Source of the DNA: Lachnospiraceae bacterium KH1T2 | GTDB taxonomy: Bacteria; Bacillota; Clostridia; Lachnospirales; Lachnospiraceae | Length of the DNA stretch: 64,000 nucleotides | Assembly (NCBI GenBank): GCA_900114405.1 | Contig: FOSY01000007.1 | Span: 53,429-117,428, forward strand | Direction of reading: 5' to 3' | The notes under the pieces: generated by a model | Told to the model about the DNA's origin: nothing | What the model saw: only the letters and a program-made list of their open reading frames with translations | Database searches by the model: none | In this document: positions 1-64,000 of the stretch, in pieces | Numbering within the stretch: position 1 is the first letter of the stretch | Layout: every line of letters starts with the position of its first letter | Position numbers and translations under genes: made by a program

Positions 1-1092
1 GCAGAATTTCATTCCTTCCGGAACTACAGCATTACACTTAGGGCATATCTTCTTCTGAACTCCCGCTGCCGCAGATGCAAGCGGTGTACCATTTGCATTT
101 CCGCTTACCATGCTGCCGACCATATTTCCAACAGTTGCGCCCATTGTAAGGCCCATTCCGGCATTCATAAACGCACCGCCGGCACCTTCATTTCCCGCGA
201 TTGTCTTTAATGTCTCAGCATATTCCTGCCTTGCCCAGCCATTATTTCCATCCTGATCTCTGATAGACATTCTCTCATAATCAGCCTGTGCATTCTGACC
301 TGATACATATCTGTCTGCTTCAGAAGATTCACGTCTGAGATTAAACTTAAGTCTCTCATCAGCAGCACTCTGTTCACGATTGAACATCATTTCCTGACGC
401 TTGATTCTAAGCTCACGAATTCTTGTCATACACGGATCATCTTCCGGAACTTCTATGCTTTCGATGTAAAAATTAACAAGCTCCATACCGTACTCATCAA
501 GCACACCATTGAGTATCGGAAGCATTTCATCTGCAAGAGCCTTCTTTTTATTGCAGACAACAAGAACCTCTTCTTTGCTTGATGTCAGGTAACTTGCAAG
601 TTCATCGGTGATATTCTGAACAAAAGCAGTTCTAAAATTCTTTACAATATCAGCCTCTACAGCATTAATATTAGCCGCAACAAATTTCAGGAAGAACTTC
701 TTGGAATCCTGTACCGCTGCAGAGTATGCACCACGTGCCTGCACATGAACCTCAATCCCCCAAGTAGGGTCTATAACACGTAATGCGGTACCTGTTCCCC
801 ATTTAAGCTCTAAATGATGAGCTTTATTAATATAATAAACTTTACAGTTATATGCACTTACTCCGCCTGAAACAATATTAGAAACAAACTTTGTCAGGAA
901 CGGATAATTTTGTGTTGTAAGTGTATACTTTCCCGGTCCAAATACCCACTCTATGACTCCATCCTTCATAAAGAGAGCTTCTTCATATTCAGAGACTATC
1001 AGCTGTGATCCGTTATTAAAGTCCTCATAAGGCACTTTGCTGCACAGTGTATTCCCCAGCGAATTATTTTTAATTACAGAAATAATAGGCAT
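1..1092 (-). CDS. SPFH-domain / zinc-ribbon protein (YdjI-like), 3' end outside window
   Basis: The gene enters from the left edge; only its first 364 codons are present. The first ~270 residues read as an SPFH/band-7-type domain (VIDPTWGIEVHVQARG lies in the core), followed by a charged helix rich in Arg/Glu, a Gly/Ala/Met-rich stretch (GAGGAFMNAGMGLTMGA) and the start of a zinc ribbon (CPKC, with a further Cys at the last codon before the edge). This order matches the family of Bacillus subtilis YdjI, which works with PspA-like proteins in membrane stress; that role here is inferred. The start at 1092 has an AAGGAGG site 8-14 bases upstream. Confidence 0.85.
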   Translation of the reverse strand, partial: MPIISVIKNNSLGNTLCSKVPYEDFNNGSQLIVSEYEEALFMKDGVIEWVFGPGKYTLTTQNYPFLTKFVSNIVSGGVSAYNCKVYYINKAHHLELKWGTGTALRVIDPTWGIEVHVQARGAYSAAVQDSKKFFLKFVAANINAVEADIVKNFRTAFVQNITDELASYLTSSKEEVLVVCNKKKALADEMLPILNGVLDEYGMELVNFYIESIEVPEDDPCMTRIRELRIKRQEMMFNREQSAADERLKFNLRRESSEADRYVSGQNAQADYERMSIRDQDGNNGWARQEYAETLKTIAGNEGAGGAFMNAGMGLTMGATVGNMVGSMVSGNANGTPLASAAAGVQKKICPKCNAVVPEGMKFC

Positions 1093-1185
1093 AAATATTC
1101 CTCCTTGAATAGCATCACTTTATTATACACTAAATCAGAACATTTTATTAAAAAATACATAAATTTATAATCAATTTATAAAAAA

Positions 1186-1222
1186 ATCCACATGCATAGC
1201 TTTTCCAACTACACATGCGGAT
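1186..1222 (-). terminator. Intrinsic terminator of the subtilase gene
   Basis: On the minus strand an imperfect stem (ATCCGCATG paired with CATGTGGAT) is followed directly by a run of seven T. It lies 31 bases past the stop of the subtilase gene and before the SPFH gene, so the two are separate transcription units. Confidence 0.75.
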
Positions 1223-1252
1223 CTTTTATACCATTTTAGTAAGATATGGATA

Positions 1253-4200
1253 TTATCTAAGCTCCAATACTGCACTTCCGGCATAATTATTCTTAAAATT
1301 AACTGTGACAGTATTTTCCTTGACCTCAAAGCTTTCAATATCATTCTTTGAAATCTTCTTGGTTACGTATTTCTTCACACTTGCCTCAGAAATATCCGAA
1401 GCGTTCTTTTTCCACTGTGCGAGCTCAACCTTGACCGTAACCTTCTTACCTGATTTATTTACCTTAGCACTCACAGCCTTGGCATAAGTCACTGCACCAT
1501 TGGCATTTACTGCATTTGCAGAAACTTCTCTCGCTGCGATATTTATATCAAGTCCACTAAGAGCACTCTTCTTAAGCACTGTTCCATCCTTGAACCTGAC
1601 TTTTGTAAGAGTGACCTTGCCGGCTTTTTTAGCATTCTTTACAGCTATAGACTTGATCTCCTTTACATTTCCGGCATCATCCTTAAATGTAAGGCAATCC
1701 TTAAGTGAGTTCTTAAGACTTCTGCCGTTAAATGTGAGCACAGACTGATTATACTCAACCTTATATGCTGTATCACCTATCTTTACTTCACCTGCTGAAA
1801 CTGTCCATCCTGCTGCAGATGCATTTGCAGAATTTCTTGAAACCTCTGACACAGCCTCGTTTCCGGATATTGCCTCATTCTCTGAAGGAGTCACATTGCC
1901 TGAAATTGTCTCATTTCCTGAAGGCGTTCCATTGCCTGAAGGTGTTTCGTTGCCTGAAGGTGTTTCGTTGCCTGAAGGTGTTTCGTTACCTGAAGGCGTA
2001 CCTCCCTCAGTAGTACCATCGGCAGCTGGTGCAAGCTTTTCTGCAAAGGCTGCAAAATCTACAAGCCCATAACCATAGGCATTGTCATATCCTTCATCGC
2101 CTTTATCCTGACTTGTCTCGATAAGTACGTCTCTGAACTCATCCACAGTCATATTTGCACTTACCTGCTTAGCTGCTGCAGCCATAGCCGCAACCACCGG
2201 TGACGCATAAGATGTTCCTGACTTAACAGAGCATCTATAACCTCTTGCACTGATTCCAAGGCTTACTACCTGCTGTCCCGGAGCTGCCACGTCGAGTTTA
2301 TCATTCTTTGTAGAATTTGCTCTGATAGTGCCAGTGCTGTCCACAGCGCCTACACTTATCACATCATCATAAGAAGCCGGATAAATATAATCATCACTTA
2401 CACTGCATGCTGTACCTGAGTTACCTGATGCAGCAAGGACTATTACGCCCTTTTCTTTAGCATACTTGATCGCATCCTGAAGTTCTTCTGTATCCACAAG
2501 ACTGATACTTGTCGTGATGACATCTGCTCCATAAGTATCAATTGCATCTCTGATTATCTGCGCAAATTTGATACTTGTATCTTCAGTAAATGCAGAACTG
2601 CATCTAAGAGGTATAAGGTCAGCCTTGCTCAAAAGTCCTGCGATACCGACATTATTATCACGAATCGCTCCAATGATGCCTGCAACCATAGTTCCATGAC
2701 CAAGCTCATCGACCAAAGCCTCACTGTTTGCACTCTGTGTGTCATTCATCGGGCAGTCATTCACATAGTCATACCCTGCAAGGATGTGGCTATAGTCAAG
2801 ATCAGCGGAATTACCGATAAGACCGCTGTCTATAACTGCGATCTTTACGCCTTCGCCTGTGAGGCCATGCTCTGCAAGTGCATTTGCACTAATATTTTTA
2901 TAATATTTGCTCTGCAGATTCCAGTAAGTATCATTAAGTGTAGTATCAAGAGCTTCTTTCTTATTTTCCTCTGCACTTTCCTCTATCTCGATCTCAAAGC
3001 CAAATATATCTGCAATTTCGTAAAGCTTATCTGCATTAGTCACAAACTCCCTTTCATAATCAGTAAGGGAAGTATAGTAGTTAATTGCTGCTAATACATT
3101 ATTTACATTTCCTGTTGTAGAAGTATTCTTAGCTGTGTAGCCTTCGATCTTTGTTATCGCATTGATCGCAGTCTGTGCCGAAGCCTTCGCAAGAGCCTGA
3201 GTAACACCTGACTTGATACCTGCTGAACTGAGTGTAGCGCCTGAAACTGCATCTACTTCAACTGACTGCTGGTTAACTATAGTATCATAAAGCACTGAAG
3301 CCTTCGCATAATTATCTGGCGTTTCACTCTGAGATGTACAAACCACCGATGAGATCATATTATTGGCAACAGTAACTTCAAATTTCATTACACCGCCGCG
3401 TCCTGTACCTTCACCGGTATAAGTTCCATTCGCCCATGTCACACCGCTGAGTGTTGACGATGCCTTAGACTCGGTATACGCTGCCTCGTAATAGTTTGTA
3501 CACATTACAAAAGCATCGTATGGATTAGTTGAGCTTGCCGCCTGTCCATGCCAGCTCCATGAAGGAGTTCCATACTGGCCGCTCGACTGACCTACAACTG
3601 TCACCTCAGTTTCATTCTCTCTGAAAATGACATCGTAAATCCAGTCTCCGGCTGTTGTTCCATAATTCTTCGCCCATAAAACATTATTATCCGCATCGCA
3701 CTTGACGATCACACCATCATTTGAGCCATAATTGTCCCAATCAAAGCCTTTTGAAAGAAGATCACCCTCAATCAACGTTGTATTTGACGTTCCATAAAGC
3801 ACATAACCGCCATCAGAAGTTGCCTTAACGCCTTCAAGCTGAGTTCCGTTATTGGCTGTAAGACTTCCTGAAAGTCCATCTACAGTACCGATATTCTGAG
3901 CATACTCTACTTCGCTCAAGTCAGCAGAATATCTTACAACTACAACATCAGTAGAGCCATAGCATTTCCACGCTTCATCAGTAGTCGCATCATTAGTTGT
4001 AACGCCTGTTACTACAAAACTTCCGTCTTTAAGCGTATCAATACCCAGATACTCTGACTTACTGCGCAGGATACTTTCTGTGGCAGCCGGTGTAGCTGTT
4101 CCGGCAGTTTTGTGTGCCATAAGCTCACCATTTTCACCATTCCACTTAGAAATAACTGCATTTTGGTTATACTTTGAAACGTTAGCAACACCAACTGTAA

Positions 4201-5119
4201 CAAAGTTTCCCTCTGCATCCTCTGTTACGCCACTAAACTTCTGTGAAATTGATGAATACTTAGGATCAGCAGCACCATCCTCGGTTGCACCGATACTTTC
4301 CAATGAAGTGAACTGCATATTTATATCTTTATCAAACTTCATCAATACGCCGTTAAAGCCCTTACTTGATGCACGCTTAGCATTTACTGACTCAATTTTT
4401 CCATCTACTCCCTGCCATGCCTGAGTCACTTTAGTAAAGCTGTTTTCACTGCTCGTCCTCTCAAGAATATATCCGTCACTACCTGCTGCATAACCTACTG
4501 CAGCAAAGCCTCCGTCCTTAGTAGCAACTACATCTCTGAATTCATAACCGCCCTGAATAGCATACTCCGTGTAATCGCTTGGATCATCCGGATTTATAAC
4601 TACGATTTCCATCGCTACAGTAGTGCTCTCCGGGTCTCTTGCACGTCCTACAGCAACGATTCTTCCGTCTTCCAAAACATCTACTGCAAGGAAGTATGAT
4701 ACTCCCACTCTCGAAGCTGTCCAAACCCAGTCTACATCATGCTTTTCGTCATATCTCACGATCAACGCTTCGTTATATGAATGTCTGGATTTTCCATAAC
4801 TGTCATTTGCGCTGAAAGTCCATTCCGGATCGCTGCTTTCACCAAATGTATAACCTACTGCAACAAATGCGGACTCCTCTTCGCCATTCTTTGTCTTTAG
4901 ATAAGCTGCACCCTCAAACTTATCCTCATACAATCCGCCATAGCTCTTGGCTGACTTAAAATTCAGCTCATTCGAAAACTTCGAAACTGTCGCCGATGAC
5001 ACAGCATCTGTGCCCTTGACCTCTTCTGCACTTACGTAAATTCCATTAGTCATTAGATTTCCAAAAACCATGCTGACTGAAAGGAATGCACAAAGGGTCT
5101 TCTTAAAACTTTTTTTCAT
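1253..5119 (-). CDS. Secreted subtilisin-like serine protease (S8) with embedded FMN-binding domain
   Basis: 1288 residues. A signal peptide covers about residues 1-32. Residues ~50-540 are repetitive beta-rich sequence (recurring DGG-FAAVGYA / GGYVLYG type units), probably a propeller. Residues ~560-655 match an FMN_bind domain: GTYTGEGTGRGG and the flavinylation-type motif DAVSGATLSS at ~624, where ApbE would attach FMN to the Thr. The S8 catalytic domain follows with Asp in AVIDSGL (~761), His in GHGTMVAG (~807), the oxyanion Asn in AASGNSG (~897) and Ser in SGTSYASP (~969), all intact. Residues ~1038-1085 are a PSGNET repeat linker, then a Lys-rich C-terminal domain with no sortase motif. 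RBS is GAGAGG. Protease activity is well supported; flavinylation is inferred from the motif. Confidence 0.9.
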   Translation of the reverse strand: MKKSFKKTLCAFLSVSMVFGNLMTNGIYVSAEEVKGTDAVSSATVSKFSNELNFKSAKSYGGLYEDKFEGAAYLKTKNGEEESAFVAVGYTFGESSDPEWTFSANDSYGKSRHSYNEALIVRYDEKHDVDWVWTASRVGVSYFLAVDVLEDGRIVAVGRARDPESTTVAMEIVVINPDDPSDYTEYAIQGGYEFRDVVATKDGGFAAVGYAAGSDGYILERTSSENSFTKVTQAWQGVDGKIESVNAKRASSKGFNGVLMKFDKDINMQFTSLESIGATEDGAADPKYSSISQKFSGVTEDAEGNFVTVGVANVSKYNQNAVISKWNGENGELMAHKTAGTATPAATESILRSKSEYLGIDTLKDGSFVVTGVTTNDATTDEAWKCYGSTDVVVVRYSADLSEVEYAQNIGTVDGLSGSLTANNGTQLEGVKATSDGGYVLYGTSNTTLIEGDLLSKGFDWDNYGSNDGVIVKCDADNNVLWAKNYGTTAGDWIYDVIFRENETEVTVVGQSSGQYGTPSWSWHGQAASSTNPYDAFVMCTNYYEAAYTESKASSTLSGVTWANGTYTGEGTGRGGVMKFEVTVANNMISSVVCTSQSETPDNYAKASVLYDTIVNQQSVEVDAVSGATLSSAGIKSGVTQALAKASAQTAINAITKIEGYTAKNTSTTGNVNNVLAAINYYTSLTDYEREFVTNADKLYEIADIFGFEIEIEESAEENKKEALDTTLNDTYWNLQSKYYKNISANALAEHGLTGEGVKIAVIDSGLIGNSADLDYSHILAGYDYVNDCPMNDTQSANSEALVDELGHGTMVAGIIGAIRDNNVGIAGLLSKADLIPLRCSSAFTEDTSIKFAQIIRDAIDTYGADVITTSISLVDTEELQDAIKYAKEKGVIVLAASGNSGTACSVSDDYIYPASYDDVISVGAVDSTGTIRANSTKNDKLDVAAPGQQVVSLGISARGYRCSVKSGTSYASPVVAAMAAAAKQVSANMTVDEFRDVLIETSQDKGDEGYDNAYGYGLVDFAAFAEKLAPAADGTTEGGTPSGNETPSGNETPSGNETPSGNGTPSGNETISGNVTPSENEAISGNEAVSEVSRNSANASAAGWTVSAGEVKIGDTAYKVEYNQSVLTFNGRSLKNSLKDCLTFKDDAGNVKEIKSIAVKNAKKAGKVTLTKVRFKDGTVLKKSALSGLDINIAAREVSANAVNANGAVTYAKAVSAKVNKSGKKVTVKVELAQWKKNASDISEASVKKYVTKKISKNDIESFEVKENTVTVNFKNNYAGSAVLELR
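1885..2005 (-). repeat. 18-bp in-frame repeat coding the PSGNET linker
   Basis: About seven copies of an 18-bp unit code for PSGNET-like hexapeptides between the protease domain and the C-terminal domain. The central copies are nearly identical at DNA level and the outer ones have diverged (ISGNVT, PSENEA). Such a repeat can lengthen or shorten the linker without breaking the frame. Confidence 0.85.
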
Positions 5120-5356
5120 GATACTTTTCCTCTCTGTGTATCCACATTTGTTATCAATTGCTATCTACTTATAACGGTATTCCTTTTAATTCACTACATT
5201 TAATCGTGAAGAATTCACTCGTCCAAGTTAGCAATCAGCAACATGATTTTTTCATGGATTTAATGAAAATGCAATTCATTTTTTTGTACACAAAATACCA
5301 GATAAAAATAAAAATTGTATGAAAAGCCTTAAAATACGCTAAAATCCCACAAAAAT

Positions 5357-5397
5357 AAGCTTGCTGTATTGATAATTTTTCTCAATACAGCAAGCTT
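5357..5397. terminator. Bidirectional intrinsic terminator
   Basis: A 16-bp perfect stem (AAGCTTGCTGTATTGA with its complement) with a 9-base loop, flanked by T-rich sequence on both strands. It closes the 5442-5699 remnant. The rest of 5120-5441 holds only the AT-rich 5' region of the protease gene; I see no gene in it. Confidence 0.8.
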
Positions 5398-5441
5398 TAT
5401 TTTTATATTTCACTGTTAATATTTACGATTTATGCTTAGAT

Positions 5442-5699
5442 TTATATATCTCCCCATAAATCTACAAATTCCTTGAATCTAGGTAATTTTATCATCAAAT
5501 ATCCTCTTTTTTCACCATCAATTATATGTTTATTCATAAGCCTTGCTCTTAACACAGAATATGAATTGCTATTATTCATATAGTTTTTGACTTCTTCCGC
5601 TTTTCCATCTTTAGTCCTGCATATACAACGGATAAAGTCCTTTTTCTTTTTTCCTAAAGTATAAAGAACCAAGTACCTGATATGCATATGCATACTCAT
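5442..5699 (-). pseudogene. C-terminal remnant of an AAA-type ATPase
   Basis: 85 codons. The end of the frame (VLRARLMNKHIIDGEKRGYL, then PRFKEFVDLW) resembles the winged-helix tail of bacterial/archaeal AAA ATPases of the kind with an LIKKGII-x-RGYLAF-x-PxFxEF ending. The ATPase core is missing: no Walker motifs occur upstream, which is instead phage-like sequence. No convincing RBS at 5699. I read it as the surviving 3' end of a deleted gene; a real small protein is less likely. Confidence 0.45.
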
Positions 5700-5706
5700 T
5701 TGTCAA

Positions 5707-5913
5707 TCAGCGATTTCCCTCAGACACTACTCTGTGTGTAATGCTGTTTTTTAAGTTTCCAGTATCTACTCTACGAGTATTATTTTCTAACTCCTCTACC
5801 GCTTCACCCTGCAAATGGATGCCGATTCCTTCAAGTGCCGCATTGATCGATGCCTGCGTCGACCTCTTAACCTGATCAACATTATCCGTCAGTTTGAAAC
5901 TTACTGTCTGCAT
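5707..5913 (-). pseudogene. Fragment of an HK97 gp10-like phage protein
   Basis: Reading from ATG 5913 (preceded by AAAGGGGG), 68 codons. The segment ending RRVDTGNLKNSITHRV is typical of the N-terminal part of HK97-gp10/tail-completion proteins, which are normally ~120-140 residues. The frame stops shortly after this motif. An upstream in-frame ATG at 6000 would run the frame through a terminator-like hairpin at 5941-5970, so it is less likely as the start. Probably debris of a tailed prophage. Confidence 0.5.
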
Positions 5914-5940
5914 GGAATTCCCCCTTTCATAAAATAAAAT

Positions 5941-5970
5941 GTGGCAAGACCTCTGCAAAGGCCTTGCCAC
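5941..5970 (-). terminator. Terminator-like hairpin upstream of the gp10 fragment
   Basis: GTGGCAAG pairs with CTTGCCAC and, on the minus strand, is followed by ATTTTATTTT. It would end transcripts arriving from higher coordinates before the phage fragment. Confidence 0.6.
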
Positions 5971-6072
5971 AAGCATGCTATAATGCACTAACTCTTCCAA
6001 AGAAACACTAACATAAAAATAGAATTATAGCAAAGTATGAACTTTTTATTGTCTATTAAGAGATAAGTGTGG

Positions 6073-6218
6073 GTAACAGTTCACACGTAAACGGAGCACT
6101 ACGCTGCGGAGTTTACGACCAAGAAAGATGAAAAGCCATTGGATTTTGCTCATCGCCGGAGGCGATTTAATTGGCAAAATCCGTTACGTGAGCGAGCTAG
6201 AAGCGAGTGAACAGTAAC
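6073..6218. repeat. Nested palindromic element (structured RNA or miniature element)
   Basis: The ends, GTAACAGTTCAC at 6073-6084 and GTGAACAGTAAC at 6207-6218, are complementary at 10 of 12 positions. Between them lie two more stems: CGTAAAC...GTTTACG near 6086-6117 and GGATTTTGC...GCAAAATCC near 6141-6183, which encloses ATCGCC-GGA-GGCGAT. Three nested or consecutive stems over ~146 bp fit a small non-autonomous element or a structured RNA. It sits just upstream of the promoter of the small peptide at 6280. Confidence 0.55.
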
Positions 6219-6224
6219 AAGTGT

Positions 6225-6232
6225 GGTAGAAT
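6225..6232 (+). promoter_or_regulatory. Extended -10 promoter for the small peptide at 6280
   Basis: TGG followed by TAGAAT (6227-6232) is an extended -10 box. No good -35 is visible. Transcription would start about 40 bases before the peptide's start codon. Confidence 0.45.
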
Positions 6233-6279
6233 ACCCGAGGTGGTAGCGGCTCCCTTGAAATAATAGGGAAAGGAACGTG

Positions 6280-6375
6280 ATGCCTATGAATATTCAGGAC
6301 ATTGTAGCTTTGGCTATGCTTGCCTTGAAATTTATAAGGCTCATTCTCGAAATAATAAAAATTAAGAGAAAATAA
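6280..6375 (+). CDS. 31-residue hydrophobic peptide, holin-like type I toxin candidate
   Basis: MPMNIQDIVALAMLALKFI followed by a short basic tail (KIKRK): one membrane helix with positive C-terminus, the layout of Fst/TxpA/BsrG-type type I toxins and of peptides annotated as holin-like toxins in Firmicutes. AAAGGAAC lies 6-11 bases before the ATG. A strong bidirectional terminator directly overlaps the stop, as in type I loci where toxin mRNA and antisense RNA overlap. No antitoxin RNA is proven here. Other reading: a conserved membrane peptide of other function. Confidence 0.65.
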   Translation: MPMNIQDIVALAMLALKFIRLILEIIKIKRK

Positions 6376-6412
6376 AAACCGCTCCGACCCTGGAAAGTTC
6401 GAGCGGTTTTTA
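6375..6412. terminator. Bidirectional terminator of the small peptide gene
   Basis: AAAACCGCTC pairs with GAGCGGTTTT and is flanked by A- and T-runs, so it can work on both strands. It begins at the last base of the peptide's stop codon. Confidence 0.85.
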
Positions 6413-6557
6413 ATCGTCTAACTCAAGGGGTATCGCTACCATCCTTGATAATAATATCACACTGATTTTCTTGTGAAAATGGAATATAAGTGGACTTTTA
6501 GTGGAATATTAGTGGAAAATAACTGCCGGCGCAAGTTTTATTTTTGTCTCCGTTATT

Positions 6558-6692
6558 ATGATGTCAGGGTCAAAAGGTCAAAATCCGATTGTGCTTGCAC
6601 AAAGAGGATTGAAACCTTGGGACCCGCAAAACACGAGCAAGTATCGTTATTACGCGGAATGTGAGTGTTTTAGGATTGCGGGAATTGCGTAG
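6558..6692 (+). CDS. Possible 44-residue protein, unrecognised
   Basis: The frame reads MMSGSKGQNPIVLAQRGLKP and continues to CECFRIAGIA. Its residue usage looks protein-like and unlike random translation, but there is no clear ribosome binding site. It may be the tail of a lost gene. Apart from this, 6413-6808 holds only a hairpin near 6719-6747 (TAAGGG / CCCTTA) downstream of the AlbA_2 gene. Confidence 0.25.
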   Translation: MMSGSKGQNPIVLAQRGLKPWDPQNTSKYRYYAECECFRIAGIA

Positions 6693-6808
6693 CAATGAAG
6701 CAATCCATGACATCAGTAAGGGGCAAAATTTACTTTTGGCCCTTACATCTTATTATTACTCATCTCCATAATTTGCAGCACACTGCTGCAAATTTATCTT
6801 TGCGTCTG

Positions 6809-8272
6809 TCACTTAAGAACAATCCATCTTCCACTTTTTGTCGAACCTTCTCGCGCAATAACACCATCCTTTTTAAGCCTAGACATGGCTTTTCTAATTC
6901 CTCCTTCAGACATTCCTATCTTAATAGATAACTCCTTTTGAGTAATACTGCCATTTTCTGATACAATTTTAATTATCTGCTTTTCAGTAATGTTCAAACT
7001 ACTGTTGCTACTGCTATTTTCCGCCACTTTCCTGTTACTTTCTCCGCTACTTTCTCCGCTACTTTCTCCGCTACTTTCTCCGCTACTTTTGAAAATTATG
7101 CCGTAATTCAGATTCCAAAAAGTAACGTTAAAGTCTGATTCATCCGAAAAGAAAGTCGGCAAGCGATCCTCTGTCATATTTTCAGAGTTTTTATAATCAT
7201 TCATTATTTCCTTAATTCCACTACCTGACCTCTCCATGAGATGCAATCTGTGAAAAATATCTGCCAAATATGGATTTCTCCTCCTTGATGCTATATGATA
7301 CAAATCTCTTTTTTGAATAGGAAGACCTTCAACCATTCCACCAGGAGATGTAATCTCTATCCTGTTATCAAAAATATCTACATGTACTTCGCTTCCGATT
7401 TCCATATAATCACGATGTACAAAAGCATTTACCAATGCCTCATGGATTGGTCTCTCAATATAATCATGTAAATCGATACGTGAATTTGGAAGTTTTTTCC
7501 ATTTTAAATTATTATGTTTCTTGACAAAAGCCTCCGCTGCCTCAAGAAGTAACAATACATTTCCTTGATACTCAGCATTATCCATTGCATCATATGATCC
7601 TCCCGACATGTCATTTCCCGCCCATCTAGTACAAAAAAGGCGAGAATACCTTATGGGACAATCATCCGACAAAAGAAGACCAGCATTTGTTATCTTGCCG
7701 TCACCATTACATATCTCCCACGACTGAAACATATCATCCTCAAAACTTTTTCCTGACTTTGCATGATACAAAGACTTCAATCTAGAAAAGCTAAAATCCT
7801 TCATTTGAAATTCCGAAAATAGTGAATCCCAAGATTTATTGCTACCTTTAAGTGCAAGTCTTCTGATAGTTACAGCATCTGCTTTTACGCTTGAATTTCC
7901 CACACGTGTAAACGCAAGCATCTCGCCCTTATATTTATAAAAATATGGTGTCTCTGAACCCGGATGAACATATAGGATAGTTAATACCTTTTCAACATCA
8001 CCATCCTTCACTTTTTCAAAAGAAAGCTGAATTTCCGGACTTGGATCAATACGATTTCTAATAAAATCACTGATTTTATCAGCTACATATTTTGGATCAT
8101 CCAAACCTACAACTGTATCATCATCTGCTACTCCATAAATCAATGACCCTCCATCCGTATTGGCAAAAGCCACAACGCTTTTAAGCCAACTGAGCGGTTC
8201 TCTTTCCTCAAGCTTTTCCTTTTTATCGTATTCTGTTGATTCACCCAGATATTTTTTTATATCAAACTTCAT
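6809..8272 (-). CDS. AlbA_2-domain ATP-binding protein with C-terminal winged helix
   Basis: 487 residues. N-terminal AlbA_2 (Schlafen AlbA-like) domain: LSWLKSVVAFANTDGGSLIYGV, about residues 28-50, with the typical nucleic-acid/nucleotide binding core. A middle region with ERPIHEALVNAFVHRDY (~residues 280-295) is the HATPase-like C-terminal half of this family, followed by MERSGSGIKEI. Residues ~395-412 are a four-fold SGES repeat. The end (ITQKELSIKIGMSEGGIRKA) is a winged helix. The start overlaps the upstream membrane-protein gene by 11 bases, so the two are probably co-translated. Family members are annotated as transcriptional regulators; some sit in defence loci. Function here is not established. 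Confidence 0.85.
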   Translation of the reverse strand: MKFDIKKYLGESTEYDKKEKLEEREPLSWLKSVVAFANTDGGSLIYGVADDDTVVGLDDPKYVADKISDFIRNRIDPSPEIQLSFEKVKDGDVEKVLTILYVHPGSETPYFYKYKGEMLAFTRVGNSSVKADAVTIRRLALKGSNKSWDSLFSEFQMKDFSFSRLKSLYHAKSGKSFEDDMFQSWEICNGDGKITNAGLLLSDDCPIRYSRLFCTRWAGNDMSGGSYDAMDNAEYQGNVLLLLEAAEAFVKKHNNLKWKKLPNSRIDLHDYIERPIHEALVNAFVHRDYMEIGSEVHVDIFDNRIEITSPGGMVEGLPIQKRDLYHIASRRRNPYLADIFHRLHLMERSGSGIKEIMNDYKNSENMTEDRLPTFFSDESDFNVTFWNLNYGIIFKSSGESSGESSGESSGESNRKVAENSSSNSSLNITEKQIIKIVSENGSITQKELSIKIGMSEGGIRKAMSRLKKDGVIAREGSTKSGRWIVLK

Positions 8273-8996
8273 GTTCTACGTCCTCTTTTATATTATTAGC
8301 CACTTTTATGGCTTCAATTTCCTCTTCTGATACTTCTATTACAATCGCGTCCCCATTCTTTTTCCTGTCATGGACAAAACTCAAGATTGCTGTTCCTGCC
8401 ATTGCAATCGCTATAACGATAAGTCCCACTTTATCATAAATTTTATATACTTCTTCAGACGCTGCAACTTTTACATATTTGGCCCAGATTTCACCCAAGA
8501 TTATAAAAAGATTGATACCTACAGTAGCTGCATACATTACGGATACAATGCCACTGGCAAATATGTTTCTTTTAACAGCTCCCTTAGTAGCATTGTAAGA
8601 ATGATTTGCAGACAGTATAGCACTAACTGATATCAGATAAATGATCGTAACTGCTAAAGCCTTCTGCCACGATGCACATTTTATACCACTGCTAGCGACC
8701 ACCATTGCAAGTTCTACAAAAATCATTGATGTCAGTAAAATCACTGGACCACTCGTCTGCGGGATATTTACAAGAACACCTATTAAGATTTCTATTAGAA
8801 GAATGAGCATAATAAAGCTAAGTCTACCTTCACCCGGAACAATATTTCTCAATGCTGGAAATGACCATGACAGAAAAATAGCTCCTATAAACCCTGATGC
8901 ATAAGGAAGCCAATTAAATACTGTCTTCATCAAAAAATAAACGATAGCTGCAGTAACCATTAATAATATAGAAATAATATCAACCACCTTATGCAC
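8262..8996 (-). CDS. Polytopic membrane protein, partner of the AlbA_2 gene
   Basis: 244 residues with seven or so hydrophobic segments (for example VVDIISILLMVTAAIVYFLM at the N-terminus and LIVIAIAMAGTAILSFV near residue 205) and a charged, acidic cytoplasmic tail (VSEEEIEAIKVANNIKEDVE). I do not recognise a family. It starts with GTG at 8996 behind AGAGGAGA. It overlaps the AlbA_2 gene by 11 bases, so the two form a tight two-gene unit: one membrane-embedded, one nucleic-acid-binding/ATPase-like. Confidence 0.75.
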   Translation of the reverse strand: MHKVVDIISILLMVTAAIVYFLMKTVFNWLPYASGFIGAIFLSWSFPALRNIVPGEGRLSFIMLILLIEILIGVLVNIPQTSGPVILLTSMIFVELAMVVASSGIKCASWQKALAVTIIYLISVSAILSANHSYNATKGAVKRNIFASGIVSVMYAATVGINLFIILGEIWAKYVKVAASEEVYKIYDKVGLIVIAIAMAGTAILSFVHDRKKNGDAIVIEVSEEEIEAIKVANNIKEDVEHEV

Positions 8997-9110
8997 ACTC
9001 TCCTCTCTATTATCTTCCCACCGTTATTTCTATAGTGTCTTAATCATAAAAGTATCTACGTATACTTTCTTGTTATGCACATTGGCAATACTGCGATATT
9101 CCCAATAAGC

Positions 9111-9398
9111 TTAAGACTTATCCTGGCCAATCCTTCCTTTTTCTTTTTCGTTTACAACTTTATATGCTATTAAACGAAGTACATACTCCGGCATCTTTCG
9201 CCTGCCAAGCTCCCACTCCTGCATTGTTCTATACGGAACCCCAAGCCACGCTGAAAACTCATTACGGCTCATCCCGGACTCTTCTCTGATCATCTTAAAT
9301 GCATATGCAATCTTTCTGCGATCTGCATCAGAATCTTCCTTATCGTATTTCTCAATCTCAATTTCAATTCCTTCCACATTAAAGCTTTCTCTTTCCAT
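9111..9398 (-). CDS. XRE-family helix-turn-helix regulator
   Basis: 95 residues from ATG 9398 (AAAGGA upstream). The helix-turn-helix is at about residues 42-75: MSRNEFSAWLGVPYRTMQEW. This resembles antitoxin-type XRE proteins, but no toxin gene is beside it. A longer frame to 9443 is ruled out as the start because the -10 box of the promoter lies only 6 bases upstream of that codon. The palindrome overlapping the promoter suggests autoregulation. Confidence 0.8.
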   Translation of the reverse strand: MERESFNVEGIEIEIEKYDKEDSDADRRKIAYAFKMIREESGMSRNEFSAWLGVPYRTMQEWELGRRKMPEYVLRLIAYKVVNEKEKGRIGQDKS

Positions 9399-9417
9399 AA
9401 TGATCACGTCCTTTCGC

Positions 9418-9472
9418 GTAGTCAATGCGTGTATGTTTTTCATTTTTTATTATAATGTAGTCATTGACTACA
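9418..9472 (-). promoter_or_regulatory. Promoter with XRE operator palindrome
   Basis: A perfect 17-bp palindrome, TGTAGTCATTGACTACA (9456-9472), abuts the -10 box TATAAT (9449-9454, minus strand). A half site (GTAGTCAATG) lies downstream at 9418-9427. Placement over the promoter fits repression by the XRE protein it drives. Confidence 0.65.
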
Positions 9473-9498
9473 GGTCAAGATATAAAAAGGACTCATGA

Positions 9499-9723
9499 CT
9501 AAAATAGTTCTTTGCAACGGTCTATTATCAATCGATGATATCCCCATTGAACAGATAATAATTCTTCAGCAGACAAATTTGCCGCAAGTTGTGGCATATA
9601 TCCATCTTCCATAAATGGATCTAATACCACCTCAAAGCCTTCTTTTGCATAATACCCTATAGCATATTCCTGAGCTTCCAAGTATATCTTATTTGCTTTA
9701 AGCTGTTCAGCTACTGCCTTCAC
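9499..9723 (-). pseudogene. Remnant of an ElaA-type GNAT acetyltransferase
   Basis: IYLEAQEYAIGYYAKEGFEV followed by PFMEDG matches the last part of ElaA-like GNAT acetyltransferases (YLxAQ...YY...GF...FxEDGIPH), but the acetyl-CoA-binding half is missing and the sequence diverges right after EDG. Only ~50 residues resemble the family. A decayed gene. Confidence 0.5.
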
Positions 9724-9759
9724 ACCTTCATTTAGAATCTTACATCAAGCTCTCTTCTA

Positions 9760-10527
9760 TTAAATTGCGGCATCTTCTAGCCCTCCATTTTTCATTCTCT
9801 TAATATTCTTTGGATAGACCAACTTCCATTCTCCGGAATAAGCAGGCTCATTTACACCGGTTGCCAGATATCGTTTTGAATCTCCGCTCCTATCCTTACA
9901 TATCTTTATAAAATCATCGCATATGCCAAGTTCACTCTGATATTCACTAAAGATAAAACCTGTCTTCTGATATAAAAAGGCATTGTCATATAAGGCCAGA
10001 TACCTTAACATTTTTGTTTCATCAATACTGTTCACGGACACAACACATGAAAGCACCTCTTCCAGCCCGGCAATGAGATTCATATCCCTTATGGAATCTG
10101 TTATCGTCCGCTCCTTATCCGTAATCCTTACACCGCCACCAAATTCCGGAATAACTATACCTTCCTTCATCTGTTCTTTTACATAATGATAAGTGTACCC
10201 ATCAAATTCAAAATCGTGAAAACGTGTCTCTGAGCCAACATAAACCTCATAGAAAACCTGATCGGCAGTTCCATAATATTCAAATGCTGTATGATGTGAT
10301 ACATATGAAGATGGAGTGATAGCACTGGCAATTTGAAATCTGTTAGCCACTGGTCCGCCATTTTCACCGCTAAGACACGTATATAACCCATTTCGAATTT
10401 TCAGCACCATATTTTCCTTCAGAAGCTTTCCTAATGCAATCCTTGCTGTCCGTTCACTTGAATACAGACCATTAACCTCTTTCATGGAAAAAATTGGATA
10501 TTGTAACAGTTCATAATATAAGTTCAT
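9760..10527 (-). CDS. AbiEi-family (type IV toxin-antitoxin) antitoxin-like protein, no toxin nearby
   Basis: 255 residues. The N-terminal winged helix (MKEVNGLYSSERTARIALGK, then LVLKIRNGLY-like turn) followed by SYVSHHTAFEYYG is characteristic of AbiEi antitoxins, which repress their own operon and counter an AbiEii nucleotidyltransferase. The toxin gene should follow directly; instead there is an acetyltransferase remnant. Start at 10527 with GGAGCGAG. It may be an orphan left by loss of the toxin, or act as a stand-alone regulator. Confidence 0.7.
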   Translation of the reverse strand: MNLYYELLQYPIFSMKEVNGLYSSERTARIALGKLLKENMVLKIRNGLYTCLSGENGGPVANRFQIASAITPSSYVSHHTAFEYYGTADQVFYEVYVGSETRFHDFEFDGYTYHYVKEQMKEGIVIPEFGGGVRITDKERTITDSIRDMNLIAGLEEVLSCVVSVNSIDETKMLRYLALYDNAFLYQKTGFIFSEYQSELGICDDFIKICKDRSGDSKRYLATGVNEPAYSGEWKLVYPKNIKRMKNGGLEDAAI

Positions 10528-10828
10528 ATACTCGCTCCATGATGTTAATTATTTGTCGGATTTTACTCTATTATATGTCATTTCTATACATATTTTTAAC
10601 TTACCATCATAGAGTTGCCTTGTCAAGTTAAGTTTATGTATTTTTTTACCATGTTTGTTGTAACTATCATACAATATTTAAACCAAACAACATAGATTAT
10701 TCAATATTTCCGGTCAGATACAAATACCATTTTTCAAAATTGATTTGTTAAATGCTAATTTGGGACTTTTAAACTAGAAAGTTACCAAAAATGGCATGAA
10801 GTATTTCCTCATAGGACTACCCAAAAAC

Positions 10829-10867
10829 GAGTGCCATCGAGTGCCACCAAGTGCCACACGAGTGCCA
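10829..10867. repeat. Four short direct repeats in a long intergenic region
   Basis: The octamer (g/a)AGTGCCA-type unit occurs four times at 10829, 10839, 10849 and 10860, with a period of 10-11 bp, ending in a run of seven T. The surrounding region 10528-11004 is AT-rich and shows no gene; the repeat could be a binding-site cluster on one face of the helix. Confidence 0.5.
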
Positions 10868-11004
10868 TTTTTTTATAAAATATATGAATCTTTATCAAGT
10901 TATATCAGAGTTGGGATTTCCGCAAATGAAGTATTTATGCGGTTTTGAATAGATTTAATGTTTTATATGGAGATATATGAAAAAGGCGTTCAAATAACAA
11001 TTCA

Positions 11005-11178
11005 TTACTTCATAAAGTTCCTTATGTACCCACACGTCTCTACCATTGGCATTGCTCCGGCACCAATCTCATCACGCTCTTCTTTTGTAAGAGTATTATA
11101 AAATTCTTCTTCAAAAGCAAGCCACTGTTCCTTTGTCTTAGGTATGGTCATCCCATCAATTGCTTCCTGCTTTGTCAT
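11005..11178 (-). CDS. 57-residue acidic small protein, unrecognised
   Basis: Reads MTKQEAIDGMTIPKTKEQWL and ends YIRNFMK. GGAGGTGA lies about 10 bases upstream and the ATG overlaps the stop of the preceding gene (ATGA), so it is translated as the second gene of a pair. No family recognised. Its context is phage-like. Confidence 0.5.
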   Translation of the reverse strand: MTKQEAIDGMTIPKTKEQWLAFEEEFYNTLTKEERDEIGAGAMPMVETCGYIRNFMK

Positions 11179-11438
11179 AACAGTAAATCACCTCCTGATA
11201 GCTTATCAAAAGCCTTTTCAAGTTCCTCGGTAAGCTCTTCTTCGGTAAATTTATTATACAACCATCCATATCTCTTTGTCATGTCCTGATTGATTAAATC
11301 AACACCCACGGCCATTGCAAGCTTGTGAGCGATCTCAGGAATGCTGTCGCCCAAGAGAATCGCCTGCATCATCACAGATTGAATCTGCTGCCTGTTCCAC
11401 CTTACGTCAAGATCATTTGCTGTCAAAGAATAACGCAT
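11175..11438 (-). CDS. Fragment related to phage minor head protein
   Basis: 87 residues. The motif VRWNRQQIQSVMMQAILLGD followed by SIPEIAHKLA matches the region 'WNKRHI-x-AV-QGILQGESIP-IA' of SPP1 gp7-type minor head proteins, which are several hundred residues long. The downstream part (YGWLYNKFTEEELTEELEKA) does not belong to that family, so this is a truncated, possibly re-joined phage gene. It is coupled by ATGA to the small gene at 11005. Confidence 0.5.
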   Translation of the reverse strand: MRYSLTANDLDVRWNRQQIQSVMMQAILLGDSIPEIAHKLAMAVGVDLINQDMTKRYGWLYNKFTEEELTEELEKAFDKLSGGDLLL

Positions 11439-11487
11439 CTAAAACGGACACGTATTGTCCGCTAAATAAAAAAGGCGCTGCAAAATA

Positions 11488-11516
11488 TTGCAACGCCCTT
11501 CAAACTCTTGTATAAT
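11488..11516 (+). promoter_or_regulatory. Sigma-A promoter for the small peptide at 11565
   Basis: TTGCAA (11488-11493), 17 bases, TATAAT (11511-11516): near-consensus boxes at ideal spacing. Confidence 0.8.
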
Positions 11517-11564
11517 GGCTCTCGTTGTCACACTCCAGTCCGACACGGAAGGGAGGTGAATAAC

Positions 11565-11654
11565 TTGGAATTACTTATAACCCTTTTAGTGGCTGTCATG
11601 GCTAATGTAATAGGCCATTGCATCTGCAAATGGTTGGACAGCCACATTAAGTGA
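11565..11654 (+). CDS. 29-residue hydrophobic peptide with CKWLD motif, type I toxin candidate
   Basis: Begins with TTG behind GGGAGGTG: (M)ELLITLLVAVMANVIGH followed by CICKWLDSHIK. One membrane helix plus a short polar tail. Peptides with this VMANV...CKWLD pattern recur in Firmicutes. It has its own strong promoter and a bidirectional terminator ~40 bases downstream, like the unit at 6280 and like known type I toxins. Function inferred from architecture only. Confidence 0.6.
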   Translation: MELLITLLVAVMANVIGHCICKWLDSHIK

Positions 11655-11692
11655 CAATCAGCCTGAGTCGGTATGTACTCTGAACATACAAA

Positions 11693-11732
11693 AATCCCCG
11701 TAGAGATGGCCGTCTCTATGGGGATTATTTTT
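11693..11732. terminator. Bidirectional terminator of the CKWLD peptide gene
   Basis: AATCCCC-g-TAGAGA pairs with TCTCTA-t-GGGGATT (11693-11726), with a T-run on both strands. The rest of 11733-12068 shows no gene. Confidence 0.85.
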
Positions 11733-12068
11733 TGTGAATAACTTGAATACCCACAACCCTTTAGCTAATACTAAAATACCACTCATCTTCCTATCTGTCA
11801 ATATAACAGTAGACTGATTCTGTTTAGCTTTGTAGATAAGTTTCTGTTCAAGATCATAAATTGATAACAGAATTCTCATAGCAGATAATTACGGCACCAA
11901 TAATGGAGTCGCTGTAAAAATCGAAGCTTTGCCGTAAATACATCCTATGGACAACAGATATAATCATCGCAACAGACGCAAGTACAGTCTAAAAGATATA
12001 CCCAATATATAGTGTAAGATTTAATTACGTTATATAATAATAATCAATTATATTATGGAGAGATGTTA

Positions 12069-12812
12069 ATGAAAAAAAATAAGATATTAAGCATTATTCT
12101 TTTAGCAGTTATAATTGGTATTGTAGGTGGGAAAATCACATCGAATCATCTATTTAGGTTGATTGATAATTATGATAATTCGAATAGCAAAAATGATATA
12201 GAAGAAACAGTTTCTGACTCTGAATGTATGAAGAAACCTACTCAGGAGCAGATTATTAAGAAAAGGAAAGAGTGTCTTGCAGGGATGTCAAATGAAGATA
12301 TTCAATTTGTAGTTGAGAATATAAAAAAAGCAAATCTTTCTATAGAGCATGAGTATATATATAATAATCTTTTTCAGAAACTTTCAAATCCGAATGATCC
12401 ATATTGGAATTATATTGACATAGAGGGTGAAATAATTATAGGTTATGCATTTGAAGATGATGTTGAATATGATGAAAAAATGGATATGACCTATGAAGAA
12501 TTTTGCGATAAGTATGGAAGTCCAGTGTACGATGACAATAAATATAATTATAAAAAGTGCATTGAAATAATAAATATTATTCAAGATAAAGTAAAATCAA
12601 ATGTTCTTGATGAAGATTTTGGTAAATTAAAAGTTTATGAGGAAAAAGCACATGAAACTCACAAGATAAGTTATATTGAAAAAGTCTATTATATATTACA
12701 TGATATGGATTATTATTTTTTTAGATATGATTCAGATGACTTGAGGAACTATCCAATAGATGATGGTATAATTGACCAATATTATGGCTACTTATCTGTA
12801 TTTGGTGATTGA
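12069..12812 (+). CDS. Membrane-anchored extracytoplasmic protein, unrecognised
   Basis: Start at ATG 12069 (KKNKILSIILLAVIIGIVGG, an N-terminal membrane anchor or uncleaved signal) because GGAGAG ends only a base before the alternative ATG at 12063. The rest (~215 residues) is hydrophilic and acidic with many Tyr/Asp, e.g. YDEKMDMTYEEFCDKYGSP. No known domain seen. Base composition is clearly more AT-rich than the housekeeping genes, and the gene is on the opposite strand to most neighbours, suggesting acquisition. Confidence 0.75.
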   Translation: MKKNKILSIILLAVIIGIVGGKITSNHLFRLIDNYDNSNSKNDIEETVSDSECMKKPTQEQIIKKRKECLAGMSNEDIQFVVENIKKANLSIEHEYIYNNLFQKLSNPNDPYWNYIDIEGEIIIGYAFEDDVEYDEKMDMTYEEFCDKYGSPVYDDNKYNYKKCIEIINIIQDKVKSNVLDEDFGKLKVYEEKAHETHKISYIEKVYYILHDMDYYFFRYDSDDLRNYPIDDGIIDQYYGYLSVFGD

Positions 12813-13164
12813 TATTGTAAAAAATATGGATCTGTTAAAAAAGCTCAATCACATGTTTTTATATGATAGCTAACTTCAGATATACTGTTTATGAATCACA
12901 CCGATGTTTTTTAGAAAAAAGTATCCGCAATCAAGAATTCATGCCAGCATAGTCTATGAAGTTGCAAATATGATTGAATCCAAGATTTGTGTCACTTGTG
13001 GTTAATAGTGTATTTAAGAGGGAATCAAATATGATTCGTTAAAGCTGCAAGTACTTGATACTATGGCTGTCATACACCTATTGTTTTTTTTTGAGATATT
13101 TTTTGAAAAAAGCTTATAAATTCAACAATTATGGCTTGAAATTATAGGAAGGTAGGATTATAAA
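12813..13164. other. Intergenic region without a recognisable gene
   Basis: AT-rich; every frame is broken by stops. No hairpin with a T-run or convincing promoter was found apart from the GGTAGG site used by the next gene. Confidence 0.6.
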
Positions 13165-14328
13165 TTGACATTTGTAAAAAAATCAAAATGCTTTTTAATT
13201 ATCATTATTTTAATCATTATAACGTATATATGTATGAATAGATATAATGATTTTGAGAACACTTTAGGATATTACTATATTAATGAAAACTTTAACTCCA
13301 TAACAAATAAAAGATTTTACTATGCATTTCCTTTTTCAGAAGAGGGAATAGCAAAAGTAGTTATTTATGATGGTACAATTGCTTATACTAAGTACATAAA
13401 TAGTCATGGTAAATATTTATTTAATAATGCAGAATATCTTATTGGAAGTGATTTTTCTGAGGGCTATGCACGTGTTGGCCCAAAAATTAAATCGGAAAGT
13501 CCATATGCAATAATTGATAGACAAGGGAAAGCAGTTATAAAGATTCCAGATACAATACATATAAAAGGCGAAAAATATTGTATATACCCCTATTATCAAC
13601 TTGATGGTTGGGGGTTTGATTGCAAATTTCATAATGGTATAGCTCTTGTTCAGTATTGTAAGGTTGATGATTCAAATAATAATTTTGATAGTCTATATTT
13701 GTATGGTTACATTAATTTTGATGGAGATTTTGTGATAGAGCCACAATATAAGTATGCTTCAGCATTTTCTGAAAATGGATTAGCCCTTGTTGGTGATGGT
13801 CAATTGTATGGATATATAAATACAAATAATGAATTTGTGATTCCTTATGCCTATAAAAATGCAAAAGACTTTTCTTTGTGTGGTTTGGCACCAGTTCAAG
13901 ACCAATACGGAAAATGGGGATACATAAATGTTTCAAATGAATATGTAATACCTTCAATATATACTGAAGCAAACATGTTTGATGAAAATGGCTTTACGAC
14001 AGTTTCAACTACTGGTCAATATTGGAAAATAATAAATTCGAATGGAAAAGATATAACGAAAGAAAAGTATACAGAAATACGTAACTGCATGTGTGGTTAT
14101 TTTGCAGTAAAAGATAAGAATGAAAAATGGGGATTACTAGATTCTGAAGGAAAGATAATTATTCCATGCATATACGAAAATATCAGTGATATTTCTGAAA
14201 ATGGATTTATTGCAGTTGAAGTTGATGAATTATGGGGATATATTGATATTAATAATAATTGGATAGAAAAACCTAAATATCATTATGCATCTTCATTTAA
14301 AAATGGTTTTGCTATTGTACAAAAATAA
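13165..14328 (+). CDS. Membrane-anchored WG-repeat protein
   Basis: 387 residues starting with TTG behind GGTAGG. After an N-terminal hydrophobic anchor (FLIIIILIIITYICM) comes a series of WG (KWG) repeats of ~33 residues: YGYINFDGDFVIEPQYKYAS, LYGYINTNNEFVIPYAYKNA, KWGYINVSNEYVIPSIYTEA, KWGLLDSEGKIIIPCIYENI, LWGYIDINNNWIEKPKYHYA. WG repeats form beta structures and are common in surface proteins, but their role is mostly unknown. High AT content and + orientation match the gene at 12069, so both may belong to one acquired segment. Confidence 0.85.
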   Translation: MTFVKKSKCFLIIIILIIITYICMNRYNDFENTLGYYYINENFNSITNKRFYYAFPFSEEGIAKVVIYDGTIAYTKYINSHGKYLFNNAEYLIGSDFSEGYARVGPKIKSESPYAIIDRQGKAVIKIPDTIHIKGEKYCIYPYYQLDGWGFDCKFHNGIALVQYCKVDDSNNNFDSLYLYGYINFDGDFVIEPQYKYASAFSENGLALVGDGQLYGYINTNNEFVIPYAYKNAKDFSLCGLAPVQDQYGKWGYINVSNEYVIPSIYTEANMFDENGFTTVSTTGQYWKIINSNGKDITKEKYTEIRNCMCGYFAVKDKNEKWGLLDSEGKIIIPCIYENISDISENGFIAVEVDELWGYIDINNNWIEKPKYHYASSFKNGFAIVQK

Positions 14329-14342
14329 TATATGCAAAAAAT

Positions 14343-14387
14343 AAAGGAAGGGCGGTTCAACATTTGAACGCCCTTCTTTATTTTTTT
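14343..14387. terminator. Intrinsic terminator of the WG-repeat gene
   Basis: AAAGGAAGGGCGGTTCAA pairs with TTGAACGCCCTTCTTT (one bulge), followed on the plus strand by seven T. Confidence 0.85.
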
Positions 14388-14570
14388 AATGGGTGAAAGC
14401 ATGTGAATATATTTCTTTAGATACACATTTTTTTCAGAAAACTGTAATATTTGATATAACATCACCTTCTGCCGACAGCGTATACACAAGCCAGTTTTTC
14501 GTGCAAGTCCAGGAGTACGTGTAAATGGATCTGTCTTTTTTATCATTTTTATTCCTTTGGTATTATTCAT

Positions 14571-14680
14571 AATATTTGTTATGTTTTGTTATCTTTTGTT
14601 ATGCTTTGTTATAATCTGTTATATTTTGTTATCTTTTGTTATGCTTTGTCATAATTTGTTATATTTTGTTATCTTTATAA
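14571..14680. repeat. 10-bp helically phased repeat with 40-bp higher-order unit
   Basis: Eleven consecutive 10-bp units of the form ATnnTTTGTT fill this stretch. Two 40-bp blocks (14591-14630 and 14631-14670) are identical at 38 of 40 positions, so the array grew by duplicating four-unit blocks. A/T tracts repeated once per helical turn should bend the DNA. No ORF or known element explains it. Confidence 0.85.
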
Positions 14681-14692
14681 TAAGTAGACAAT

Positions 14693-14791
14693 TCATAGCT
14701 GTTCAGTACCTTTCAGCGGTATGACTTCGCAGAATATTTCTTTCCACTCAGCTGCGTTGCTCCTATCATCGAAATAAATCTTGAATTTCAT
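14693..14791 (-). CDS. Possible 32-residue protein
   Basis: Reads MKFKIYFDDRSNAAEWKEIF and ends GTEQL; GGAG lies 7 bases before the ATG. Could be the surviving start of a longer gene. Not recognised. Confidence 0.3.
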   Translation of the reverse strand: MKFKIYFDDRSNAAEWKEIFCEVIPLKGTEQL

Positions 14792-14860
14792 ATTTTTCTC
14801 CAAAAACTATCTAAAAAAAACATTTTCAAACCGAAAAATATTGAAAGGGGGTGTCACAAA

Positions 14861-16204
14861 ATGTTAGTTAAAAAGAAAAGCAAATTGACCTGTGTAATTT
14901 CTATAACTATGTGTATAATTTTTCTGCTTACTTCATGCGGGCGTAATAATGCAAGCAGCAAAACTGCCACAGAAGAAAATCTGCAGACAAGTCTATCTCA
15001 TGCGGGATATGTCTTAGATCAGGTAATAGTACTTAGCAGACATAATATCAGGTCTCCGCTGAGCAGTCCCGGTTCTGTCTTATACACCATCACTCCAAAT
15101 AAGTGGTTTGAGTGGACCTCTGGCACAAGTGAGCTCTCTACTCGCGGAGGTATCCTTGAAACAGAGATGGGACAATACTTCCGTAAATGGCTTGAGTCAG
15201 AAGAACTGATTCCCGAAAACTATCATCCGACCACCGATGAAGTCAGGATATATGCTAATTCAAAGCAGAGAACCATAGCTACTGCTCAATATTTTTCAGC
15301 AGGAATGCTTCCAACTGCTAATATGGCTGTCGAATATCATGAAGAATTCGATAAAATGGACCCGGTCTTTAATCCACAGCTTACATTTTGCAATTCTGAT
15401 TATGCTAAAGACGCCGAAGAACAGATAACAGATATGTACGCAGATACTATCGCAGAACTATCTGACAATTATGATTTACTTTTGAAAACATTGGATTTTG
15501 AAAAATCAGAAGGCTTCAAAAATGGTGAAATTGCCGCTTTAGATACATCCGACAGCATATTCACCTTTGAGGAAGGTGCCGAGCCATCCGTAGCCGGCTC
15601 GCTAAAGACAGCCTGCTCAGCAAGTGATGCTTTAGTACTGCAATATTATGAGGAAAGTGATGCTAAAAAAGCAGCCTTTAATCACAATCTAACTCTCAAA
15701 CAGTGGGAAGACATCGCAGAAATAAAGGATATTTACGGAGATGTATTATTCACAGCGCCTTTGATCGCAGTAAATGTTGCAAATCCTCTCCTGCAAGAAA
15801 TCCGTTCAGAAATGAATACTGACGGCAGGAAATTTACATTTTTATGCGGACATGACTCAAATATCGGAAGTGTACTTGCTGCTTTAGAAGCCAAAGATTA
15901 TAGCCTTCCGGAAACTATCGAAAAGAAAACTCCTATTGGAAGCAAATTAGTTTTATCTAAATGGTATAATCCGTCCGGCGACATATTCTGGTCAGCAGAT
16001 ATCGTTTATCAAAAAACTGAGCAGCTTAGGAATATTTCTATTTTGAGCTTAAATGAGCCTCCGGCAATCTACCATATCAATTTCAGCAATATAGAACCAA
16101 ATGTTGACGGCCTATACAGCGATAGCGACCTGCAGAAACTTTTTGATGATAAAATAGCTGAGTATGACGCCCTTTTCGATAAATATATTTCTAAAGCCGC
16201 CTGA
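14861..16204 (+). CDS. Histidine acid phosphatase (phytase/glucose-1-phosphatase-like) lipoprotein
   Basis: 447 residues. Lipoprotein signal with lipobox LLTSC (Cys ~26). The catalytic motif RHNIRSP (RHxxxRxP, ~residue 60) and the second motif GHDSNIGS (HD, ~residue 330) identify branch-2 histidine phosphatases: His attacks the phosphomonoester, Asp is the proton donor. The protein would sit on the outer face of the membrane and release phosphate from sugar phosphates or phytate-like substrates. Start at 14861 with AAAGGGGG. Monocistronic, closed by the terminator at 16218. Confidence 0.9.
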   Translation: MLVKKKSKLTCVISITMCIIFLLTSCGRNNASSKTATEENLQTSLSHAGYVLDQVIVLSRHNIRSPLSSPGSVLYTITPNKWFEWTSGTSELSTRGGILETEMGQYFRKWLESEELIPENYHPTTDEVRIYANSKQRTIATAQYFSAGMLPTANMAVEYHEEFDKMDPVFNPQLTFCNSDYAKDAEEQITDMYADTIAELSDNYDLLLKTLDFEKSEGFKNGEIAALDTSDSIFTFEEGAEPSVAGSLKTACSASDALVLQYYEESDAKKAAFNHNLTLKQWEDIAEIKDIYGDVLFTAPLIAVNVANPLLQEIRSEMNTDGRKFTFLCGHDSNIGSVLAALEAKDYSLPETIEKKTPIGSKLVLSKWYNPSGDIFWSADIVYQKTEQLRNISILSLNEPPAIYHINFSNIEPNVDGLYSDSDLQKLFDDKIAEYDALFDKYISKAA

Positions 16205-16217
16205 TTCCAAAAATAAA

Positions 16218-16259
16218 AAGCAGGAAAAGTAGGACAAATCCTACATTTCCTGCTTAATT
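16218..16259. terminator. Bidirectional terminator between convergent genes
   Basis: AAGCAGGAAA-a-GTAGGA pairs with TCCTAC-a-TTTCCTGCTT (16218-16255), A-rich before and T-rich after. It serves the phosphatase gene on + and the rhamnoside operon on -. Confidence 0.85.
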
Positions 16260-16682
16260 TTATGCAGTTTTATAACTCTTAACAAAAGAAGTCAACAATG
16301 TGAGTATCAAGGATAAGAAACATATGCCAATTCCTATGAAAGCACCCGTCAGATCCGCAAGGTTCTGGTCGCTCATTTCAAATGTCATTATCGAAGCTGC
16401 ACCATATACTCTGCTTCCGACAAAACATATGGTAGCTGCACTTATCGCTGCTCCGGAAATAACCATTATCAGGTCTGTCACAGGCTTATCTTCTGCCTTA
16501 GATGACATAAGCAGGTAAGCTATCTGACTGACTATAGCGACTGCTCCCAGAATAATGATCAACGGATCAACTCCTGTTTTGGAAAAATAAGCTGTCTGAC
16601 AATTTATAATATATGCTGCCATGCCGGCGACGGCAGATATCACCGCCAAAACCGACATATAAAAACCTACTGTTCTTTTCAC
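16260..16682 (-). CDS. Small four-helix membrane protein in the rhamnoside operon
   Basis: 140 residues with four membrane segments (SVLAVISAVAGMAAYIIN; PLIIILGAVAIVSQIAYLLM; LIMVISGAAISAATICFVG; FIGIGICFLSLILTLLTSFV). Its ATG overlaps the stop of the GH3 gene (4 bases), so it is co-translated with it. Unknown family; could assist the membrane-tethered glucosidase or transporter. Confidence 0.75.
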   Translation of the reverse strand: MKRTVGFYMSVLAVISAVAGMAAYIINCQTAYFSKTGVDPLIIILGAVAIVSQIAYLLMSSKAEDKPVTDLIMVISGAAISAATICFVGSRVYGAASIMTFEMSDQNLADLTGAFIGIGICFLSLILTLLTSFVKSYKTA

Positions 16683-19600
16683 GAAAATGCCTCCTCTCCA
16701 TATTCACTTACGACAGCCACTTCCTCTTTACTTCTTCTGATATACATCAATGCAAAGAGTATGGTCAAAAGAGCCATAAGTATCTTAGCTGCCAGCAAAG
16801 CATTGTCATACCATGTATTGACAGAAACTATCTTTGAAGTTACCCCAAGACCGTCCATAGCATTAGAATTTGCTAATGCATAGTTCTGATAAAGCATTAC
16901 TCTCTTTAGATCAGACATAAGAACTGCATCTTTTTCAACATTTTCCTTTGTCCAATAATTCCACTTTGATGCGACAGCATCCATTTTATTATCACCTGTG
17001 TTGCAGGTCATTGTAACTCCGCAATGTACAGCATCTTTAAGTGAAGCATAGAATGGGTCCTGTATGAAGTCTTCGCTCATAAGTCCTTTAAAGCCCCACT
17101 CGCCGCGAAGAATATTCATCATAAGTCCATAGTGAGCATTATCAGCCGTCACACCTACTCTGTTGTAGGCTGTCATAACTCCGAGTTCTCCTGCGTTCTC
17201 AACGGCCGGCTGCATTGCTCTAAGCTCGCCTTCTCTGGCTTTCTGCTCTGTCATAAATACTGAAAGTCCTGTACGATTGATCTCTGTATCATTAAATGCA
17301 AAATGCTTGAGCGCGATGATACAGCCATATTCATTTCCGCCTTCTACAAATGCCGCTGCCTGATATCCTGTAAGGATTGGATCTTCTGAATAATATTCGT
17401 GGTTTCTTGCATTATATGGAACTCTGTGAAGATTAGCGCCTGCTCCCCAAAGTATCGTAGTATTAGCCCAGATTGAATAATTACCGCATATCTCACCATA
17501 CTCTCTTGCAAGCTCTTTATTAAATGTCTGTCCTATGACAGTCTCATTACACATAGTTCCAAATTTGTAATTAAGGTTTGGATCATCCTTGTCTACCACA
17601 TATGGATCACCACTTGAAGCGTCTGTATTCGCATACTGACCAAGAGTATATGAGCCAAAGCCATTAGGTCCATCATTCTGAATTGCCTCAGGCGAAAGTA
17701 TTGACTCTATAGTTTTAGTACTTGTTCCGCCGAATGCAGTACGTATCATTGCTTCTTCAAGCGACAGCTGATCCATCAGCTCTGAGTACTTTTCATCATT
17801 AATATCTGTATTGCCTTTAAGCTCTGCCAGAGTAAGTCCATTCTTTTCGCCAAACTTAACTTCAGACGTATCTCCATTTTCAGCGATCTGATATGTTCCA
17901 TTCTGCATGATGTCAAGCATTTTAGTATTCGCAGTAAGATTATCATAAGTCTTAGGCCAGCTTGCATCCCAGTCACTTCTCGTGAGATACTTCACTGTTC
18001 CCGGCATATAATAATTTACATCCATATCAGCAAGCTGATTAGAAACAGCTGTACCGTTTTTGCTCTTTGCAAAGGTTGTTGAGTCGAATTTATCAAGTTT
18101 CCAGCTTATAGCATTTACAGCTTCTTCAGGCTCTTCATCCAGAGTTTCTTCATCGCCTGTTTTAACTGACTTGAGCACATTATTCACAGCATCATGCGCA
18201 TCGTCTCCTACTGTGAAGATATATTCTCCATCATCAAGAATATACGCACCTTCTGTGCCATCTGCGTTTGCAATACTGCTGTCATAGCTTGCCATGTACT
18301 GAGCATCTGCCGTGATAGTTACAGTTTCACTCTCACCCGGCTCTAGTACGCCTGTTTTAGCATAGTCAAGAAGCTGTATCGCAGACTTTTCAACACTATG
18401 CTGCACATCGTAGTCTGTATAAGGCACAGAAACATAGAGCTCTACTGCATCCTTACCAGCCACATCACCTGTATTAGTGACATCTACTGTCGCAGTCACA
18501 CTCTTATTTTCAAGGTCAACCTTTACATCTTTAAGCTTCTGCTCAAAGCTTGTATAAGAAAGACCATATCCAAATGGATAAGTTACTTCATCATCATAGT
18601 TCCAGCTCTTACCTGTAGAGCTTCCCTTTGTGCTGTCAGCATTTCCTCTGCCCTGCATCAGATCAGCATATCTTGTTTCATAGTACTTATAGCCATCATA
18701 AATACCTTCTGCCTCAACTATTGCTGAATTGATGGCATAGCTGCTGTCAGCATTTGTATATTCATAATCCCCATAATTCTGAGCTGCCGGAGAAGCAGCG
18801 TTCTTTACAGCATAAGTATCAGAAAGGCGACCTGATGGATTCTCTGCACCGCTGAGCACATCACATACTCCATAAAATCCATATCCACCCGGAAGACCTA
18901 TTTCAAGGATCGCATCAACGCCATCATCATTCTTAAGTTCTTCTATTTCCATAGCGCTGGCATTATTCAAAAGTACGATCACTTTTCCGCCATTGCTCTT
19001 CTTTGCTTCCTCTGCTGCTTTGATGACAGCTCTTTCAGAGTCCGAAAGCCCCAGCGGATCATCCTGTCCTGAGCCCGCATTTACTCCTTCTTCTCCCGGA
19101 GTATAGTTAGCATTTTCTGCTGCGCCTCTGCCTATAGTCACTATCATGGTATTATATTCATCAAGTGAAGCTTCCCATGAAGAGTCTTCCTGCGTAAGCC
19201 TTTCCAGAGTAGGTTCAGGATTCGAGAACTTACCTCCGATCGCCGGTGCTACAGCGTGATAATATGAAAATGTCTGCCCCCACGGCATCACGCTCTCGCC
19301 TTTTATTTCTTCCTTTAATGCTGTATATACCTTCTCAAGTGTAGGGTTGATCTTAAAGCCCTTAGCCGCTAATGCTCCAAGAAAATCGACTGTATCAGCG
19401 CTTGTACCCTTATTCTCAGCAAGTGTACTTCCCATATCGCCACCCTGCACCGGGTAGTAGCTGCTGTAGCCTAAAAGCGAGATTTTCTGTAATTCATCAG
19501 ACTTAAGCGGAAGTGCAGAATTATTATTCTTCAGAAGGACACTTCCTTCTTCACTCATCCTTTCCCCAAGGTCTGCTATTGACTTCAAAAGCTCATCTGT

Positions 19601-19801
19601 TGAACTATAGTCAGACTTATAAGTGTAGATCTTGCTCTTGTCCTCATTCTCATCAGTGATTATCTTTGAGCTCTTTGTTCCAAGGAACTTATCAATATCT
19701 GTTCTTGAACTTTCCACGATAGGTGTCGCTGCAACAGCGATCGCCAAAAGTGAAGCAGATACCGTTGTAAGTCCACGCCATAAATACCTTCTTGTTGACA
19801 T
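16679..19801 (-). CDS. Membrane-tethered GH3 beta-glucosidase with reversed domain order
   Basis: 1040 residues. N-terminal signal/anchor (LTTVSASLLAIAVAATPIV), then the GH3 C-terminal-type domain (~85-420: GSVLLKNNNSALPLKSDELQ; GEEGVNAGSGQDDPLGLSDS), a fibronectin-III-like domain (~430-535, EPGESETVTI), and only then the TIM-barrel GH3 N-domain (~640-960) with KHFAFNDTEINR and the nucleophile region GFKGLMSEDF (~909). A C-terminal helix (ALLAAKILMALLTILFALMY) gives a second membrane anchor. The reversed order is known from Butyrivibrio and Ruminococcus beta-glucosidases. It would remove glucose from beta-glucosides at the cell surface. Fourth-to-last step in the operon with GH78 and the symporter. 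Confidence 0.9.
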   Translation of the reverse strand: MSTRRYLWRGLTTVSASLLAIAVAATPIVESSRTDIDKFLGTKSSKIITDENEDKSKIYTYKSDYSSTDELLKSIADLGERMSEEGSVLLKNNNSALPLKSDELQKISLLGYSSYYPVQGGDMGSTLAENKGTSADTVDFLGALAAKGFKINPTLEKVYTALKEEIKGESVMPWGQTFSYYHAVAPAIGGKFSNPEPTLERLTQEDSSWEASLDEYNTMIVTIGRGAAENANYTPGEEGVNAGSGQDDPLGLSDSERAVIKAAEEAKKSNGGKVIVLLNNASAMEIEELKNDDGVDAILEIGLPGGYGFYGVCDVLSGAENPSGRLSDTYAVKNAASPAAQNYGDYEYTNADSSYAINSAIVEAEGIYDGYKYYETRYADLMQGRGNADSTKGSSTGKSWNYDDEVTYPFGYGLSYTSFEQKLKDVKVDLENKSVTATVDVTNTGDVAGKDAVELYVSVPYTDYDVQHSVEKSAIQLLDYAKTGVLEPGESETVTITADAQYMASYDSSIANADGTEGAYILDDGEYIFTVGDDAHDAVNNVLKSVKTGDEETLDEEPEEAVNAISWKLDKFDSTTFAKSKNGTAVSNQLADMDVNYYMPGTVKYLTRSDWDASWPKTYDNLTANTKMLDIMQNGTYQIAENGDTSEVKFGEKNGLTLAELKGNTDINDEKYSELMDQLSLEEAMIRTAFGGTSTKTIESILSPEAIQNDGPNGFGSYTLGQYANTDASSGDPYVVDKDDPNLNYKFGTMCNETVIGQTFNKELAREYGEICGNYSIWANTTILWGAGANLHRVPYNARNHEYYSEDPILTGYQAAAFVEGGNEYGCIIALKHFAFNDTEINRTGLSVFMTEQKAREGELRAMQPAVENAGELGVMTAYNRVGVTADNAHYGLMMNILRGEWGFKGLMSEDFIQDPFYASLKDAVHCGVTMTCNTGDNKMDAVASKWNYWTKENVEKDAVLMSDLKRVMLYQNYALANSNAMDGLGVTSKIVSVNTWYDNALLAAKILMALLTILFALMYIRRSKEEVAVVSEYGEEAFS

Positions 19802-19825
19802 TTTAACCCTCCAGCTACAAATTTT

Positions 19826-21310
19826 TTACGCTCTTCCGGCTTCCAAAGCAGCCTTCTGATTCGCAACTATCTTCTCCTGATTTTCCTTAACATGCTTCTC
19901 CACATCGAGGAAACACATTAATACGATTATCACCGCATAGCAGATCAGCTCCATACCCAGATAACACAGCGAAAGCGTGTTCTGAACTGCCATATTTTGA
20001 CTTGCAAGTGACGGATCATATCCACTCACAGTAAGCAGTGCATTTATTATTCCATTCCCAAGTCCTGCCATGCCGACCATTATCGCGCCATAAACTGACA
20101 TCGTGAATCCGTCACTTCTGAAACCATTTTTAGCTTCGAGATGATCCAGCACATCCGAAAGAATTGCCAGCGTGACATACATTGCCGGGATAGAACCTAT
20201 TCCCTTAAGTATCACACCCACACATACAAGTGTGAAATTATGGATATTTATAAAGCTCACGAGACCACCCACTACAGAAAAGATCATTCCATAGGTAACA
20301 GCCTTCGTTTTACCGATCTTTCCGGCTATAGGCCACGCTACCGCCATGCCTATCGCAGTCGGTATACCGCCGATAAGACCGAGCGTACCCATCGCAGTTC
20401 CGGCTCCGCCTTCACCTGTGATACCGTCAAACATCCAGCGGCAGTAGTAACTCATCGAACCATTTTTTATAAGTCCGCCAAGCTGGAAAAGGAAGAAGTA
20501 AGCGATTATTATCCACCAGTATCTATCGCTCACACATGCTTTTATCTGCTTTTTCATAGGGAGCTTTTCTTCCTTGATACCAAGCTTCAGATTTTCTTCC
20601 GTTATCCTTTCTCGTGTAAAGAAATACTCTATCAAAATTCCCAAAGCTGAAACTATGCAAAGGACGATCATGCATATTCTCCAGTTAGAGTAGCTTGTCT
20701 TAGTATCGATCACTCCATCGCGGCTTACGAATAAAAATCCTTGAAGGAGTATAGGTACAAGTATGCTTGCTCCCACTCCTACTGCCGCTACTCCCGATGC
20801 ATTCGAAAGTGTTGCAAGCAGTCCTCTTTTATCAGAATCTCTCGTCGAAAGCCCGACCATCGAGCTGTGCGACGTGTAGAAGAAAGGATATGCAACCGCA
20901 TAATATAAATTGTAAGATACCGCTATCCATATCATTTGTACTGCCGGGCTCATCGACGTCGGTGTAAGAAAGAGCAGCGCTATCGCAAGTACCACCAATG
21001 GCAGCGAAATAAACATATATGGACGGGCTTTTCCTTCCCTTGTCCTCGTATTATCGATCAGATGTCCGACAAAAAGATTTCCTATGATGACGCATATCAC
21101 CGATGCTATCGGTAGAACCGCAGAAAATACGCCAAACTTCTGAACATCTGTCCAGCCAAGTACATCCGAGTAGTACCTATTCAGATATGACCCGAATATC
21201 GCATTTGAGATAAATGCTGCAAATGGACCCACAAAGTATCCAAGTGCCATTTCAGGGAGCTTGACTTCATCCGTTTTTACTTTTGTTTTTGGTAAAATTT
21301 TTTCAAGCAT
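19826..21310 (-). CDS. GPH-family sugar:cation symporter (MFS)
   Basis: 494 residues, about 12 membrane helices; RYYSDVLGW near the N-terminus and the central loop between helices 6 and 7 are typical of glycoside-pentoside-hexuronide symporters (MelB/XynP type). Its start overlaps the end of the GH78 gene by 8 bases and it ends 24 bases before the GH3 gene. Likely substrate: a rhamnosyl-oligosaccharide or rhamnoside, inferred from the neighbours. Confidence 0.88.
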   Translation of the reverse strand: MLEKILPKTKVKTDEVKLPEMALGYFVGPFAAFISNAIFGSYLNRYYSDVLGWTDVQKFGVFSAVLPIASVICVIIGNLFVGHLIDNTRTREGKARPYMFISLPLVVLAIALLFLTPTSMSPAVQMIWIAVSYNLYYAVAYPFFYTSHSSMVGLSTRDSDKRGLLATLSNASGVAAVGVGASILVPILLQGFLFVSRDGVIDTKTSYSNWRICMIVLCIVSALGILIEYFFTRERITEENLKLGIKEEKLPMKKQIKACVSDRYWWIIIAYFFLFQLGGLIKNGSMSYYCRWMFDGITGEGGAGTAMGTLGLIGGIPTAIGMAVAWPIAGKIGKTKAVTYGMIFSVVGGLVSFINIHNFTLVCVGVILKGIGSIPAMYVTLAILSDVLDHLEAKNGFRSDGFTMSVYGAIMVGMAGLGNGIINALLTVSGYDPSLASQNMAVQNTLSLCYLGMELICYAVIIVLMCFLDVEKHVKENQEKIVANQKAALEAGRA

Positions 21311-23888
21311 CTTTATAAACCTCGTTTATCCTGTACTCTCCACTTCCGAAAACTCTATTCTCTCCGGAAGGAAGCACCAGCTCACAAACTGTATTTACAG
21401 GTACTTTGATTTTTATTTCAAAATTTCCATTTTTCACATTCCATTCCGAAGCAGCATTTCCATAAGGAGTTTCCACCTCACCTTTAGCATAAGTGATGCC
21501 TCCGCCAATCAGCGGCTTTATCCTGAATTTCTTATAGCCGCACTCCACAGGTTCGATCCCGGCTACTCTTGTATAAAGGAAATTTCCTACAGAACCGCTC
21601 GCATAGTGATTAAATGAAGTCATACCATTTGTACCGTCATCACTTCCGGTATTGCATGTGCCGTCTTCCCTGAGCGCATCCCATCTTTCCCATATACTTG
21701 TGCCTCCGCTCTTAACTTCATAAAGCCATGAAGGGCAGGTATCTGTCGTGAGCATCTTGAAAGCGTCATCCACTCTGCCATTGTCAGCCAGCGCAAAGAG
21801 TATAAACGGTGTCCCCGGAAAGCCTGTTCTTATGTGATGATTGGCTGCCTTGACCATTCTCACCAATTGATTTAAGACTTTTTCCTTCATATCTCCTTCA
21901 AGCATGTCAAAAGCTACCGGAAGTACATAACCTGTCTGGAACTCTCCTTCTTTTCCCATTCCATGCCTTGAAAAAGGATGAATCTGCTGTTTCATATGAC
22001 CATCTTCTCTTAAAAAGCGCTTTGAATACGCTCTGTCGATCTCCGACTTCAAATCTCTGTAGTACTCAGCATCTTCATTTTCACCAAGTATCTCTGAAAT
22101 CTTAGACATTATATTGCAGGAATTTGACCAATCTGCCGTAGCAGTCCATAAGCCTCTGTTCATGCACGCCCACATCTTAACGTTCGGCGCTACCCAGTCT
22201 CCATATTGGTGAAACCATCTCCATGTGTGGCGGTTTGTCCTTCCCACACATGCAAATCCTGCCCAGAACTTCACTGCACCGAGATACTTCTTCATTACAG
22301 GGTACATCTCGCGAAGTATGTCCTTATCGCCATATGCCATATACATAGCCCACGGTACCAATATGCAGCAGTCGCCCCAGAAAGCTACCACGGCCGGCGG
22401 ATAGTTAAAGCCCTGCTCCGGTATCACGACATTTATGCCGCCGCCCGGTCGCTGCTCACTCTTCACGTCCATGAGCCACTTTCGCAAGAATCTGTCTGTA
22501 TCAAAGTTGTAGCAGGCAGTAGGGGCAAATAATGCAATATCGCCTGTCCAGCCCATCCTCTCATCTCTTTGCGGGCAATCTGTCGGAATATCCATGAAGT
22601 TTGACTTCGCACTCCACTTGATATTCTGCTGCAGCCTGTTTATACGCTCATCAGAGCATTCAAAAGTTCCCGTATTTTCCATATCAGAATGAAGTGCGAG
22701 AGCTTCAAGCTCTATATCAGCTTCATCTATGCCATCTACTCCCACATACCTGAATCCCATGTATGTAAGAAGTGGCGAATAGTCCTGCTCTCCATCCCTG
22801 CATATGTATTCTGCCGCTGCCTTTGCATCTCTCAGAGGCTCAGTATAGAGATCTCCGTCCATGAGTATCTCAGTATGTCGAAAAGTTATCTTCTGCCCTG
22901 CTTTTCCCTTGATATAAGCTTTTATGACACCTGCAAAATTCTGTCCGAAGTCGTATATAAGTCTTCCTGAATCAAGTTTCTTTACTGAAACTGCCTTCAT
23001 CACTTCATGAGCTCTTACCGGTGAACCATAATCCGCAATAAACTCCGGGCTGATCTTCACCTTTTCCAATGCAGCTTTTTCATACTTTATCTTCTCAAGA
23101 TCGATCCTTGAGTCGTAAACCTCACCATTATAAAAATCTCCATAACGGAAATTTCCATCCATGCTCACGTCCCATGTACCGTCACTTGCGATGATCTCAC
23201 TGCTGCCGTCTTCGTATGTTATGCGTATCTCCGCCATCAAAGCCTGTCTGTCAGCTGTGATACGGTTTTTCCAGCCAAAGGTGAAAGCACCTACTGCCCA
23301 GCCTCCGCCGACTACAGCATACAGAGTATTTTCTCCGGCAAGCATATCTGTAATGTCGAAAGTCTGGTACTGCATCGTGTGCTTATATGACGTAAGACCC
23401 GGCTTAAAATACTCAGCACCTACACGCTCTCCATTCAGAAAGATCTCATAAATCCCCAACGCTGTTGCATAAAGCCTTGCTCTTGCAACCCTTTTTTCAC
23501 AAGAAAACTTTTTTCTAAATGTCATAGGTATAGGTGATGTTTTCTTTTCCTTGAAATGGTACGAAGAATCTGTTATAAATGAGCCCGTCCAGGCATCATC
23601 CATCTTTCCGGTTTCGAAAACAGCACTCTCGACCGCTTTTTCACCCTTATCATCTTCCGCTTCAAGCTTTACTTCATACTCCGTATATGACTTCAAAGCC
23701 TGCCCTTCATAGGCGATCCTTATCTGCTCGCTGGTATTTATTTCCCATCCGTTGACAGATATTTTTGCATTTTTAAGCTTTACATTTTCTCCATCACTTT
23801 CAAGTTGAAAAGAAAAATGAGGTCTTTTACTATCAGTTATACATTTCCCCTGCATTCCCTCTACTTTAACCTTAGAAATCTTTAACAT
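21303..23888 (-). CDS. GH78 alpha-L-rhamnosidase, cytoplasmic
   Basis: 861 residues from ATG 23888 (GAGGAG upstream); a longer frame to 23963 lacks an RBS. Order: N-terminal beta domains (carrying GWEINTSEQIRIAYEGQALK), the carbohydrate-binding-like domain with YATALGIYEIFLNGERVG (~165), then the (alpha/alpha)6 barrel with the signature DIPTDCPQRDERMGWTGD (~435-452) holding catalytic acids, and a C-terminal beta domain (IKPLIGGGITYAKGEVETP). No signal peptide, so it acts inside the cell on rhamnosides brought in by the adjoining symporter. Confidence 0.93.
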   Translation of the reverse strand: MLKISKVKVEGMQGKCITDSKRPHFSFQLESDGENVKLKNAKISVNGWEINTSEQIRIAYEGQALKSYTEYEVKLEAEDDKGEKAVESAVFETGKMDDAWTGSFITDSSYHFKEKKTSPIPMTFRKKFSCEKRVARARLYATALGIYEIFLNGERVGAEYFKPGLTSYKHTMQYQTFDITDMLAGENTLYAVVGGGWAVGAFTFGWKNRITADRQALMAEIRITYEDGSSEIIASDGTWDVSMDGNFRYGDFYNGEVYDSRIDLEKIKYEKAALEKVKISPEFIADYGSPVRAHEVMKAVSVKKLDSGRLIYDFGQNFAGVIKAYIKGKAGQKITFRHTEILMDGDLYTEPLRDAKAAAEYICRDGEQDYSPLLTYMGFRYVGVDGIDEADIELEALALHSDMENTGTFECSDERINRLQQNIKWSAKSNFMDIPTDCPQRDERMGWTGDIALFAPTACYNFDTDRFLRKWLMDVKSEQRPGGGINVVIPEQGFNYPPAVVAFWGDCCILVPWAMYMAYGDKDILREMYPVMKKYLGAVKFWAGFACVGRTNRHTWRWFHQYGDWVAPNVKMWACMNRGLWTATADWSNSCNIMSKISEILGENEDAEYYRDLKSEIDRAYSKRFLREDGHMKQQIHPFSRHGMGKEGEFQTGYVLPVAFDMLEGDMKEKVLNQLVRMVKAANHHIRTGFPGTPFILFALADNGRVDDAFKMLTTDTCPSWLYEVKSGGTSIWERWDALREDGTCNTGSDDGTNGMTSFNHYASGSVGNFLYTRVAGIEPVECGYKKFRIKPLIGGGITYAKGEVETPYGNAASEWNVKNGNFEIKIKVPVNTVCELVLPSGENRVFGSGEYRINEVYKDA

Positions 23889-23947
23889 AGCCTTCTCCTC
23901 TTTTGTTAAAAGTATAATAACACTATGTTTTACCAATAAACCTCGTT

Positions 23948-23962
23948 TGTCGCAAAACGACA
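23948..23962. promoter_or_regulatory. Inverted repeat upstream of the rhamnoside operon
   Basis: TGTCGCAAAACGACA: 5-bp arms around a 5-base centre, 60 bases before the GH78 start. Candidate operator for the operon; regulator unknown. Confidence 0.4.
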
Positions 23963-24045
23963 TTTTATGACGTAAACAATCAATTGTATTAGTAAATTTT
24001 CACAATATCGTCCACTGCATTTTGTATAAAAATACGTTAAATAAG

Positions 24046-24082
24046 TCAAAAAAAGAACTACAGAGATATTCTCCATAGTTCT
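24046..24082 (-). terminator. Terminator of the AgrC/AgrA-like operon
   Basis: AGAACTA pairs with TAGTTCT (24054-24082), extended by GGAGA/TCTC inside, followed on the minus strand by seven T. It separates the two-component genes from the downstream GH78 operon. Confidence 0.8.
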
Positions 24083-24133
24083 CTAAAGTCAATACTCACG
24101 GAGCGTTTTAACTCCGTCTAAACTTGAGTTAAA

Positions 24134-25456
24134 TCATTGTGGTATCAGTATATTAAGCTTAAACCATTCATCCTTTGCATCAAAATTTACCGAGCCGCCA
24201 TACTTCTCTACTACACTTCTGATGCTCTGCGTTCCATATCCATGATAGCGCTTGTCCTTCTTCTTCGTCACAGGCATTCCATTCACAAACTTTATATCCC
24301 CCATGTAGCGGTTTTCTACGCGAATCACCAAAAATGCCTTCTTTCTCGACACACTCACATGTATCAGACGCTCTTCCTCATTCTGCACCTCCAGCGCGCC
24401 CTCGATAGCATTATCAAGCGCATTTCCAAAAAGCGACGCCAGATCAAGGTCATCCATGAAGCCCAGTGCTTCTCCATCAGCCACTACCGTAAGCTCGATG
24501 CCATCCTTCTGACACAGTAAGCTTTTCGCAGTAAGTATGATGTCTAGTGCTTCATTTCCCGTTTTATTCTGCGCTTCATAGGACTTTATCTCATTCTCTA
24601 TCCGCCTTAGCGACGCATCGAAATTCTCTCCACGGTTTTCCATCCTGAGTATGGCAATCTGATGCTTGATATCGTGATATTTCCTGTTTATCAGCGCGAC
24701 AGTTTCCTCGGATATCTTATAATTTGCATGCTGCATTGCCATGATATTTTCAAGCCTTGAAAGCTTCTCTCTCGAATTCAGCTGTGCAAGCTGCCAATGG
24801 TACACATACAGCATGGATAAGCCTGCAAGGTCTATATTGGTCCTGATTATAAAAAGCCCCTCCGAAAATCCGCTGCTGAAGGGTGTCTCTCCATAGATGT
24901 AGCCCATATTGCTTATAAAAAACGCCGCAGCAGCTATTATCATCACCGGAAATACTCTTTTTTTATCTATCTCGATGTCTTCCTCATAGCTTTTATTTTC
25001 AAGCAATATCATTATAACAGCGATCAAAATATATATCGGTAAAGCAAGCAGCACTTGCGAAGGTATGCTCCAGCTCACCTTTTTCATCTTAAAGAGATAG
25101 AAGTAGACCTGCCACCCAAACGAAGCCATGAACTCTCCAACCAAAAATGCACGCGCGGCATGATACACCGCTTCCTCGGCAGAGCACTTTTTTAATATCT
25201 TAATATAGATGCAGAGCCCCGCTATCGTGAGCAGCATGAGCGGTACAAATGCAGCCTTTGACTTTCCATCCGTCAGTACCATATACGCGGAAAGTATCAC
25301 CAGCGCCGGCAGAGAATGCACGATAAGACCTTTAACAAAATCCTTCTTTTCAGAAAAGCTTTTATACATACTTATCGCACCGCATATCGTGAAGCTTATC
25401 CAATAAGCCGCCGCATAGTAGATTCCCGGGGTATTAATGACCATAATATCTTTCAT
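24134..25456 (-). CDS. AgrC-type GHKL sensor histidine kinase
   Basis: 440 residues: six membrane helices in the first ~215, then a dimerisation/H-box region (YHDIKHQIAILRM, His near 263), N-box GNALDNAIEGALE and G-box YHGYGTQSIRSVVEKYGG. This GHKL layout is that of AgrC/ComD-like quorum or signal sensors. Its ATG overlaps the response regulator stop by 4 bases. Lying between rhaD and the GH78 operon, it may control either, but signal and targets are not shown by the sequence. Confidence 0.85.
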   Translation of the reverse strand: MKDIMVINTPGIYYAAAYWISFTICGAISMYKSFSEKKDFVKGLIVHSLPALVILSAYMVLTDGKSKAAFVPLMLLTIAGLCIYIKILKKCSAEEAVYHAARAFLVGEFMASFGWQVYFYLFKMKKVSWSIPSQVLLALPIYILIAVIMILLENKSYEEDIEIDKKRVFPVMIIAAAAFFISNMGYIYGETPFSSGFSEGLFIIRTNIDLAGLSMLYVYHWQLAQLNSREKLSRLENIMAMQHANYKISEETVALINRKYHDIKHQIAILRMENRGENFDASLRRIENEIKSYEAQNKTGNEALDIILTAKSLLCQKDGIELTVVADGEALGFMDDLDLASLFGNALDNAIEGALEVQNEEERLIHVSVSRKKAFLVIRVENRYMGDIKFVNGMPVTKKKDKRYHGYGTQSIRSVVEKYGGSVNFDAKDEWFKLNILIPQ

Positions 25457-26163
25457 ACTTCTGCCTCACTTACATATTTATTAAGTTCATCCAGAAGCGC
25501 CTTCTTTCTGGAACGGCTCACCTGCAAAACTGTTCCTGCGACATCGACGTCATATTCCTTTATATTCTCCACGAAGGCAAGGTTTATAAGATAACACTTT
25601 GAGCATCTGAAAAAGTGCTCATTCTTTAGCTCTTCCTCAATCCCTGCGATCGTGCCGCGCGTCACTATTTCCTCATCCATCGTGTGAAATATAAGATCGT
25701 GGTTGAGAACTTCGACATAGTACAATTTAGACAATTCGACCTTCTGCATACCATTTTTCAGATTTACCACAATGCACTTGCTGCTTCTGTGACCAAGCCT
25801 GCCTATCGCCTTGGTTATGCGCTGTGAAAATGCGTAGTAGCCAAGCGGTTTCAGGCAGTAGTCCAGAGCATCGACCATGTAGCCTTTCATTGCGTACTGC
25901 GGAGTATTCGTGATGAAGATTATGATCACATCTTCGTCTAACTTTCTGATATACTCTGCAGTTTTCATGCCATCCATGAACCTCATCTCGATGTCCATCA
26001 AGATTATGTCATACTCTGCTTTATATCCGGCTGCTATCTCATCCCCGTCAGAAAAAGAAACTATCTTAAATTTTGTCCTATTCTCATCCTCATATCTGTG
26101 AAGAAAATCCTCCAGCTCTTTTCTGTATGATACGTCATCCTCTACAATTGCAATTCTATACAT
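25453..26163 (-). CDS. LytTR-family response regulator (AgrA-like)
   Basis: 236 residues from ATG 26163. Receiver domain IAIVEDDVSYRKEL, phospho-acceptor Asp in DIILMDIEMRFMDG (~56), Lys in switch loop PLGYYAF region; C-terminal LytTR DNA-binding domain with LYYVEVLNHDLIFH and FFRCSKCYLINL. LytTR proteins bind direct repeats of about 9 bp. Translationally coupled to the kinase gene. A longer frame begins with TTG at 26187 inside the rhaD terminator region and is less likely. Confidence 0.88.
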   Translation of the reverse strand: MYRIAIVEDDVSYRKELEDFLHRYEDENRTKFKIVSFSDGDEIAAGYKAEYDIILMDIEMRFMDGMKTAEYIRKLDEDVIIIFITNTPQYAMKGYMVDALDYCLKPLGYYAFSQRITKAIGRLGHRSSKCIVVNLKNGMQKVELSKLYYVEVLNHDLIFHTMDEEIVTRGTIAGIEEELKNEHFFRCSKCYLINLAFVENIKEYDVDVAGTVLQVSRSRKKALLDELNKYVSEAEV

Positions 26164-26184
26164 ATTTCCAAAATTCCTATAAGT

Positions 26185-26228
26185 CAAAAATAATGCCAGA
26201 AATGCAGTTGTGCATTCCTGACATCATT
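26185..26228 (-). terminator. Terminator of the rhaBAD operon
   Basis: Minus strand: AATG...CAGGAATGCA pairs with TGCATTtCTG...CATT (26192-26228) and is followed by ATTTTTG. It ends just upstream of the response regulator. Confidence 0.75.
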
Positions 26229-26240
26229 TATAATAGCAGT

Positions 26241-27065
26241 TTATTTCTCAAATAGAAATCTTTCCGGAAGAGAAACCTTAAAATCTTTTGCAAGCTCTCT
26301 GAATTCATCAGGCTTGATAGTCTGTCTCTTTACATTTGTCATTGAAAGTGTTTTTACAAGTATTTCCGCAGATTTCTCAACCGTATGCATAAGACCGAAA
26401 GTCAAGTCAAAGTCCTCACCCGCAGCAAACATTCCATGATGTGCCCAGATAGCCACATCGTACTTTTCCATAAGTTTGCTGGTCTCGACTGCGATCTCTC
26501 TTCCTCCCGGTACCATCCACGGAACTACACCGATTCCGTCAGGGAATACTACAGGGCACTCTGTTGCCATCTCCCAGAGCTCTCTGGTGAAAGCTTCGTC
26601 AGTAAGCGGCAGTACAAAGGTAAGCGCGATAGTATTTGCAGGATGCGCATGGTAGATCACTCTGTAAGCACCATTTGTCTTGAGCTTTTTAACCTCATGG
26701 TTCATAAGGTGTGAAGGAAGCTCTGATGTAGGTCTGCCTCCGTTCACAAGCCCCCAGACGATCCTGTAGTTCTCACCCTTATCATCAAGCTCTATAATGC
26801 AGAAGCTATCCTCAGGCTTGATGATGACATTTCGGAAATACTTTCCTGAGCCTGTCACCATGAAAAATTCACCTGCGAGATTCGGAACTGTCGTGCCGAT
26901 AGGCTTCCACTCGCCATTGCTGAAGTCATCCTTGACCTCAGCAACTTCAGACTCTTTCATCCTGTAGGAGAGGTTTCCGCCGTTTCTTTCATGCCATCCC
27001 TGCTCCCAGCCATCGTTTGCCATACGTATAAATCCCTGTGTAAATTCTGCATCTAATACTTTCAT
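26241..27065 (-). CDS. rhaD: Rhamnulose-1-phosphate aldolase
   Basis: 274 residues, the usual length. Class II aldolase fold with GGNLSYRM (~27), the zinc-site motif YHAHPANTIALT (~141) and a late WAHHGMFAAG (~211). Splits L-rhamnulose-1-phosphate into DHAP and L-lactaldehyde; cytoplasmic. AAGGAGAT precedes the start. Last gene of rhaB-rhaA-rhaD. Confidence 0.95.
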   Translation of the reverse strand: MKVLDAEFTQGFIRMANDGWEQGWHERNGGNLSYRMKESEVAEVKDDFSNGEWKPIGTTVPNLAGEFFMVTGSGKYFRNVIIKPEDSFCIIELDDKGENYRIVWGLVNGGRPTSELPSHLMNHEVKKLKTNGAYRVIYHAHPANTIALTFVLPLTDEAFTRELWEMATECPVVFPDGIGVVPWMVPGGREIAVETSKLMEKYDVAIWAHHGMFAAGEDFDLTFGLMHTVEKSAEILVKTLSMTNVKRQTIKPDEFRELAKDFKVSLPERFLFEK

Positions 27066-27098
27066 TGCCTTATCTCCTTGTATATCTTTAAGCCGTTC

Positions 27099-28358
27099 TC
27101 ATCTCTTTAAGAGAACCTCTTTCTCATATCTTTCTATCTCCGGATACCACTCTCCGTCTTCCGGTGCTCCGCATCTTCTGCAGTACTCATTCCATACATC
27201 GCCGAAAGGCATTGTCTTCATCTCTTCCTGACATACCATAAGCTTTGTAAAATTGCTCTCATCCTGAAGCTTCTTTAACTCATCGTTCGGAGTTAAAAGT
27301 GCATTCAGAAGCGCTTTCTGAGTATTTCTGTAGCCTGTTACCCATGCACTTACCCTGTTTATAGAAGCATCGAAATAGTCGAGCGCCATAAATACTGAGC
27401 CGTCAAGTCCGCCGCAACGCACGATCTCTTTAGCGATTTCCTTTGTCTCATCATCAAAAAGTACTACGTGGTCAGAGTCCCAGCGCACCGGTCTGGTGAT
27501 GTGCAGAGCGATATTTGGGAAGAATGATAAAAGTGCTGGAATCTTATCGCTTACAACCTCTGTCGGATGATAGTGTCCGTTATCCATGAGCGGGATGCAC
27601 TTATCAGGGTGAGTTGCCGCAAATGAAAGAGCAAACTCTGCACTTCCTACCGTGTAAGACTCCACGCCTATACCAAAAACCTTAGACTCCACACATGGCT
27701 TAACCTTCTCAAAGTCAAAAGGCTCTGACAATATCTGCTCAATAGAGTCCTTATATCTGTCACGCGGTCCCTTGCGGTCAGCCGGAACATCCTTTAAGCC
27801 ATCACCGCTCCAGATATTCATAACACAAGTCTCGCCAAGCTCTTCTGCCAGATAAGATGAGATCCTGATACATGCCTTACCATGCTCTATCCAGAACTTT
27901 CTTATCTCCTCATTTGGCGAAGAAAGTGTGAGCGGATCACAATTTGGATGAGAAAAGAATGTAGGGTTAAAATCACATCCAAGACCTCTCTCCTTGCAGA
28001 AGTCAACCCACTTCTTAAAGTGCTTAGGCTCAAGCTTATCTCTATCAACCCAGCCGCCGTTTTCTTCATCAAATATAGCGTAGCTCGCATGAAGATTAAG
28101 CTTTGCTTTTCCCGGGATAAGCTTTAAGACCTCATCAATGTCCGCCATAAGCTCCTCAGGAGTGCGCGCTCTGCCCGGGTAATTACCGGTAGTCTGGATT
28201 CCCCCTGTAAGCGGCTTCTCCGGGTCTGTGTCAAAACCTCTCACATCATCACCCTGCCAGCAGTGAAGTGAAAGCTTCACCTCTTTAAGTTTATTTATCG
28301 CTGCCTCTGTATCTATACCGATCTTAGAATATTTCTCTCTTGCCTTCTCGTAGCTCAT
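27099..28358 (-). CDS. rhaA: L-rhamnose isomerase
   Basis: 419 residues from ATG 28358 (GGAGG 7 bases upstream), exactly the length of the E. coli enzyme. Starts SYEKAREKYSKIGIDTEAAI and includes LSLHCWQGDDVRGF, LNLHASYAIFD, and MDNGHYHPTEVVSDKIPA with metal-binding residues. Converts L-rhamnose to L-rhamnulose; Mn2+-dependent TIM-barrel enzyme. A longer frame to 28382 would overlap rhaB and lacks a better RBS. Confidence 0.96.
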   Translation of the reverse strand: MSYEKAREKYSKIGIDTEAAINKLKEVKLSLHCWQGDDVRGFDTDPEKPLTGGIQTTGNYPGRARTPEELMADIDEVLKLIPGKAKLNLHASYAIFDEENGGWVDRDKLEPKHFKKWVDFCKERGLGCDFNPTFFSHPNCDPLTLSSPNEEIRKFWIEHGKACIRISSYLAEELGETCVMNIWSGDGLKDVPADRKGPRDRYKDSIEQILSEPFDFEKVKPCVESKVFGIGVESYTVGSAEFALSFAATHPDKCIPLMDNGHYHPTEVVSDKIPALLSFFPNIALHITRPVRWDSDHVVLFDDETKEIAKEIVRCGGLDGSVFMALDYFDASINRVSAWVTGYRNTQKALLNALLTPNDELKKLQDESNFTKLMVCQEEMKTMPFGDVWNEYCRRCGAPEDGEWYPEIERYEKEVLLKR

Positions 28359-28378
28359 ATAAAACCTCCATCCTTGAT

Positions 28379-29821
28379 TCAATACTTCTTTATATCAAAA
28401 CTCTCAAAGATCACACTTCTCGCTTCTTCTAAATCCTTAAAGATTCCTGCACTTATCATCTGTATCGCAAGGTTTCCAATAGCCGTACCCTCTATCGGTC
28501 CTGCAAATACCGGGATTCCCGCTGCTTTTGCCGTCATAGCGTTCAGGTATGAATCCTGACATCCTCCGCCGATTATATTAATCTGCTCGATGCTTCTGCC
28601 TGTGATCTCTGAAATTTCTTTAATAGTATCCGCGTAGCACTTAGAAAGACCTCTGTAAACACACTGCATTATCTCCCCAACACTCTCGGGTACTGCTTCG
28701 CCACGCTTACTGCAATGCTCCTTTATCGCATCTATCATGCTCAGCGGTGAAAGGAAGCATTCATCATTAACATCTATATCTGCCTTAAAGTCAGCGCACT
28801 TTGCAGCTTCCTCTCTTAACTCTAAAAAGCTGTACTCTCTTCCTGAAGCGTAACGGCTCTTCCTGCCTTCCACATACTCACTTCCATTGAGTTCACGTCT
28901 GATTGACTGAATGATCCAAAGCCCCATTATATTTTTTAAGAATCTATAGCGATAAAAAGCTCCGCCTTCGTTTGTAAAATTCTTCTCTGCCGCTTTCGCA
29001 TCAGTAATAGGTGTACTGCTCTCGATCCCAAGAAGCGACCATGTGCCGCTTGAAAGATATACAGAATTTTCACCCTTACTCGGTACCGCAAGGAATGCCG
29101 AACCGGTATCATGAGTTGCAGGAAGAATGACAGTAGTTGAAAATCCAACTTCTTCAGCGATCTTTTCTGTAAATCTTCCGACAACTTCTCCGGGAAGCGA
29201 TAATTTCTTAAAAAGATGCTTCGGAATGCCAAGCTTTTCAATCAGCTCTAAGTCCCACTCCTTCGTATAAGCATTGACAAGATTTGTCGTAGTCGCATTA
29301 GTATACTCCTGCTTCTTTACACCCGTTAACCTGTAGTTAAAGTAATCAGGGATCATAAGAAAAGAGTCTGCAGCTTCAAGCTCTTCCGGACTTTCCTTTT
29401 TCAACGCAAGAAGCTGATAGATGGTGTTAAAAAGCTGCTTCTGGATGCCGCACTTTTTATACAGTTCGCTCTCAGGGATGATGTCATTTAGAACCTTATC
29501 GATACCCGCAGTCCTGTCATCTCTGTAAGCTACAGCGTCACCGATCATACTTCCTTCTCTGTCGAGCAGTACATAGTCAACACCCCACGTGTCTATGCCG
29601 ACACTCTCAGGGATCTTATCAAGTTCCTTGCATTTCTTAAGTCCATTTATTATCCCATCCCACAGGTTTTCTACATCCCATACGAGATGGCCGTTTCTCT
29701 CAAGCTGGCGGTTTTCAAAGCGATATATCTCTTCAAGCTGCAGCTTTCCATCATCCATGTATCCGATCATGTGTCTGCCGCTGGATGCTCCTATATCTAT
29801 TGCCAGAAAATATCTACCCAT
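28379..29821 (-). CDS. rhaB: Rhamnulokinase
   Basis: 480 residues, FGGY kinase fold: N-terminal LAIDIGASSGRHMIGYMDDG, VGIDTWGVDYVLLD, ATHDTGSAFLAVPS and C-terminal ATP site INIIGGGCQDSYLNAMTAKA. Phosphorylates L-rhamnulose. First gene of the operon; GAGG lies 10 bases before ATG. Divergent from the AraC-type regulator with 141 bases between them. Confidence 0.95.
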   Translation of the reverse strand: MGRYFLAIDIGASSGRHMIGYMDDGKLQLEEIYRFENRQLERNGHLVWDVENLWDGIINGLKKCKELDKIPESVGIDTWGVDYVLLDREGSMIGDAVAYRDDRTAGIDKVLNDIIPESELYKKCGIQKQLFNTIYQLLALKKESPEELEAADSFLMIPDYFNYRLTGVKKQEYTNATTTNLVNAYTKEWDLELIEKLGIPKHLFKKLSLPGEVVGRFTEKIAEEVGFSTTVILPATHDTGSAFLAVPSKGENSVYLSSGTWSLLGIESSTPITDAKAAEKNFTNEGGAFYRYRFLKNIMGLWIIQSIRRELNGSEYVEGRKSRYASGREYSFLELREEAAKCADFKADIDVNDECFLSPLSMIDAIKEHCSKRGEAVPESVGEIMQCVYRGLSKCYADTIKEISEITGRSIEQINIIGGGCQDSYLNAMTAKAAGIPVFAGPIEGTAIGNLAIQMISAGIFKDLEEARSVIFESFDIKKY

Positions 29822-29840
29822 ATCTATACCTCAAAAGATT

Positions 29841-29849
29841 TGTTATAAT
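29841..29849 (+). promoter_or_regulatory. Extended -10 promoter of the AraC-type regulator
   Basis: TG-t-TATAAT on the plus strand, about 115 bases before the start codon, in the intergenic region shared with rhaB. A minus-strand TATATT/TATTAT near 29880-29886 may serve rhaB. Confidence 0.5.
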
Positions 29850-29962
29850 GTGGTGTTAAAGTTATCCTGACCACAGCATCATAATATACAAAATACAGCT
29901 GATAATTAAGGACGAAAGAGCATATAAAATAGGACCTTATTTGACATTTTTAAAGAGCAACT

Positions 29963-30952
29963 ATGAAAAAAGAAATAATCGATAAATTTAAGACAATAAC
30001 ATCAGAAGAAAAAAAGATAGTTTCAGAAGATCATACGATTTCAAGGGAACTGTACAGCTCCGAAGATGATTTCGTCGTAGACTCAGCCAAGCTTCTCGAA
30101 CGAGGTAAATACATAGCAATGCGCCCTCATACGCGTTTCGCCTACTTCCCGGAGCACAGGCACAACTACATCGAAATGCTTGTAATGCTGGAAGGAAGCC
30201 TCACTACTTCCATCGTTGACGGTGATACCATAAAGCTAAATGTCGGGGATATACTCTTAATGAACCGCCACGCAAGACATGAGATAATGCCATGCGGAGC
30301 AGACGACATCGCTGTAAATCTCATCATCCTTCCGGAATTTTTCTCAAGAAACAGCGTTTCATATGACAGGGAAAATGTACTTAGAGACTTCATCATCTCA
30401 TCACTTTCTGAAAAGAAAAGATATAGTGACTACATACTTTATCACACAAAAGGAGTACTTACAGTAGAGAACCTCATGGAAAATCTGCTGTGGACGCTCT
30501 CTGAGTCTCATAATGAAATGAATCAGATAGTTAATTCAACTATGGATCTGCTGCTTATGAATCTGGCGGCTCTTTCCGGTGATACACTTAAAGATATGGG
30601 CTCAAAGGCGCGAAATATAACTATCTCATCACTTGAATATATAGACCAAAATTTCAGAAATGGAACTTTGGAAGAGCTTGCAAGCAAAACCGGATACTCT
30701 ACTGCATACCTGAGCCGGCTCTTAAAGAGCAATACCGGCAAGAACTTCAAGCAGCTCCTGCAGCAGCGAAAGCTCCAGCAGTCAGCATACTTCCTCGAAA
30801 ATACAACTCTCACCACAGAACGAATCATCGAAGAGATCGGCTACGAAAACAGTGCCTACTTCTACCGGAAATTTGCTGAAAAGTACGGCTGCTCTCCACG
30901 AGACTACAGGAAACGCGCAGGAAAGGGACAGAAGATTGTGGTGAGGTCTTAA
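29963..30952 (+). CDS. AraC/XylS-family regulator with cupin domain, probable rhamnose-locus activator
   Basis: 329 residues. A cupin sensor domain at ~50-125 (RPHTRFAYFPEHRHNYIEML; GDILLMNRHARHEI) and a double helix-turn-helix AraC domain at the C-terminus (LEELASKTGYSTAYLSRLLK; IIEEIGYENSAYFYRKFAEK). Divergent orientation from rhaBAD mirrors RhaR/RhaS regulation in other bacteria, so control of the rha operon by L-rhamnose is a reasonable inference. The last codons overlap the start of a 33-bp tandem repeat. Confidence 0.88.
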   Translation: MKKEIIDKFKTITSEEKKIVSEDHTISRELYSSEDDFVVDSAKLLERGKYIAMRPHTRFAYFPEHRHNYIEMLVMLEGSLTTSIVDGDTIKLNVGDILLMNRHARHEIMPCGADDIAVNLIILPEFFSRNSVSYDRENVLRDFIISSLSEKKRYSDYILYHTKGVLTVENLMENLLWTLSESHNEMNQIVNSTMDLLLMNLAALSGDTLKDMGSKARNITISSLEYIDQNFRNGTLEELASKTGYSTAYLSRLLKSNTGKNFKQLLQQRKLQQSAYFLENTTLTTERIIEEIGYENSAYFYRKFAEKYGCSPRDYRKRAGKGQKIVVRS

Positions 30953-31059
30953 AAAGTGTAAGGTTGATGTAATTTTAGGTCTGAAAAAATGTAAGGTTGG
31001 TGCGATTTCAGGTCTTAAAAAATGTAAGGTTGGTGTGATTTTAGGTCTGAAAAAATGTA
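30945..31059. repeat. 33-bp tandem repeat, three full copies plus a partial one
   Basis: Copies begin at 30945, 30978 and 31011, with a partial fourth at 31044-31059. The core is GGTCTnAAAAAATGTAAGG followed by TTGGTGTGATTTTA-like sequence. Because 33 is a multiple of 3, the minus strand reads as an 11-residue repeat (LHFFRPKITPT-like). The first unit includes the last codons of the regulator gene. Confidence 0.85.
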
Positions 31060-31382
31060 AAAAAATCATTCTAGTGTTTTGCCCCATTCACATTTAATCT
31101 TATGTTATAGCTCGAATGAGCCTTATGTTGACGATTTCAAGATATGGAATTAGTTTAATTTAGAACGTGTCAGTACACTGATATGTAATGACCTTCTGTC
31201 AAGAGAAAACTTACAGGAAGTCACCACAAATTTATTTAATTATTTATGAAGGCATCTGGAAAGAGCCTCGGGGTATCAGTTCTCGGCATTGGCCACTCTG
31301 ATATACGTGGATTGGTTACCGACAGTTCAATGGTCCGCCGTGAGCTCTAGTAAGTTTGAAAAGATTATCAAGCGAATTTTCA
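31060..31382. other. Intergenic region at the old end of the CRISPR array
   Basis: No recognised gene. A 34-codon plus frame at 31246-31350 (MKASGKSLGVSVLGIGHSDI...) looks protein-like but has no RBS; it may be a remnant. No degenerate CRISPR repeat was found beyond 31383. Confidence 0.5.
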
Positions 31383-33976
31383 GATTTACCCCCACGTGCG
31401 TGGGGAATACTTAAGCTTTTTGCTTTTTGTATTATTCCCATTTCAGATTTACCCCCACATGCGTGGGGAATACGTTGTAGCACCAAGTTACAGGTATACG
31501 TACCATAGATTTACCCCCACGTGCGTGGGGAATACCTTACATTCTGGACGTTGTGCGAATTATCGTATAGATTTACCCCCACGTGTATGGGGAATACTGA
31601 GCCTGCCTTAAAAAGCACTCTATTACTACCAGATTTACCCCCACGTGCGTGGGGAATACAGCGGCTTAGAGGTAGTTTTTGCCAAAGACTTTCAGATTTA
31701 CCCCCACATGCGTGGGGAATACTCAGTCCTAACGCTGATTGAGCATCTGTAACCATGGATTTACCCCCACATGCGTGGGGAATACGGATGCTCTTCTTAA
31801 ACTGCGCCACGGTTTTGTTAGATTTACCCCCACATGCGTGGGGAATACTCTCGTGTGTTCCGCGACCAAGTGGGAAAATTTAGATTTACCCCCACATGCG
31901 TGGGGAATACCTTTGATGCAGGTGAAAACGAAGCTTTGTGTAACAGATTTACCCCCACGTGCGTGGGGAATACCAGTACGCTCTCACCCTCTGAGCCTGA
32001 TCTGACTAGATTTACCCCCACGTGCGTGGGGAATACGCCGGGTCGATCCACTTCTTAGGAGCTTTCACCCAGATTTACCCCCACGTGCGTGGGGAATACC
32101 GACAATCTCAATGGTGCAATTACGATTCTTAAAGATTTACCCCCACATGCGTGGGGAATACTTAGAATTGGCGGTCGGCATATACAACGATTTAGAGATT
32201 TACCCCCACATGCGTGGGGAATACTATCATCTTCTGACCTGCCGACTCCTACTGTTGCAGATTTACCCCCATGTGCGTGGGGAATACCTGTGGGCTGAGT
32301 ATATCGACGGAATCGCTGTGAGATTTACCCCCACGTGCGTGGGGAATACTTATGGGATAGAAATCTGTCCAGCTATGCCTTAGATTTACCCCCACGTACG
32401 TGGGGAATACCATAAACAGTCCTAGTTGGATACTGAGTCATTGTAGATTTACCCCCACGTGCGTGGGAAATACTCATCTTGATCAATTTCTGCTTGCAGC
32501 TCTCCGGAGATTTACCCCCACATGCGTGGGGAATACGCCCTGTATCAATTTTGAGCATGTCTGAGTTGTAAGATTTACCCCCACATGCGTGGGGAATACA
32601 CACACAAACCGCTCTTTGTTGAAGTAGTCAATAGATTTACCCCCACATGCGTGGGGAATACTTTTGCTTACATGCAGGATGACAAGCGTATTGTGAGATT
32701 TACCCCCACATGCGTGGGGAATACTATCAGGGTAATTAATCCTTGCACTGGTGTGCTTGGATTTACCCCCACCTGCGTGGGGAATACATTCTCACCAACC
32801 TATCGCGTCAAGGCTTGATTAAGATTTACCCCCACGTGCGTGGGGAATACCGATTTCGCTGAATCGAGGGCTTTCTTTGCCGCAGATTTACCCCCACGTG
32901 CGTGGGGAATACCGTTTACAGCTTTTTTTACTGCATTTTTCGTACTAGATTTACCCCCACGTGCGTGGGGAATACTTTTTTCTTTGCTTCTTTGGCTTTT
33001 TTGGTTTCAAGATTTACCCCCACGTGCGTGGGGAATACGAAGTGAATCATAAATGATAAACGTCCTGATTTGGGATTTACCCCCACGTGCGTGGGGAATA
33101 CTGATGTTTTTCTTGACGGTTATGTAGAGGAAGTAGATTTACCCCCACGTGCGTGGGGAATACAGCCGTCACTTGCTTTTTGTGCGCTCTCTCCTGCAGA
33201 TTTACCCCCACGTGCGTGGGGAATACATAAATAGGGGATTTTTTACAGTTTTCCACTTAGATTTACCCCCACGTGCGTGGGGAATACAGTATTTTAAACG
33301 TTAGCAGAATCTTGTAAAGTTGGATTTACCCCCACGTGCGTGGGGAATACTATTCGAGGAATACATGATAGAACTGGGAGGCTAGATTTACCCCCACGTG
33401 CGTGGGGAATACGAGCATTTTCAAAAATTCCGTCTGAAATCTGACCGGATTTACCCCCACGTGCGTGGGGAATACTTTGGTGTTGTCTGGCTTTTTCCAA
33501 TTTTTCCTCCGATTTACCCCCACGTGCGTGGGGAATACCCTGTGGTATGACGGATTACTCCTTCCACATTTAGGATTTACCCCCACGTGCGTGGGGAATA
33601 CTTCATTTTTACCTCCTAAGTGCTGCGCCCGCGTTAGATTTACCCCCACGTGCGTGGGGAATACCTCCGTCGAAGCCGTTTATGATTGTTTCTACTGCAG
33701 ATTTACCCCCACGTGCGTGGGGAATACCTTTTGAGGCGCTCGCCTTTCAACTTTGTTGTAAGATTTACCCCCACGTGCGTGGGGAATACTTCAACTGCCT
33801 TACTCAAAAATTTTTCACAATCAGATTTACCCCCACGTGCGTGGGGAATACCTGCGAAGTACGACTTCTGCCAGCATTTTCAAGCAGATTTACCCCCACG
33901 TGCGTGGGGAATACCGCTCCGGCTTCCGCTGCGTAATTAAACTCAGCGGATTTACCCCCACGTGCGTGGGGAATAC
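31383..33976 (-). CRISPR. Type I-E CRISPR array, 42 repeats and 41 spacers
   Basis: 28-bp repeats (29 if the usually conserved preceding base is counted) start every 60-64 bp, mostly 62-63, leaving spacers of 32-36, mostly 34-35 bp. Read on the minus strand the repeat has TTCCCCAC-GCAC-GTGGGG and an 8-nt tail GTAAATCT, the same arrangement as the E. coli I-E repeat, so crRNAs are made from the minus strand and the leader is at the high-coordinate end next to casE. The 19 leader-proximal repeats (from 32823) are identical; most variants (ACATG, GTGTA, ATGTG, GTACG, CCTG, GGGAAA forms) lie in the older half. Confidence 0.98.
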
Positions 33977-34052
33977 CCTTCACTAAATCCGATAAAATAG
34001 GGATTTGTTATATGCAAATCCCTATTTAGGGTATATTATATCACCTTTAACA
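33977..34052 (-). promoter_or_regulatory. CRISPR leader with extended -10 and 13-bp inverted repeat
   Basis: Between casE and the first repeat. On the minus strand TG-a-TATAAT (34035-34043) is an extended -10 box. Downstream, AAATAGGGATTTG (33995-34007 on +) and its exact complement (34015-34027) form a perfect 13-bp stem with a 7-base loop, 18 bp before the first repeat. It may end the cas transcript, or be a landmark for spacer integration. Confidence 0.7.
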
Positions 34053-34670
34053 TCAAACCTGTATCATTAACATTCCACAACCATAAGCTTTTTCTCGACC
34101 TATGCCATTACAAAATGCTTCCCAAAATTTTTCTTCATCTGTTATTTTTAGTGCACCTGAATATGTGACCGCTTTAGCATAAATTTTGTGAGATTTATCT
34201 GTTTTTTTATCTTTCTTCATTCCCCATACCGTAAAGTCAGAAGTCTGACTCTCAACCAAAACTTCTGCTCCGGAACGCTCCATCACACGCTTAATCCACT
34301 CATCTCTCTCTCTCTCAGATGATAGAAAAATACGCTTTCCGCCATCGATCAACTTTTTCGTTGGATTACACGTACATTTAAAATGTACAGCCATACCTGT
34401 CCCACAAATTTTTTTCATCGCATCAATACAAATGGTAGCCGGAGTACTTATCCAATATGAACAATTTTCAAATTTGGGTTCTACAGCACTTTGAACATAA
34501 ACTTTTATGCCATCTACAGCATATAATATCTTTAACGTCTGTCTTGCATTTTCGGCTTGAATATGTCCAAATCCTTTTTCAAGAATCAGCTTATGCATCC
34601 ATTCACAATTTGACATATTATGAAGAACAGCTTTGTTTTGTATATTTAATTCTAATTTTGTTAAATACAT
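34053..34670 (-). CDS. casE: CRISPR-associated Cas6e/CasE, crRNA endonuclease
   Basis: 205 residues. Two ferredoxin-like halves; C-terminal glycine-rich segment GIGREKAYGCGMLMIQV is the family signature. Cuts the pre-crRNA at the base of the repeat hairpin and stays bound to it as a Cascade subunit. Last gene of the casA-E operon; GAGAGG upstream. Confidence 0.93.
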   Translation of the reverse strand: MYLTKLELNIQNKAVLHNMSNCEWMHKLILEKGFGHIQAENARQTLKILYAVDGIKVYVQSAVEPKFENCSYWISTPATICIDAMKKICGTGMAVHFKCTCNPTKKLIDGGKRIFLSSERERDEWIKRVMERSGAEVLVESQTSDFTVWGMKKDKKTDKSHKIYAKAVTYSGALKITDEEKFWEAFCNGIGREKAYGCGMLMIQV

Positions 34671-34688
34671 AAATATGCCTCTCTAATA

Positions 34689-35174
34689 CTATTCAATTTC
34701 AGGAATAAGTGGTTCTGTAGGCGGACAATTTTTTCTTCCTAGATATGGAACCCAAACTGGATCAAGCATTGCATCATATACATCTTTCATCAGATCATCA
34801 GGACCCTCTATATGAACCGTAAATGATGCATCATTTATGTAGGATTTATGCAATATGATTCCATATGAATCGCCAGTTCCTCCATTCGCTGCATTTAACT
34901 TGCCGCCATCTTCCTTTCTCACAACCTGAAAATCTGTAAGTATTGATCCTGATTTTCTGTTCCCATTATCATCTTCGTTTATATCATATGTTATTTTTAA
35001 CACCGATAATAGCTGCTCAAGCCTATCATCTCCCCTTGGTATACCCATACAACATCCAATCAAACCTACAATTCCTCTAGCTGTCGGATAATACGATGTT
35101 CCTCTCCAAGTATATTCAGATGGTACTCCCCAGGCTTGAAATGCACCTTCTAAAACAATTTTTATTTTCATCAT
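34689..35174 (-). CDS. casD: CRISPR-associated Cas5e/CasD, short form
   Basis: 161 residues. Has the N-terminal KIVLEGAFQAWGVPSEYTWR, PTARGIVGLIGCCMGIPR, ILTDFQVVRKEDG and LGRKNCPPTEPL motifs of Cas5e, which caps the 5' handle of the crRNA in Cascade. Typical members are about 220-250 residues; here the protein stops ~12 residues after LGRKNCPP, where E. coli CasD continues for roughly 60 more. No frameshift is evident downstream. ATGA overlap with casC. Confidence 0.9.
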   Translation of the reverse strand: MMKIKIVLEGAFQAWGVPSEYTWRGTSYYPTARGIVGLIGCCMGIPRGDDRLEQLLSVLKITYDINEDDNGNRKSGSILTDFQVVRKEDGGKLNAANGGTGDSYGIILHKSYINDASFTVHIEGPDDLMKDVYDAMLDPVWVPYLGRKNCPPTEPLIPEIE

Positions 35175-36358
35175 TCATTCATCCACTCATTAAGCTTTTG
35201 CTCAAGTTCTTTTATACTGTTCACTACAGTAACATTTTCAGGCGCTTTAACACTTTCATCCTCACAATACCACAGTGCATTTGTTATTCCTAAATCAGCT
35301 TTTTCGTTTGTGCAATTTATATAATCAGCAAGTTTTTTAGCACTCTTTTCAGCAATATTTCTATTACACGGTTCCGCAAATGCCTTCATTCTGTTCAAAG
35401 GACGCTTTTTACTCTTTAGTTCCACATAAATAACCTCTGGAAGAACATGCGCCTCCATTGTACTCTGTCTCGCTGTTGGATCTGTATATGCCATTACTTC
35501 CACCATATTTGAAGGCAATGCTTTCACTATTTCTTCCATGTTTTCACAATCCTTCAAATTTTCTGCAAACTGCTCTAAATCTGCATTTGCATGAATATAA
35601 TAGCATGCAGAATTATAGTCAATATCTCCAAGCATTTCACCACCGACATCTTCAATGGTTTCTCCTTTTACCAGATCATCGCAAGCCACAAAATAGTCAT
35701 TTTCCTTGACCGCAGCATTAGTTGATAATGCCTGTGCCACCTGCATTGCGCCTTCTACCGGACGAAGCATGTTGTCAGTTACCATACGCCCAAATGCTGC
35801 AACATCAATATTCATCGGATGAACGCACTTACGCATTTCCTTCTGAATATTGTCAATTTTTATTGTCTTCAGATTTTTGGATTTAGGCTCTTCCAAATCA
35901 TCATAAATTCTTTTACATATCTCAGCAATTTTATCAAGTTCCTCCACTGAATAAAATGACAATGCAGCAGTCTTTACTGGCTTACCTTCGTCTATAGCCT
36001 GATCAGCTTTACTTTTCTTAGATGATTTTTCATCAACCTTTTCACCAGAAAGGATTTTCTTAAAACTGATTACATCCTCTTCCGGCACTCCATTCTCAAC
36101 CAATTTTTTTCCAACATATTCTGGCATTCTCTTAGTACGTATTCCAATTTCATCAAAAACATCTTCGAAAGTTTCAGAAAGCCTCCATGAACGTTTAATA
36201 CACTGACTTGAAATTCTATTCCTAAGCGTGCCATTGTACATTCCCGTTTTCTGCTCACCTGCATCATCGCGGTTTAATGCTGATGACGGATATAGCTTCA
36301 ACATATGAAACTCTGCAAGTTTCTTTCCATTTAAGAACTGATACTTTGAATTACTCAT
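35171..36358 (-). CDS. casC: CRISPR-associated Cas7e/CasC, Cascade backbone
   Basis: 395 residues from ATG 36358 (GAGGAGAAG upstream); the alternative GTG at 36373 overlaps casB. Contains LAEFHMLKLYPSSALNRDDA, RISSQCIKRSWR and DIDYNSACYYIHANADLEQF, all typical of Cas7e. Six copies coat the crRNA spacer; their thumbs flip out every sixth nucleotide. Confidence 0.95.
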   Translation of the reverse strand: MSNSKYQFLNGKKLAEFHMLKLYPSSALNRDDAGEQKTGMYNGTLRNRISSQCIKRSWRLSETFEDVFDEIGIRTKRMPEYVGKKLVENGVPEEDVISFKKILSGEKVDEKSSKKSKADQAIDEGKPVKTAALSFYSVEELDKIAEICKRIYDDLEEPKSKNLKTIKIDNIQKEMRKCVHPMNIDVAAFGRMVTDNMLRPVEGAMQVAQALSTNAAVKENDYFVACDDLVKGETIEDVGGEMLGDIDYNSACYYIHANADLEQFAENLKDCENMEEIVKALPSNMVEVMAYTDPTARQSTMEAHVLPEVIYVELKSKKRPLNRMKAFAEPCNRNIAEKSAKKLADYINCTNEKADLGITNALWYCEDESVKAPENVTVVNSIKELEQKLNEWMNE

Positions 36359-36369
36359 TTTTCTTCTCC

Positions 36370-36867
36370 TCACTCTTCATTATTTACATATATTGTACGT
36401 GCCCAACGTCGCTGAACATCTTTTTCATTGCTTCCAATATTATGAATATCCCAATATAACTGATCACAATCCGGTATTTTATTAGAAGTAATTTTTAGCG
36501 TATAATTCATTAACTTTGCAAGTTTTGGAATAAAAAATTCAGCTTCAGTATTTGACATTAATGCTGAAATTCTTCTATCATAACCTTCCAAAGATATTTT
36601 AGGATTTTTTCTTCCTTCACTAATTAATATGTCAGGTTCTAATGTAACGCCCTCAATTTTTTCGAATAGGCATCTTACACACAAAGCAGCAAAAAAAGCA
36701 TCTTCATCAACTGTATACTTTTTCCCGTTTTTACTTTCAATTTCACTTGGCACCACCTTATAAAACGGTATAATAGCTTTTGGAGCGTCTTTTATTAATT
36801 TACCTGCACAATGAGCAAACAACCTTTTTTCCTCATGTGCAAGTTTTTCATATGCTTCCTGTATCAT
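36370..36867 (-). CDS. casB: CRISPR-associated Cse2/CasB, Cascade small subunit
   Basis: 165 residues, all-helical. EAEFFIPKLAKLMNYTL and QRRWARTIYVNNEE resemble the Cse2 family. Overlaps casA by 20 bases and is followed by casC, as in other I-E operons. Two copies stabilise the displaced strand and the backbone. Confidence 0.88.
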   Translation of the reverse strand: MIQEAYEKLAHEEKRLFAHCAGKLIKDAPKAIIPFYKVVPSEIESKNGKKYTVDEDAFFAALCVRCLFEKIEGVTLEPDILISEGRKNPKISLEGYDRRISALMSNTEAEFFIPKLAKLMNYTLKITSNKIPDCDQLYWDIHNIGSNEKDVQRRWARTIYVNNEE

Positions 36868-38548
36868 TCTTATCCTTTCCCTCCTTCTTCCAATATTTCT
36901 TTAACGTTCCGTAAAAAATATGAAGACAGCCATTCTTACCATGTATTTGCCTGATTATTTTCACCAACATATTCCATGAATTCGTGTTCTTCTCTTCTTT
37001 TTCGCATATTTCTTTAACACTCTTCGTTAAATATTCAAATAATGCTTTATCTGCCGTTTTTTCAAAAGAAGAAGAATCTTCATGATACATTCTTATCACA
37101 TGATTTAAGAAGCTATCATCGCCATCAAATAAAAATTGATGAATCTTGACCCAATACTCTTGCAGTGCATCATCTCTATAATGTCCTGAAAATTTATCCT
37201 TATTATCCAGAAGCGCCGATATTTTAAGCTTGTCCCACATCTTAGAAATTTCTTCTACTATTTCCATTCTTGTAGTTAAATATTCACCCAAATATGAGTC
37301 TTCCAAATATTCTTTCGGAATTTGTACTGTATCATCATAGAACATAGCACTGTATCCTGCATTCTGGGTCATAGGTATCATTGCAAGAGAAGAAATATTC
37401 TCATAATAATCTGTAGCATCTGCACTTTTTTTAATTGGTCTAAGGACATCCGGCATTAAATGCCAGCTTTCTTCTCTAGATGCAGTCAAATTTCCAATAT
37501 TTCTCCACATTTCTCGATCCCCTTTAGCCGGCATCTGAAAAATTTCTCCCGACTTATGATTTCTCAATCTAACAGCAAAAGGATCATGCCACACGTTTTC
37601 ATTCGAATTGGTATAACCATTACTTATATAGCATTCATAAACTTTTCCGTTTTCAATGACCGGTACAATTCTTCTTGCCTGAAAAGCAAGACCTGACACA
37701 AAAGAGACTGAAGTTACTATATCACCACGTTTTCCTGCTTTAGGATTAGGTTCTGCATCGGCATTCCAAAAAGCTGGTGGATCATTTAATTTTAAATTAT
37801 TCTGTAGTTCTCCTTGACTGCGCATACACATAACAAGTGTATGAAACAAATTGTCACATTCTGGCCAAAAGAAAACCGGTTCAGCCGCTGCCATTGAACT
37901 TCCTGCATTTATTCCCATCGAGCCATACGCAGCTGTATATTTAGGTTTGCCATCTTTCCCCACACCGTCTATATAGCAGTTATCACCCGTTTTACTATTC
38001 GCTCCCTTTAACATGTTTCCAGTCGGGAATAAATTAAACGCTAATGCAGCCCTCAAAAATTGAGGCAGCGTATCACCTTCAAAATCTTCCTCTCTCTGGG
38101 CAACTATGTGAATAGGATTATTGCCATGAGGCAGTTCCAAATGCAAATACGCTGCAGATAATTTCACTCCCTCTGTATCAACTTGCGGATTATAGTTAAA
38201 GCAAAAAAAAGATCTTTGAGAATCACCCAAAACAAATGAAGCTCCATTCTTCTCTTCACATTCTTTAACATAATTCTCAATACGTTCAATTTCAAATGAT
38301 CCCGCATCATATAACTTTTGCCGTTCAATACGTCTATCCAGTTGATATACATCCGTAATGAACGCTGTCAAAAACCGTAGTATCGCAATCTTTTCATATG
38401 GCTTAGAATTCGATATTGTTTTAATCTTTTCTGCATTTCTAAAGCATTCAATGATTCCAACATCTTTTATCTTTCCATCCAAAAATACAACTGGAATCCA
38501 CGGATCTTTTAATACATTCAGTGTACTAACATACTGTTGGTCACACAT
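36848..38548 (-). CDS. casA: CRISPR-associated Cse1/Cas8e/CasA, PAM-sensing large subunit
   Basis: 566 residues. NVLKDPWIPVVFLDGKIKDV at the N-terminus, LPQFLRAALAFNLFPTGNML and an LSAAYLHLELPHGNNPIHI loop region place it in Cas8e. It reads the PAM and recruits Cas3. RBS AAAGGAGTG precedes the start. Its own sigma-A-type promoter lies 60-90 bases upstream, and the crRNA-like RNA gene lies just before that promoter. Confidence 0.94.
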   Translation of the reverse strand: MCDQQYVSTLNVLKDPWIPVVFLDGKIKDVGIIECFRNAEKIKTISNSKPYEKIAILRFLTAFITDVYQLDRRIERQKLYDAGSFEIERIENYVKECEEKNGASFVLGDSQRSFFCFNYNPQVDTEGVKLSAAYLHLELPHGNNPIHIVAQREEDFEGDTLPQFLRAALAFNLFPTGNMLKGANSKTGDNCYIDGVGKDGKPKYTAAYGSMGINAGSSMAAAEPVFFWPECDNLFHTLVMCMRSQGELQNNLKLNDPPAFWNADAEPNPKAGKRGDIVTSVSFVSGLAFQARRIVPVIENGKVYECYISNGYTNSNENVWHDPFAVRLRNHKSGEIFQMPAKGDREMWRNIGNLTASREESWHLMPDVLRPIKKSADATDYYENISSLAMIPMTQNAGYSAMFYDDTVQIPKEYLEDSYLGEYLTTRMEIVEEISKMWDKLKISALLDNKDKFSGHYRDDALQEYWVKIHQFLFDGDDSFLNHVIRMYHEDSSSFEKTADKALFEYLTKSVKEICEKEEKNTNSWNMLVKIIRQIHGKNGCLHIFYGTLKKYWKKEGKDKNDTGSI

Positions 38549-38609
38549 TTATAATTACACTCCTTTCATTAAAATATTTTAATAGTCTTTTTATCGACCC
38601 CATACAAAC

Positions 38610-38638
38610 AATATAATACTATAAACGCAATCAGTCAA
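38610..38638 (-). promoter_or_regulatory. casA promoter
   Basis: Minus strand TTGACT (38638-38633), 17 bases, TATATT (38615-38610). The -35 box falls inside the region (38625-38656) that lines up with the pseudo-spacer of the neighbouring crRNA-like RNA: the 17 bases ATTGAATAGAAAATGAT at 38656-38640 match it at 15 positions. Confidence 0.8.
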
Positions 38639-38674
38639 TATCATTTTCTATTCAATGTCATTTTTTATAAATGT

Positions 38675-38716
38675 ATAAAATAAAGATATCCTATTCTAGG
38701 CATAGAATAGGATATC
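38675..38716 (-). terminator. Intrinsic terminator of the crRNA-like RNA
   Basis: GATATCCTATTCT pairs perfectly with AGAATAGGATATC (13 bp, 6-base loop, 38685-38716), followed on the minus strand by TTTATTTTAT. On the plus strand no T-run follows, so it works only for minus transcription. It overlaps the last four bases of the second degenerate repeat. Confidence 0.88.
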
Positions 38717-38824
38717 TACCCCCACCAATGTGAGGAAATGAAAAATTTTCATGTAATCATATTCTAATCAATTGAGCTACCCCCACCAACGTCGGGAACT
38801 ATAATTAATGATTAAATGAATTTT
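38685..38824 (-). ncRNA. crRNA-like RNA with two degenerate repeats (CreR-type candidate)
   Basis: Between cas2 and casA. Repeat A (38774-38801) and repeat B (38713-38740) are degenerate copies of the array repeat, both keeping GTGGGGGTA and starts 61 bp apart. Repeat B can still form the 6-bp stem (CCTCAC/GTGGGG, one U-G pair, loop ATTG); repeat A has one G-G mismatch (CCCGAC/GTGGGG). The 33-nt pseudo-spacer is 38741-38773. A promoter upstream and a terminator downstream make it an independent unit of about 140 nt. Cas6e could process it to a guide with handle GTAGCTCA. The guide's first 17 nt match the casA promoter. Regulatory RNAs of this plan (CreR/CreA) are known from other type I systems. 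Confidence 0.8.
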
Positions 38825-38829
38825 CTTCG

Positions 38830-38859
38830 ATTATAACATACTAACTGAAAGAATTTGAA
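38830..38859 (-). promoter_or_regulatory. Promoter of the crRNA-like RNA
   Basis: Minus strand TG-t-TATAAT (38838-38830) is a consensus extended -10 box, just past the cas2 stop; a weak -35 (TTCAAA) lies 18 bases upstream, inside cas2. Start of transcription expected near 38823, 22 bases before repeat A. Confidence 0.75.
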
Positions 38860-39134
38860 TATGTTTTTATCAAAGATATACCATCATAATCTTCTATACT
38901 GCGCTTAGATTCGCCAACCACCTTAATCGAATATCCTTGTTCAGAATTATCACTTCTGACTAATATCGCATTTCCTTCTTTTATCTCATCAGAAACTTTT
39001 TTCCACAACAATTCTGTAACCTTAGCATTCAGCTGACCAACAAAAACTCCAGCTTTTAATTCAAGCATATATCTTGTAAGTTCTCCGCGAAGTGATTCAC
39101 TTACTTTCTCCATCACCATTACAACCATCGGCAT
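38841..39134 (-). CDS. cas2: CRISPR-associated Cas2e
   Basis: Up to 97 residues; two in-frame ATGs at 39134 and 39128 are both possible. MVVMVMEKVSESLRGELTRY and GVFVGQLNAKVTELLWKKV are the Cas2e signatures. Overlaps cas1 by 38 bases. Forms the Cas1-Cas2 integrase that adds spacers. Confidence 0.94.
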   Translation of the reverse strand: MPMVVMVMEKVSESLRGELTRYMLELKAGVFVGQLNAKVTELLWKKVSDEIKEGNAILVRSDNSEQGYSIKVVGESKRSIEDYDGISLIKTYSNSFS

Positions 39135-40071
39135 TATCCTTATCTAATAGTTTAGAAAGATTCCAACTTCCTGTCTTTACTGTCTCCTCTCCACCATTCC
39201 ACAGTTCTGAATCAGGCTCATCTGTTTGATCTTCATCGACATCAAATAACGTTAATAAATCCTTCGGAATTCTCTTCATAAGCTTTTTTGTATGAAAATA
39301 CTTACGACACTGTTTTCTAACTAAAACCTCTATATCCTCGCCCGTTTCTTCTGCAATTTTAACAGCCTCAAATGATGCAGGTATTGTTGTTTCCGCTTTA
39401 TATAAATCTGCAATATCATAGGCAAAAGACTCACTTCTTCCAGTATGAATAAATCCCAATCCTGTAGAAAATCCCATAGAAACAATCACACTAGAACATA
39501 TTGCATACAGTAACTTATTGCTATGAATAAGCGCTTTATCTAATGGTGACAATTCATTCCATTCCTTATTTTTCCCAAGATCACGCGTTTTCCATGCTAC
39601 GCCTGTCTGTTTGGCAGCCAACGCATAGGCTTTTTTCATTCTGACTCCTTCAATTCCTCTCAATTGATTCAGATTCAATCCGGCTGTCACTTTTTCACCA
39701 AACCTCATTGTGTACATTTTGTATACAACTTTCATATGAAGTTCCTGATTCATACATAGCCTTGCTTGCAGAATCAGATTCTTTCCATTTCTCGTTTCAC
39801 CTCTACCATATGCATAAAAGCGAGTATCACCTTCCCCACACCAAACAACCGAACACCCACAGTCAGCGATTGCTTTGATCGCCGCATGAGTTATCACCGT
39901 CCCCGGTCCTAATAGCAGACAAGTTATATTTGCAATTGGAATAGATGTTTTCCCTCCATCCTTATCCCATTTTGCAATAGCCATAGCATCTTGTTCTATA
40001 CGACAGCGTTCAACATAGATAAAACTTATTGATTCTTTAATTTTAGGTAATTGCTTCAGATTTTTAGGCAT
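39097..40071 (-). CDS. cas1: CRISPR-associated Cas1e integrase
   Basis: 324 residues. ISFIYVERCRIEQDAMAIAK at the N-terminus; the C-terminal helical domain has IRGIEGVRMK-like and SMGFSTGLGFIHTGRSESFAYDIADLYK-region residues (Glu, His, Asp of the metal site). One base separates it from cas3. The adaptation genes sit between cas3 and casA here, not at the end of the operon as in E. coli. Confidence 0.95.
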   Translation of the reverse strand: MPKNLKQLPKIKESISFIYVERCRIEQDAMAIAKWDKDGGKTSIPIANITCLLLGPGTVITHAAIKAIADCGCSVVWCGEGDTRFYAYGRGETRNGKNLILQARLCMNQELHMKVVYKMYTMRFGEKVTAGLNLNQLRGIEGVRMKKAYALAAKQTGVAWKTRDLGKNKEWNELSPLDKALIHSNKLLYAICSSVIVSMGFSTGLGFIHTGRSESFAYDIADLYKAETTIPASFEAVKIAEETGEDIEVLVRKQCRKYFHTKKLMKRIPKDLLTLFDVDEDQTDEPDSELWNGGEETVKTGSWNLSKLLDKDNADGCNGDGESK

Positions 40072-40072
40072 T

Positions 40073-42589
40073 TTATCCTCGCTTAACTATTGCGCCAAAT
40101 TCAGAATCATATATTATTTCAGTTTCTTCTGATACTTTATATTCATCTGTATCACTGACCGCTATAAACATTCCTTTAAGTGCGCCATTTTGCACGCAAT
40201 CTTTATAAGATATATTCCTTAAATTTAATGAAACAGAGTTTTCCAACATCTCATTCTGATTTTTCTTAAGTTGCGGTTTCTCCATAAATCTTTCATACAA
40301 CTGAGATGAACACAGTACAGTTCTTACCGATTTCTCGCCCAATCTTGTTGCAACCTGAAGATTATCAGACTCATCTTCTGACAGAAAAATCGAATCCTTA
40401 TCTGCAAGATAATACAGACTTTCATCAGGTTCCTCTATTACACTTCCCTCTGCCTGATTTGCTTTTAATAATTCTTCTGTAAATTTCTCAATATATTCCA
40501 AGCTTTCTTCAGAAGAGTCATATACATATGCGATAGCATCACGCAAATCATCCGGAACTACTAACACATTCTTATTTCTTAAATATTCTTCTGTCTTATG
40601 CAAAATGTACGGTACATATATTTTCTTTATCGAAGACTTTTCTATGTCACCCACCAGTACATAACATTCTGCTTCAGTTACATGTATCGGACGTTTTAAC
40701 TCATGTCTCCACTCTCTTCCCAATCGTTGCACTAACAAGTCAATAGGGCATATCTGAGTCATCAAAATATCAAAATCCACATCAAGACTTTGTTCAACGA
40801 CCTGTGTACATACCAAAATCGAACATTTTGGTCTTTGACCTTTGCCCGAATATTCTTCTAAACACCTTCTTTCAATATTCGCTCTATCTTTTGCTTTAAA
40901 TCTGGCATGATAAAGCATCAGTTCAATCTTGCTATCCGTCCCAACCTTCTCTTTTAATATTTTATATACTTGCTGTGCGTCATTTACTGTATTTAACATC
41001 AAGCACAGATTTCCACCACCTTTCACTAATTCTATTGCTTTATCAGCCGTCTTTTCTATATCATTTAAGATATCCAACAAATGAATACTATACTGAGAAG
41101 TTCTAAATGGAACACAATGCTTTTCTTCGTACATATTATCTTTCACATACGTCAATAATGGATAATCCTTTTCCAGTTCTTCTTCAATTTCTGCACCAGT
41201 ATATGCTTCAATAAAATTTCTTTTCTTCTCATTGGGAAGTGTAGCAGATAATAAAATAACAGGAATATTCATCACTCTGCACCATTCTAAAAGTCTATCA
41301 AGAATTCTAGACATATAGGCATCATAAGCATGAACCTCATCAATAATTATTACTTTATTAGTAAGTCCCAACATTCTTAATTGCCTGAACCGAATATTCA
41401 TGACGGCCATCATTATTTGATCTACCGTACCGACAGCAAACTGTGATAATAAAGCTCTCCTAGTCGGTCTCAACCATTCTTGTCCAATTTCATCCTCAGA
41501 GCCATATTTAAAATTTTCATTATTTTCTTCTTCAATAACTGACCACGCCATTCCATGCGTAAGCCTAAAATTCGGAATTTCAAATTTGCCAAATATATTA
41601 TTTAATCTTTCCCACATTTGATTTGCAGTTGCAGATGTCGGTAACGCAAAATAAAAGCCGTCCTTTTTATATTCTTTTGCAATTTTAACTGCTAAGTAAA
41701 CTGCCGCTTCAGTTTTACCGGCTCCAGGGCTATCTTCTATAATTGTAAAAATAGGTGACTCATCAGCTGCTTCATTAACTAAAGTCTGCATCGGTCTCAT
41801 ATGATTATTTTCCCAACCATATAATTCATTCAAATTTTTAGGGTCAGGAAGTTTGCTATTTACAAATCCAATAGAATAGATATTTTTCTTAGCAGTTTTT
41901 TTGGCATTATCAAAATATTCTCGATCATCCAAACTATCTTCTACACTAAAATTCTCATTCGAGGCTATCCAGTCAGATAATATTAAGATACCATTTAATG
42001 CTTCACAAAATACCGACCAATCTTCGCATTCTTCAGGAAATTCGATTGGGCAAAACAAAGAATATACTATATTTTCTAAACAGTCTTGCATATATTCATA
42101 TTCTTTTTTTAAGTTTGGAGCCACCTGATTAAATGAACCAGCCTTTTGATGGTGATCTGAAATTACCGAAGTTATATTATCAACAAAATTTTCATCAAGC
42201 TCTCTTGTATCCTCCCAAATGCGGTTCAAAACTTTCGAAGAATATTTTTCATGTCGAAAAGAGATTTTAGTTGTTTCTTTATTGACAACATCTTTAATTA
42301 TTTTTCGAACCTCATCAGGCAAACGCATAAAAACATCTGTATTAGACTGAAAATCAGGATGTGCCTTTCCTATATCATGACATGCAACAAGATATCCAAC
42401 AACATGTAATAACATCTCATGTTCCATATTACATTTTTCGCTCATCAGTTCCAAAAGTGATTTATTTACAACGCTTAAATATTCAATAGCACATACCCCT
42501 GCATCAATCATATGATGCAACAACGATTTATACGGATCAGCTTTTCCCCATAAAGTTACAGCTGCTTTATACAGTTTTTCTTCTTCCAT
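40073..42589 (-). CDS. cas3: CRISPR-associated Cas3 helicase-nuclease
   Basis: 838 residues. N-terminal HD nuclease (CHDIGKAHPDF ~70, DHHQKA ~165), then SF2 helicase: Walker A DSPGAGKTEAA (~289), IIDEVHAYD (~416), LSATLP, and QRLGREWRH (~624). Recruited by Cascade to degrade target DNA. All motifs intact. Confidence 0.95.
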   Translation of the reverse strand: MEEEKLYKAAVTLWGKADPYKSLLHHMIDAGVCAIEYLSVVNKSLLELMSEKCNMEHEMLLHVVGYLVACHDIGKAHPDFQSNTDVFMRLPDEVRKIIKDVVNKETTKISFRHEKYSSKVLNRIWEDTRELDENFVDNITSVISDHHQKAGSFNQVAPNLKKEYEYMQDCLENIVYSLFCPIEFPEECEDWSVFCEALNGILILSDWIASNENFSVEDSLDDREYFDNAKKTAKKNIYSIGFVNSKLPDPKNLNELYGWENNHMRPMQTLVNEAADESPIFTIIEDSPGAGKTEAAVYLAVKIAKEYKKDGFYFALPTSATANQMWERLNNIFGKFEIPNFRLTHGMAWSVIEEENNENFKYGSEDEIGQEWLRPTRRALLSQFAVGTVDQIMMAVMNIRFRQLRMLGLTNKVIIIDEVHAYDAYMSRILDRLLEWCRVMNIPVILLSATLPNEKKRNFIEAYTGAEIEEELEKDYPLLTYVKDNMYEEKHCVPFRTSQYSIHLLDILNDIEKTADKAIELVKGGGNLCLMLNTVNDAQQVYKILKEKVGTDSKIELMLYHARFKAKDRANIERRCLEEYSGKGQRPKCSILVCTQVVEQSLDVDFDILMTQICPIDLLVQRLGREWRHELKRPIHVTEAECYVLVGDIEKSSIKKIYVPYILHKTEEYLRNKNVLVVPDDLRDAIAYVYDSSEESLEYIEKFTEELLKANQAEGSVIEEPDESLYYLADKDSIFLSEDESDNLQVATRLGEKSVRTVLCSSQLYERFMEKPQLKKNQNEMLENSVSLNLRNISYKDCVQNGALKGMFIAVSDTDEYKVSEETEIIYDSEFGAIVKRG

Positions 42590-42714
42590 CTTTACACCTT
42601 TTCAATGATTTTGAATTATACTCCAAGCATAATGAAAATTTCACAACATTCATCTACCACGAAACTCATTTTATATTTTATTGCATTGTGGCATTACTGA
42701 CATACTTAAATTTT

Positions 42715-42742
42715 ATTATACACATTTTCATGTTATCTTATT
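42715..42742 (-). promoter_or_regulatory. Candidate cas3 promoter with shared cas motif
   Basis: Minus strand TATAAT at 42720-42715, about 125 bases before cas3. The bases just upstream (42724-42742, ATTTTCATGTTATCTTATT on +) match 17 of 19 positions of the pseudo-spacer of the crRNA-like RNA. A second TATAAT (42620-42615) lies nearer the gene, so the promoter in use is uncertain. Confidence 0.5.
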
Positions 42743-42819
42743 AAACGCTTTTACAACGATCAGCATTTTACAAATTTTAGATTACACTATAAGTATTTAC
42801 TATATACTTTTCATCTTTT

Positions 42820-42870
42820 TTTACAAAAATATCGCGTGACTGTAACTTAACCAAATCATCGCGATATTTT
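42820..42870 (-). terminator. Terminator of the 43.9-42.9 kb gene pair
   Basis: AAAATATCGCG pairs with CGCGATATTTT (42826-42870), with T-rich sequence after it on the minus strand. Confidence 0.75.
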
Positions 42871-42886
42871 CCAAATATATACAATT

Positions 42887-43453
42887 TTACAGCAAACCAC
42901 CACCGGTCATTCCCTCTGAAACAGCTCCCACGTCTACGCTTTCAGCAGTTTCCGCTGTCACTGTTCCGTATTGCTCTATTTCATCACTCATAGGCTCTGT
43001 TTCATCTTGATTCTCTTTATTGCGTTTCACCATCATCGCAAGTTCCTCTGCAAGTCTGTACAATTCCGGATCATATTGCATAAGCAGATTTCTTTCTTCC
43101 GAGGAAACTTTAACTCCATTCGCAATCTTCCTTGCAATTTTCAAGCACTTTGCCTCCAGTTTAGCCTTTTTTGCCTCATTATCTGCCGCTTTTCTTCTTG
43201 CCAGCAAGTTCGCATACTCATTCTGCACATTCATAAGGTCATTTATATATGCTTTATATGCACTCAAAGCTTTACCCTTAGCATCATACGACAGATCTAA
43301 TGAATTGATCTCTTTTGCATAATCCTTAGAATTTGCAGGGTCTTCAAGCATCTTCTTGCGTATTTCAGCACGTTTTTTACAAATGACACTCTGATCAGTA
43401 TGTATTTCTCTTAATTTCATGTTTAATTGCTTTATCACATCAGCCTTAATCAT
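42887..43453 (-). CDS. Coiled-coil protein of unknown function
   Basis: 188 residues, almost wholly helical and charged (KKRAEIRKKMLEDPANSKDY; NEAKKAKLEAKCLKIARKIA) with an acidic, Gly-ended tail (VSEGMTGGGLL). No signal peptide or membrane helix. Co-translated (ATGA) with the gene upstream. Not recognised; no evidence that it belongs to the CRISPR system next door. Confidence 0.75.
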   Translation of the reverse strand: MIKADVIKQLNMKLREIHTDQSVICKKRAEIRKKMLEDPANSKDYAKEINSLDLSYDAKGKALSAYKAYINDLMNVQNEYANLLARRKAADNEAKKAKLEAKCLKIARKIANGVKVSSEERNLLMQYDPELYRLAEELAMMVKRNKENQDETEPMSDEIEQYGTVTAETAESVDVGAVSEGMTGGGLL

Positions 43454-43947
43454 CGCCCCGCCTCCTTTTTCCTTATATCAGAAGCCTCTGCCCGCGTGTC
43501 TGCTTCATTGATCATGTTTTTAAGTGTCTTTATTTCATTCTCATCTAACTCATCAAATTTCTTTTTGCTGAAATTGTAATGAGCAATGGCTCTCATAATA
43601 GCATTAAGATCCTCAGGAGTAAACATACTTGTAGCCTTTGAAAGATCCTCAAAGTTATCCTCATTTACATTAAGCTTTCCACCACTCGGAAGGATTATTC
43701 TTAAAACTTTTTTCGGATTCAGCATATCACCAAGACATATAGAATTTGTCCTATAATCACAGACAAAAACAACACCGTTATATTTAATGTAGCCTCCTAC
43801 ATCAAGATGACTATACGGACATATCTTCTGCTCTTCGCCAAAGATCTCCGAAAAAGGAGCATTCTTGGCAGTTGAATCAACCTTTGCCTTCTCTCTCGGT
43901 GCTAAAAGGTCAAGAGCTTTTACACTTTGGTTTTCTTTTATTATCAT
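43450..43947 (-). CDS. Protein of unknown function
   Basis: 165 residues: a small beta-rich middle (VGGYIKYNGVVFVCDYRTNS; RIILPSGGKLNVNEDN) followed by a helical tail. First gene of a two-gene unit. The region upstream (44,020-43,990 on the minus strand) has TAAA, ~16 bases, GCCG, which resembles a flagellar (SigD/FliA) promoter only in part. Confidence 0.75.
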   Translation of the reverse strand: MIIKENQSVKALDLLAPREKAKVDSTAKNAPFSEIFGEEQKICPYSHLDVGGYIKYNGVVFVCDYRTNSICLGDMLNPKKVLRIILPSGGKLNVNEDNFEDLSKATSMFTPEDLNAIMRAIAHYNFSKKKFDELDENEIKTLKNMINEADTRAEASDIRKKEAGR

Positions 43948-44031
43948 TATTTGCCCTTTCCACAGTACAGCAAATGACTAGTATAACTGTTTTATATAGA
44001 CTCAAGCGGCAAATATTCATGTACTTTTTAC

Positions 44032-44084
44032 ACAAAAGAAAAAGCGCATTTTTCAAAGTTCTTTCAATCCTTTGAAAAACACGC
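44032..44084 (-). terminator. Terminator of the relB/yoeB-remnant unit
   Basis: TTTTTCAAAG pairs with CTTTGAAAAA, extended by GCG/CGC (44044-44084), followed on the minus strand by CTTTTTCTTTTG. Confidence 0.8.
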
Positions 44085-44158
44085 ATCCATCTCTATTTGC
44101 TATATCGTCAGATTTTACGATTTACTTAAGCGCCTTTATTTTGTGTTAAAGATATTCT

Positions 44159-44251
44159 TTATGAATTTATCTTTCTTAGAGTTTTCTTGTCCTGTGTCTG
44201 CCAATACAGATACTCTTCAAAAGCATTTTCAGAGAATACTATATCAGCCAA
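44159..44251 (-). pseudogene. Frameshifted and truncated YoeB/Txe-type toxin
   Basis: Starting with TTG at 44251, overlapping the antitoxin by 8 bases, the frame reads ADIVFSENAFEEYLYWQTQD then KKTLRKINS and stops. This is the start of YoeB (ENA-EEYLYWQ-D-K-L-KIN-LIKDI). In the next frame IKNI follows where LIKDI is expected, so a 1-base deletion occurred, and the rest of the ~85-residue toxin, including the catalytic C-terminus, is gone. Confidence 0.8.
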
Positions 44252-44516
44252 GCGCCATATCCTCCAACTCTTCCATTGATTTTACAATTACTTTCCCTTC
44301 TTCTACCTGTTTGACCGATTGTTTTATTCTTTCCATATTGCTCTCTGAATAAAATGGATCTTCCGGTGCAGTTATTTCAAAAGGTATCCTCTTTTCCCTT
44401 AATGATTTCATGGTGTAAATATTGTAAAATGTGGCTATATTCATTCCCATCTTTTCAAGCATATTATCAAGCTGCTCTTTCACATCATCTTCTAATCTCA
44501 ATGTTACTGTTTTCAT
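44244..44516 (-). CDS. RelB/DinJ-family antitoxin
   Basis: 90 residues from ATG 44516 (GGAGGTGATG upstream): MKTVTLRLEDDVKEQLDNML, ribbon-helix-helix, then MGMNIATFYNIYTMKSLREK and PFEITAPEDPFYSESNMERI. The C-terminal half would bind the toxin. It is intact although the toxin is decayed, so it may persist as a regulator or protect against related toxins. Confidence 0.88.
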   Translation of the reverse strand: MKTVTLRLEDDVKEQLDNMLEKMGMNIATFYNIYTMKSLREKRIPFEITAPEDPFYSESNMERIKQSVKQVEEGKVIVKSMEELEDMALG

Positions 44517-44705
44517 AAACATCACCTCCACAGCTTAAATATATACAATTATCATTCATTTTACAACTATTTTAATGCTTTTTTCATAAAATCCCGCTTG
44601 GTGTTCGGCATACCGTATCTTGTTGGGTGCTTCCGGTGTTGCACTTATTGCTAAATCTATCTTGAAGTTAAGAAAGAAATAGAGAAAAATGGAAGAAAAG
44701 AAACA

Positions 44706-44739
44706 AAAATACCGCAATTCCTAAGAATTGCGGTATTTT
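44706..44739. terminator. Bidirectional terminator of the GGGtGRT operon
   Basis: A 15-bp perfect stem, AAAATACCGCAATTC and complement, loop of 4 (CTAA). 44517-44705 holds no convincing gene. Confidence 0.85.
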
Positions 44740-44762
44740 CTACGTTTTTTATTGATTTTTCT

Positions 44763-45785
44763 TTAGAACTTGTTAGCCTTAGCAGCTTCCTCGATAGAAA
44801 CAGCAAGTGAAACAGTAGCTCCAACCATAGGGTTGTTACCCATTCCGATAAGACCCATCATCTCAACGTGAGCCGGAACTGATGAAGAACCAGCGAACTG
44901 AGCGTCTGAGTGCATACGGCCAAGTGTATCTGTGAAACCATAAGAAGCAGGACCTGCAGCCATGTTATCTGGGTGAAGTGTACGACCTGTACCACCGCCT
45001 GATGCTACTGAGAAGTACTTCTTACCTTCTTCAAGTCTTTCCTTCTTATATGTTCCTGCTACTGGGTGCTGGAAACGTGTAGGGTTAGTAGAGTTACCTG
45101 TGATAGATACGTCTACGTTCTCGTGCCACATAACCTTAACACCTTCACGAACGTCATTAGAACCGTAGCACTTAACTGCTGCACGAGGACCATTAGAATA
45201 TGGTGTCTCGCTTACGATCTTAAGCTCATCTGTGTGGTAATCCATCTCTGTCTCAACGAATGTGAAACCATTGATACGTGAGATGATCTTAGCAGCGTCT
45301 TTTCCAAGACCGTTAAGGATTACACGAAGAGGCTTCTGACGTACTTTGTTAGCCTTTGTAGCGATACCGATAGCACCCTCAGCAGCTGCGAATGACTCGT
45401 GACCTGCAAGGAATGCGAAACACTCTGTATCCTCTTCAAGAAGCATCTTACCAAGGTTACCATGTCCAAGACCAACCTTACGCTGATCAGCAACAGAACC
45501 CTTGATACAGAAGCTCTGAAGACCTTCGCCGATAGCTGCAGCAGCTTCTGAAGCCTTACGGCAGTTCTTCTTGATAGCGATTGCAGCACCTACTGTGTAA
45601 GCGTAGCAAGCGTTCTCGAAACAGATTGGCTGTACTCCCTTTACAAGGTTGTAAACATCAAGACCAGCGTCTTTTGTTACCTGTACAGCTTCTTCAATAG
45701 AATTCATACCGTAGTTCTTAAGAACTGCGATAATGTTATCATAACGTCTTTCTTTAGACTCAAATACAATATTCTCGTCAGCCAT
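44763..45785 (-). CDS. GGGtGRT family protein
   Basis: 340 residues. Carries the name-giving motif in VASGGGTGRTLHPDN (~275), plus CFENACYAYTVGAAIAIKK and FLAGHESFAAAEGAIGIATK. A conserved family of anaerobes with no assigned biochemical role. Lies 23 bases after a NifU-like scaffold gene, its regular partner. Several conserved Cys (CFENAC, CRKA, SFCIKG) could hold a cluster; that is inference. Codon use looks like a strongly expressed gene. Confidence 0.92.
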   Translation of the reverse strand: MADENIVFESKERRYDNIIAVLKNYGMNSIEEAVQVTKDAGLDVYNLVKGVQPICFENACYAYTVGAAIAIKKNCRKASEAAAAIGEGLQSFCIKGSVADQRKVGLGHGNLGKMLLEEDTECFAFLAGHESFAAAEGAIGIATKANKVRQKPLRVILNGLGKDAAKIISRINGFTFVETEMDYHTDELKIVSETPYSNGPRAAVKCYGSNDVREGVKVMWHENVDVSITGNSTNPTRFQHPVAGTYKKERLEEGKKYFSVASGGGTGRTLHPDNMAAGPASYGFTDTLGRMHSDAQFAGSSSVPAHVEMMGLIGMGNNPMVGATVSLAVSIEEAAKANKF

Positions 45786-45808
45786 TATTGTCTGTCCTCC
45801 TTCTTTAA

Positions 45809-46501
45809 TTACTGTTTTCTAGGATCGATGAACTTAACTGCATCGTCAACACGACCATACTGGCCCTTTGCCTTCTCGAATGCTGTGTTAGTGTCATCAC
45901 CTGCTTTGATGAAGTCCATCATCTTACCGAAGTTGACAAACTTGTAACCGATGATATTGTCATCAGCGTCAAGACCAAGATCTGTGATGTAACCATCTGT
46001 CATCTCAAGGTAACGTGGTCCCTTCTCAAGTGTACCGTAGATTGTACCAACCTGTGAACGGAATCCCTTACCAAGATCCTCAAGTCCTGCACCGATAGCA
46101 AGTCCATCCTCAGAGAATGCAGACTGTGAACGTCCGTATACGATCTGAAGGAATAACTCTCTCATAGCTGTATTGATAGCATCACATACAAGGTCTGTAT
46201 TAAGTGCTTCAAGAACTGTAAGTCCAGGAAGGATTTCGCCTGCCATAGCAGCTGACTGTGTCATACCTGAACATCCGATAGTCTCAACAAGAGCCTCCTG
46301 AATGATACCCTCCTTAATGTTGAGAGAAAGTTTGCAGGCACCCTGCTGAGGAGCACACCAGCCCACACCGTGTGTGAAACCGGAAATATCTTTTACTTCC
46401 TTAGCCTGAACCCATTTTGCTTCTTCTGGGATAGGTGCGCAGCCATGGTGCACGTCCTGGTGCACTTTGCACATATCTTCGACCTTTTTTGTGTAAATCA
46501 T
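45809..46501 (-). CDS. NifU/IscU-like iron-sulfur scaffold-type protein
   Basis: 230 residues from ATG 46501 (GAAAGGAGAT upstream; the longer frame to 46543 lacks an RBS). VGWCAPQQGACKLSLN and ALVETIGCSGMTQSAAMAGE resemble the cluster-binding region of NifU_N proteins; INTAMRELFLQIVYGRSQSA follows. Longer than standard IscU (~130). No cysteine desulfurase in the window. Probably co-expressed with the GGGtGRT gene. Confidence 0.85.
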   Translation of the reverse strand: MIYTKKVEDMCKVHQDVHHGCAPIPEEAKWVQAKEVKDISGFTHGVGWCAPQQGACKLSLNIKEGIIQEALVETIGCSGMTQSAAMAGEILPGLTVLEALNTDLVCDAINTAMRELFLQIVYGRSQSAFSEDGLAIGAGLEDLGKGFRSQVGTIYGTLEKGPRYLEMTDGYITDLGLDADDNIIGYKFVNFGKMMDFIKAGDDTNTAFEKAKGQYGRVDDAVKFIDPRKQ

Positions 46502-46685
46502 GTGAAATCTCCTTTCAGAAAATGATTGCTCTCCGGGCGACACTCTCTCAAGTACTACTTCGTAATCAGATGTGAACGAGCCATTTTAACATACTTAAGA
46601 ATCCGCGTGAGCCATTCCCGGAATCTTGATAATTTTCTCACAAATTCTTTTTAATTGCAATATCTTTTACACACCTTTATGACGA

Positions 46686-46704
46686 TTCATAAAAGTTTTA
46701 TGAA
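46686..46704. promoter_or_regulatory. 19-bp perfect palindrome upstream of the Fe-S operon
   Basis: TTCATAAAAGTTTTATGAA, 185 bases before the NifU-like start. Size and symmetry fit a dimeric repressor (Fur/PerR- or Crp/Fnr-like). A possible promoter downstream is TTGCAA - 17 - GAAAAT. The rest of 46502-46831 shows no gene. Confidence 0.55.
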
Positions 46705-46767
46705 CAATGTATAAACTTTGATACAAGTTCGTTCAAAACTGTCGTAAATGTGACAAATCTAAATGAG

Positions 46768-46815
46768 AAAGCCGATCCATCAATGTAATAAACAACTGAT
46801 AAATCGGCTTTTATT
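46768..46815. terminator. Hairpin between the LbH-transferase gene and the Fe-S operon
   Basis: AAAGCCGAT pairs with ATCGGCTTT (46768-46811) around a 26-base loop; a T-rich stretch follows on the plus strand, less clearly on the minus strand. Likely ends the topB-transferase transcript. Confidence 0.5.
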
Positions 46816-46831
46816 TATAATTTATTTACAT

Positions 46832-47503
46832 TTATTCCGTTTTTGAAACAATGTTATCCTGTGATTTATATATAGAATTTGCAGGAATCACACCTCTTAC
46901 GCATGATGTAGGGTAAATATTTGTATTTCTTCCAAGCACAGTACCAGGATTTAAGACGCTATTGCATCCAACCTCGACATGATCTCCGAGCATTGCACCG
47001 AATTTTTTAAGACCGGTGTCGATTTTTTCACCTGCCTGATTTTTTACAACAACCGGCTTCTTGTCTGACTTTACATTTGATGTGATAGAGCCTGCTCCCA
47101 TGTGTGAGTATACACCAAGTATAGAATCACCCACGTAGTTATAATGCGGAACCTGCACATGGTTAAAAATTATAACATTCTTAAGCTCTGTCGAATTTCC
47201 AACCACACAGTCATCTCCGACAAGTGCCTTTCCTCTGATAAATGCACACTGACGAACTTCTGTGCGCTCACCGATTATACAAGGACCTGTGATAGAAACA
47301 GTAGGCCAGACCTTTGCAGATTTTGCGATCCAGATATCCTCGCCCTTCTTCTCATAAACTTCAGGGTCAAGTGTCTCGCCTATCTTCTTTATAAGTTCCC
47401 CAATACCTGCAAGTGCTTCCCAAGGGTAAGTGAATCCTTTCAGATACTCCGATGCTCTTGTTTCATTCAGGTCATATAAATTTACTATCTTTGCTTCTTC
47501 CAT
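46832..47503 (-). CDS. Left-handed beta-helix (hexapeptide repeat) protein, GlmU-C-like
   Basis: 223 residues. Hexapeptide repeats IGPC-like turns (ITGPCIIGERTEVRQCAFIR; VGDDCVVGNSTELKNVIIFN; LGDHVEVGCNSVLNPGTVLG) form a beta-helix as in the acetyltransferase part of GlmU or related nucleotidyltransferases. There is no N-terminal pyrophosphorylase domain. Substrate unknown. 19 bases after topB, so probably in the same operon. Confidence 0.85.
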   Translation of the reverse strand: MEEAKIVNLYDLNETRASEYLKGFTYPWEALAGIGELIKKIGETLDPEVYEKKGEDIWIAKSAKVWPTVSITGPCIIGERTEVRQCAFIRGKALVGDDCVVGNSTELKNVIIFNHVQVPHYNYVGDSILGVYSHMGAGSITSNVKSDKKPVVVKNQAGEKIDTGLKKFGAMLGDHVEVGCNSVLNPGTVLGRNTNIYPTSCVRGVIPANSIYKSQDNIVSKTE

Positions 47504-47522
47504 TTTTGCTAAAGCCTTCCTT

Positions 47523-49541
47523 TTACTTACTTTTCTTAGAGCCCGCTGCCGCAGTAAGTGACTTGATCTGCCTTATCCTGCCTCCAAGCACTCCGCTCAG
47601 GTCTCTCGCTCTGATATTTTCCACATATTTTGCAACATACTGATCAAGTTTAACACGATATTTGTCAGACGTCATCTCCCCTTTTTCCACCATCGAGAGT
47701 CCCTTCTCCCAGCTGGCAGTCATTTCGGGGTTGAGCATTGACGGCATAGTGAGATACACTACCTCATATACCATCTCGCCAAATTCCCTGGGTGTGAGCA
47801 CCTGAGTTTTCTTATTCTGCGCAAGATATCCTATCTTTACAAGCTTTTCTATGATTCCGGCTCTTGTCGCCGATGTGCCGATCCCCGCGCCTTTTATCTG
47901 CGCTCTGAGTTCTTCGTCTTCGATGAGCTGGCCTGCATTCTCCATAGCAAGTACCATAGAGCCCGATGTATATCTCTTCGGAGGAGAAGTTTTACCGGTC
48001 TTGATGCTAAAATCTGCCGGATGCACTTCCATGCCTTTCTTCAAGACATCTGCCAATGCAGCAAGTCCTTCGTTTCCCTCATCCTCTTCTTCCTGCTCAT
48101 CCTCAGCAGACTTCTTTTTATCTTTAGGTTTATTCTGCCCGGTTATCACAAAGTAACCAGGCTCCTTCAAAACCTTTGAAGAAGTGAAGAAGCTTTCCTT
48201 TCCGACGGTAGTGACAATTGCAAACTTTTCATATACAGCCGGCGGATAAAAGATTGAGAGAAATCTTCTAACTATCACATCGTATACCCGCTTTGCTATA
48301 TCCGAAAGTTTATTATATTCGCTCAAATTTCCTGTCGGTATTATCGCATAGTGATCCGTAACCTTTGAATCATCTGTATATTGCGACTTTATCAGCCCTG
48401 AGTAAAGCTTTTCATCCAATATCTTTTTAGTAAATGACGCAGTTGGTGTATATTTGACAACACCATTGAGGTTCTTTGCTATCTCTTTAGCTGCTGCAGT
48501 CGAAAGCACACGCGCATCCGTTCTTGGGTACGTAGTAAGCTTCTTTTCGTAAAGCTCCTGCGCAATGTTCAAGGTTTCATTCGGGCTTATCTTAAAGCGC
48601 TTAGTGCATGTTGCCTGAAGCTCTGCAAGATTAAAAAGAAGCGGAGGCTTTTTCCTCTCCTGAGACTTGCTGACTGACGCTATCTTTCCCTCTCCGGCAA
48701 GTCTAAGCACCTCTATCATAGCTTTAGCATCTTCTTCTTTCTTGAAACCTTTTTCACTGTAGAGCTTAGGTGATTCAAAGTAGTCAGAGCCTTTGACTGC
48801 TTTCCACTCTCCGGTATAGGAATTGTCACCCACAGAAAAAGTAGCTATAACGCGATAAAAGAAGGTTTCAACAAAGTCACGTATCTCTCGTTCACGGCGA
48901 ACTACCATTCCCAGGACACACGTCATCACACGCCCTACCGCTATCGCAGAGTACTTCTTTGTCCCGGCTGTATCATTCAGAAGTCTTCCATACTTTACCG
49001 ATAATGCTCTCGAAAAGTTTATACCCATGGCATAATCTTCTATTCCACGCATTATACCGGCCTTTGAAAGATTATCATACGCACTGTAGGGCTTCGCCTC
49101 TCTCATACCTCTTGAAACTTCTTCTTCGGTACATGAGTCGATCCAGACACGTTTTTCCTCCATGCCTTCTCTAACTCCGCCATACATGCGGATAAGCTCT
49201 TCTATAACCTGTCCTTCACGTCCTGAGTCTCCCGCCCAGAGTACAGTTGAGATATCCTCACGATGAAGAGCTTCATTTACTATCTTGTACTGCTTTTTTA
49301 CGCTGTCGATAACTTCGTACTTGTATTCACCCGGAAGAAATGGCAGATCTGCCATTGTCCATTTTTTATATTTGGCATCATATTTTTCAGGATAACTCAT
49401 CGATACCAGATGTCCTACACACCACGTTATCACATAATCCTGATTTTCAATCGAACCGTCACGACGACCGCTCACCTTTAAGATCTGAGCGTATTCGCGA
49501 GCCACAGACGGTTTCTCCGTTATAATTAGAATTTTTCCCAT
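47523..49541 (-). CDS. topB: DNA topoisomerase III
   Basis: 672 residues. TOPRIM domain ILIITEKPSVAREYAQILK and AGDSGREGQ (metal-binding Asp/Glu), catalytic Tyr in LTTYPRTDARVLS (~339), and type IA toroid motifs (GIGTSATRAGIIEKL ~555). A type IA enzyme that decatenates DNA and resolves recombination intermediates. No C-terminal zinc fingers, as usual for topB. Confidence 0.95.
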   Translation of the reverse strand: MGKILIITEKPSVAREYAQILKVSGRRDGSIENQDYVITWCVGHLVSMSYPEKYDAKYKKWTMADLPFLPGEYKYEVIDSVKKQYKIVNEALHREDISTVLWAGDSGREGQVIEELIRMYGGVREGMEEKRVWIDSCTEEEVSRGMREAKPYSAYDNLSKAGIMRGIEDYAMGINFSRALSVKYGRLLNDTAGTKKYSAIAVGRVMTCVLGMVVRREREIRDFVETFFYRVIATFSVGDNSYTGEWKAVKGSDYFESPKLYSEKGFKKEEDAKAMIEVLRLAGEGKIASVSKSQERKKPPLLFNLAELQATCTKRFKISPNETLNIAQELYEKKLTTYPRTDARVLSTAAAKEIAKNLNGVVKYTPTASFTKKILDEKLYSGLIKSQYTDDSKVTDHYAIIPTGNLSEYNKLSDIAKRVYDVIVRRFLSIFYPPAVYEKFAIVTTVGKESFFTSSKVLKEPGYFVITGQNKPKDKKKSAEDEQEEEDEGNEGLAALADVLKKGMEVHPADFSIKTGKTSPPKRYTSGSMVLAMENAGQLIEDEELRAQIKGAGIGTSATRAGIIEKLVKIGYLAQNKKTQVLTPREFGEMVYEVVYLTMPSMLNPEMTASWEKGLSMVEKGEMTSDKYRVKLDQYVAKYVENIRARDLSGVLGGRIRQIKSLTAAAGSKKSK

Positions 49542-49588
49542 AACTTATATTGTATCACATTTGAAGCTCCCATCCAATGAATTACGAT

Positions 49589-49894
49589 CTACTCCTCGTC
49601 TGCCCCGGCTTCCTGAGGCCTTACCTCAGCCTGCTCAACGTCTTTTATCCAAATTTTCCCATGTTCATACAATATAACTATGTTCCATAAACACGCAAAT
49701 GATGCTATCCCAAACATCACAGACAGCATAGGACTTCTTACGCAGATACTTATCAGCATGAATGTTATACCCGCCATAAAAAAAACAGGTCTGCATTTCT
49801 TCGAAAAGCATCCCTCCGCTCTTTTAACTAATTGATGCATTATCCACATCACCCCAAAACAGAATACCGCCATCATAAGCCCGGATAAATTCAT
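49589..49894 (-). CDS. Small membrane protein of unknown function
   Basis: 101 residues from ATG 49894 (TATGGAGATT upstream). Three hydrophobic segments (LMMAVFCFGVMWIMHQL; FFMAGITFMLISICV; VMFGIASFACLWNIVILY) and an acidic C-terminus. Not recognised. Confidence 0.65.
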   Translation of the reverse strand: MNLSGLMMAVFCFGVMWIMHQLVKRAEGCFSKKCRPVFFMAGITFMLISICVRSPMLSVMFGIASFACLWNIVILYEHGKIWIKDVEQAEVRPQEAGADEE

Positions 49895-49981
49895 ACAATA
49901 ATCTCCATAATCTATTCTAAACACTTGAAACAATGTTAAAGTGCTGCGATCTGAAAGTTACGATAATTATATCCATTATAG

Positions 49982-50012
49982 CAAAAACAGCCGAGGATTT
50001 CTCCCCGACTGT
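49982..50012 (-). terminator. Terminator of asd
   Basis: ACAG-t-CGGGG pairs with CCtCGgCTGT (49987-50012), followed on the minus strand by TTTTTGC. Confidence 0.65.
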
Positions 50013-50034
50013 CGATAGTTTTTTATTTTTATAT

Positions 50035-51117
50035 TTATTTCTTTGTGATGTATCCCTTTGCCTTAAGAAGTTCTGCGCAAAGAACAGCGCCGCCTGCTGC
50101 ACCACGTACTGTATTGTGTGAAAGTCCCACAAACTTATAATCAAAGAGAGTATCCTCTCTGAGACGTCCGATTGAAACGCCGAATCCATTTTCATAGTCA
50201 ACATCAAGCTGTACCTGAGGACGGTTATCCTCTTCAAGATACTGGATAAACTGCTTTGGAGCTGATGGAAGTCCAAGCTTCTGCGGCTCACCGCTGAATT
50301 CTACCATCTTCTTGATAAGCTCTTCCTTTGAAGGCTTCTTTGCAAAGCTTACAAATACTGCTGCTGTGTGACCATTAAGGATCGGAACACGGATACACTG
50401 GCTTGTGATAAGCGGAGCAGAAGCAGGCTCGATATGATCACCTTCAATATGACCAAATATTCTGAGCGGCTCTTTCTCTGACTTTTCCTCTTCGCCGCTG
50501 ATGAATGGGATGATATTGTGCTCCATCTCCGGCCAGTCCTTAAATGTCTTTCCTGCACCTGAGATAGCCTGATATGTTGTTACAACAACCTTTGTCGGCT
50601 CAAACTCTCTCCACGCATAGAGAACAGGTGCATATGACTGGATTGAGCAGTTCGGTTTAACTGCGATGAATCCTCTTGTTGTTCCAAGTCTCTTTTTCTG
50701 AGCCTCGATAATTTCTGCATGCTCAGGGTTGATCTCAGGGATGATCATTGGAACATCCGGTGTCCAGCGATGTGCGCTGTTATTTGAAACTACCGGAGTT
50801 TCTGTCTTTGCATAAGCTTCTTCGATTGCTTTGATCTCATCCTTGCTCATGTCTACTGCTGAGAAGCAGAAATCTACTTCTTTTGCAACATTTTCTACAT
50901 CACTTACGTCTTTTACAATGATATTTTTAACAGCCTCAGGCATTGGAGTATCCATCTTCCAACGTCCGCCGATTGCTTCTTCATATGTCTTTCCTGCACT
51001 TCTTGGGCTGGCTGCAATAGTTGTCACTTCAAACCACGGATGATTTTCAAGCAGAGATACAAATCTCTGACCTACCATACCTGTTCCGCCGAGTACTGCT
51101 ACTTTCAGTTTGTCCAT
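50035..51117 (-). CDS. asd: Aspartate-semialdehyde dehydrogenase
   Basis: 360 residues from ATG 51117. NADP-binding VAVLGGTGMVGQRFVSLLEN, catalytic Cys in KPNCSIQSYAPVLYAW (~155), and RVPILNGHTAAVFVSF. Makes aspartate semialdehyde for Lys, Thr, Met and peptidoglycan diaminopimelate. Sequence type resembles the archaeal/fungal-like branch. 52 bases downstream of argH. Confidence 0.94.
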   Translation of the reverse strand: MDKLKVAVLGGTGMVGQRFVSLLENHPWFEVTTIAASPRSAGKTYEEAIGGRWKMDTPMPEAVKNIIVKDVSDVENVAKEVDFCFSAVDMSKDEIKAIEEAYAKTETPVVSNNSAHRWTPDVPMIIPEINPEHAEIIEAQKKRLGTTRGFIAVKPNCSIQSYAPVLYAWREFEPTKVVVTTYQAISGAGKTFKDWPEMEHNIIPFISGEEEKSEKEPLRIFGHIEGDHIEPASAPLITSQCIRVPILNGHTAAVFVSFAKKPSKEELIKKMVEFSGEPQKLGLPSAPKQFIQYLEEDNRPQVQLDVDYENGFGVSIGRLREDTLFDYKFVGLSHNTVRGAAGGAVLCAELLKAKGYITKK

Positions 51118-51169
51118 TGATCTTCTCACTTTCTGCGCTCTTGCGCTGCTCCTCTTTTAGTTTTAAAAG

Positions 51170-52555
51170 TCAGTCATTGACTTTAAGATAGCTTTTATAA
51201 TAATCTACGTTTTTCTGCATTGCCGCATGTCCCGGCGCACCATCTGTCAGACGCTTCTCCACACACGTCTGAAGGCTTATCGCATCGTAGATATCATCCT
51301 CAAATACTTCTGACTCGCTCTTCCACTCATCGAGTGAAAGGTCATCCAGTGCTTTACCTTCATCAAGACATTTCAATACAAGTCTTCCTATAATACCATG
51401 TGCATCCCTGAAAGGAACACCTTTTTTTACAAGATAATCTGCCGCATCTGTAGCATTAGTGAAGCCATTCTTTGCACTCTTCTCCATAACGTCTTTACGA
51501 AATCTGATCGTCTCGATCATCCCTGTAAACAATTCTATACAGCCGCTTACGGTATCCATGGCATCATAAGCCACTTCTTTATCCTCCTGCATATCCTTAT
51601 CATATGCAAGCGGTATGCCCTTCATCGTAGTTAAAAGACTTATCAGCGCACCATATACGCGTCCCGTTTTGCCTCTCACAAGCTCAGCGATATCCGGGTT
51701 CTTCTTCTGCGGCATTATACTTGAGCCTGTGCTGTATGCATCATCTATCTCCACAAATCGGTATTCGTTGGAATTCCATATGATGATTTCCTCTGAAAAT
51801 CTTGAAAGATGCATCATTATAATAGCTAATGCATCAAGAAACTCTATAAGGTAATCTCTGTCTGAAACCGAATCCATACTGTTTCTTGTAGGTCCGAGGT
51901 CGAATTCAAGAAGCTCTGCTGTCCTTTTCCTGTTCAACGGATAAGTCGTTCCTGCAAGTGCACCTGAGCCAAGCGGACAGCTGTTCATTCTTTTTATGAT
52001 ATCCGCAAGTCTGGCTCTGTCCCTTATGAACATTTCCATATACGCACCCATATAATGTGCAAGCGTAACCGGCTGAGCCTTCTGAAGATGCGTAAATCCC
52101 GGCATGAATGTATCCAGATTATTCTCTATAATGGTCAGCAGCGCTTTCTGTAATCGAGCAAGCTTTTCATCGACAGACTTGATTTCTCTTCTTGTATAGA
52201 GCTTCATATCGAGTGCAACCTGATCGTTACGGCTTCTGCCAGTGTGAAGGCGTTTGCCCGCATCACCGATTCGCTCTGTAAGTACAGCTTCCACAAAGCT
52301 ATGAATATCCTCGTACTTAGAAGTGATCTCAAGCTTGCCTGATTCCACATCCTCAAGTATCCCTTTGAGACCTTCCACTATCGCATGTGCATCGTCATCA
52401 GAGATTATCCCTGCTTCTCCAAGCATAGTCGCATGTGCGATGCTTCCCTGAATATCCTCTCTGTACATACGTCGGTCAAAAGTGATGGATGCGTTGAAAT
52501 CATAAGCATTCTGATCTGTTCCGTTTTTAAATCTTCCGCCCCAAAGCTGAGCCAT
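51170..52555 (-). CDS. argH: Argininosuccinate lyase
   Basis: 461 residues from ATG 52555 (GGAGG 8 bases upstream). Fumarase/aspartase superfamily signature GSSIMPQKKNPDIAELVRG (~283), plus HTGRSRNDQVALD and FTHLQKAQPVTLAHY. Splits argininosuccinate to arginine and fumarate. No argG nearby. Confidence 0.96.
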   Translation of the reverse strand: MAQLWGGRFKNGTDQNAYDFNASITFDRRMYREDIQGSIAHATMLGEAGIISDDDAHAIVEGLKGILEDVESGKLEITSKYEDIHSFVEAVLTERIGDAGKRLHTGRSRNDQVALDMKLYTRREIKSVDEKLARLQKALLTIIENNLDTFMPGFTHLQKAQPVTLAHYMGAYMEMFIRDRARLADIIKRMNSCPLGSGALAGTTYPLNRKRTAELLEFDLGPTRNSMDSVSDRDYLIEFLDALAIIMMHLSRFSEEIIIWNSNEYRFVEIDDAYSTGSSIMPQKKNPDIAELVRGKTGRVYGALISLLTTMKGIPLAYDKDMQEDKEVAYDAMDTVSGCIELFTGMIETIRFRKDVMEKSAKNGFTNATDAADYLVKKGVPFRDAHGIIGRLVLKCLDEGKALDDLSLDEWKSESEVFEDDIYDAISLQTCVEKRLTDGAPGHAAMQKNVDYYKSYLKVND

Positions 52556-52581
52556 TTGCAAACCTCCGGATAATAATTAGA

Positions 52582-52980
52582 CTAATATTCTGAATTCTTT
52601 TCCTTTATAGTTATAAATGTTCCAAGAAACACAAGTGAACCTGTCACAACCTCAGAAAACATTCCTGTAGCAGCACCTGCTATCATAATTGCCGCTACTA
52701 TAAGAAGAGCAACCCATGAAGGTGAATTCCCAAGCAAAATTCCCATTGCTATCTCTATCACAAGTGTGATCACCAAAGCCAAAGCTGACATTGTATGCAT
52801 CTGTACATGAAGGAATGTACAGATAACAGTGACAAGAATGATCACAGCCAGCGCGATCAGTGTAAATGTTTCTGCCGCAAAATACCCATCAAACACCGGC
52901 TTTTTCTTCTTCCATTCCGGCTTCTTTGATTCCTCTCGTTTCATAATATCCGCACGGATGGATTTTCTATTTTCTTCCAT
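52582..52980 (-). CDS. Small membrane protein of unknown function
   Basis: 132 residues from ATG 52980 (TTGGAG upstream). Cytosolic basic N-terminus (MKREESKKPEWKKKKP), then four membrane helices (TFTLIALAVIILVTVICTFL; SALALVITLVIEIAMGILLG; WVALLIVAAIMIAGAATGMF; VVTGSLVFLGTFITI). 26 bases before argH; possibly co-transcribed. Unknown family. Confidence 0.75.
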   Translation of the reverse strand: MEENRKSIRADIMKREESKKPEWKKKKPVFDGYFAAETFTLIALAVIILVTVICTFLHVQMHTMSALALVITLVIEIAMGILLGNSPSWVALLIVAAIMIAGAATGMFSEVVTGSLVFLGTFITIKEKNSEY

Positions 52981-53107
52981 AACTAAAGTAATCTCCAAAA
53001 TCTATATAAAAAACTTATTTTCTTCTCTCAAAACTTATCGTCTATTATAGACCGACATTTCGTCACACGTCAACACATTTTAACTTTAAAGCGATAAACT
53101 TTTAAAA

Positions 53108-54118
53108 TCACCGTGTAAAATATGGGACTTTCTCGGCTATCTTATCTATTTTCTCAAGCTCCTCATCTGTAAAATCCGGATGTTCAAGTGCTCGTATATT
53201 ATCAAGTATCTGTGACGATTTTGATGCGCCAATGAGAACAGTTGTGACATTCTCATGGTTCAAAACCCATGCCAGAGACATTTCCGCAAGTGTCTGGCCT
53301 CGCTCAAGCGCAAGCTCGTTTAGCTCTTTTATCTGTGAAATTCTCTCTTCAGTAAAAGCTCCCTCGCCTAAAAATCTTCCATCTGTTTTAACGCGGCTGT
53401 CCTCCGGAATACCATTGATATACCTGTCTGTAAGCATACCTTGTGCAAGCGGGCTAAAGCAGATGATGCCTTTACCAAGTTTTCCTGATGTTTCCAGAAG
53501 TCCATTGCGCTCTATAGTCCTGTCAAATATCGAATATCTATTCTGATTTATTACAAATGGAACTTTCAACTCGCTCAATATAGCCGCTGCCTTTTCAAGC
53601 GTTTCCCCATCATAGTTTGAAAGTCCTGCATATAATGCTTTTCCACTCTGAACTGCAGATGCAAGCGCTCCCATAGTCTCTTCAAGCGGAGTTTCCGGAT
53701 CCATCCTGTGGTGATAAAAAATGTCCACATAATCAAGCCCCATTCTCTTAAGGCTCTGATCGAGGCTTGCCAGCAGATATTTTCTTGACCCCCAATTTCC
53801 ATAAGGGCCTTCCCACATTTCATAACCGGCCTTTGTGCTTATTATCATCTCGTCTCTGTATGCTCCAAGCTCTTCTCGAAGTATCCTTCCGAAATTTCTT
53901 TCAGCGCTCCCCGGCTCCGGGCCATAATTGTTTGCAAGGTCAAAATGAGTTATTCCATTATCAAAAGCCGTCTCACAGAGTTCGACCATATTTGAGTAAT
54001 TAGCCGTATCTCCAAAATTATGCCAAAGTCCCAGGCTGAACCTAGGCATCATTAAACCGCTTTCACCGCATCTTTTATAGTCAATTTTCTCATATCTCTC
54101 ACGATCTGCTAAATACAT
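53108..54118 (-). CDS. Aldo/keto reductase, YghZ-like
   Basis: 336 residues. FDLANNYGPEPGSAERNFGR (Asp and Tyr of the tetrad), STKAGYEMWEGPYGNWGSRK (Lys) and YVDIFYHHRMDPETP (His) match the L-glyceraldehyde-3-phosphate reductase group (YghZ). NADPH-dependent carbonyl reduction. Last gene of the sugar-sensing cluster, 20 bases after the lipoprotein gene; it could also act on lactaldehyde-like aldehydes. Confidence 0.9.
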   Translation of the reverse strand: MYLADRERYEKIDYKRCGESGLMMPRFSLGLWHNFGDTANYSNMVELCETAFDNGITHFDLANNYGPEPGSAERNFGRILREELGAYRDEMIISTKAGYEMWEGPYGNWGSRKYLLASLDQSLKRMGLDYVDIFYHHRMDPETPLEETMGALASAVQSGKALYAGLSNYDGETLEKAAAILSELKVPFVINQNRYSIFDRTIERNGLLETSGKLGKGIICFSPLAQGMLTDRYINGIPEDSRVKTDGRFLGEGAFTEERISQIKELNELALERGQTLAEMSLAWVLNHENVTTVLIGASKSSQILDNIRALEHPDFTDEELEKIDKIAEKVPYFTR

Positions 54119-54138
54119 TCCCCAATACCTGCCTTTCT

Positions 54139-55164
54139 TTAATGCATGTCCTGCTGACTTATCTTCACATATGGAAGCCTTATGTATCTTCCGTTAGTGA
54201 ACTGAATCTCCGAAGTATCTTTCTTTACAGCAAGCGCTGTTATAAGATCGATCATTGCCTTAGCCTGACCTTCTTTATCATTATACACCGTTCCATACAT
54301 ATCGCCCGCTTTTACTGCATTTTTTCCATCATTTGTTCCATCTATCCCGACTATTACAGGACGTTTTGAATTCATGATATGTGCTGAATTATACGCATCT
54401 ATTACTCCAAGTGCCATATCATCATTATTTGCAAGCACAAGCTCTATCTCATCTCCAAATTCCTCTATCAAGGTACTCATTTTAGAAGATGCCTGAGCTC
54501 TGTTCCAGTTCGCTATCACCGAAGACAGCTTGTCGACTTTAAGCTTTTTTTCCATCAGAGTTCCGACAGATGTTTCTGTACGCACGATAGAGTCCTGATG
54601 GCCTGCTTCACCTTCAAACATAACATATTGTATTACTCCATCACCATTTTTATCATAAGAAGGATTTTCCAGAAATGCCTCTGCCGCCAGTTCTCCTTCA
54701 TAGATTCCGGATTGTCTCGCATCTGCTCCTACGTAGTAAAGCTTATTCCATCGCTCCAGATCTCCCTCTACAAGCTCTCTGTTAAAAAATATCACCGGAA
54801 TATCATGCTGCTGCGCGGCGTCTATGATCGCAGTCGGGTTTGTCCTGTCGACCAGATTAACACACAGTATATCGCATGCTTTCTGCTCTATAAGTCTCTG
54901 CACAGCAGAATTCTGCTTTGCCTGACTTCCTTCGGAATCTTCTGTTTCAACACTTATCGTTATTCCCTGCTTGTTTGCTTCCTCTGTGATATCGTTATTG
55001 AATTCATTCATTAACTCAGCTATAAAAGTATCGTGCGCATCATACAGCGACACGCCAATCTTTATCCCTTTTATCTGCTCCTCTTTTTTTCCGCAGCCTG
55101 TACCTAGCACAAGCGTTACTGCTGCCACAAGTCCAAGAATTATTTTAGCATTTAGTTTCATCAT
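54139..55164 (-). CDS. Galactose/glucose-type substrate-binding lipoprotein
   Basis: 341 residues. Lipobox LGTGC (Cys ~24). Type 1 periplasmic-binding fold: GIKIGVSLYDAHDTFIAELM, the calcium loop DKNGDGVIQYVMFEG (~175) typical of MglB, and PVIVGIDGTNDGKNAVKAG. Binds a hexose outside the membrane. Coupled (ATGA) with the anchored binding protein upstream; it may feed the Mgl importer or the sensor kinase. Confidence 0.9.
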   Translation of the reverse strand: MMKLNAKIILGLVAAVTLVLGTGCGKKEEQIKGIKIGVSLYDAHDTFIAELMNEFNNDITEEANKQGITISVETEDSEGSQAKQNSAVQRLIEQKACDILCVNLVDRTNPTAIIDAAQQHDIPVIFFNRELVEGDLERWNKLYYVGADARQSGIYEGELAAEAFLENPSYDKNGDGVIQYVMFEGEAGHQDSIVRTETSVGTLMEKKLKVDKLSSVIANWNRAQASSKMSTLIEEFGDEIELVLANNDDMALGVIDAYNSAHIMNSKRPVIVGIDGTNDGKNAVKAGDMYGTVYNDKEGQAKAMIDLITALAVKKDTSEIQFTNGRYIRLPYVKISQQDMH

Positions 55165-56141
55165 TGTGTCCTCGGAAAAATCATCATCTCATCCGCCTCA
55201 CTAAATACTGAAGCTCTGTCTACAACTCTATATCCTATCTGTTTATTTTTTGCTGTTTCCTGTGCGTGTGTCAGCTTCTCATAAACTGTTTTTACCGCAA
55301 AGTATCCGCAGGTATATTCATCAGGGACTATCAGTGAATTTATCATACCGTTTTCCAGGTAGTATACTGTCTTCTCCGAAGCACCAACTCCATAAAGCAC
55401 GTCTTTGAACTGGCTTCCATACGAAACATAATAGTCTATACCAGATTCCAGCTGATCATTTCCAAGAGCAACAACACAATCTGCGTGATTTTGCTTTTGA
55501 TAATTGTTCATCTGCATTTCAATGTCATCGTCAGTATATCCGGAAATCTGCCACGCTATATCCACATTTTTATTTTTTATAGTATCCCTGAAACTGCTGA
55601 GTCTCTGATACATTGCCAGTTCTTCCTGATTTCCGGCAAGCACTCCTACTTTCAGCTTTCTTTCCTCATAAGAATCAGCTTTTTTGACTATCAGACTTCC
55701 AAGTTCCTTTCCTATCGCCTCATTATCAGGAGTTATAGAGCTGAAAACATCCTCAGGATTTGAATCCGACTCAATCAATACCAATGGCGTATCAACATTT
55801 AGATTATCAAGGTACTCCGACTGATTGTAGCTCGAAAATAGCTGGATGATCAGCGCGTCTGCACCATTTTCGATTTCCTTTGAGATAAGGCTTCTCTCCT
55901 GCTTCATTCCTGTGAAATCTGTCGTAGTGACCATATTGAGCATTATTCCGTAATCTTGAGCTCCCTGACTAAGACCTTCCTTGAAATTCGCCCATCGTGC
56001 GCTGCTTGAATCACTCACGACCACAGTTACATTGTATGTCTCACCGGAAGCACTTATATTCATTAGCTGCCATGCGGCAGTACCTCCGATCACAGCAAGT
56101 ATGAATATCAGCAAAATTATAAATATCTTATCTGCTTTCAT
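55161..56141 (-). CDS. Membrane-anchored sugar-binding protein, sensor partner
   Basis: 326 residues. N-terminal uncleaved helix IFIILLIFILAVIGGTAAWQ instead of a lipobox, then a type 1 periplasmic-binding fold (VTVVVSDSSSARWANFKEGL; ADALIIQLFSSYNQSEYLDN; CVVALGNDQLESGIDYYVSY). ATGA-coupled on both sides, with the sensor kinase before and the lipoprotein after. The layout resembles XylFII-LytS/YesN systems, where such a protein delivers the sugar signal to the kinase. Confidence 0.82.
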   Translation of the reverse strand: MKADKIFIILLIFILAVIGGTAAWQLMNISASGETYNVTVVVSDSSSARWANFKEGLSQGAQDYGIMLNMVTTTDFTGMKQERSLISKEIENGADALIIQLFSSYNQSEYLDNLNVDTPLVLIESDSNPEDVFSSITPDNEAIGKELGSLIVKKADSYEERKLKVGVLAGNQEELAMYQRLSSFRDTIKNKNVDIAWQISGYTDDDIEMQMNNYQKQNHADCVVALGNDQLESGIDYYVSYGSQFKDVLYGVGASEKTVYYLENGMINSLIVPDEYTCGYFAVKTVYEKLTHAQETAKNKQIGYRVVDRASVFSEADEMMIFPRTQ

Positions 56142-57982
56142 CTGTGCCTGCCTCCCTTCTCATAGAATTCCTGATTTTCTGCATCAAAGGGAATATATGG
56201 CAGATGTATCCTGAATGTAGAGCCTTCATCCGGCTCGCTCTCTATCTCAAGTCCATACTGCTCACCAAACCTGAGTTTTATACGATTATGCACATTAATG
56301 ATTCCCACTCCGGAACCATGCTTATGTACATGATTATCCTCTGTCAAAAGCAGCTGTGCGCTCTCCTGCGGAATGCCGATACCATTGTCGATCACATCTA
56401 TATAAATGTCATCTTCTTTGCGATAACCTTTTACATAAATCTCGCCTTCTCCATCCATTCCTTCTACACCATAGTAGATAGCATTTTCAAGAAGCGGCTG
56501 TATTATAAGCTTTACTGTACAGCATTTTAAGATTTCTTCCTGAATATCAAAATCCACCGTAAATGAATTTTTATAACGGATTTTTTGAATATTCATATAA
56601 TTTCTCGCATGCTTAACTTCATCTTCAATACTTATGATCGTTTTACCTTTTGAAAGGCTTATCCTGAAAAGGCTCGAAAGCTCAGAGACCATATATACAG
56701 CTTCTTTGTAACGTTCTCCCTCTATCATCCATATGATAGATTCAAGCGTATTATATAAAAAGTGCGGGTTTATCTGGCTCTGAAGCGCATCCAGTTCACT
56801 TTTTCGCTTCTCTTCCTGCTCAATGACTATCCTGTCCATAAGCTGCCTGATCTGCCGGACAGTGCGTGACAACGTTCTTCCAAGATGCTCGACCTCTATA
56901 GTTCCACCCACGTATATCTTCGGGTTCATATTTCCGCTTTCCCACTCTTTTACCGAGTCATTGAGCCTTTTTATCGGGCGAGCTATCACATATGACAAAA
57001 AGAGATTCAGCAGAATTATCGCCGCAATCCCGACTGAAACTGTCAATATCGCATAAAGTTGTATGCCTCTGATCCCTAGTCTGAATGATGAGTCCGGTAT
57101 CACATTTACGAGTTTCCATCCTGTATAGCTTATGCTTTTTGAAACGACAACACGCTTCTCTCCATTAAACTTTTCCTCATGAACTCCATCAAAATACGTT
57201 GCTGCCTCAGCATTATTCTCCTCTGCGATGCCTGACGATATGAGCCGCTGACGCGGATGGTATATGATATTTCCATTACCATCGATCAGGTAGATATACT
57301 CTCCTGTATTTCCCATGTTTGCCTTCGCGAGAATTTCCTCAACTCCGCTATAGTTCATGTCTACAAGGAGTACGCCAACTTCAGGCGTTTTATTCCTCGT
57401 TATCTCTATCGCTCTTGAAAGTGATATCGTCCACTTATATCTATATGCCGGATCATCAAAGAGATTTTCTATATGAGGTCGTGAAAAGTGAAGATTTTCA
57501 ACCTCCTTAAGCGCAAGGCTGAACCACTCCTGCTTCTGAATATCGAGATAATCTTTTGCAGTCGAGTTAGGTACAGCATTAAGCAGTTCGCCGTCTTTTG
57601 TGAAGGTGGCAATGCTTAAAAGTGAATCAATATTTGCCTCATACAGCAAGTCCATGTCTTCTGTTACTGAATTTTCCGACATATCCTTGTCCTTGATCGC
57701 AGAATAATATATCGCATCGGATATACGCCGCATATTTCGCAGATAATCTTCAAGATTAAGTGCTGTCTGGTCAAGCATTTGCTCTGCCGAAGTTATCCTT
57801 GTATTTTGGTCACGATGGACAAAAAGCTGATAAAGCGTAAGGAACAGCGCAAATATCATGGATATCGCTATTACTGTAAAGGTGAGCGAGATCGTCATCT
57901 GTATAGTTCTGTTTTCAGATTTATATACGTGCCGCCTTATATATAAAATTAGTTTTTTTCTAATATTCTTTAATCTTTTCAT
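56138..57982 (-). CDS. YesM-type sensor histidine kinase
   Basis: 614 residues. TM1 (ITFTVIAISMIFALFLTLY ~35-53), extracytoplasmic dCache-type domain (~60-300; KTPEVGVLLVDMNYSGVEEI, GEYIYLIDGNGNIIYHPRQR), TM2 (YAILTVSVGIAAIILLNLFL), HAMP, His-kinase box INPHFLYNTLESIIWM (phospho-His ~405) and HATPase VIDNGIGIPQES. Autophosphorylates on sugar or ligand signal. Overlaps the response regulator by 4 bases. Confidence 0.92.
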   Translation of the reverse strand: MKRLKNIRKKLILYIRRHVYKSENRTIQMTISLTFTVIAISMIFALFLTLYQLFVHRDQNTRITSAEQMLDQTALNLEDYLRNMRRISDAIYYSAIKDKDMSENSVTEDMDLLYEANIDSLLSIATFTKDGELLNAVPNSTAKDYLDIQKQEWFSLALKEVENLHFSRPHIENLFDDPAYRYKWTISLSRAIEITRNKTPEVGVLLVDMNYSGVEEILAKANMGNTGEYIYLIDGNGNIIYHPRQRLISSGIAEENNAEAATYFDGVHEEKFNGEKRVVVSKSISYTGWKLVNVIPDSSFRLGIRGIQLYAILTVSVGIAAIILLNLFLSYVIARPIKRLNDSVKEWESGNMNPKIYVGGTIEVEHLGRTLSRTVRQIRQLMDRIVIEQEEKRKSELDALQSQINPHFLYNTLESIIWMIEGERYKEAVYMVSELSSLFRISLSKGKTIISIEDEVKHARNYMNIQKIRYKNSFTVDFDIQEEILKCCTVKLIIQPLLENAIYYGVEGMDGEGEIYVKGYRKEDDIYIDVIDNGIGIPQESAQLLLTEDNHVHKHGSGVGIINVHNRIKLRFGEQYGLEIESEPDEGSTFRIHLPYIPFDAENQEFYEKGGRHR

Positions 57983-59589
57983 GACTTTTCGTTCTTCGCC
58001 ATTGCCTTATATTTTGAAGGGCTCATACCAAATTGCTTCTTAAAAGCATAGCTGAAATAATTAGCGTCAGAATATCCGACCGCTTCTGCGATTATATAAG
58101 TCTTTTCATTCTGATTGACTAAGAGATCTACCGCTTTTTCCATCCTTTTTTCAGTCAGAAAATTTATAAAGGTCTTGCCGGTTTCTTTCTTAAATACGGT
58201 AGAAAAATATGCAGAACTTACGCCCAAGTGACTGCAGACAGACTCTATCGTCATGTTTTTATCGCCGAAATTCTCCTTTACATATTCTTCTGCCTTCTTT
58301 ACAAACGAGCGAGTAGAGCTCTGCCGTTCGTTGCTGATCTCGCCTCTCATCTTAAGAGAAATATCCTTCATCCACTCACTTAGTAAATGAACTGAATCTA
58401 TCGAAAGAACTGAAGAATATACATCGTTGTCTTTACCGAAGATTTCCTCCATATTCAAATGACAGCTGTTTCCAAAGCGATAAATGTCTGAGACCAGCTC
58501 AAGCAAGAGCATCCTGTATTGCTGGATAGAAGGTCTTCCGTCTGTGATCTTAGTCGAAAGCATCCCAACTTCCTCAAGTACTTCCTCCTCGCTTCCTGTT
58601 CGTATCTTTCTAAAAAGTCTCTGGATATCTTCCTCTATAGATACTGTGTTTTCGCTGCCGACCGGGTCGATCTCAGCAATATTGATTGCCCGCCCTACTC
58701 CATATATCACGCGATAATTTACCGCATTCTGCGCTCCTTCAAGCGAATGCGAAAGGTCTGAGGGTGTTTCAACAATATTACCAATTCCAGCTGTGACCAT
58801 TGCTCTTGATATCTTTCTCGCAACTCTGCAAAAACGGTCACAATCATCAGTAAGTTCACGAATTTTGTCTTTATCATCAAGCTGAACTATAAGTATCGCA
58901 TCTCCAAACCACGTAACTACTTTTGCATTCCACTTTTCTGCAAATTCTTCTTGTAATAACTTTCTTACAGAAACTGTGAGCAGCTGCTTATCAATTTCCG
59001 CCGGCTTTTCTCTAGAGCTGATATGCAGAAGCACTGCTGTAAAAAATGGTCCATCCAGACTTATCCTGTAATCTTTACTCAGTGATGCTATCGAATCCTG
59101 TGCCACCTGTCCCTGCAGCAGCAGTGTCAGAAAGCTTTCCTGCAATATCGGTAAGCTTTCCATATAGTACTTTTCAAGCTGATCTATATTCTGTTCTTCA
59201 TTTCTCTCTTCATCAAGTGAGGTTTTTATCCGTTCAAAAACACTTTCAAGTTCCTCTGAATTTACCGGTTTAAGCAGATACTCTTCTGCCTCCACTCGTA
59301 TAGCCTCTTTCGCATATTCGAATTCATCGAAGCCTGAAAAGATTATAATTTTAATTTTGGGATTTAGATCTTTTAGCTTATGCGCTAGCTGAAGTCCATC
59401 CATGTATGGCATTTTTATATCAGTCATCACGACGTCAGGCTGCATTTCTTCTGCCAATTCCAATGCTTCGACGCCATTATGGGCACTTCCTATAACTTTG
59501 AAGCCCATTTCTTCCCAGTTAAGTTTTTTCTCGATGATTGAGATCACATCTTCCTCATCATCAACAAGCATGCATGAATAAAGACTCAT
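57979..59589 (-). CDS. YesN-type response regulator with AraC DNA-binding domain
   Basis: 536 residues. Receiver domain MLVDDEEDVISIIEKKLNWE, phospho-Asp in PDVVMTDIKMPYMDGLQLAH (~57); a long middle region; C-terminal AraC double helix-turn-helix (IESVCSHLGVSSAYFSTVFK; IIAEAVGYSDANYFSYAFKK). Partner of the YesM kinase; likely regulates the adjoining mgl genes. Confidence 0.92.
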   Translation of the reverse strand: MSLYSCMLVDDEEDVISIIEKKLNWEEMGFKVIGSAHNGVEALELAEEMQPDVVMTDIKMPYMDGLQLAHKLKDLNPKIKIIIFSGFDEFEYAKEAIRVEAEEYLLKPVNSEELESVFERIKTSLDEERNEEQNIDQLEKYYMESLPILQESFLTLLLQGQVAQDSIASLSKDYRISLDGPFFTAVLLHISSREKPAEIDKQLLTVSVRKLLQEEFAEKWNAKVVTWFGDAILIVQLDDKDKIRELTDDCDRFCRVARKISRAMVTAGIGNIVETPSDLSHSLEGAQNAVNYRVIYGVGRAINIAEIDPVGSENTVSIEEDIQRLFRKIRTGSEEEVLEEVGMLSTKITDGRPSIQQYRMLLLELVSDIYRFGNSCHLNMEEIFGKDNDVYSSVLSIDSVHLLSEWMKDISLKMRGEISNERQSSTRSFVKKAEEYVKENFGDKNMTIESVCSHLGVSSAYFSTVFKKETGKTFINFLTEKRMEKAVDLLVNQNEKTYIIAEAVGYSDANYFSYAFKKQFGMSPSKYKAMAKNEKS

Positions 59590-59618
59590 TATATTTGTTA
59601 CTCTCCTTTAAAATAGAC

Positions 59619-59648
59619 ATGGGCTGAAGTGGATACACCCCAGCCCAT
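59619..59648 (-). terminator. Hairpin after mglC
   Basis: ATGGGCTG pairs with CAGCCCAT; on the minus strand GTCTATTTT follows. A weak terminator or mRNA 3'-end that would let the importer be expressed more than the downstream regulators. Confidence 0.5.
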
Positions 59649-59689
59649 TTATTATACATTTTATTGTCTTTACAGAGCAAGCATTGAAC

Positions 59690-60685
59690 TTACTTCTTAG
59701 CAACATACTTTCTGATATCAAGTGAAATTGCGATGAAGATAACAACGCCGAGAGCGATGTACTGTGCATTTGGGTTTACTCCAAGGAACTGAAGAGCAGC
59801 CTTAAGGAGCTCAAATACTGCAACACCGATGAATGCTGATGAAACTTTACCACGTCCACCTGTAACTGATACACCACCGATAGTACAAGCAGCAATTGCT
59901 TCCATCTCGTAACCAAGACCAAGGTTAACTGATGCACCACCTGACTTAGCGCCAAGCATGAATCCTGCGATACCATAGAACATTGCAGCCTTCATGTAGA
60001 TGAGAAGGAGTGTTGTCTTAACAGGTACACCTGCAACTTCTGCAGCTGTCGGGTTTCCGCCGATAGCATACATATATTTTCCATGACGAGTCATGTTATA
60101 GATGAACCATGTGATAGCTGCCATTATCAATGCGATCCAGATAAGGTAGTTGATTCCGATAAACTTACCTGTTGCCCAAACTGTGTACTCCTGTGTGAAG
60201 CCACCAAGTGGTGAAGCACCTGTGTAGATAAGGTCAAGACCATATACAATTTCCATCATTGCAAGTGTTGCAATGAAAGGCGGAACTGAAAGGTAAGCAA
60301 TGAAGAAACCTGTGATAGCACCAAAGAATCCTGTAATGCAGATAACTATGAGCAATGCAAGGAATGGATTAAGAGGCGGCATATCCTTAAATAATGCAAA
60401 CTTTCCTGAGTAATCAAGTTTCTGAAGAAGTGTACCTGCGATACATCCGCCAAGACCGATCATACGACCTGCTGAAAGGTCACATCCTGCAGTGATTACA
60501 CAACCTGAGATACCAAGTGCGATAACAAGTCTGAATGACATATTCAGAAGGATGTTCATAAGGTTATTTGATGAAAGGAAATTCGGTGAAGCGATACATG
60601 TATAAATAACCAGGATGAACATGATAATGATAACACCGTTGTTAATAAGGAAATCGGTGACTTTTTTATTATTTGTCTTTTCCAT
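59690..60685 (-). CDS. mglC: Galactose/methyl-galactoside ABC importer permease
   Basis: 331 residues from ATG 60685 (AAGGAG upstream; the longer frame to 60766 overlaps mglA without an RBS). About ten membrane helices; ITAGCDLSAGRMIGLGGCIA and IGGVSVTGGRGKVSSAFIGV are typical of the BPD_transp_2 permease family (MglC/RbsC). Confidence 0.93.
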   Translation of the reverse strand: MEKTNNKKVTDFLINNGVIIIMFILVIYTCIASPNFLSSNNLMNILLNMSFRLVIALGISGCVITAGCDLSAGRMIGLGGCIAGTLLQKLDYSGKFALFKDMPPLNPFLALLIVICITGFFGAITGFFIAYLSVPPFIATLAMMEIVYGLDLIYTGASPLGGFTQEYTVWATGKFIGINYLIWIALIMAAITWFIYNMTRHGKYMYAIGGNPTAAEVAGVPVKTTLLLIYMKAAMFYGIAGFMLGAKSGGASVNLGLGYEMEAIAACTIGGVSVTGGRGKVSSAFIGVAVFELLKAALQFLGVNPNAQYIALGVVIFIAISLDIRKYVAKK

Positions 60686-60722
60686 TTTCTTTCTCCTTAA
60701 AGTAGATATTTTCAAGCAGCTG

Positions 60723-62276
60723 TCAGGCTGTCTCTGTTTCTTTCTTCTCGTTGAACTGTGTTGCAAAAGACATAACTCTTTCCTGAGTCATCTCATTATG
60801 CTCTGTCAGCTCTCCTCTGATCTTACCATTACACATTACATAGATTCGATCTGACATACCAAGAAGTTCAGCCATTTCTGAAGATACCATGATGATCGAC
60901 TTACCCTGCTTTGCAAGGTCTGCCATGATATCATAGATTTCAGACTTAGCACCTACATCGATACCACGTGTAGGCTCATCCATGATCAATACATCAGGAT
61001 CATTTGCAAGCCATCTTGCAACGATAACCTTCTGCTGGTTACCACCTGAAAGATTGATGATGTGCTCATTCATGCTCGGTGTCTTGATTGAAAGCTGCTT
61101 GATAGAATCATCAACGATCTTATTTATAGTTGGATGATCAAGTGCGATTCCAGCTTTCAGATGCTTGTTGTAGATTGAGATACCTACGTTATCCTTAATG
61201 GAAAGACATCCGAAAATACCACTTCCACGTCTGTCCTCTGTGATAAGACCGATTCCGGCTTTCATTGCCTGTGAAGGCTTCTTGATATTTACCTGCTTTC
61301 CATTCATCCAAACTTCTCCGGATGCTACAATACGGATACCGAAGATACCTTCCATAAGCTCTGTTCTCTGTGCTCCGACCAAGCCGCCAAATCCAAGGAT
61401 CTCACCTTTTCTGAGTGTAAATGAAACATCCTGGAATGACTTAGGATTGATAGAACTGAGATGTTTAACTTCAAGGATGACATCTCCCGGAGTATTATCT
61501 CTATGCGGATAAACATTTGTAAGTTCACGACCAACCATCTTTGCGATGATATCGTCAATTGTAAGATCCGCTGCCGGCCATGTTCCTACATATGTTCCAT
61601 CTCGCATGATCTGAACGTCGTCTGCTATTCTCTTGATCTCGTCCATCTTATGTGAGATGTAGACCATTGAAACACCTCTGTCTCTAAGGTCATTCATTAT
61701 ACGGAAAAGAATTTCTACTTCTTTATCAGAAAGAGAAGATGTAGGCTCATCAAAGATAACAACCTTTGCATTCTGTGAAACTGCCTTTGCAATTTCAACC
61801 GACTGCATCTGTCCGATAGACAGTGTTGAAAGCTTTGCTCTTGGATCGAAGTCAAGTCCGATGTCCTTAAGCCACTTCGCAGCTTCTTCATACATCTTTT
61901 TATGATCTATGACCTGAAGTGGGCCATATTTATGTACCGGATATCTTCCAAGATACATGTTTTCACCAATGCTTCTGTCAAGCACTGGCTGAAGTTCCTG
62001 ATGCACCATGGCAATACCTAAATCTCTTGCCTCATCCGGATTGTGTACCTCGATTTTCTTTCCTTCCATGTATATCTCACCGGCATCCGGATGATATATA
62101 CCAAAAAGGCACTTCATCAATGTTGATTTGCCGGCACCATTTTCTCCCATCAGGGCAAGTACCTTGCCGGGTCTTAAGTGAAGGTCGACACCGTCCAGAG
62201 CCTTTACACCCGGAAAGTACTTGCAGATGCCTTTTAATTCAAGTCTGTATTCAGGCTTTGCTGCATTTCCTTCCAT
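60723..62276 (-). CDS. mglA: Sugar ABC importer ATP-binding protein, two ABC modules
   Basis: 517 residues. First module: Walker A GENGAGKSTLMK, signature LSIGQMQSVEIAKA, Walker B VVIFDEPTSS. Second: GFGGLVGAQRTELM (degenerate Walker A, normal for the family), LSGGNQQKVIVARWL, VLIMDEPTRGIDVG. Powers sugar uptake with mglC and mglB; 37 bases before mglC. Confidence 0.95.
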   Translation of the reverse strand: MEGNAAKPEYRLELKGICKYFPGVKALDGVDLHLRPGKVLALMGENGAGKSTLMKCLFGIYHPDAGEIYMEGKKIEVHNPDEARDLGIAMVHQELQPVLDRSIGENMYLGRYPVHKYGPLQVIDHKKMYEEAAKWLKDIGLDFDPRAKLSTLSIGQMQSVEIAKAVSQNAKVVIFDEPTSSLSDKEVEILFRIMNDLRDRGVSMVYISHKMDEIKRIADDVQIMRDGTYVGTWPAADLTIDDIIAKMVGRELTNVYPHRDNTPGDVILEVKHLSSINPKSFQDVSFTLRKGEILGFGGLVGAQRTELMEGIFGIRIVASGEVWMNGKQVNIKKPSQAMKAGIGLITEDRRGSGIFGCLSIKDNVGISIYNKHLKAGIALDHPTINKIVDDSIKQLSIKTPSMNEHIINLSGGNQQKVIVARWLANDPDVLIMDEPTRGIDVGAKSEIYDIMADLAKQGKSIIMVSSEMAELLGMSDRIYVMCNGKIRGELTEHNEMTQERVMSFATQFNEKKETETA

Positions 62277-62419
62277 GTATTTCTCCTCCTTGCGATAAAT
62301 TTATAAAGTAACAGGTTTCCATACCCCTATGAAATACCTAAATAACTTTCGTTTTTATGTTTTATATATAAACCGTAAAACTTTATATAAGTCAGACTAC
62401 TCTCTCTTTTTCATAAATC

Positions 62420-62451
62420 GAGTGCGGGCTTATGCAAGTAAACCCGCACTC
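62420..62451 (-). terminator. GC-rich hairpin between mglB and mglA
   Basis: GAGTGCGGG pairs with CCCGCACTC, loop of 14; no T-run after it on the minus strand. In binding-protein operons such hairpins stabilise or partly terminate the message so that the binding protein is made in excess. 62277-62471 has no gene. Confidence 0.65.
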
Positions 62452-62471
62452 AGATAAAATACTTTCAGAAA

Positions 62472-63650
62472 TTACTGAACTGATGCCATAATGTCATCAA
62501 CATTATCTGTTGTAACCTTTACATAGTCACATCCGATATACTGTGCATTGCCTGTTCCGTCAAGGAAGTTCTTAGCTGCAAGAGCTGTATTGTAAGCCTG
62601 TGAAAGGTGATCGTTAAATACTGTACCTGTGTATGTACCAGCCTTGATATCCTCAAGAGCTTCTGTAAGAGCATCAACACCTACAAGATAGATGTCCTCG
62701 TTAACTGTCTTACCTGCTGCCTGGATAGCCTGAAGAGCTCCAAGTCCCATTGCATCATTGTTACAGAAAACAACTTCTGTTTCAGGGTGTGAAGCAAGTG
62801 CATTAGCAACAAGTCCCTGTGCTGTAGCCTGATCCCAGTTACCAACCTCATCATCGAGCTCGTTAACTTCAAGACCTGCATCCTGAACAGCCTTTACAGA
62901 GAACTCTGTACGATACTTAGCATCAACGTTTTCAGGATCGCCTTCGATCATGATGTAATCAACCTGTCCGTTACCGTTCTTATCGATTGTGTCAATGCCA
63001 AGGTCAGCAATGATCTCACCCTGCATTGTACCTGACTGACGAGCATCACATCCAACGTAACATACGTTGAGACCTTCTGTAGCCCATCTTGTCTCTTCTG
63101 CTTCATCTGGCTCACGGTTGATGTAAACAAGAGGAATATTAGCTGCTACAACCTTATCTGTAATTGTTGCTGCTGATGAAGAGTTAACAGGGTTGATAAT
63201 AAGTACATCTACCTGATCAGCGATGAAGTTATCGATCTGACCTGTCTGTGTACCCTGATCGTTAGCACCATCAGCGAATGTGATATTTTCTTCTTTGAAG
63301 CCCATAGCTACAAGGTCTTCCTGAAGTTTCTGTCTGAAAAGTGTCATGAAGTTATCAGAGAACTGATAGATACAAACACCAACTTTTTTATCTGCAAGAG
63401 AAGTATCTGCTTCGATTGAATCAGGAACTGCTTCTGCTGTTGCTCTTGTGATACCATCAGCTGCAGCTGCTGTTGCATCGTCTGCTGCTGTTGAAGCCGC
63501 ATCAGCTGTTGTTGAAGCTGCTTCTGATGCTGCTGGAGCTGCCTCTGATGCTGGTGCAGATGCTGTTGTTGAAGCTGAGCTTCCACATCCTGCAAGGATT
63601 GTTGTTGCCATTGCTGCTGAAAGAAGTACGCTTACTACTTTTCTCTTCAT
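62472..63650 (-). CDS. mglB: Galactose/glucose-binding lipoprotein
   Basis: 392 residues from ATG 63650 (GGGAGGAC upstream). Lipobox ILAGC (Cys ~21), an Ala/Ser/Thr/Glu-rich linker (~25-70), then the type 1 binding fold: DKKVGVCIYQFSDNFMTLFR, LVYINREPDEAEETRW, calcium loop DKNGNGQVDYIMIEG, VEVVFCNNDAMGLGALQAIQ-region. First gene of the mgl operon. Confidence 0.94.
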   Translation of the reverse strand: MKRKVVSVLLSAAMATTILAGCGSSASTTASAPASEAAPAASEAASTTADAASTAADDATAAAADGITRATAEAVPDSIEADTSLADKKVGVCIYQFSDNFMTLFRQKLQEDLVAMGFKEENITFADGANDQGTQTGQIDNFIADQVDVLIINPVNSSSAATITDKVVAANIPLVYINREPDEAEETRWATEGLNVCYVGCDARQSGTMQGEIIADLGIDTIDKNGNGQVDYIMIEGDPENVDAKYRTEFSVKAVQDAGLEVNELDDEVGNWDQATAQGLVANALASHPETEVVFCNNDAMGLGALQAIQAAGKTVNEDIYLVGVDALTEALEDIKAGTYTGTVFNDHLSQAYNTALAAKNFLDGTGNAQYIGCDYVKVTTDNVDDIMASVQ

Positions 63651-63677
63651 TATTATTTGTCCTCCCAAAACTTTGTA

Positions 63678-63719
63678 CTACTCTATCGAGTAGCTCTTCT
63701 GTTTACATATAGAATTATA
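63678..63719 (-). promoter_or_regulatory. mglB promoter region with hairpin in the leader
   Basis: Minus strand TATAAT at 63719-63714, with a T-rich, weak -35 region. Downstream an inverted repeat, CTACTC-tatc-GAGTAG (63678-63693), would lie in the 5' leader near the RBS. The remaining 63720-64000 is very AT-rich; I see no gene in it. Confidence 0.5.
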
Positions 63720-64000
63720 GTTCACAATTCGTTAAAAAAACATACAAAATCCTATTTTAAATCTTAGAAATCCTTTTTTATTTTGTGCATAATTGTGATT
63801 TATATCCAATTTTGCCCCTTAGCTTTTGGACATTTTTATATGTTTGTGCGATTTTATATACTTTTCATTTAGTCATTTTTATATTTCGTGTTCATATTTT
63901 GTTCATTTATATATTGGAAAACTTGAAGATGTGTATTGATTTAGGACATGCATTTCCTTATTTTCTTTGATGCGGTATGCTTTTGGGCTTCTTTTTTCTG

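Follow-up and report, generated by a model that had tools for sequence, protein, structure and literature searches.

A lone spacer and its possible target in a type I-E locus

Between the cas2 and casA genes of a type I-E CRISPR-Cas locus in Lachnospiraceae bacterium KH1T2 lies a single spacer that is separate from the CRISPR array and that resembles a part of the casA promoter region. The question raised by this arrangement is whether the spacer serves to guide Cascade to the promoter of its own operon. To answer it we analysed the window, which is the whole stretch of 64,000 nucleotides, drawn from an assembly of 3.87 Mb in 62 contigs. Judging from sequence comparisons, we consider it highly probable that the spacer and its two flanking repeats form a mini-CRISPR of the CreR kind, whose RNA would guide type I-E Cascade to the casA promoter and repress the Cascade operon without cutting.

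The locus is complete and is carried on the minus strand in the order cas3, cas1e, cas2e, casA, casB, casC, cas5e, cas6e and array. Profile searches recognise the HD and helicase domains of cas3 (40073-42589), and the adaptation genes cas1e (39097-40071) and cas2e (38841-39134) match TIGR03638 and TIGR01873, respectively. The first gene of the Cascade operon is casA (cse1; 36848-38548), whose product of 566 amino acids scores above the PF09481 cut-off (E 1e-31) and below the cut-off of the NCBIfam model TIGR02547. It is followed by casB/cas11e (36370-36867; 165 amino acids), which is recognised weakly, by the PADLOC Cas11e model (E 6e-5), and which gave no Pfam or NCBIfam match at E 0.001. The remaining effector genes are casC/cas7e (35171-36373; PF09344, E 3e-78, and TIGR01869), cas5e (34689-35174; TIGR01868) and cas6e (34053-34670; PF08798 and TIGR01907). 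All members of the type I-E gene set (cas3, casA through casE, cas1e, cas2e and an array) are present, and the effector encoded beside the mini-CRISPR is complete for its subtype.

Repeat detection places the array, with 42 repeats and 41 spacers, at 31383-33976 on the minus strand, beginning 76 bases past cas6e. Most of its spacers (26 of 41) are 34 nucleotides long, and the lone spacer has 32. In E. coli the usual spacer length is 32, two shorter than these 34-nucleotide spacers. Just past the far end of the array, at 30944-31060, a direct repeat occurs three times at a spacing of 33 bases (AGGTCT-AAAAA-TGTAAGGTTG...). Rfam matched nothing in 30800-43000, and no tRNA was found in the window.

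Anatomy of the mini-CRISPR

The gap between cas2 and casA measures 292 bases and holds the mini-CRISPR, all elements of which were placed on the minus strand by alignment. Pseudo-repeat 1 (psiR1; 38773-38801) precedes the 32-nucleotide pseudo-spacer, or guide (38741-38772), and pseudo-repeat 2 (psiR2; 38712-38740) follows it; each is identical to the array repeat at 19 of 29 positions. A lone spacer is thus enclosed by two degenerate repeats near cas genes and outside the array, which is the layout that defines a CreR. The predicted 5' handle consists of the last 8 bases of psiR1, GTAGCTCA, ending at 38773. With this end point it lines up with the canonical repeat, whose handle is GTAAATCT, which bears out the 29-nucleotide repeat register in which the first-pass annotation had read the spacer. 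The predicted crRNA-like RNA would carry the 5' handle GUAGCUCA, starting at 38780 on the minus strand.

Both repeats are predicted to fold. The hairpin of psiR2 (-8.6 kcal/mol) is identical in shape to that of the canonical repeat (-11.7 kcal/mol), and psiR1 yields a hairpin of -9.3 kcal/mol. Processing of psiR1 by Cas6e is uncertain because its stem contains a G.G mismatch. In a fold of the lone strand the pseudo-spacer is predicted to pair with its own leader, which counts against its reading as a guide.

Upstream, at 38830-38859 on the minus strand, a match to the promoter consensus (TTCAAA, 18 nucleotides, TATAAT, with a TG before the -10 box that makes it an extended -10 element) overlaps the end of cas2. 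This promoter-like site is only suggestive, because such sites are no commoner in the region than in shuffled sequences (4 found versus 4.8). Downstream, beginning within the handle of psiR2, a terminator-like hairpin of 15 pairs with a T-rich tail is found at 38684-38717 on the minus strand, where shuffles lead one to expect 0.1 (1 found). This hairpin would insulate casA from the mini-CRISPR.

A repeat identity of only 19 in 29 is what one might see if the element were a decayed mini-array, or if its likeness to the casA promoter region were born of chance or duplication between two AT-rich stretches and had no function. The retention of the predicted hairpins and of the terminator argues against such decay; the remaining evidence on this alternative lies in the match itself.

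The match between guide and target

The guide, ATTGATTAGAATATGAT (read from 38772 on the minus strand), agrees with the target, ATTGAATAGAAAATGAT (38656-38640, minus strand), at bases 1-5, 7-11 and 13-17, and the only mismatches within the first 18 bases fall at 6, 12 and 18. From base 18 to base 32 agreement is confined to positions 26, 28 and 32, which at 3 of 15 is the chance level. Our alignment reproduces in full what the first-pass annotation had reported here, namely the spacing of the mismatches and the end of similarity after base 18. The guide is therefore partly complementary to a cas promoter, including the seed, and lacks a full-length match, as expected of a CreR.

How surprising the match is depends on whether the mismatch positions are taken into account. 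With positions 6 and 12 ignored, a 15 of 15 match did not arise in any of 20,000 dinucleotide shuffles of the 168-nucleotide casA leader, both strands considered. The plain match of 15 in 17 is only modestly rare because the sequence is AT-rich, and it was reached in 13 of 5,000 shuffles of the leader. For two mismatches among 17 positions to land on exactly 6 and 12 is, by arithmetic, a 1 in 136 event. An assembly-wide search for the masked 17-mer gave exact matches at the guide and the target only, with 28 other sites at two mismatches, and a reversed control pattern occurs at 14 sites. Within 4 kb on either side, 6 of 500 sampled noncoding 17-mers (250 positions, both strands) find a 15 of 17 partner, a count that possibly includes the true pair. 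By comparison, the best of the 41 array spacers reaches no more than 12 of 17 on the 168-nucleotide leader, which favours a specific pairing of the lone guide.

The AT-richness of both sequences, the 13 of 5,000 shuffles and the 6 of 500 noncoding 17-mers are each in keeping with a functionless likeness. Against this stand the restriction of mismatches within bases 1-18 to 6, 12 and 18, a fitting PAM, and the identity of the partner, which is no arbitrary site but the casA promoter. We regard the functionless explanation as unlikely. For the CreR reading, the placement of the mismatches and the PAM add the remaining weight beyond the plain match.

The casA promoter

On the minus strand, a promoter-like site identified by consensus match (38610-38638) combines TTGACT (38638-38633), a spacing of 17 nucleotides and TATATT (38615-38610). 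The -10-like box ends at 38610, a ribosome-binding-site-like AAAGGAG lies at 38560-38566, and the casA ATG is at 38548. By alignment, the full 32-nucleotide protospacer (38625-38656) overlaps the -35 box, and it is preceded by the PAM GAC (38657-38659). The first-pass annotation had the protospacer covering the -35 box; its positions were correct, with the nuance that the paired part (38640-38656; bases 1-17 with 15 matches and mismatches at 6 and 12) stops one base short of that box, which lies instead under the unpaired, PAM-distal half.

Two other functions could be proposed for a guide aimed at this site. One is that the guide is an antitoxin of the CreTA or CrePA kind, repressing a toxin instead of cas genes, and arrangements of this sort do occur beside type I-E loci elsewhere in the family (loci L021, L023 and L017, described below). 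In CreTA and CrePA, the target promoter drives a toxin gene. Here it runs directly into casA, with no ORF between the -10-like box and the casA ATG when ORFs of at least 80 amino acids are considered, and we give this alternative very little credence. The other is that Cascade bound at the site acts otherwise than by repression, either aiding RNA polymerase at the casA promoter or serving as a roadblock that stops transcription arriving from cas3-cas1-cas2. The target lies between the terminator-like hairpin and the -35-like box, immediately before the latter, and this location would be compatible with either role. However, a Cascade complex spread over 32 bases would be expected to cover the -35 box, and the CreR, CreA and CreP cases are all repression in those parts of the literature that were available to us. 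Activation or roadblocking is, in our judgement, highly improbable as well.

The PAM and the possibility of self-targeting

To learn which PAM the system uses, protospacers of the array spacers were sought. Genomes of the genus were compared with the joined spacers, and 13 of 48, the host's own included, scored at E 0.05 or below, with at most eight candidates scored per genome; this search gave a full match in genome G027 and a seed-length match in genome G040. Viral contigs were searched with pieces of 6 of the 41 spacers, which yielded an exact match for spacer 34 only, plus two inexact ones. In a phage collection 15 records scored at E 1 or below, one of which was followed.

Two protospacers are exact. 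Spacer 7 matches at 34 of 34 positions in G027, which belongs to the same genus as the window's host, with the PAM GAC, and spacer 34 matches at 33 of 33 positions in a viral contig, with the PAM GAT. The target at casA is flanked by GAC, in keeping with these two exact protospacers (n=2) and with the flanking PAM expected of a CreR target. The inexact matches do not fit: spacer 31 (30 of 34, in three records) is diverged in the seed and flanked by CCT, and the diverged match of spacer 41 (26 of 34) is flanked by ACC. Two weaker AT-rich matches, of spacers 16 and 17 (27 of 34 and 25 of 34), flanked by ATA and AAA, were set aside. For spacers 7 and 34, the base that follows the 28-nucleotide repeat in the array is the same as the last PAM base. 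T follows 34 of the 42 repeats, C follows 7 and G a single one, such that 41 of 42 are followed by T or C.

The exact protospacer of spacer 7 lies at 1501-1536 of locus L035 (contig C72 of G027), about 70 bases past the end of an ORF. From its translation, read by eye, we take this ORF to be a putative IS605-type TnpB. This proximity suggests that the array may also sample transposons.

Given an intact PAM and seed, and Cas3, Cas1 and Cas2 encoded nearby, one could instead take the guide for a normal spacer that happens to target its own genome and sets off interference or primed adaptation at the cas genes. Priming from imperfect targets is possible in E. coli, according to the available part of one study (PMC5904413). 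The same part reports that E. coli Cascade reaches maximal binding with 18 bp or fewer, whereas robust interference and priming require at least 18-25 bp (PMC5904413), and the PAM-distal half of the present pair agrees only at the chance level. A guide that cut its own chromosome would be lethal and would presumably not be kept. In addition, none of the 41 array spacers exceeds 12 of 17 on the casA leader, in a comparison that covers the 168-nucleotide leader only. We therefore hold self-targeting to be very unlikely. The first-pass proposal that binding would block transcription without triggering Cas3 is sound by the E. coli precedent, in which a short seed suffices for binding.

Relatives of the locus

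Relatives of the locus were sought at several taxonomic levels. Searching with the single CasA protein gave 3 of 48 genomes in the genus, including the host's own, and the others aligned at 29-31% over short stretches; in a family sample the count was 11 of 397, own included, with the best at 40-41% over part of the protein. Seven CasA homologues (P0001-P0007), from a comparison that scored the 7,992 candidates with the most shared words, are 50-88% identical and are known as proteins only. An alignment of these seven with the CasA of the window (A1) was used for wider searches, which, own included, gave 3 of 392 genomes in the order sample, 1 of 391 in the class and 5 of 255 among relatives. 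No close DNA relative was confirmed in genome contigs (Cas1 and A1 searches) or viral contigs (protein searches).

For a survey of type I-E loci, genomes were taken from the CasA searches of the genus, family and order samples and from a PF09344 search (which hit 15 of the 397 genomes in the family sample, own included), with G490 left out. The repeat scan covered 20 loci in 19 genomes, the window included; L025, L068 and L070 are cut by contig ends, and L028, a 3-kb fragment, was left out. A generic repeat was used for the loci that have no array (L019, L073, L025 and L027). Some pseudo-repeats of L017, L018 and L023 were missed by the scan and seen by eye. A masked all-against-all comparison of whole loci returned many chance 15 of 15 pairs in coding DNA, and the survey was therefore confined to pairs whose guide is preceded by a degenerate repeat.

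Guide-like mini-CRISPRs were recognised in 6 of the 19 genomes (the window, L017, L018, L021, L023 and L026), three of them fully only by eye, and in four of the six the guide matches a site within its locus at 14 or more of 17 positions. The full pattern of mismatches at 6, 12 and 18 is seen in the window and in one other locus.

That other locus is L021 (genome G157), where a minus-strand element at 10579-10838 includes a guide that matches the leader of a 174-amino-acid ORF with mismatches within bases 1-18 only at 6, 12 and 18. The unmasked match was reached in 3 of 5,000 shuffles. Its target is flanked by AAT, and the base after the repeat is T in 10 of 12 counted, one being that of the mini-CRISPR itself. 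The ORF (10054-10578) lies upstream of cas3 and codes for an LPD3-like protein that scores below the Pfam cut-off. From its sequence features, this arrangement looks CrePA-like.

In L023 (genome G130), a promoter region is present twice, and one and the same minus-strand guide matches both copies (4929-5145 and 6763-6955). One copy precedes an Abi_2 gene (5088-6047; PF07751, E 1e-19) and is flanked by AAC, and the other precedes casA (6904-8565) and is flanked by AAT; the base after the array repeat is C in 9 of 9. Guide and targets differ at 6 and agree at 12; from 16 on they differ again (16 and 17). These 14 of 17 matches are weak alone, being reached in 65 and 64 of 5,000 shuffles. A single RNA could couple the level of Cascade to an abortive-infection gene in this genome. 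The mini-CRISPR itself also has a second, decayed copy, at 6763-6823.

The two-repeat mini-CRISPR of L017 (genome G219; 3870-4045) sits behind a perfect TTGACA-17-TATAAT site, read by eye. Its guide agrees at 16 of 17 positions with the beginning of its own transcript, where a possible 9-codon ORF also starts. The flank is AAG, and the pairing includes matches at 6 and 12 and a mismatch at 15; the base after the array repeat is G in 3 of 4. This arrangement is CreTA-like in its predicted layout. A lone degenerate repeat is also present in this locus, at 3474.

The two remaining elements gave no convincing in-locus target. L018 (genome G076; 4262-4345) has two degenerate repeats around a short spacer directly before cas3, with a best match of 13 of 17, and L026 (genome G001, of the window's genus; 12337-12425) has a two-repeat mini-array between cas1 and cas2, with a best match of 12 of 17. 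That two of six mini-CRISPRs have no such target is again compatible with a functionless likeness in the window, whereas the recurrence of the pattern in G157 is not readily explained in that manner. Genus-level relatives were sought for two of these loci, and each was found in its own genome only (L021 in 1 of 11 genomes, L023 in 1 of 1).

When the four guide-target pairs are pooled, positions that would be read agree in 57 of 60 cases and every-sixth positions in 3 of 8 (Fisher 2.7e-4), a figure biased by the inclusion of L021, which was found with the mask. The same test on bases 1-17 of the window and L021 only gives 2.2e-5, the share of L021 again being biased by its masked discovery. The first-pass statement that every sixth base goes unread is not borne out by every pair: the window and L021 fit fully, and the other two of the four pairs, L023 and L017, do not have mismatches at both 6 and 12. 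Moreover, the portion of PMC5904413 available to us describes every sixth crRNA base as flipped out and yet reports that position 6 still contributed to binding for some crRNAs, and thus 'unread' is not absolute. The broader proposal of autorepression is supported by the anatomy taken together, which comprises the repeats, the promoter-like site, the terminator-like hairpin, the GAY PAM, a target abutting the -35 box and the independent loci, and which is consistent with the predicted function.

Comparison with known systems

The CreR idea is said to come from a report by Liu et al. in 2023 in Cell Host Microbe on cas-regulating RNAs, in which such elements are reportedly called mini-CRISPRs. 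The element in the window resembles a CreR in that it would produce a crRNA-like RNA partly complementary to a cas promoter. It differs in that pairing reaches base 17 with mismatches on the every-sixth bases, and in that the guide sits between cas3-cas1-cas2 and the Cascade operon, such that cas3-cas1-cas2 would stay outside the loop. From the accessible sections of the sources, CreR has been described for types I-B, I-E and V-A (PMC13131331), type I-E therefore being among the described types, and its repression is relieved by crRNAs and anti-CRISPRs (PMC12737573).

A second precedent is CreA of type I-B, for which, in the sections available, mutation showed that bases 1-5 and 7-11 pair and that changes at 6 and 12 are tolerated (Cheng et al. 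2021, PMC8501985). CreA likewise has two divergent repeats around one spacer, is leaderless and has a PAM-flanked target (PMC8501985, same sections). As described there, however, the CreA that was tested is a type I-B element that represses a toxin RNA, whereas the target promoter in the window leads to casA and no toxin is seen.

Like the window, CrePA combines a CRISPR effector with a crRNA-like guide aimed at a nearby gene. Its target is a protein toxin, and L021 and L023 look closer to it than the window does. In CrePA, reportedly described by Shu et al. in 2025, it is this nearby gene that the effector and guide are said to repress. In a further system, SpyCas9, the guide is reportedly made from the long tracrRNA. 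SpyCas9 keeps down its own expression, an effect that anti-CRISPRs undo (Workman et al., as cited in the available part of PMC13131331), and this parallels the autorepression proposed here, although SpyCas9 is a type II, single-protein effector.

Since CreR is known for type I-E and the pairing of CreA has been shown by mutation, the case in the window belongs to a known kind. Our literature search found no open paper on this locus, which is a weak negative given that the main CreR paper lay outside that search. As far as seen, and judged without the main CreR paper, what appears to be new is that the every-sixth pattern is so long and so clean, and that neighbours reuse such guides for other genes.

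Proposed mechanism and implications

With these precedents in mind, the CreR reading of the window can be set out as follows. A transcript from the mini-CRISPR would be processed by Cas6e into a crRNA-like RNA and loaded into Cascade, as is expected from type I-E biology. The complex would bind the casA promoter through the PAM and seed, with every sixth crRNA base left unread as type I-E biology again predicts. An R-loop of about 17 bp would probably form and arrest near base 17, and RNA polymerase would be shut out. Because this falls below the at least 18-25 bp needed for interference or priming, the chromosome would be spared from Cas3. As for CreR, the repression would be lifted when array crRNAs or anti-CRISPR proteins consume or inactivate Cascade. 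Given that casA-casB-casC-cas5-cas6 and the array lie downstream, the loop would set the level of Cascade and perhaps, by read-through, that of the array, and the upstream cas3-cas1-cas2 genes would remain outside it.

The locus may offer a clean natural example in which to study how type I-E systems regulate themselves by RNA guides, and in which, within 18 bases, guide and target differ only at crRNA positions that are predicted to be unread; evolution appears to have done a mutational scan. Guides that resemble CreR or CreA easily escape detection, since their repeats decay, and the pairing pattern may provide a sequence-only signature for finding more of them. For the organism, the model predicts that Cascade would be under feedback control from which Cas3 and the adaptation genes are exempt.

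More tentatively, and with doubt outweighing conviction, we suggest that type I-E Cascade may have been recruited repeatedly in this family as a gene repressor, that in the cleanest pairs selection keeps the read bases and lets the flipped-out bases drift, and that a 5-1-5-1-5 signature identifies such pairs. The targets would be casA in the window, an LPD3-like gene in G157, the guide's own transcript in G219, and both casA and an Abi_2 gene, by means of duplicated promoters, in G130. If this is true, one RNA in G130 would tie the level of Cascade to the release of a suicide gene.
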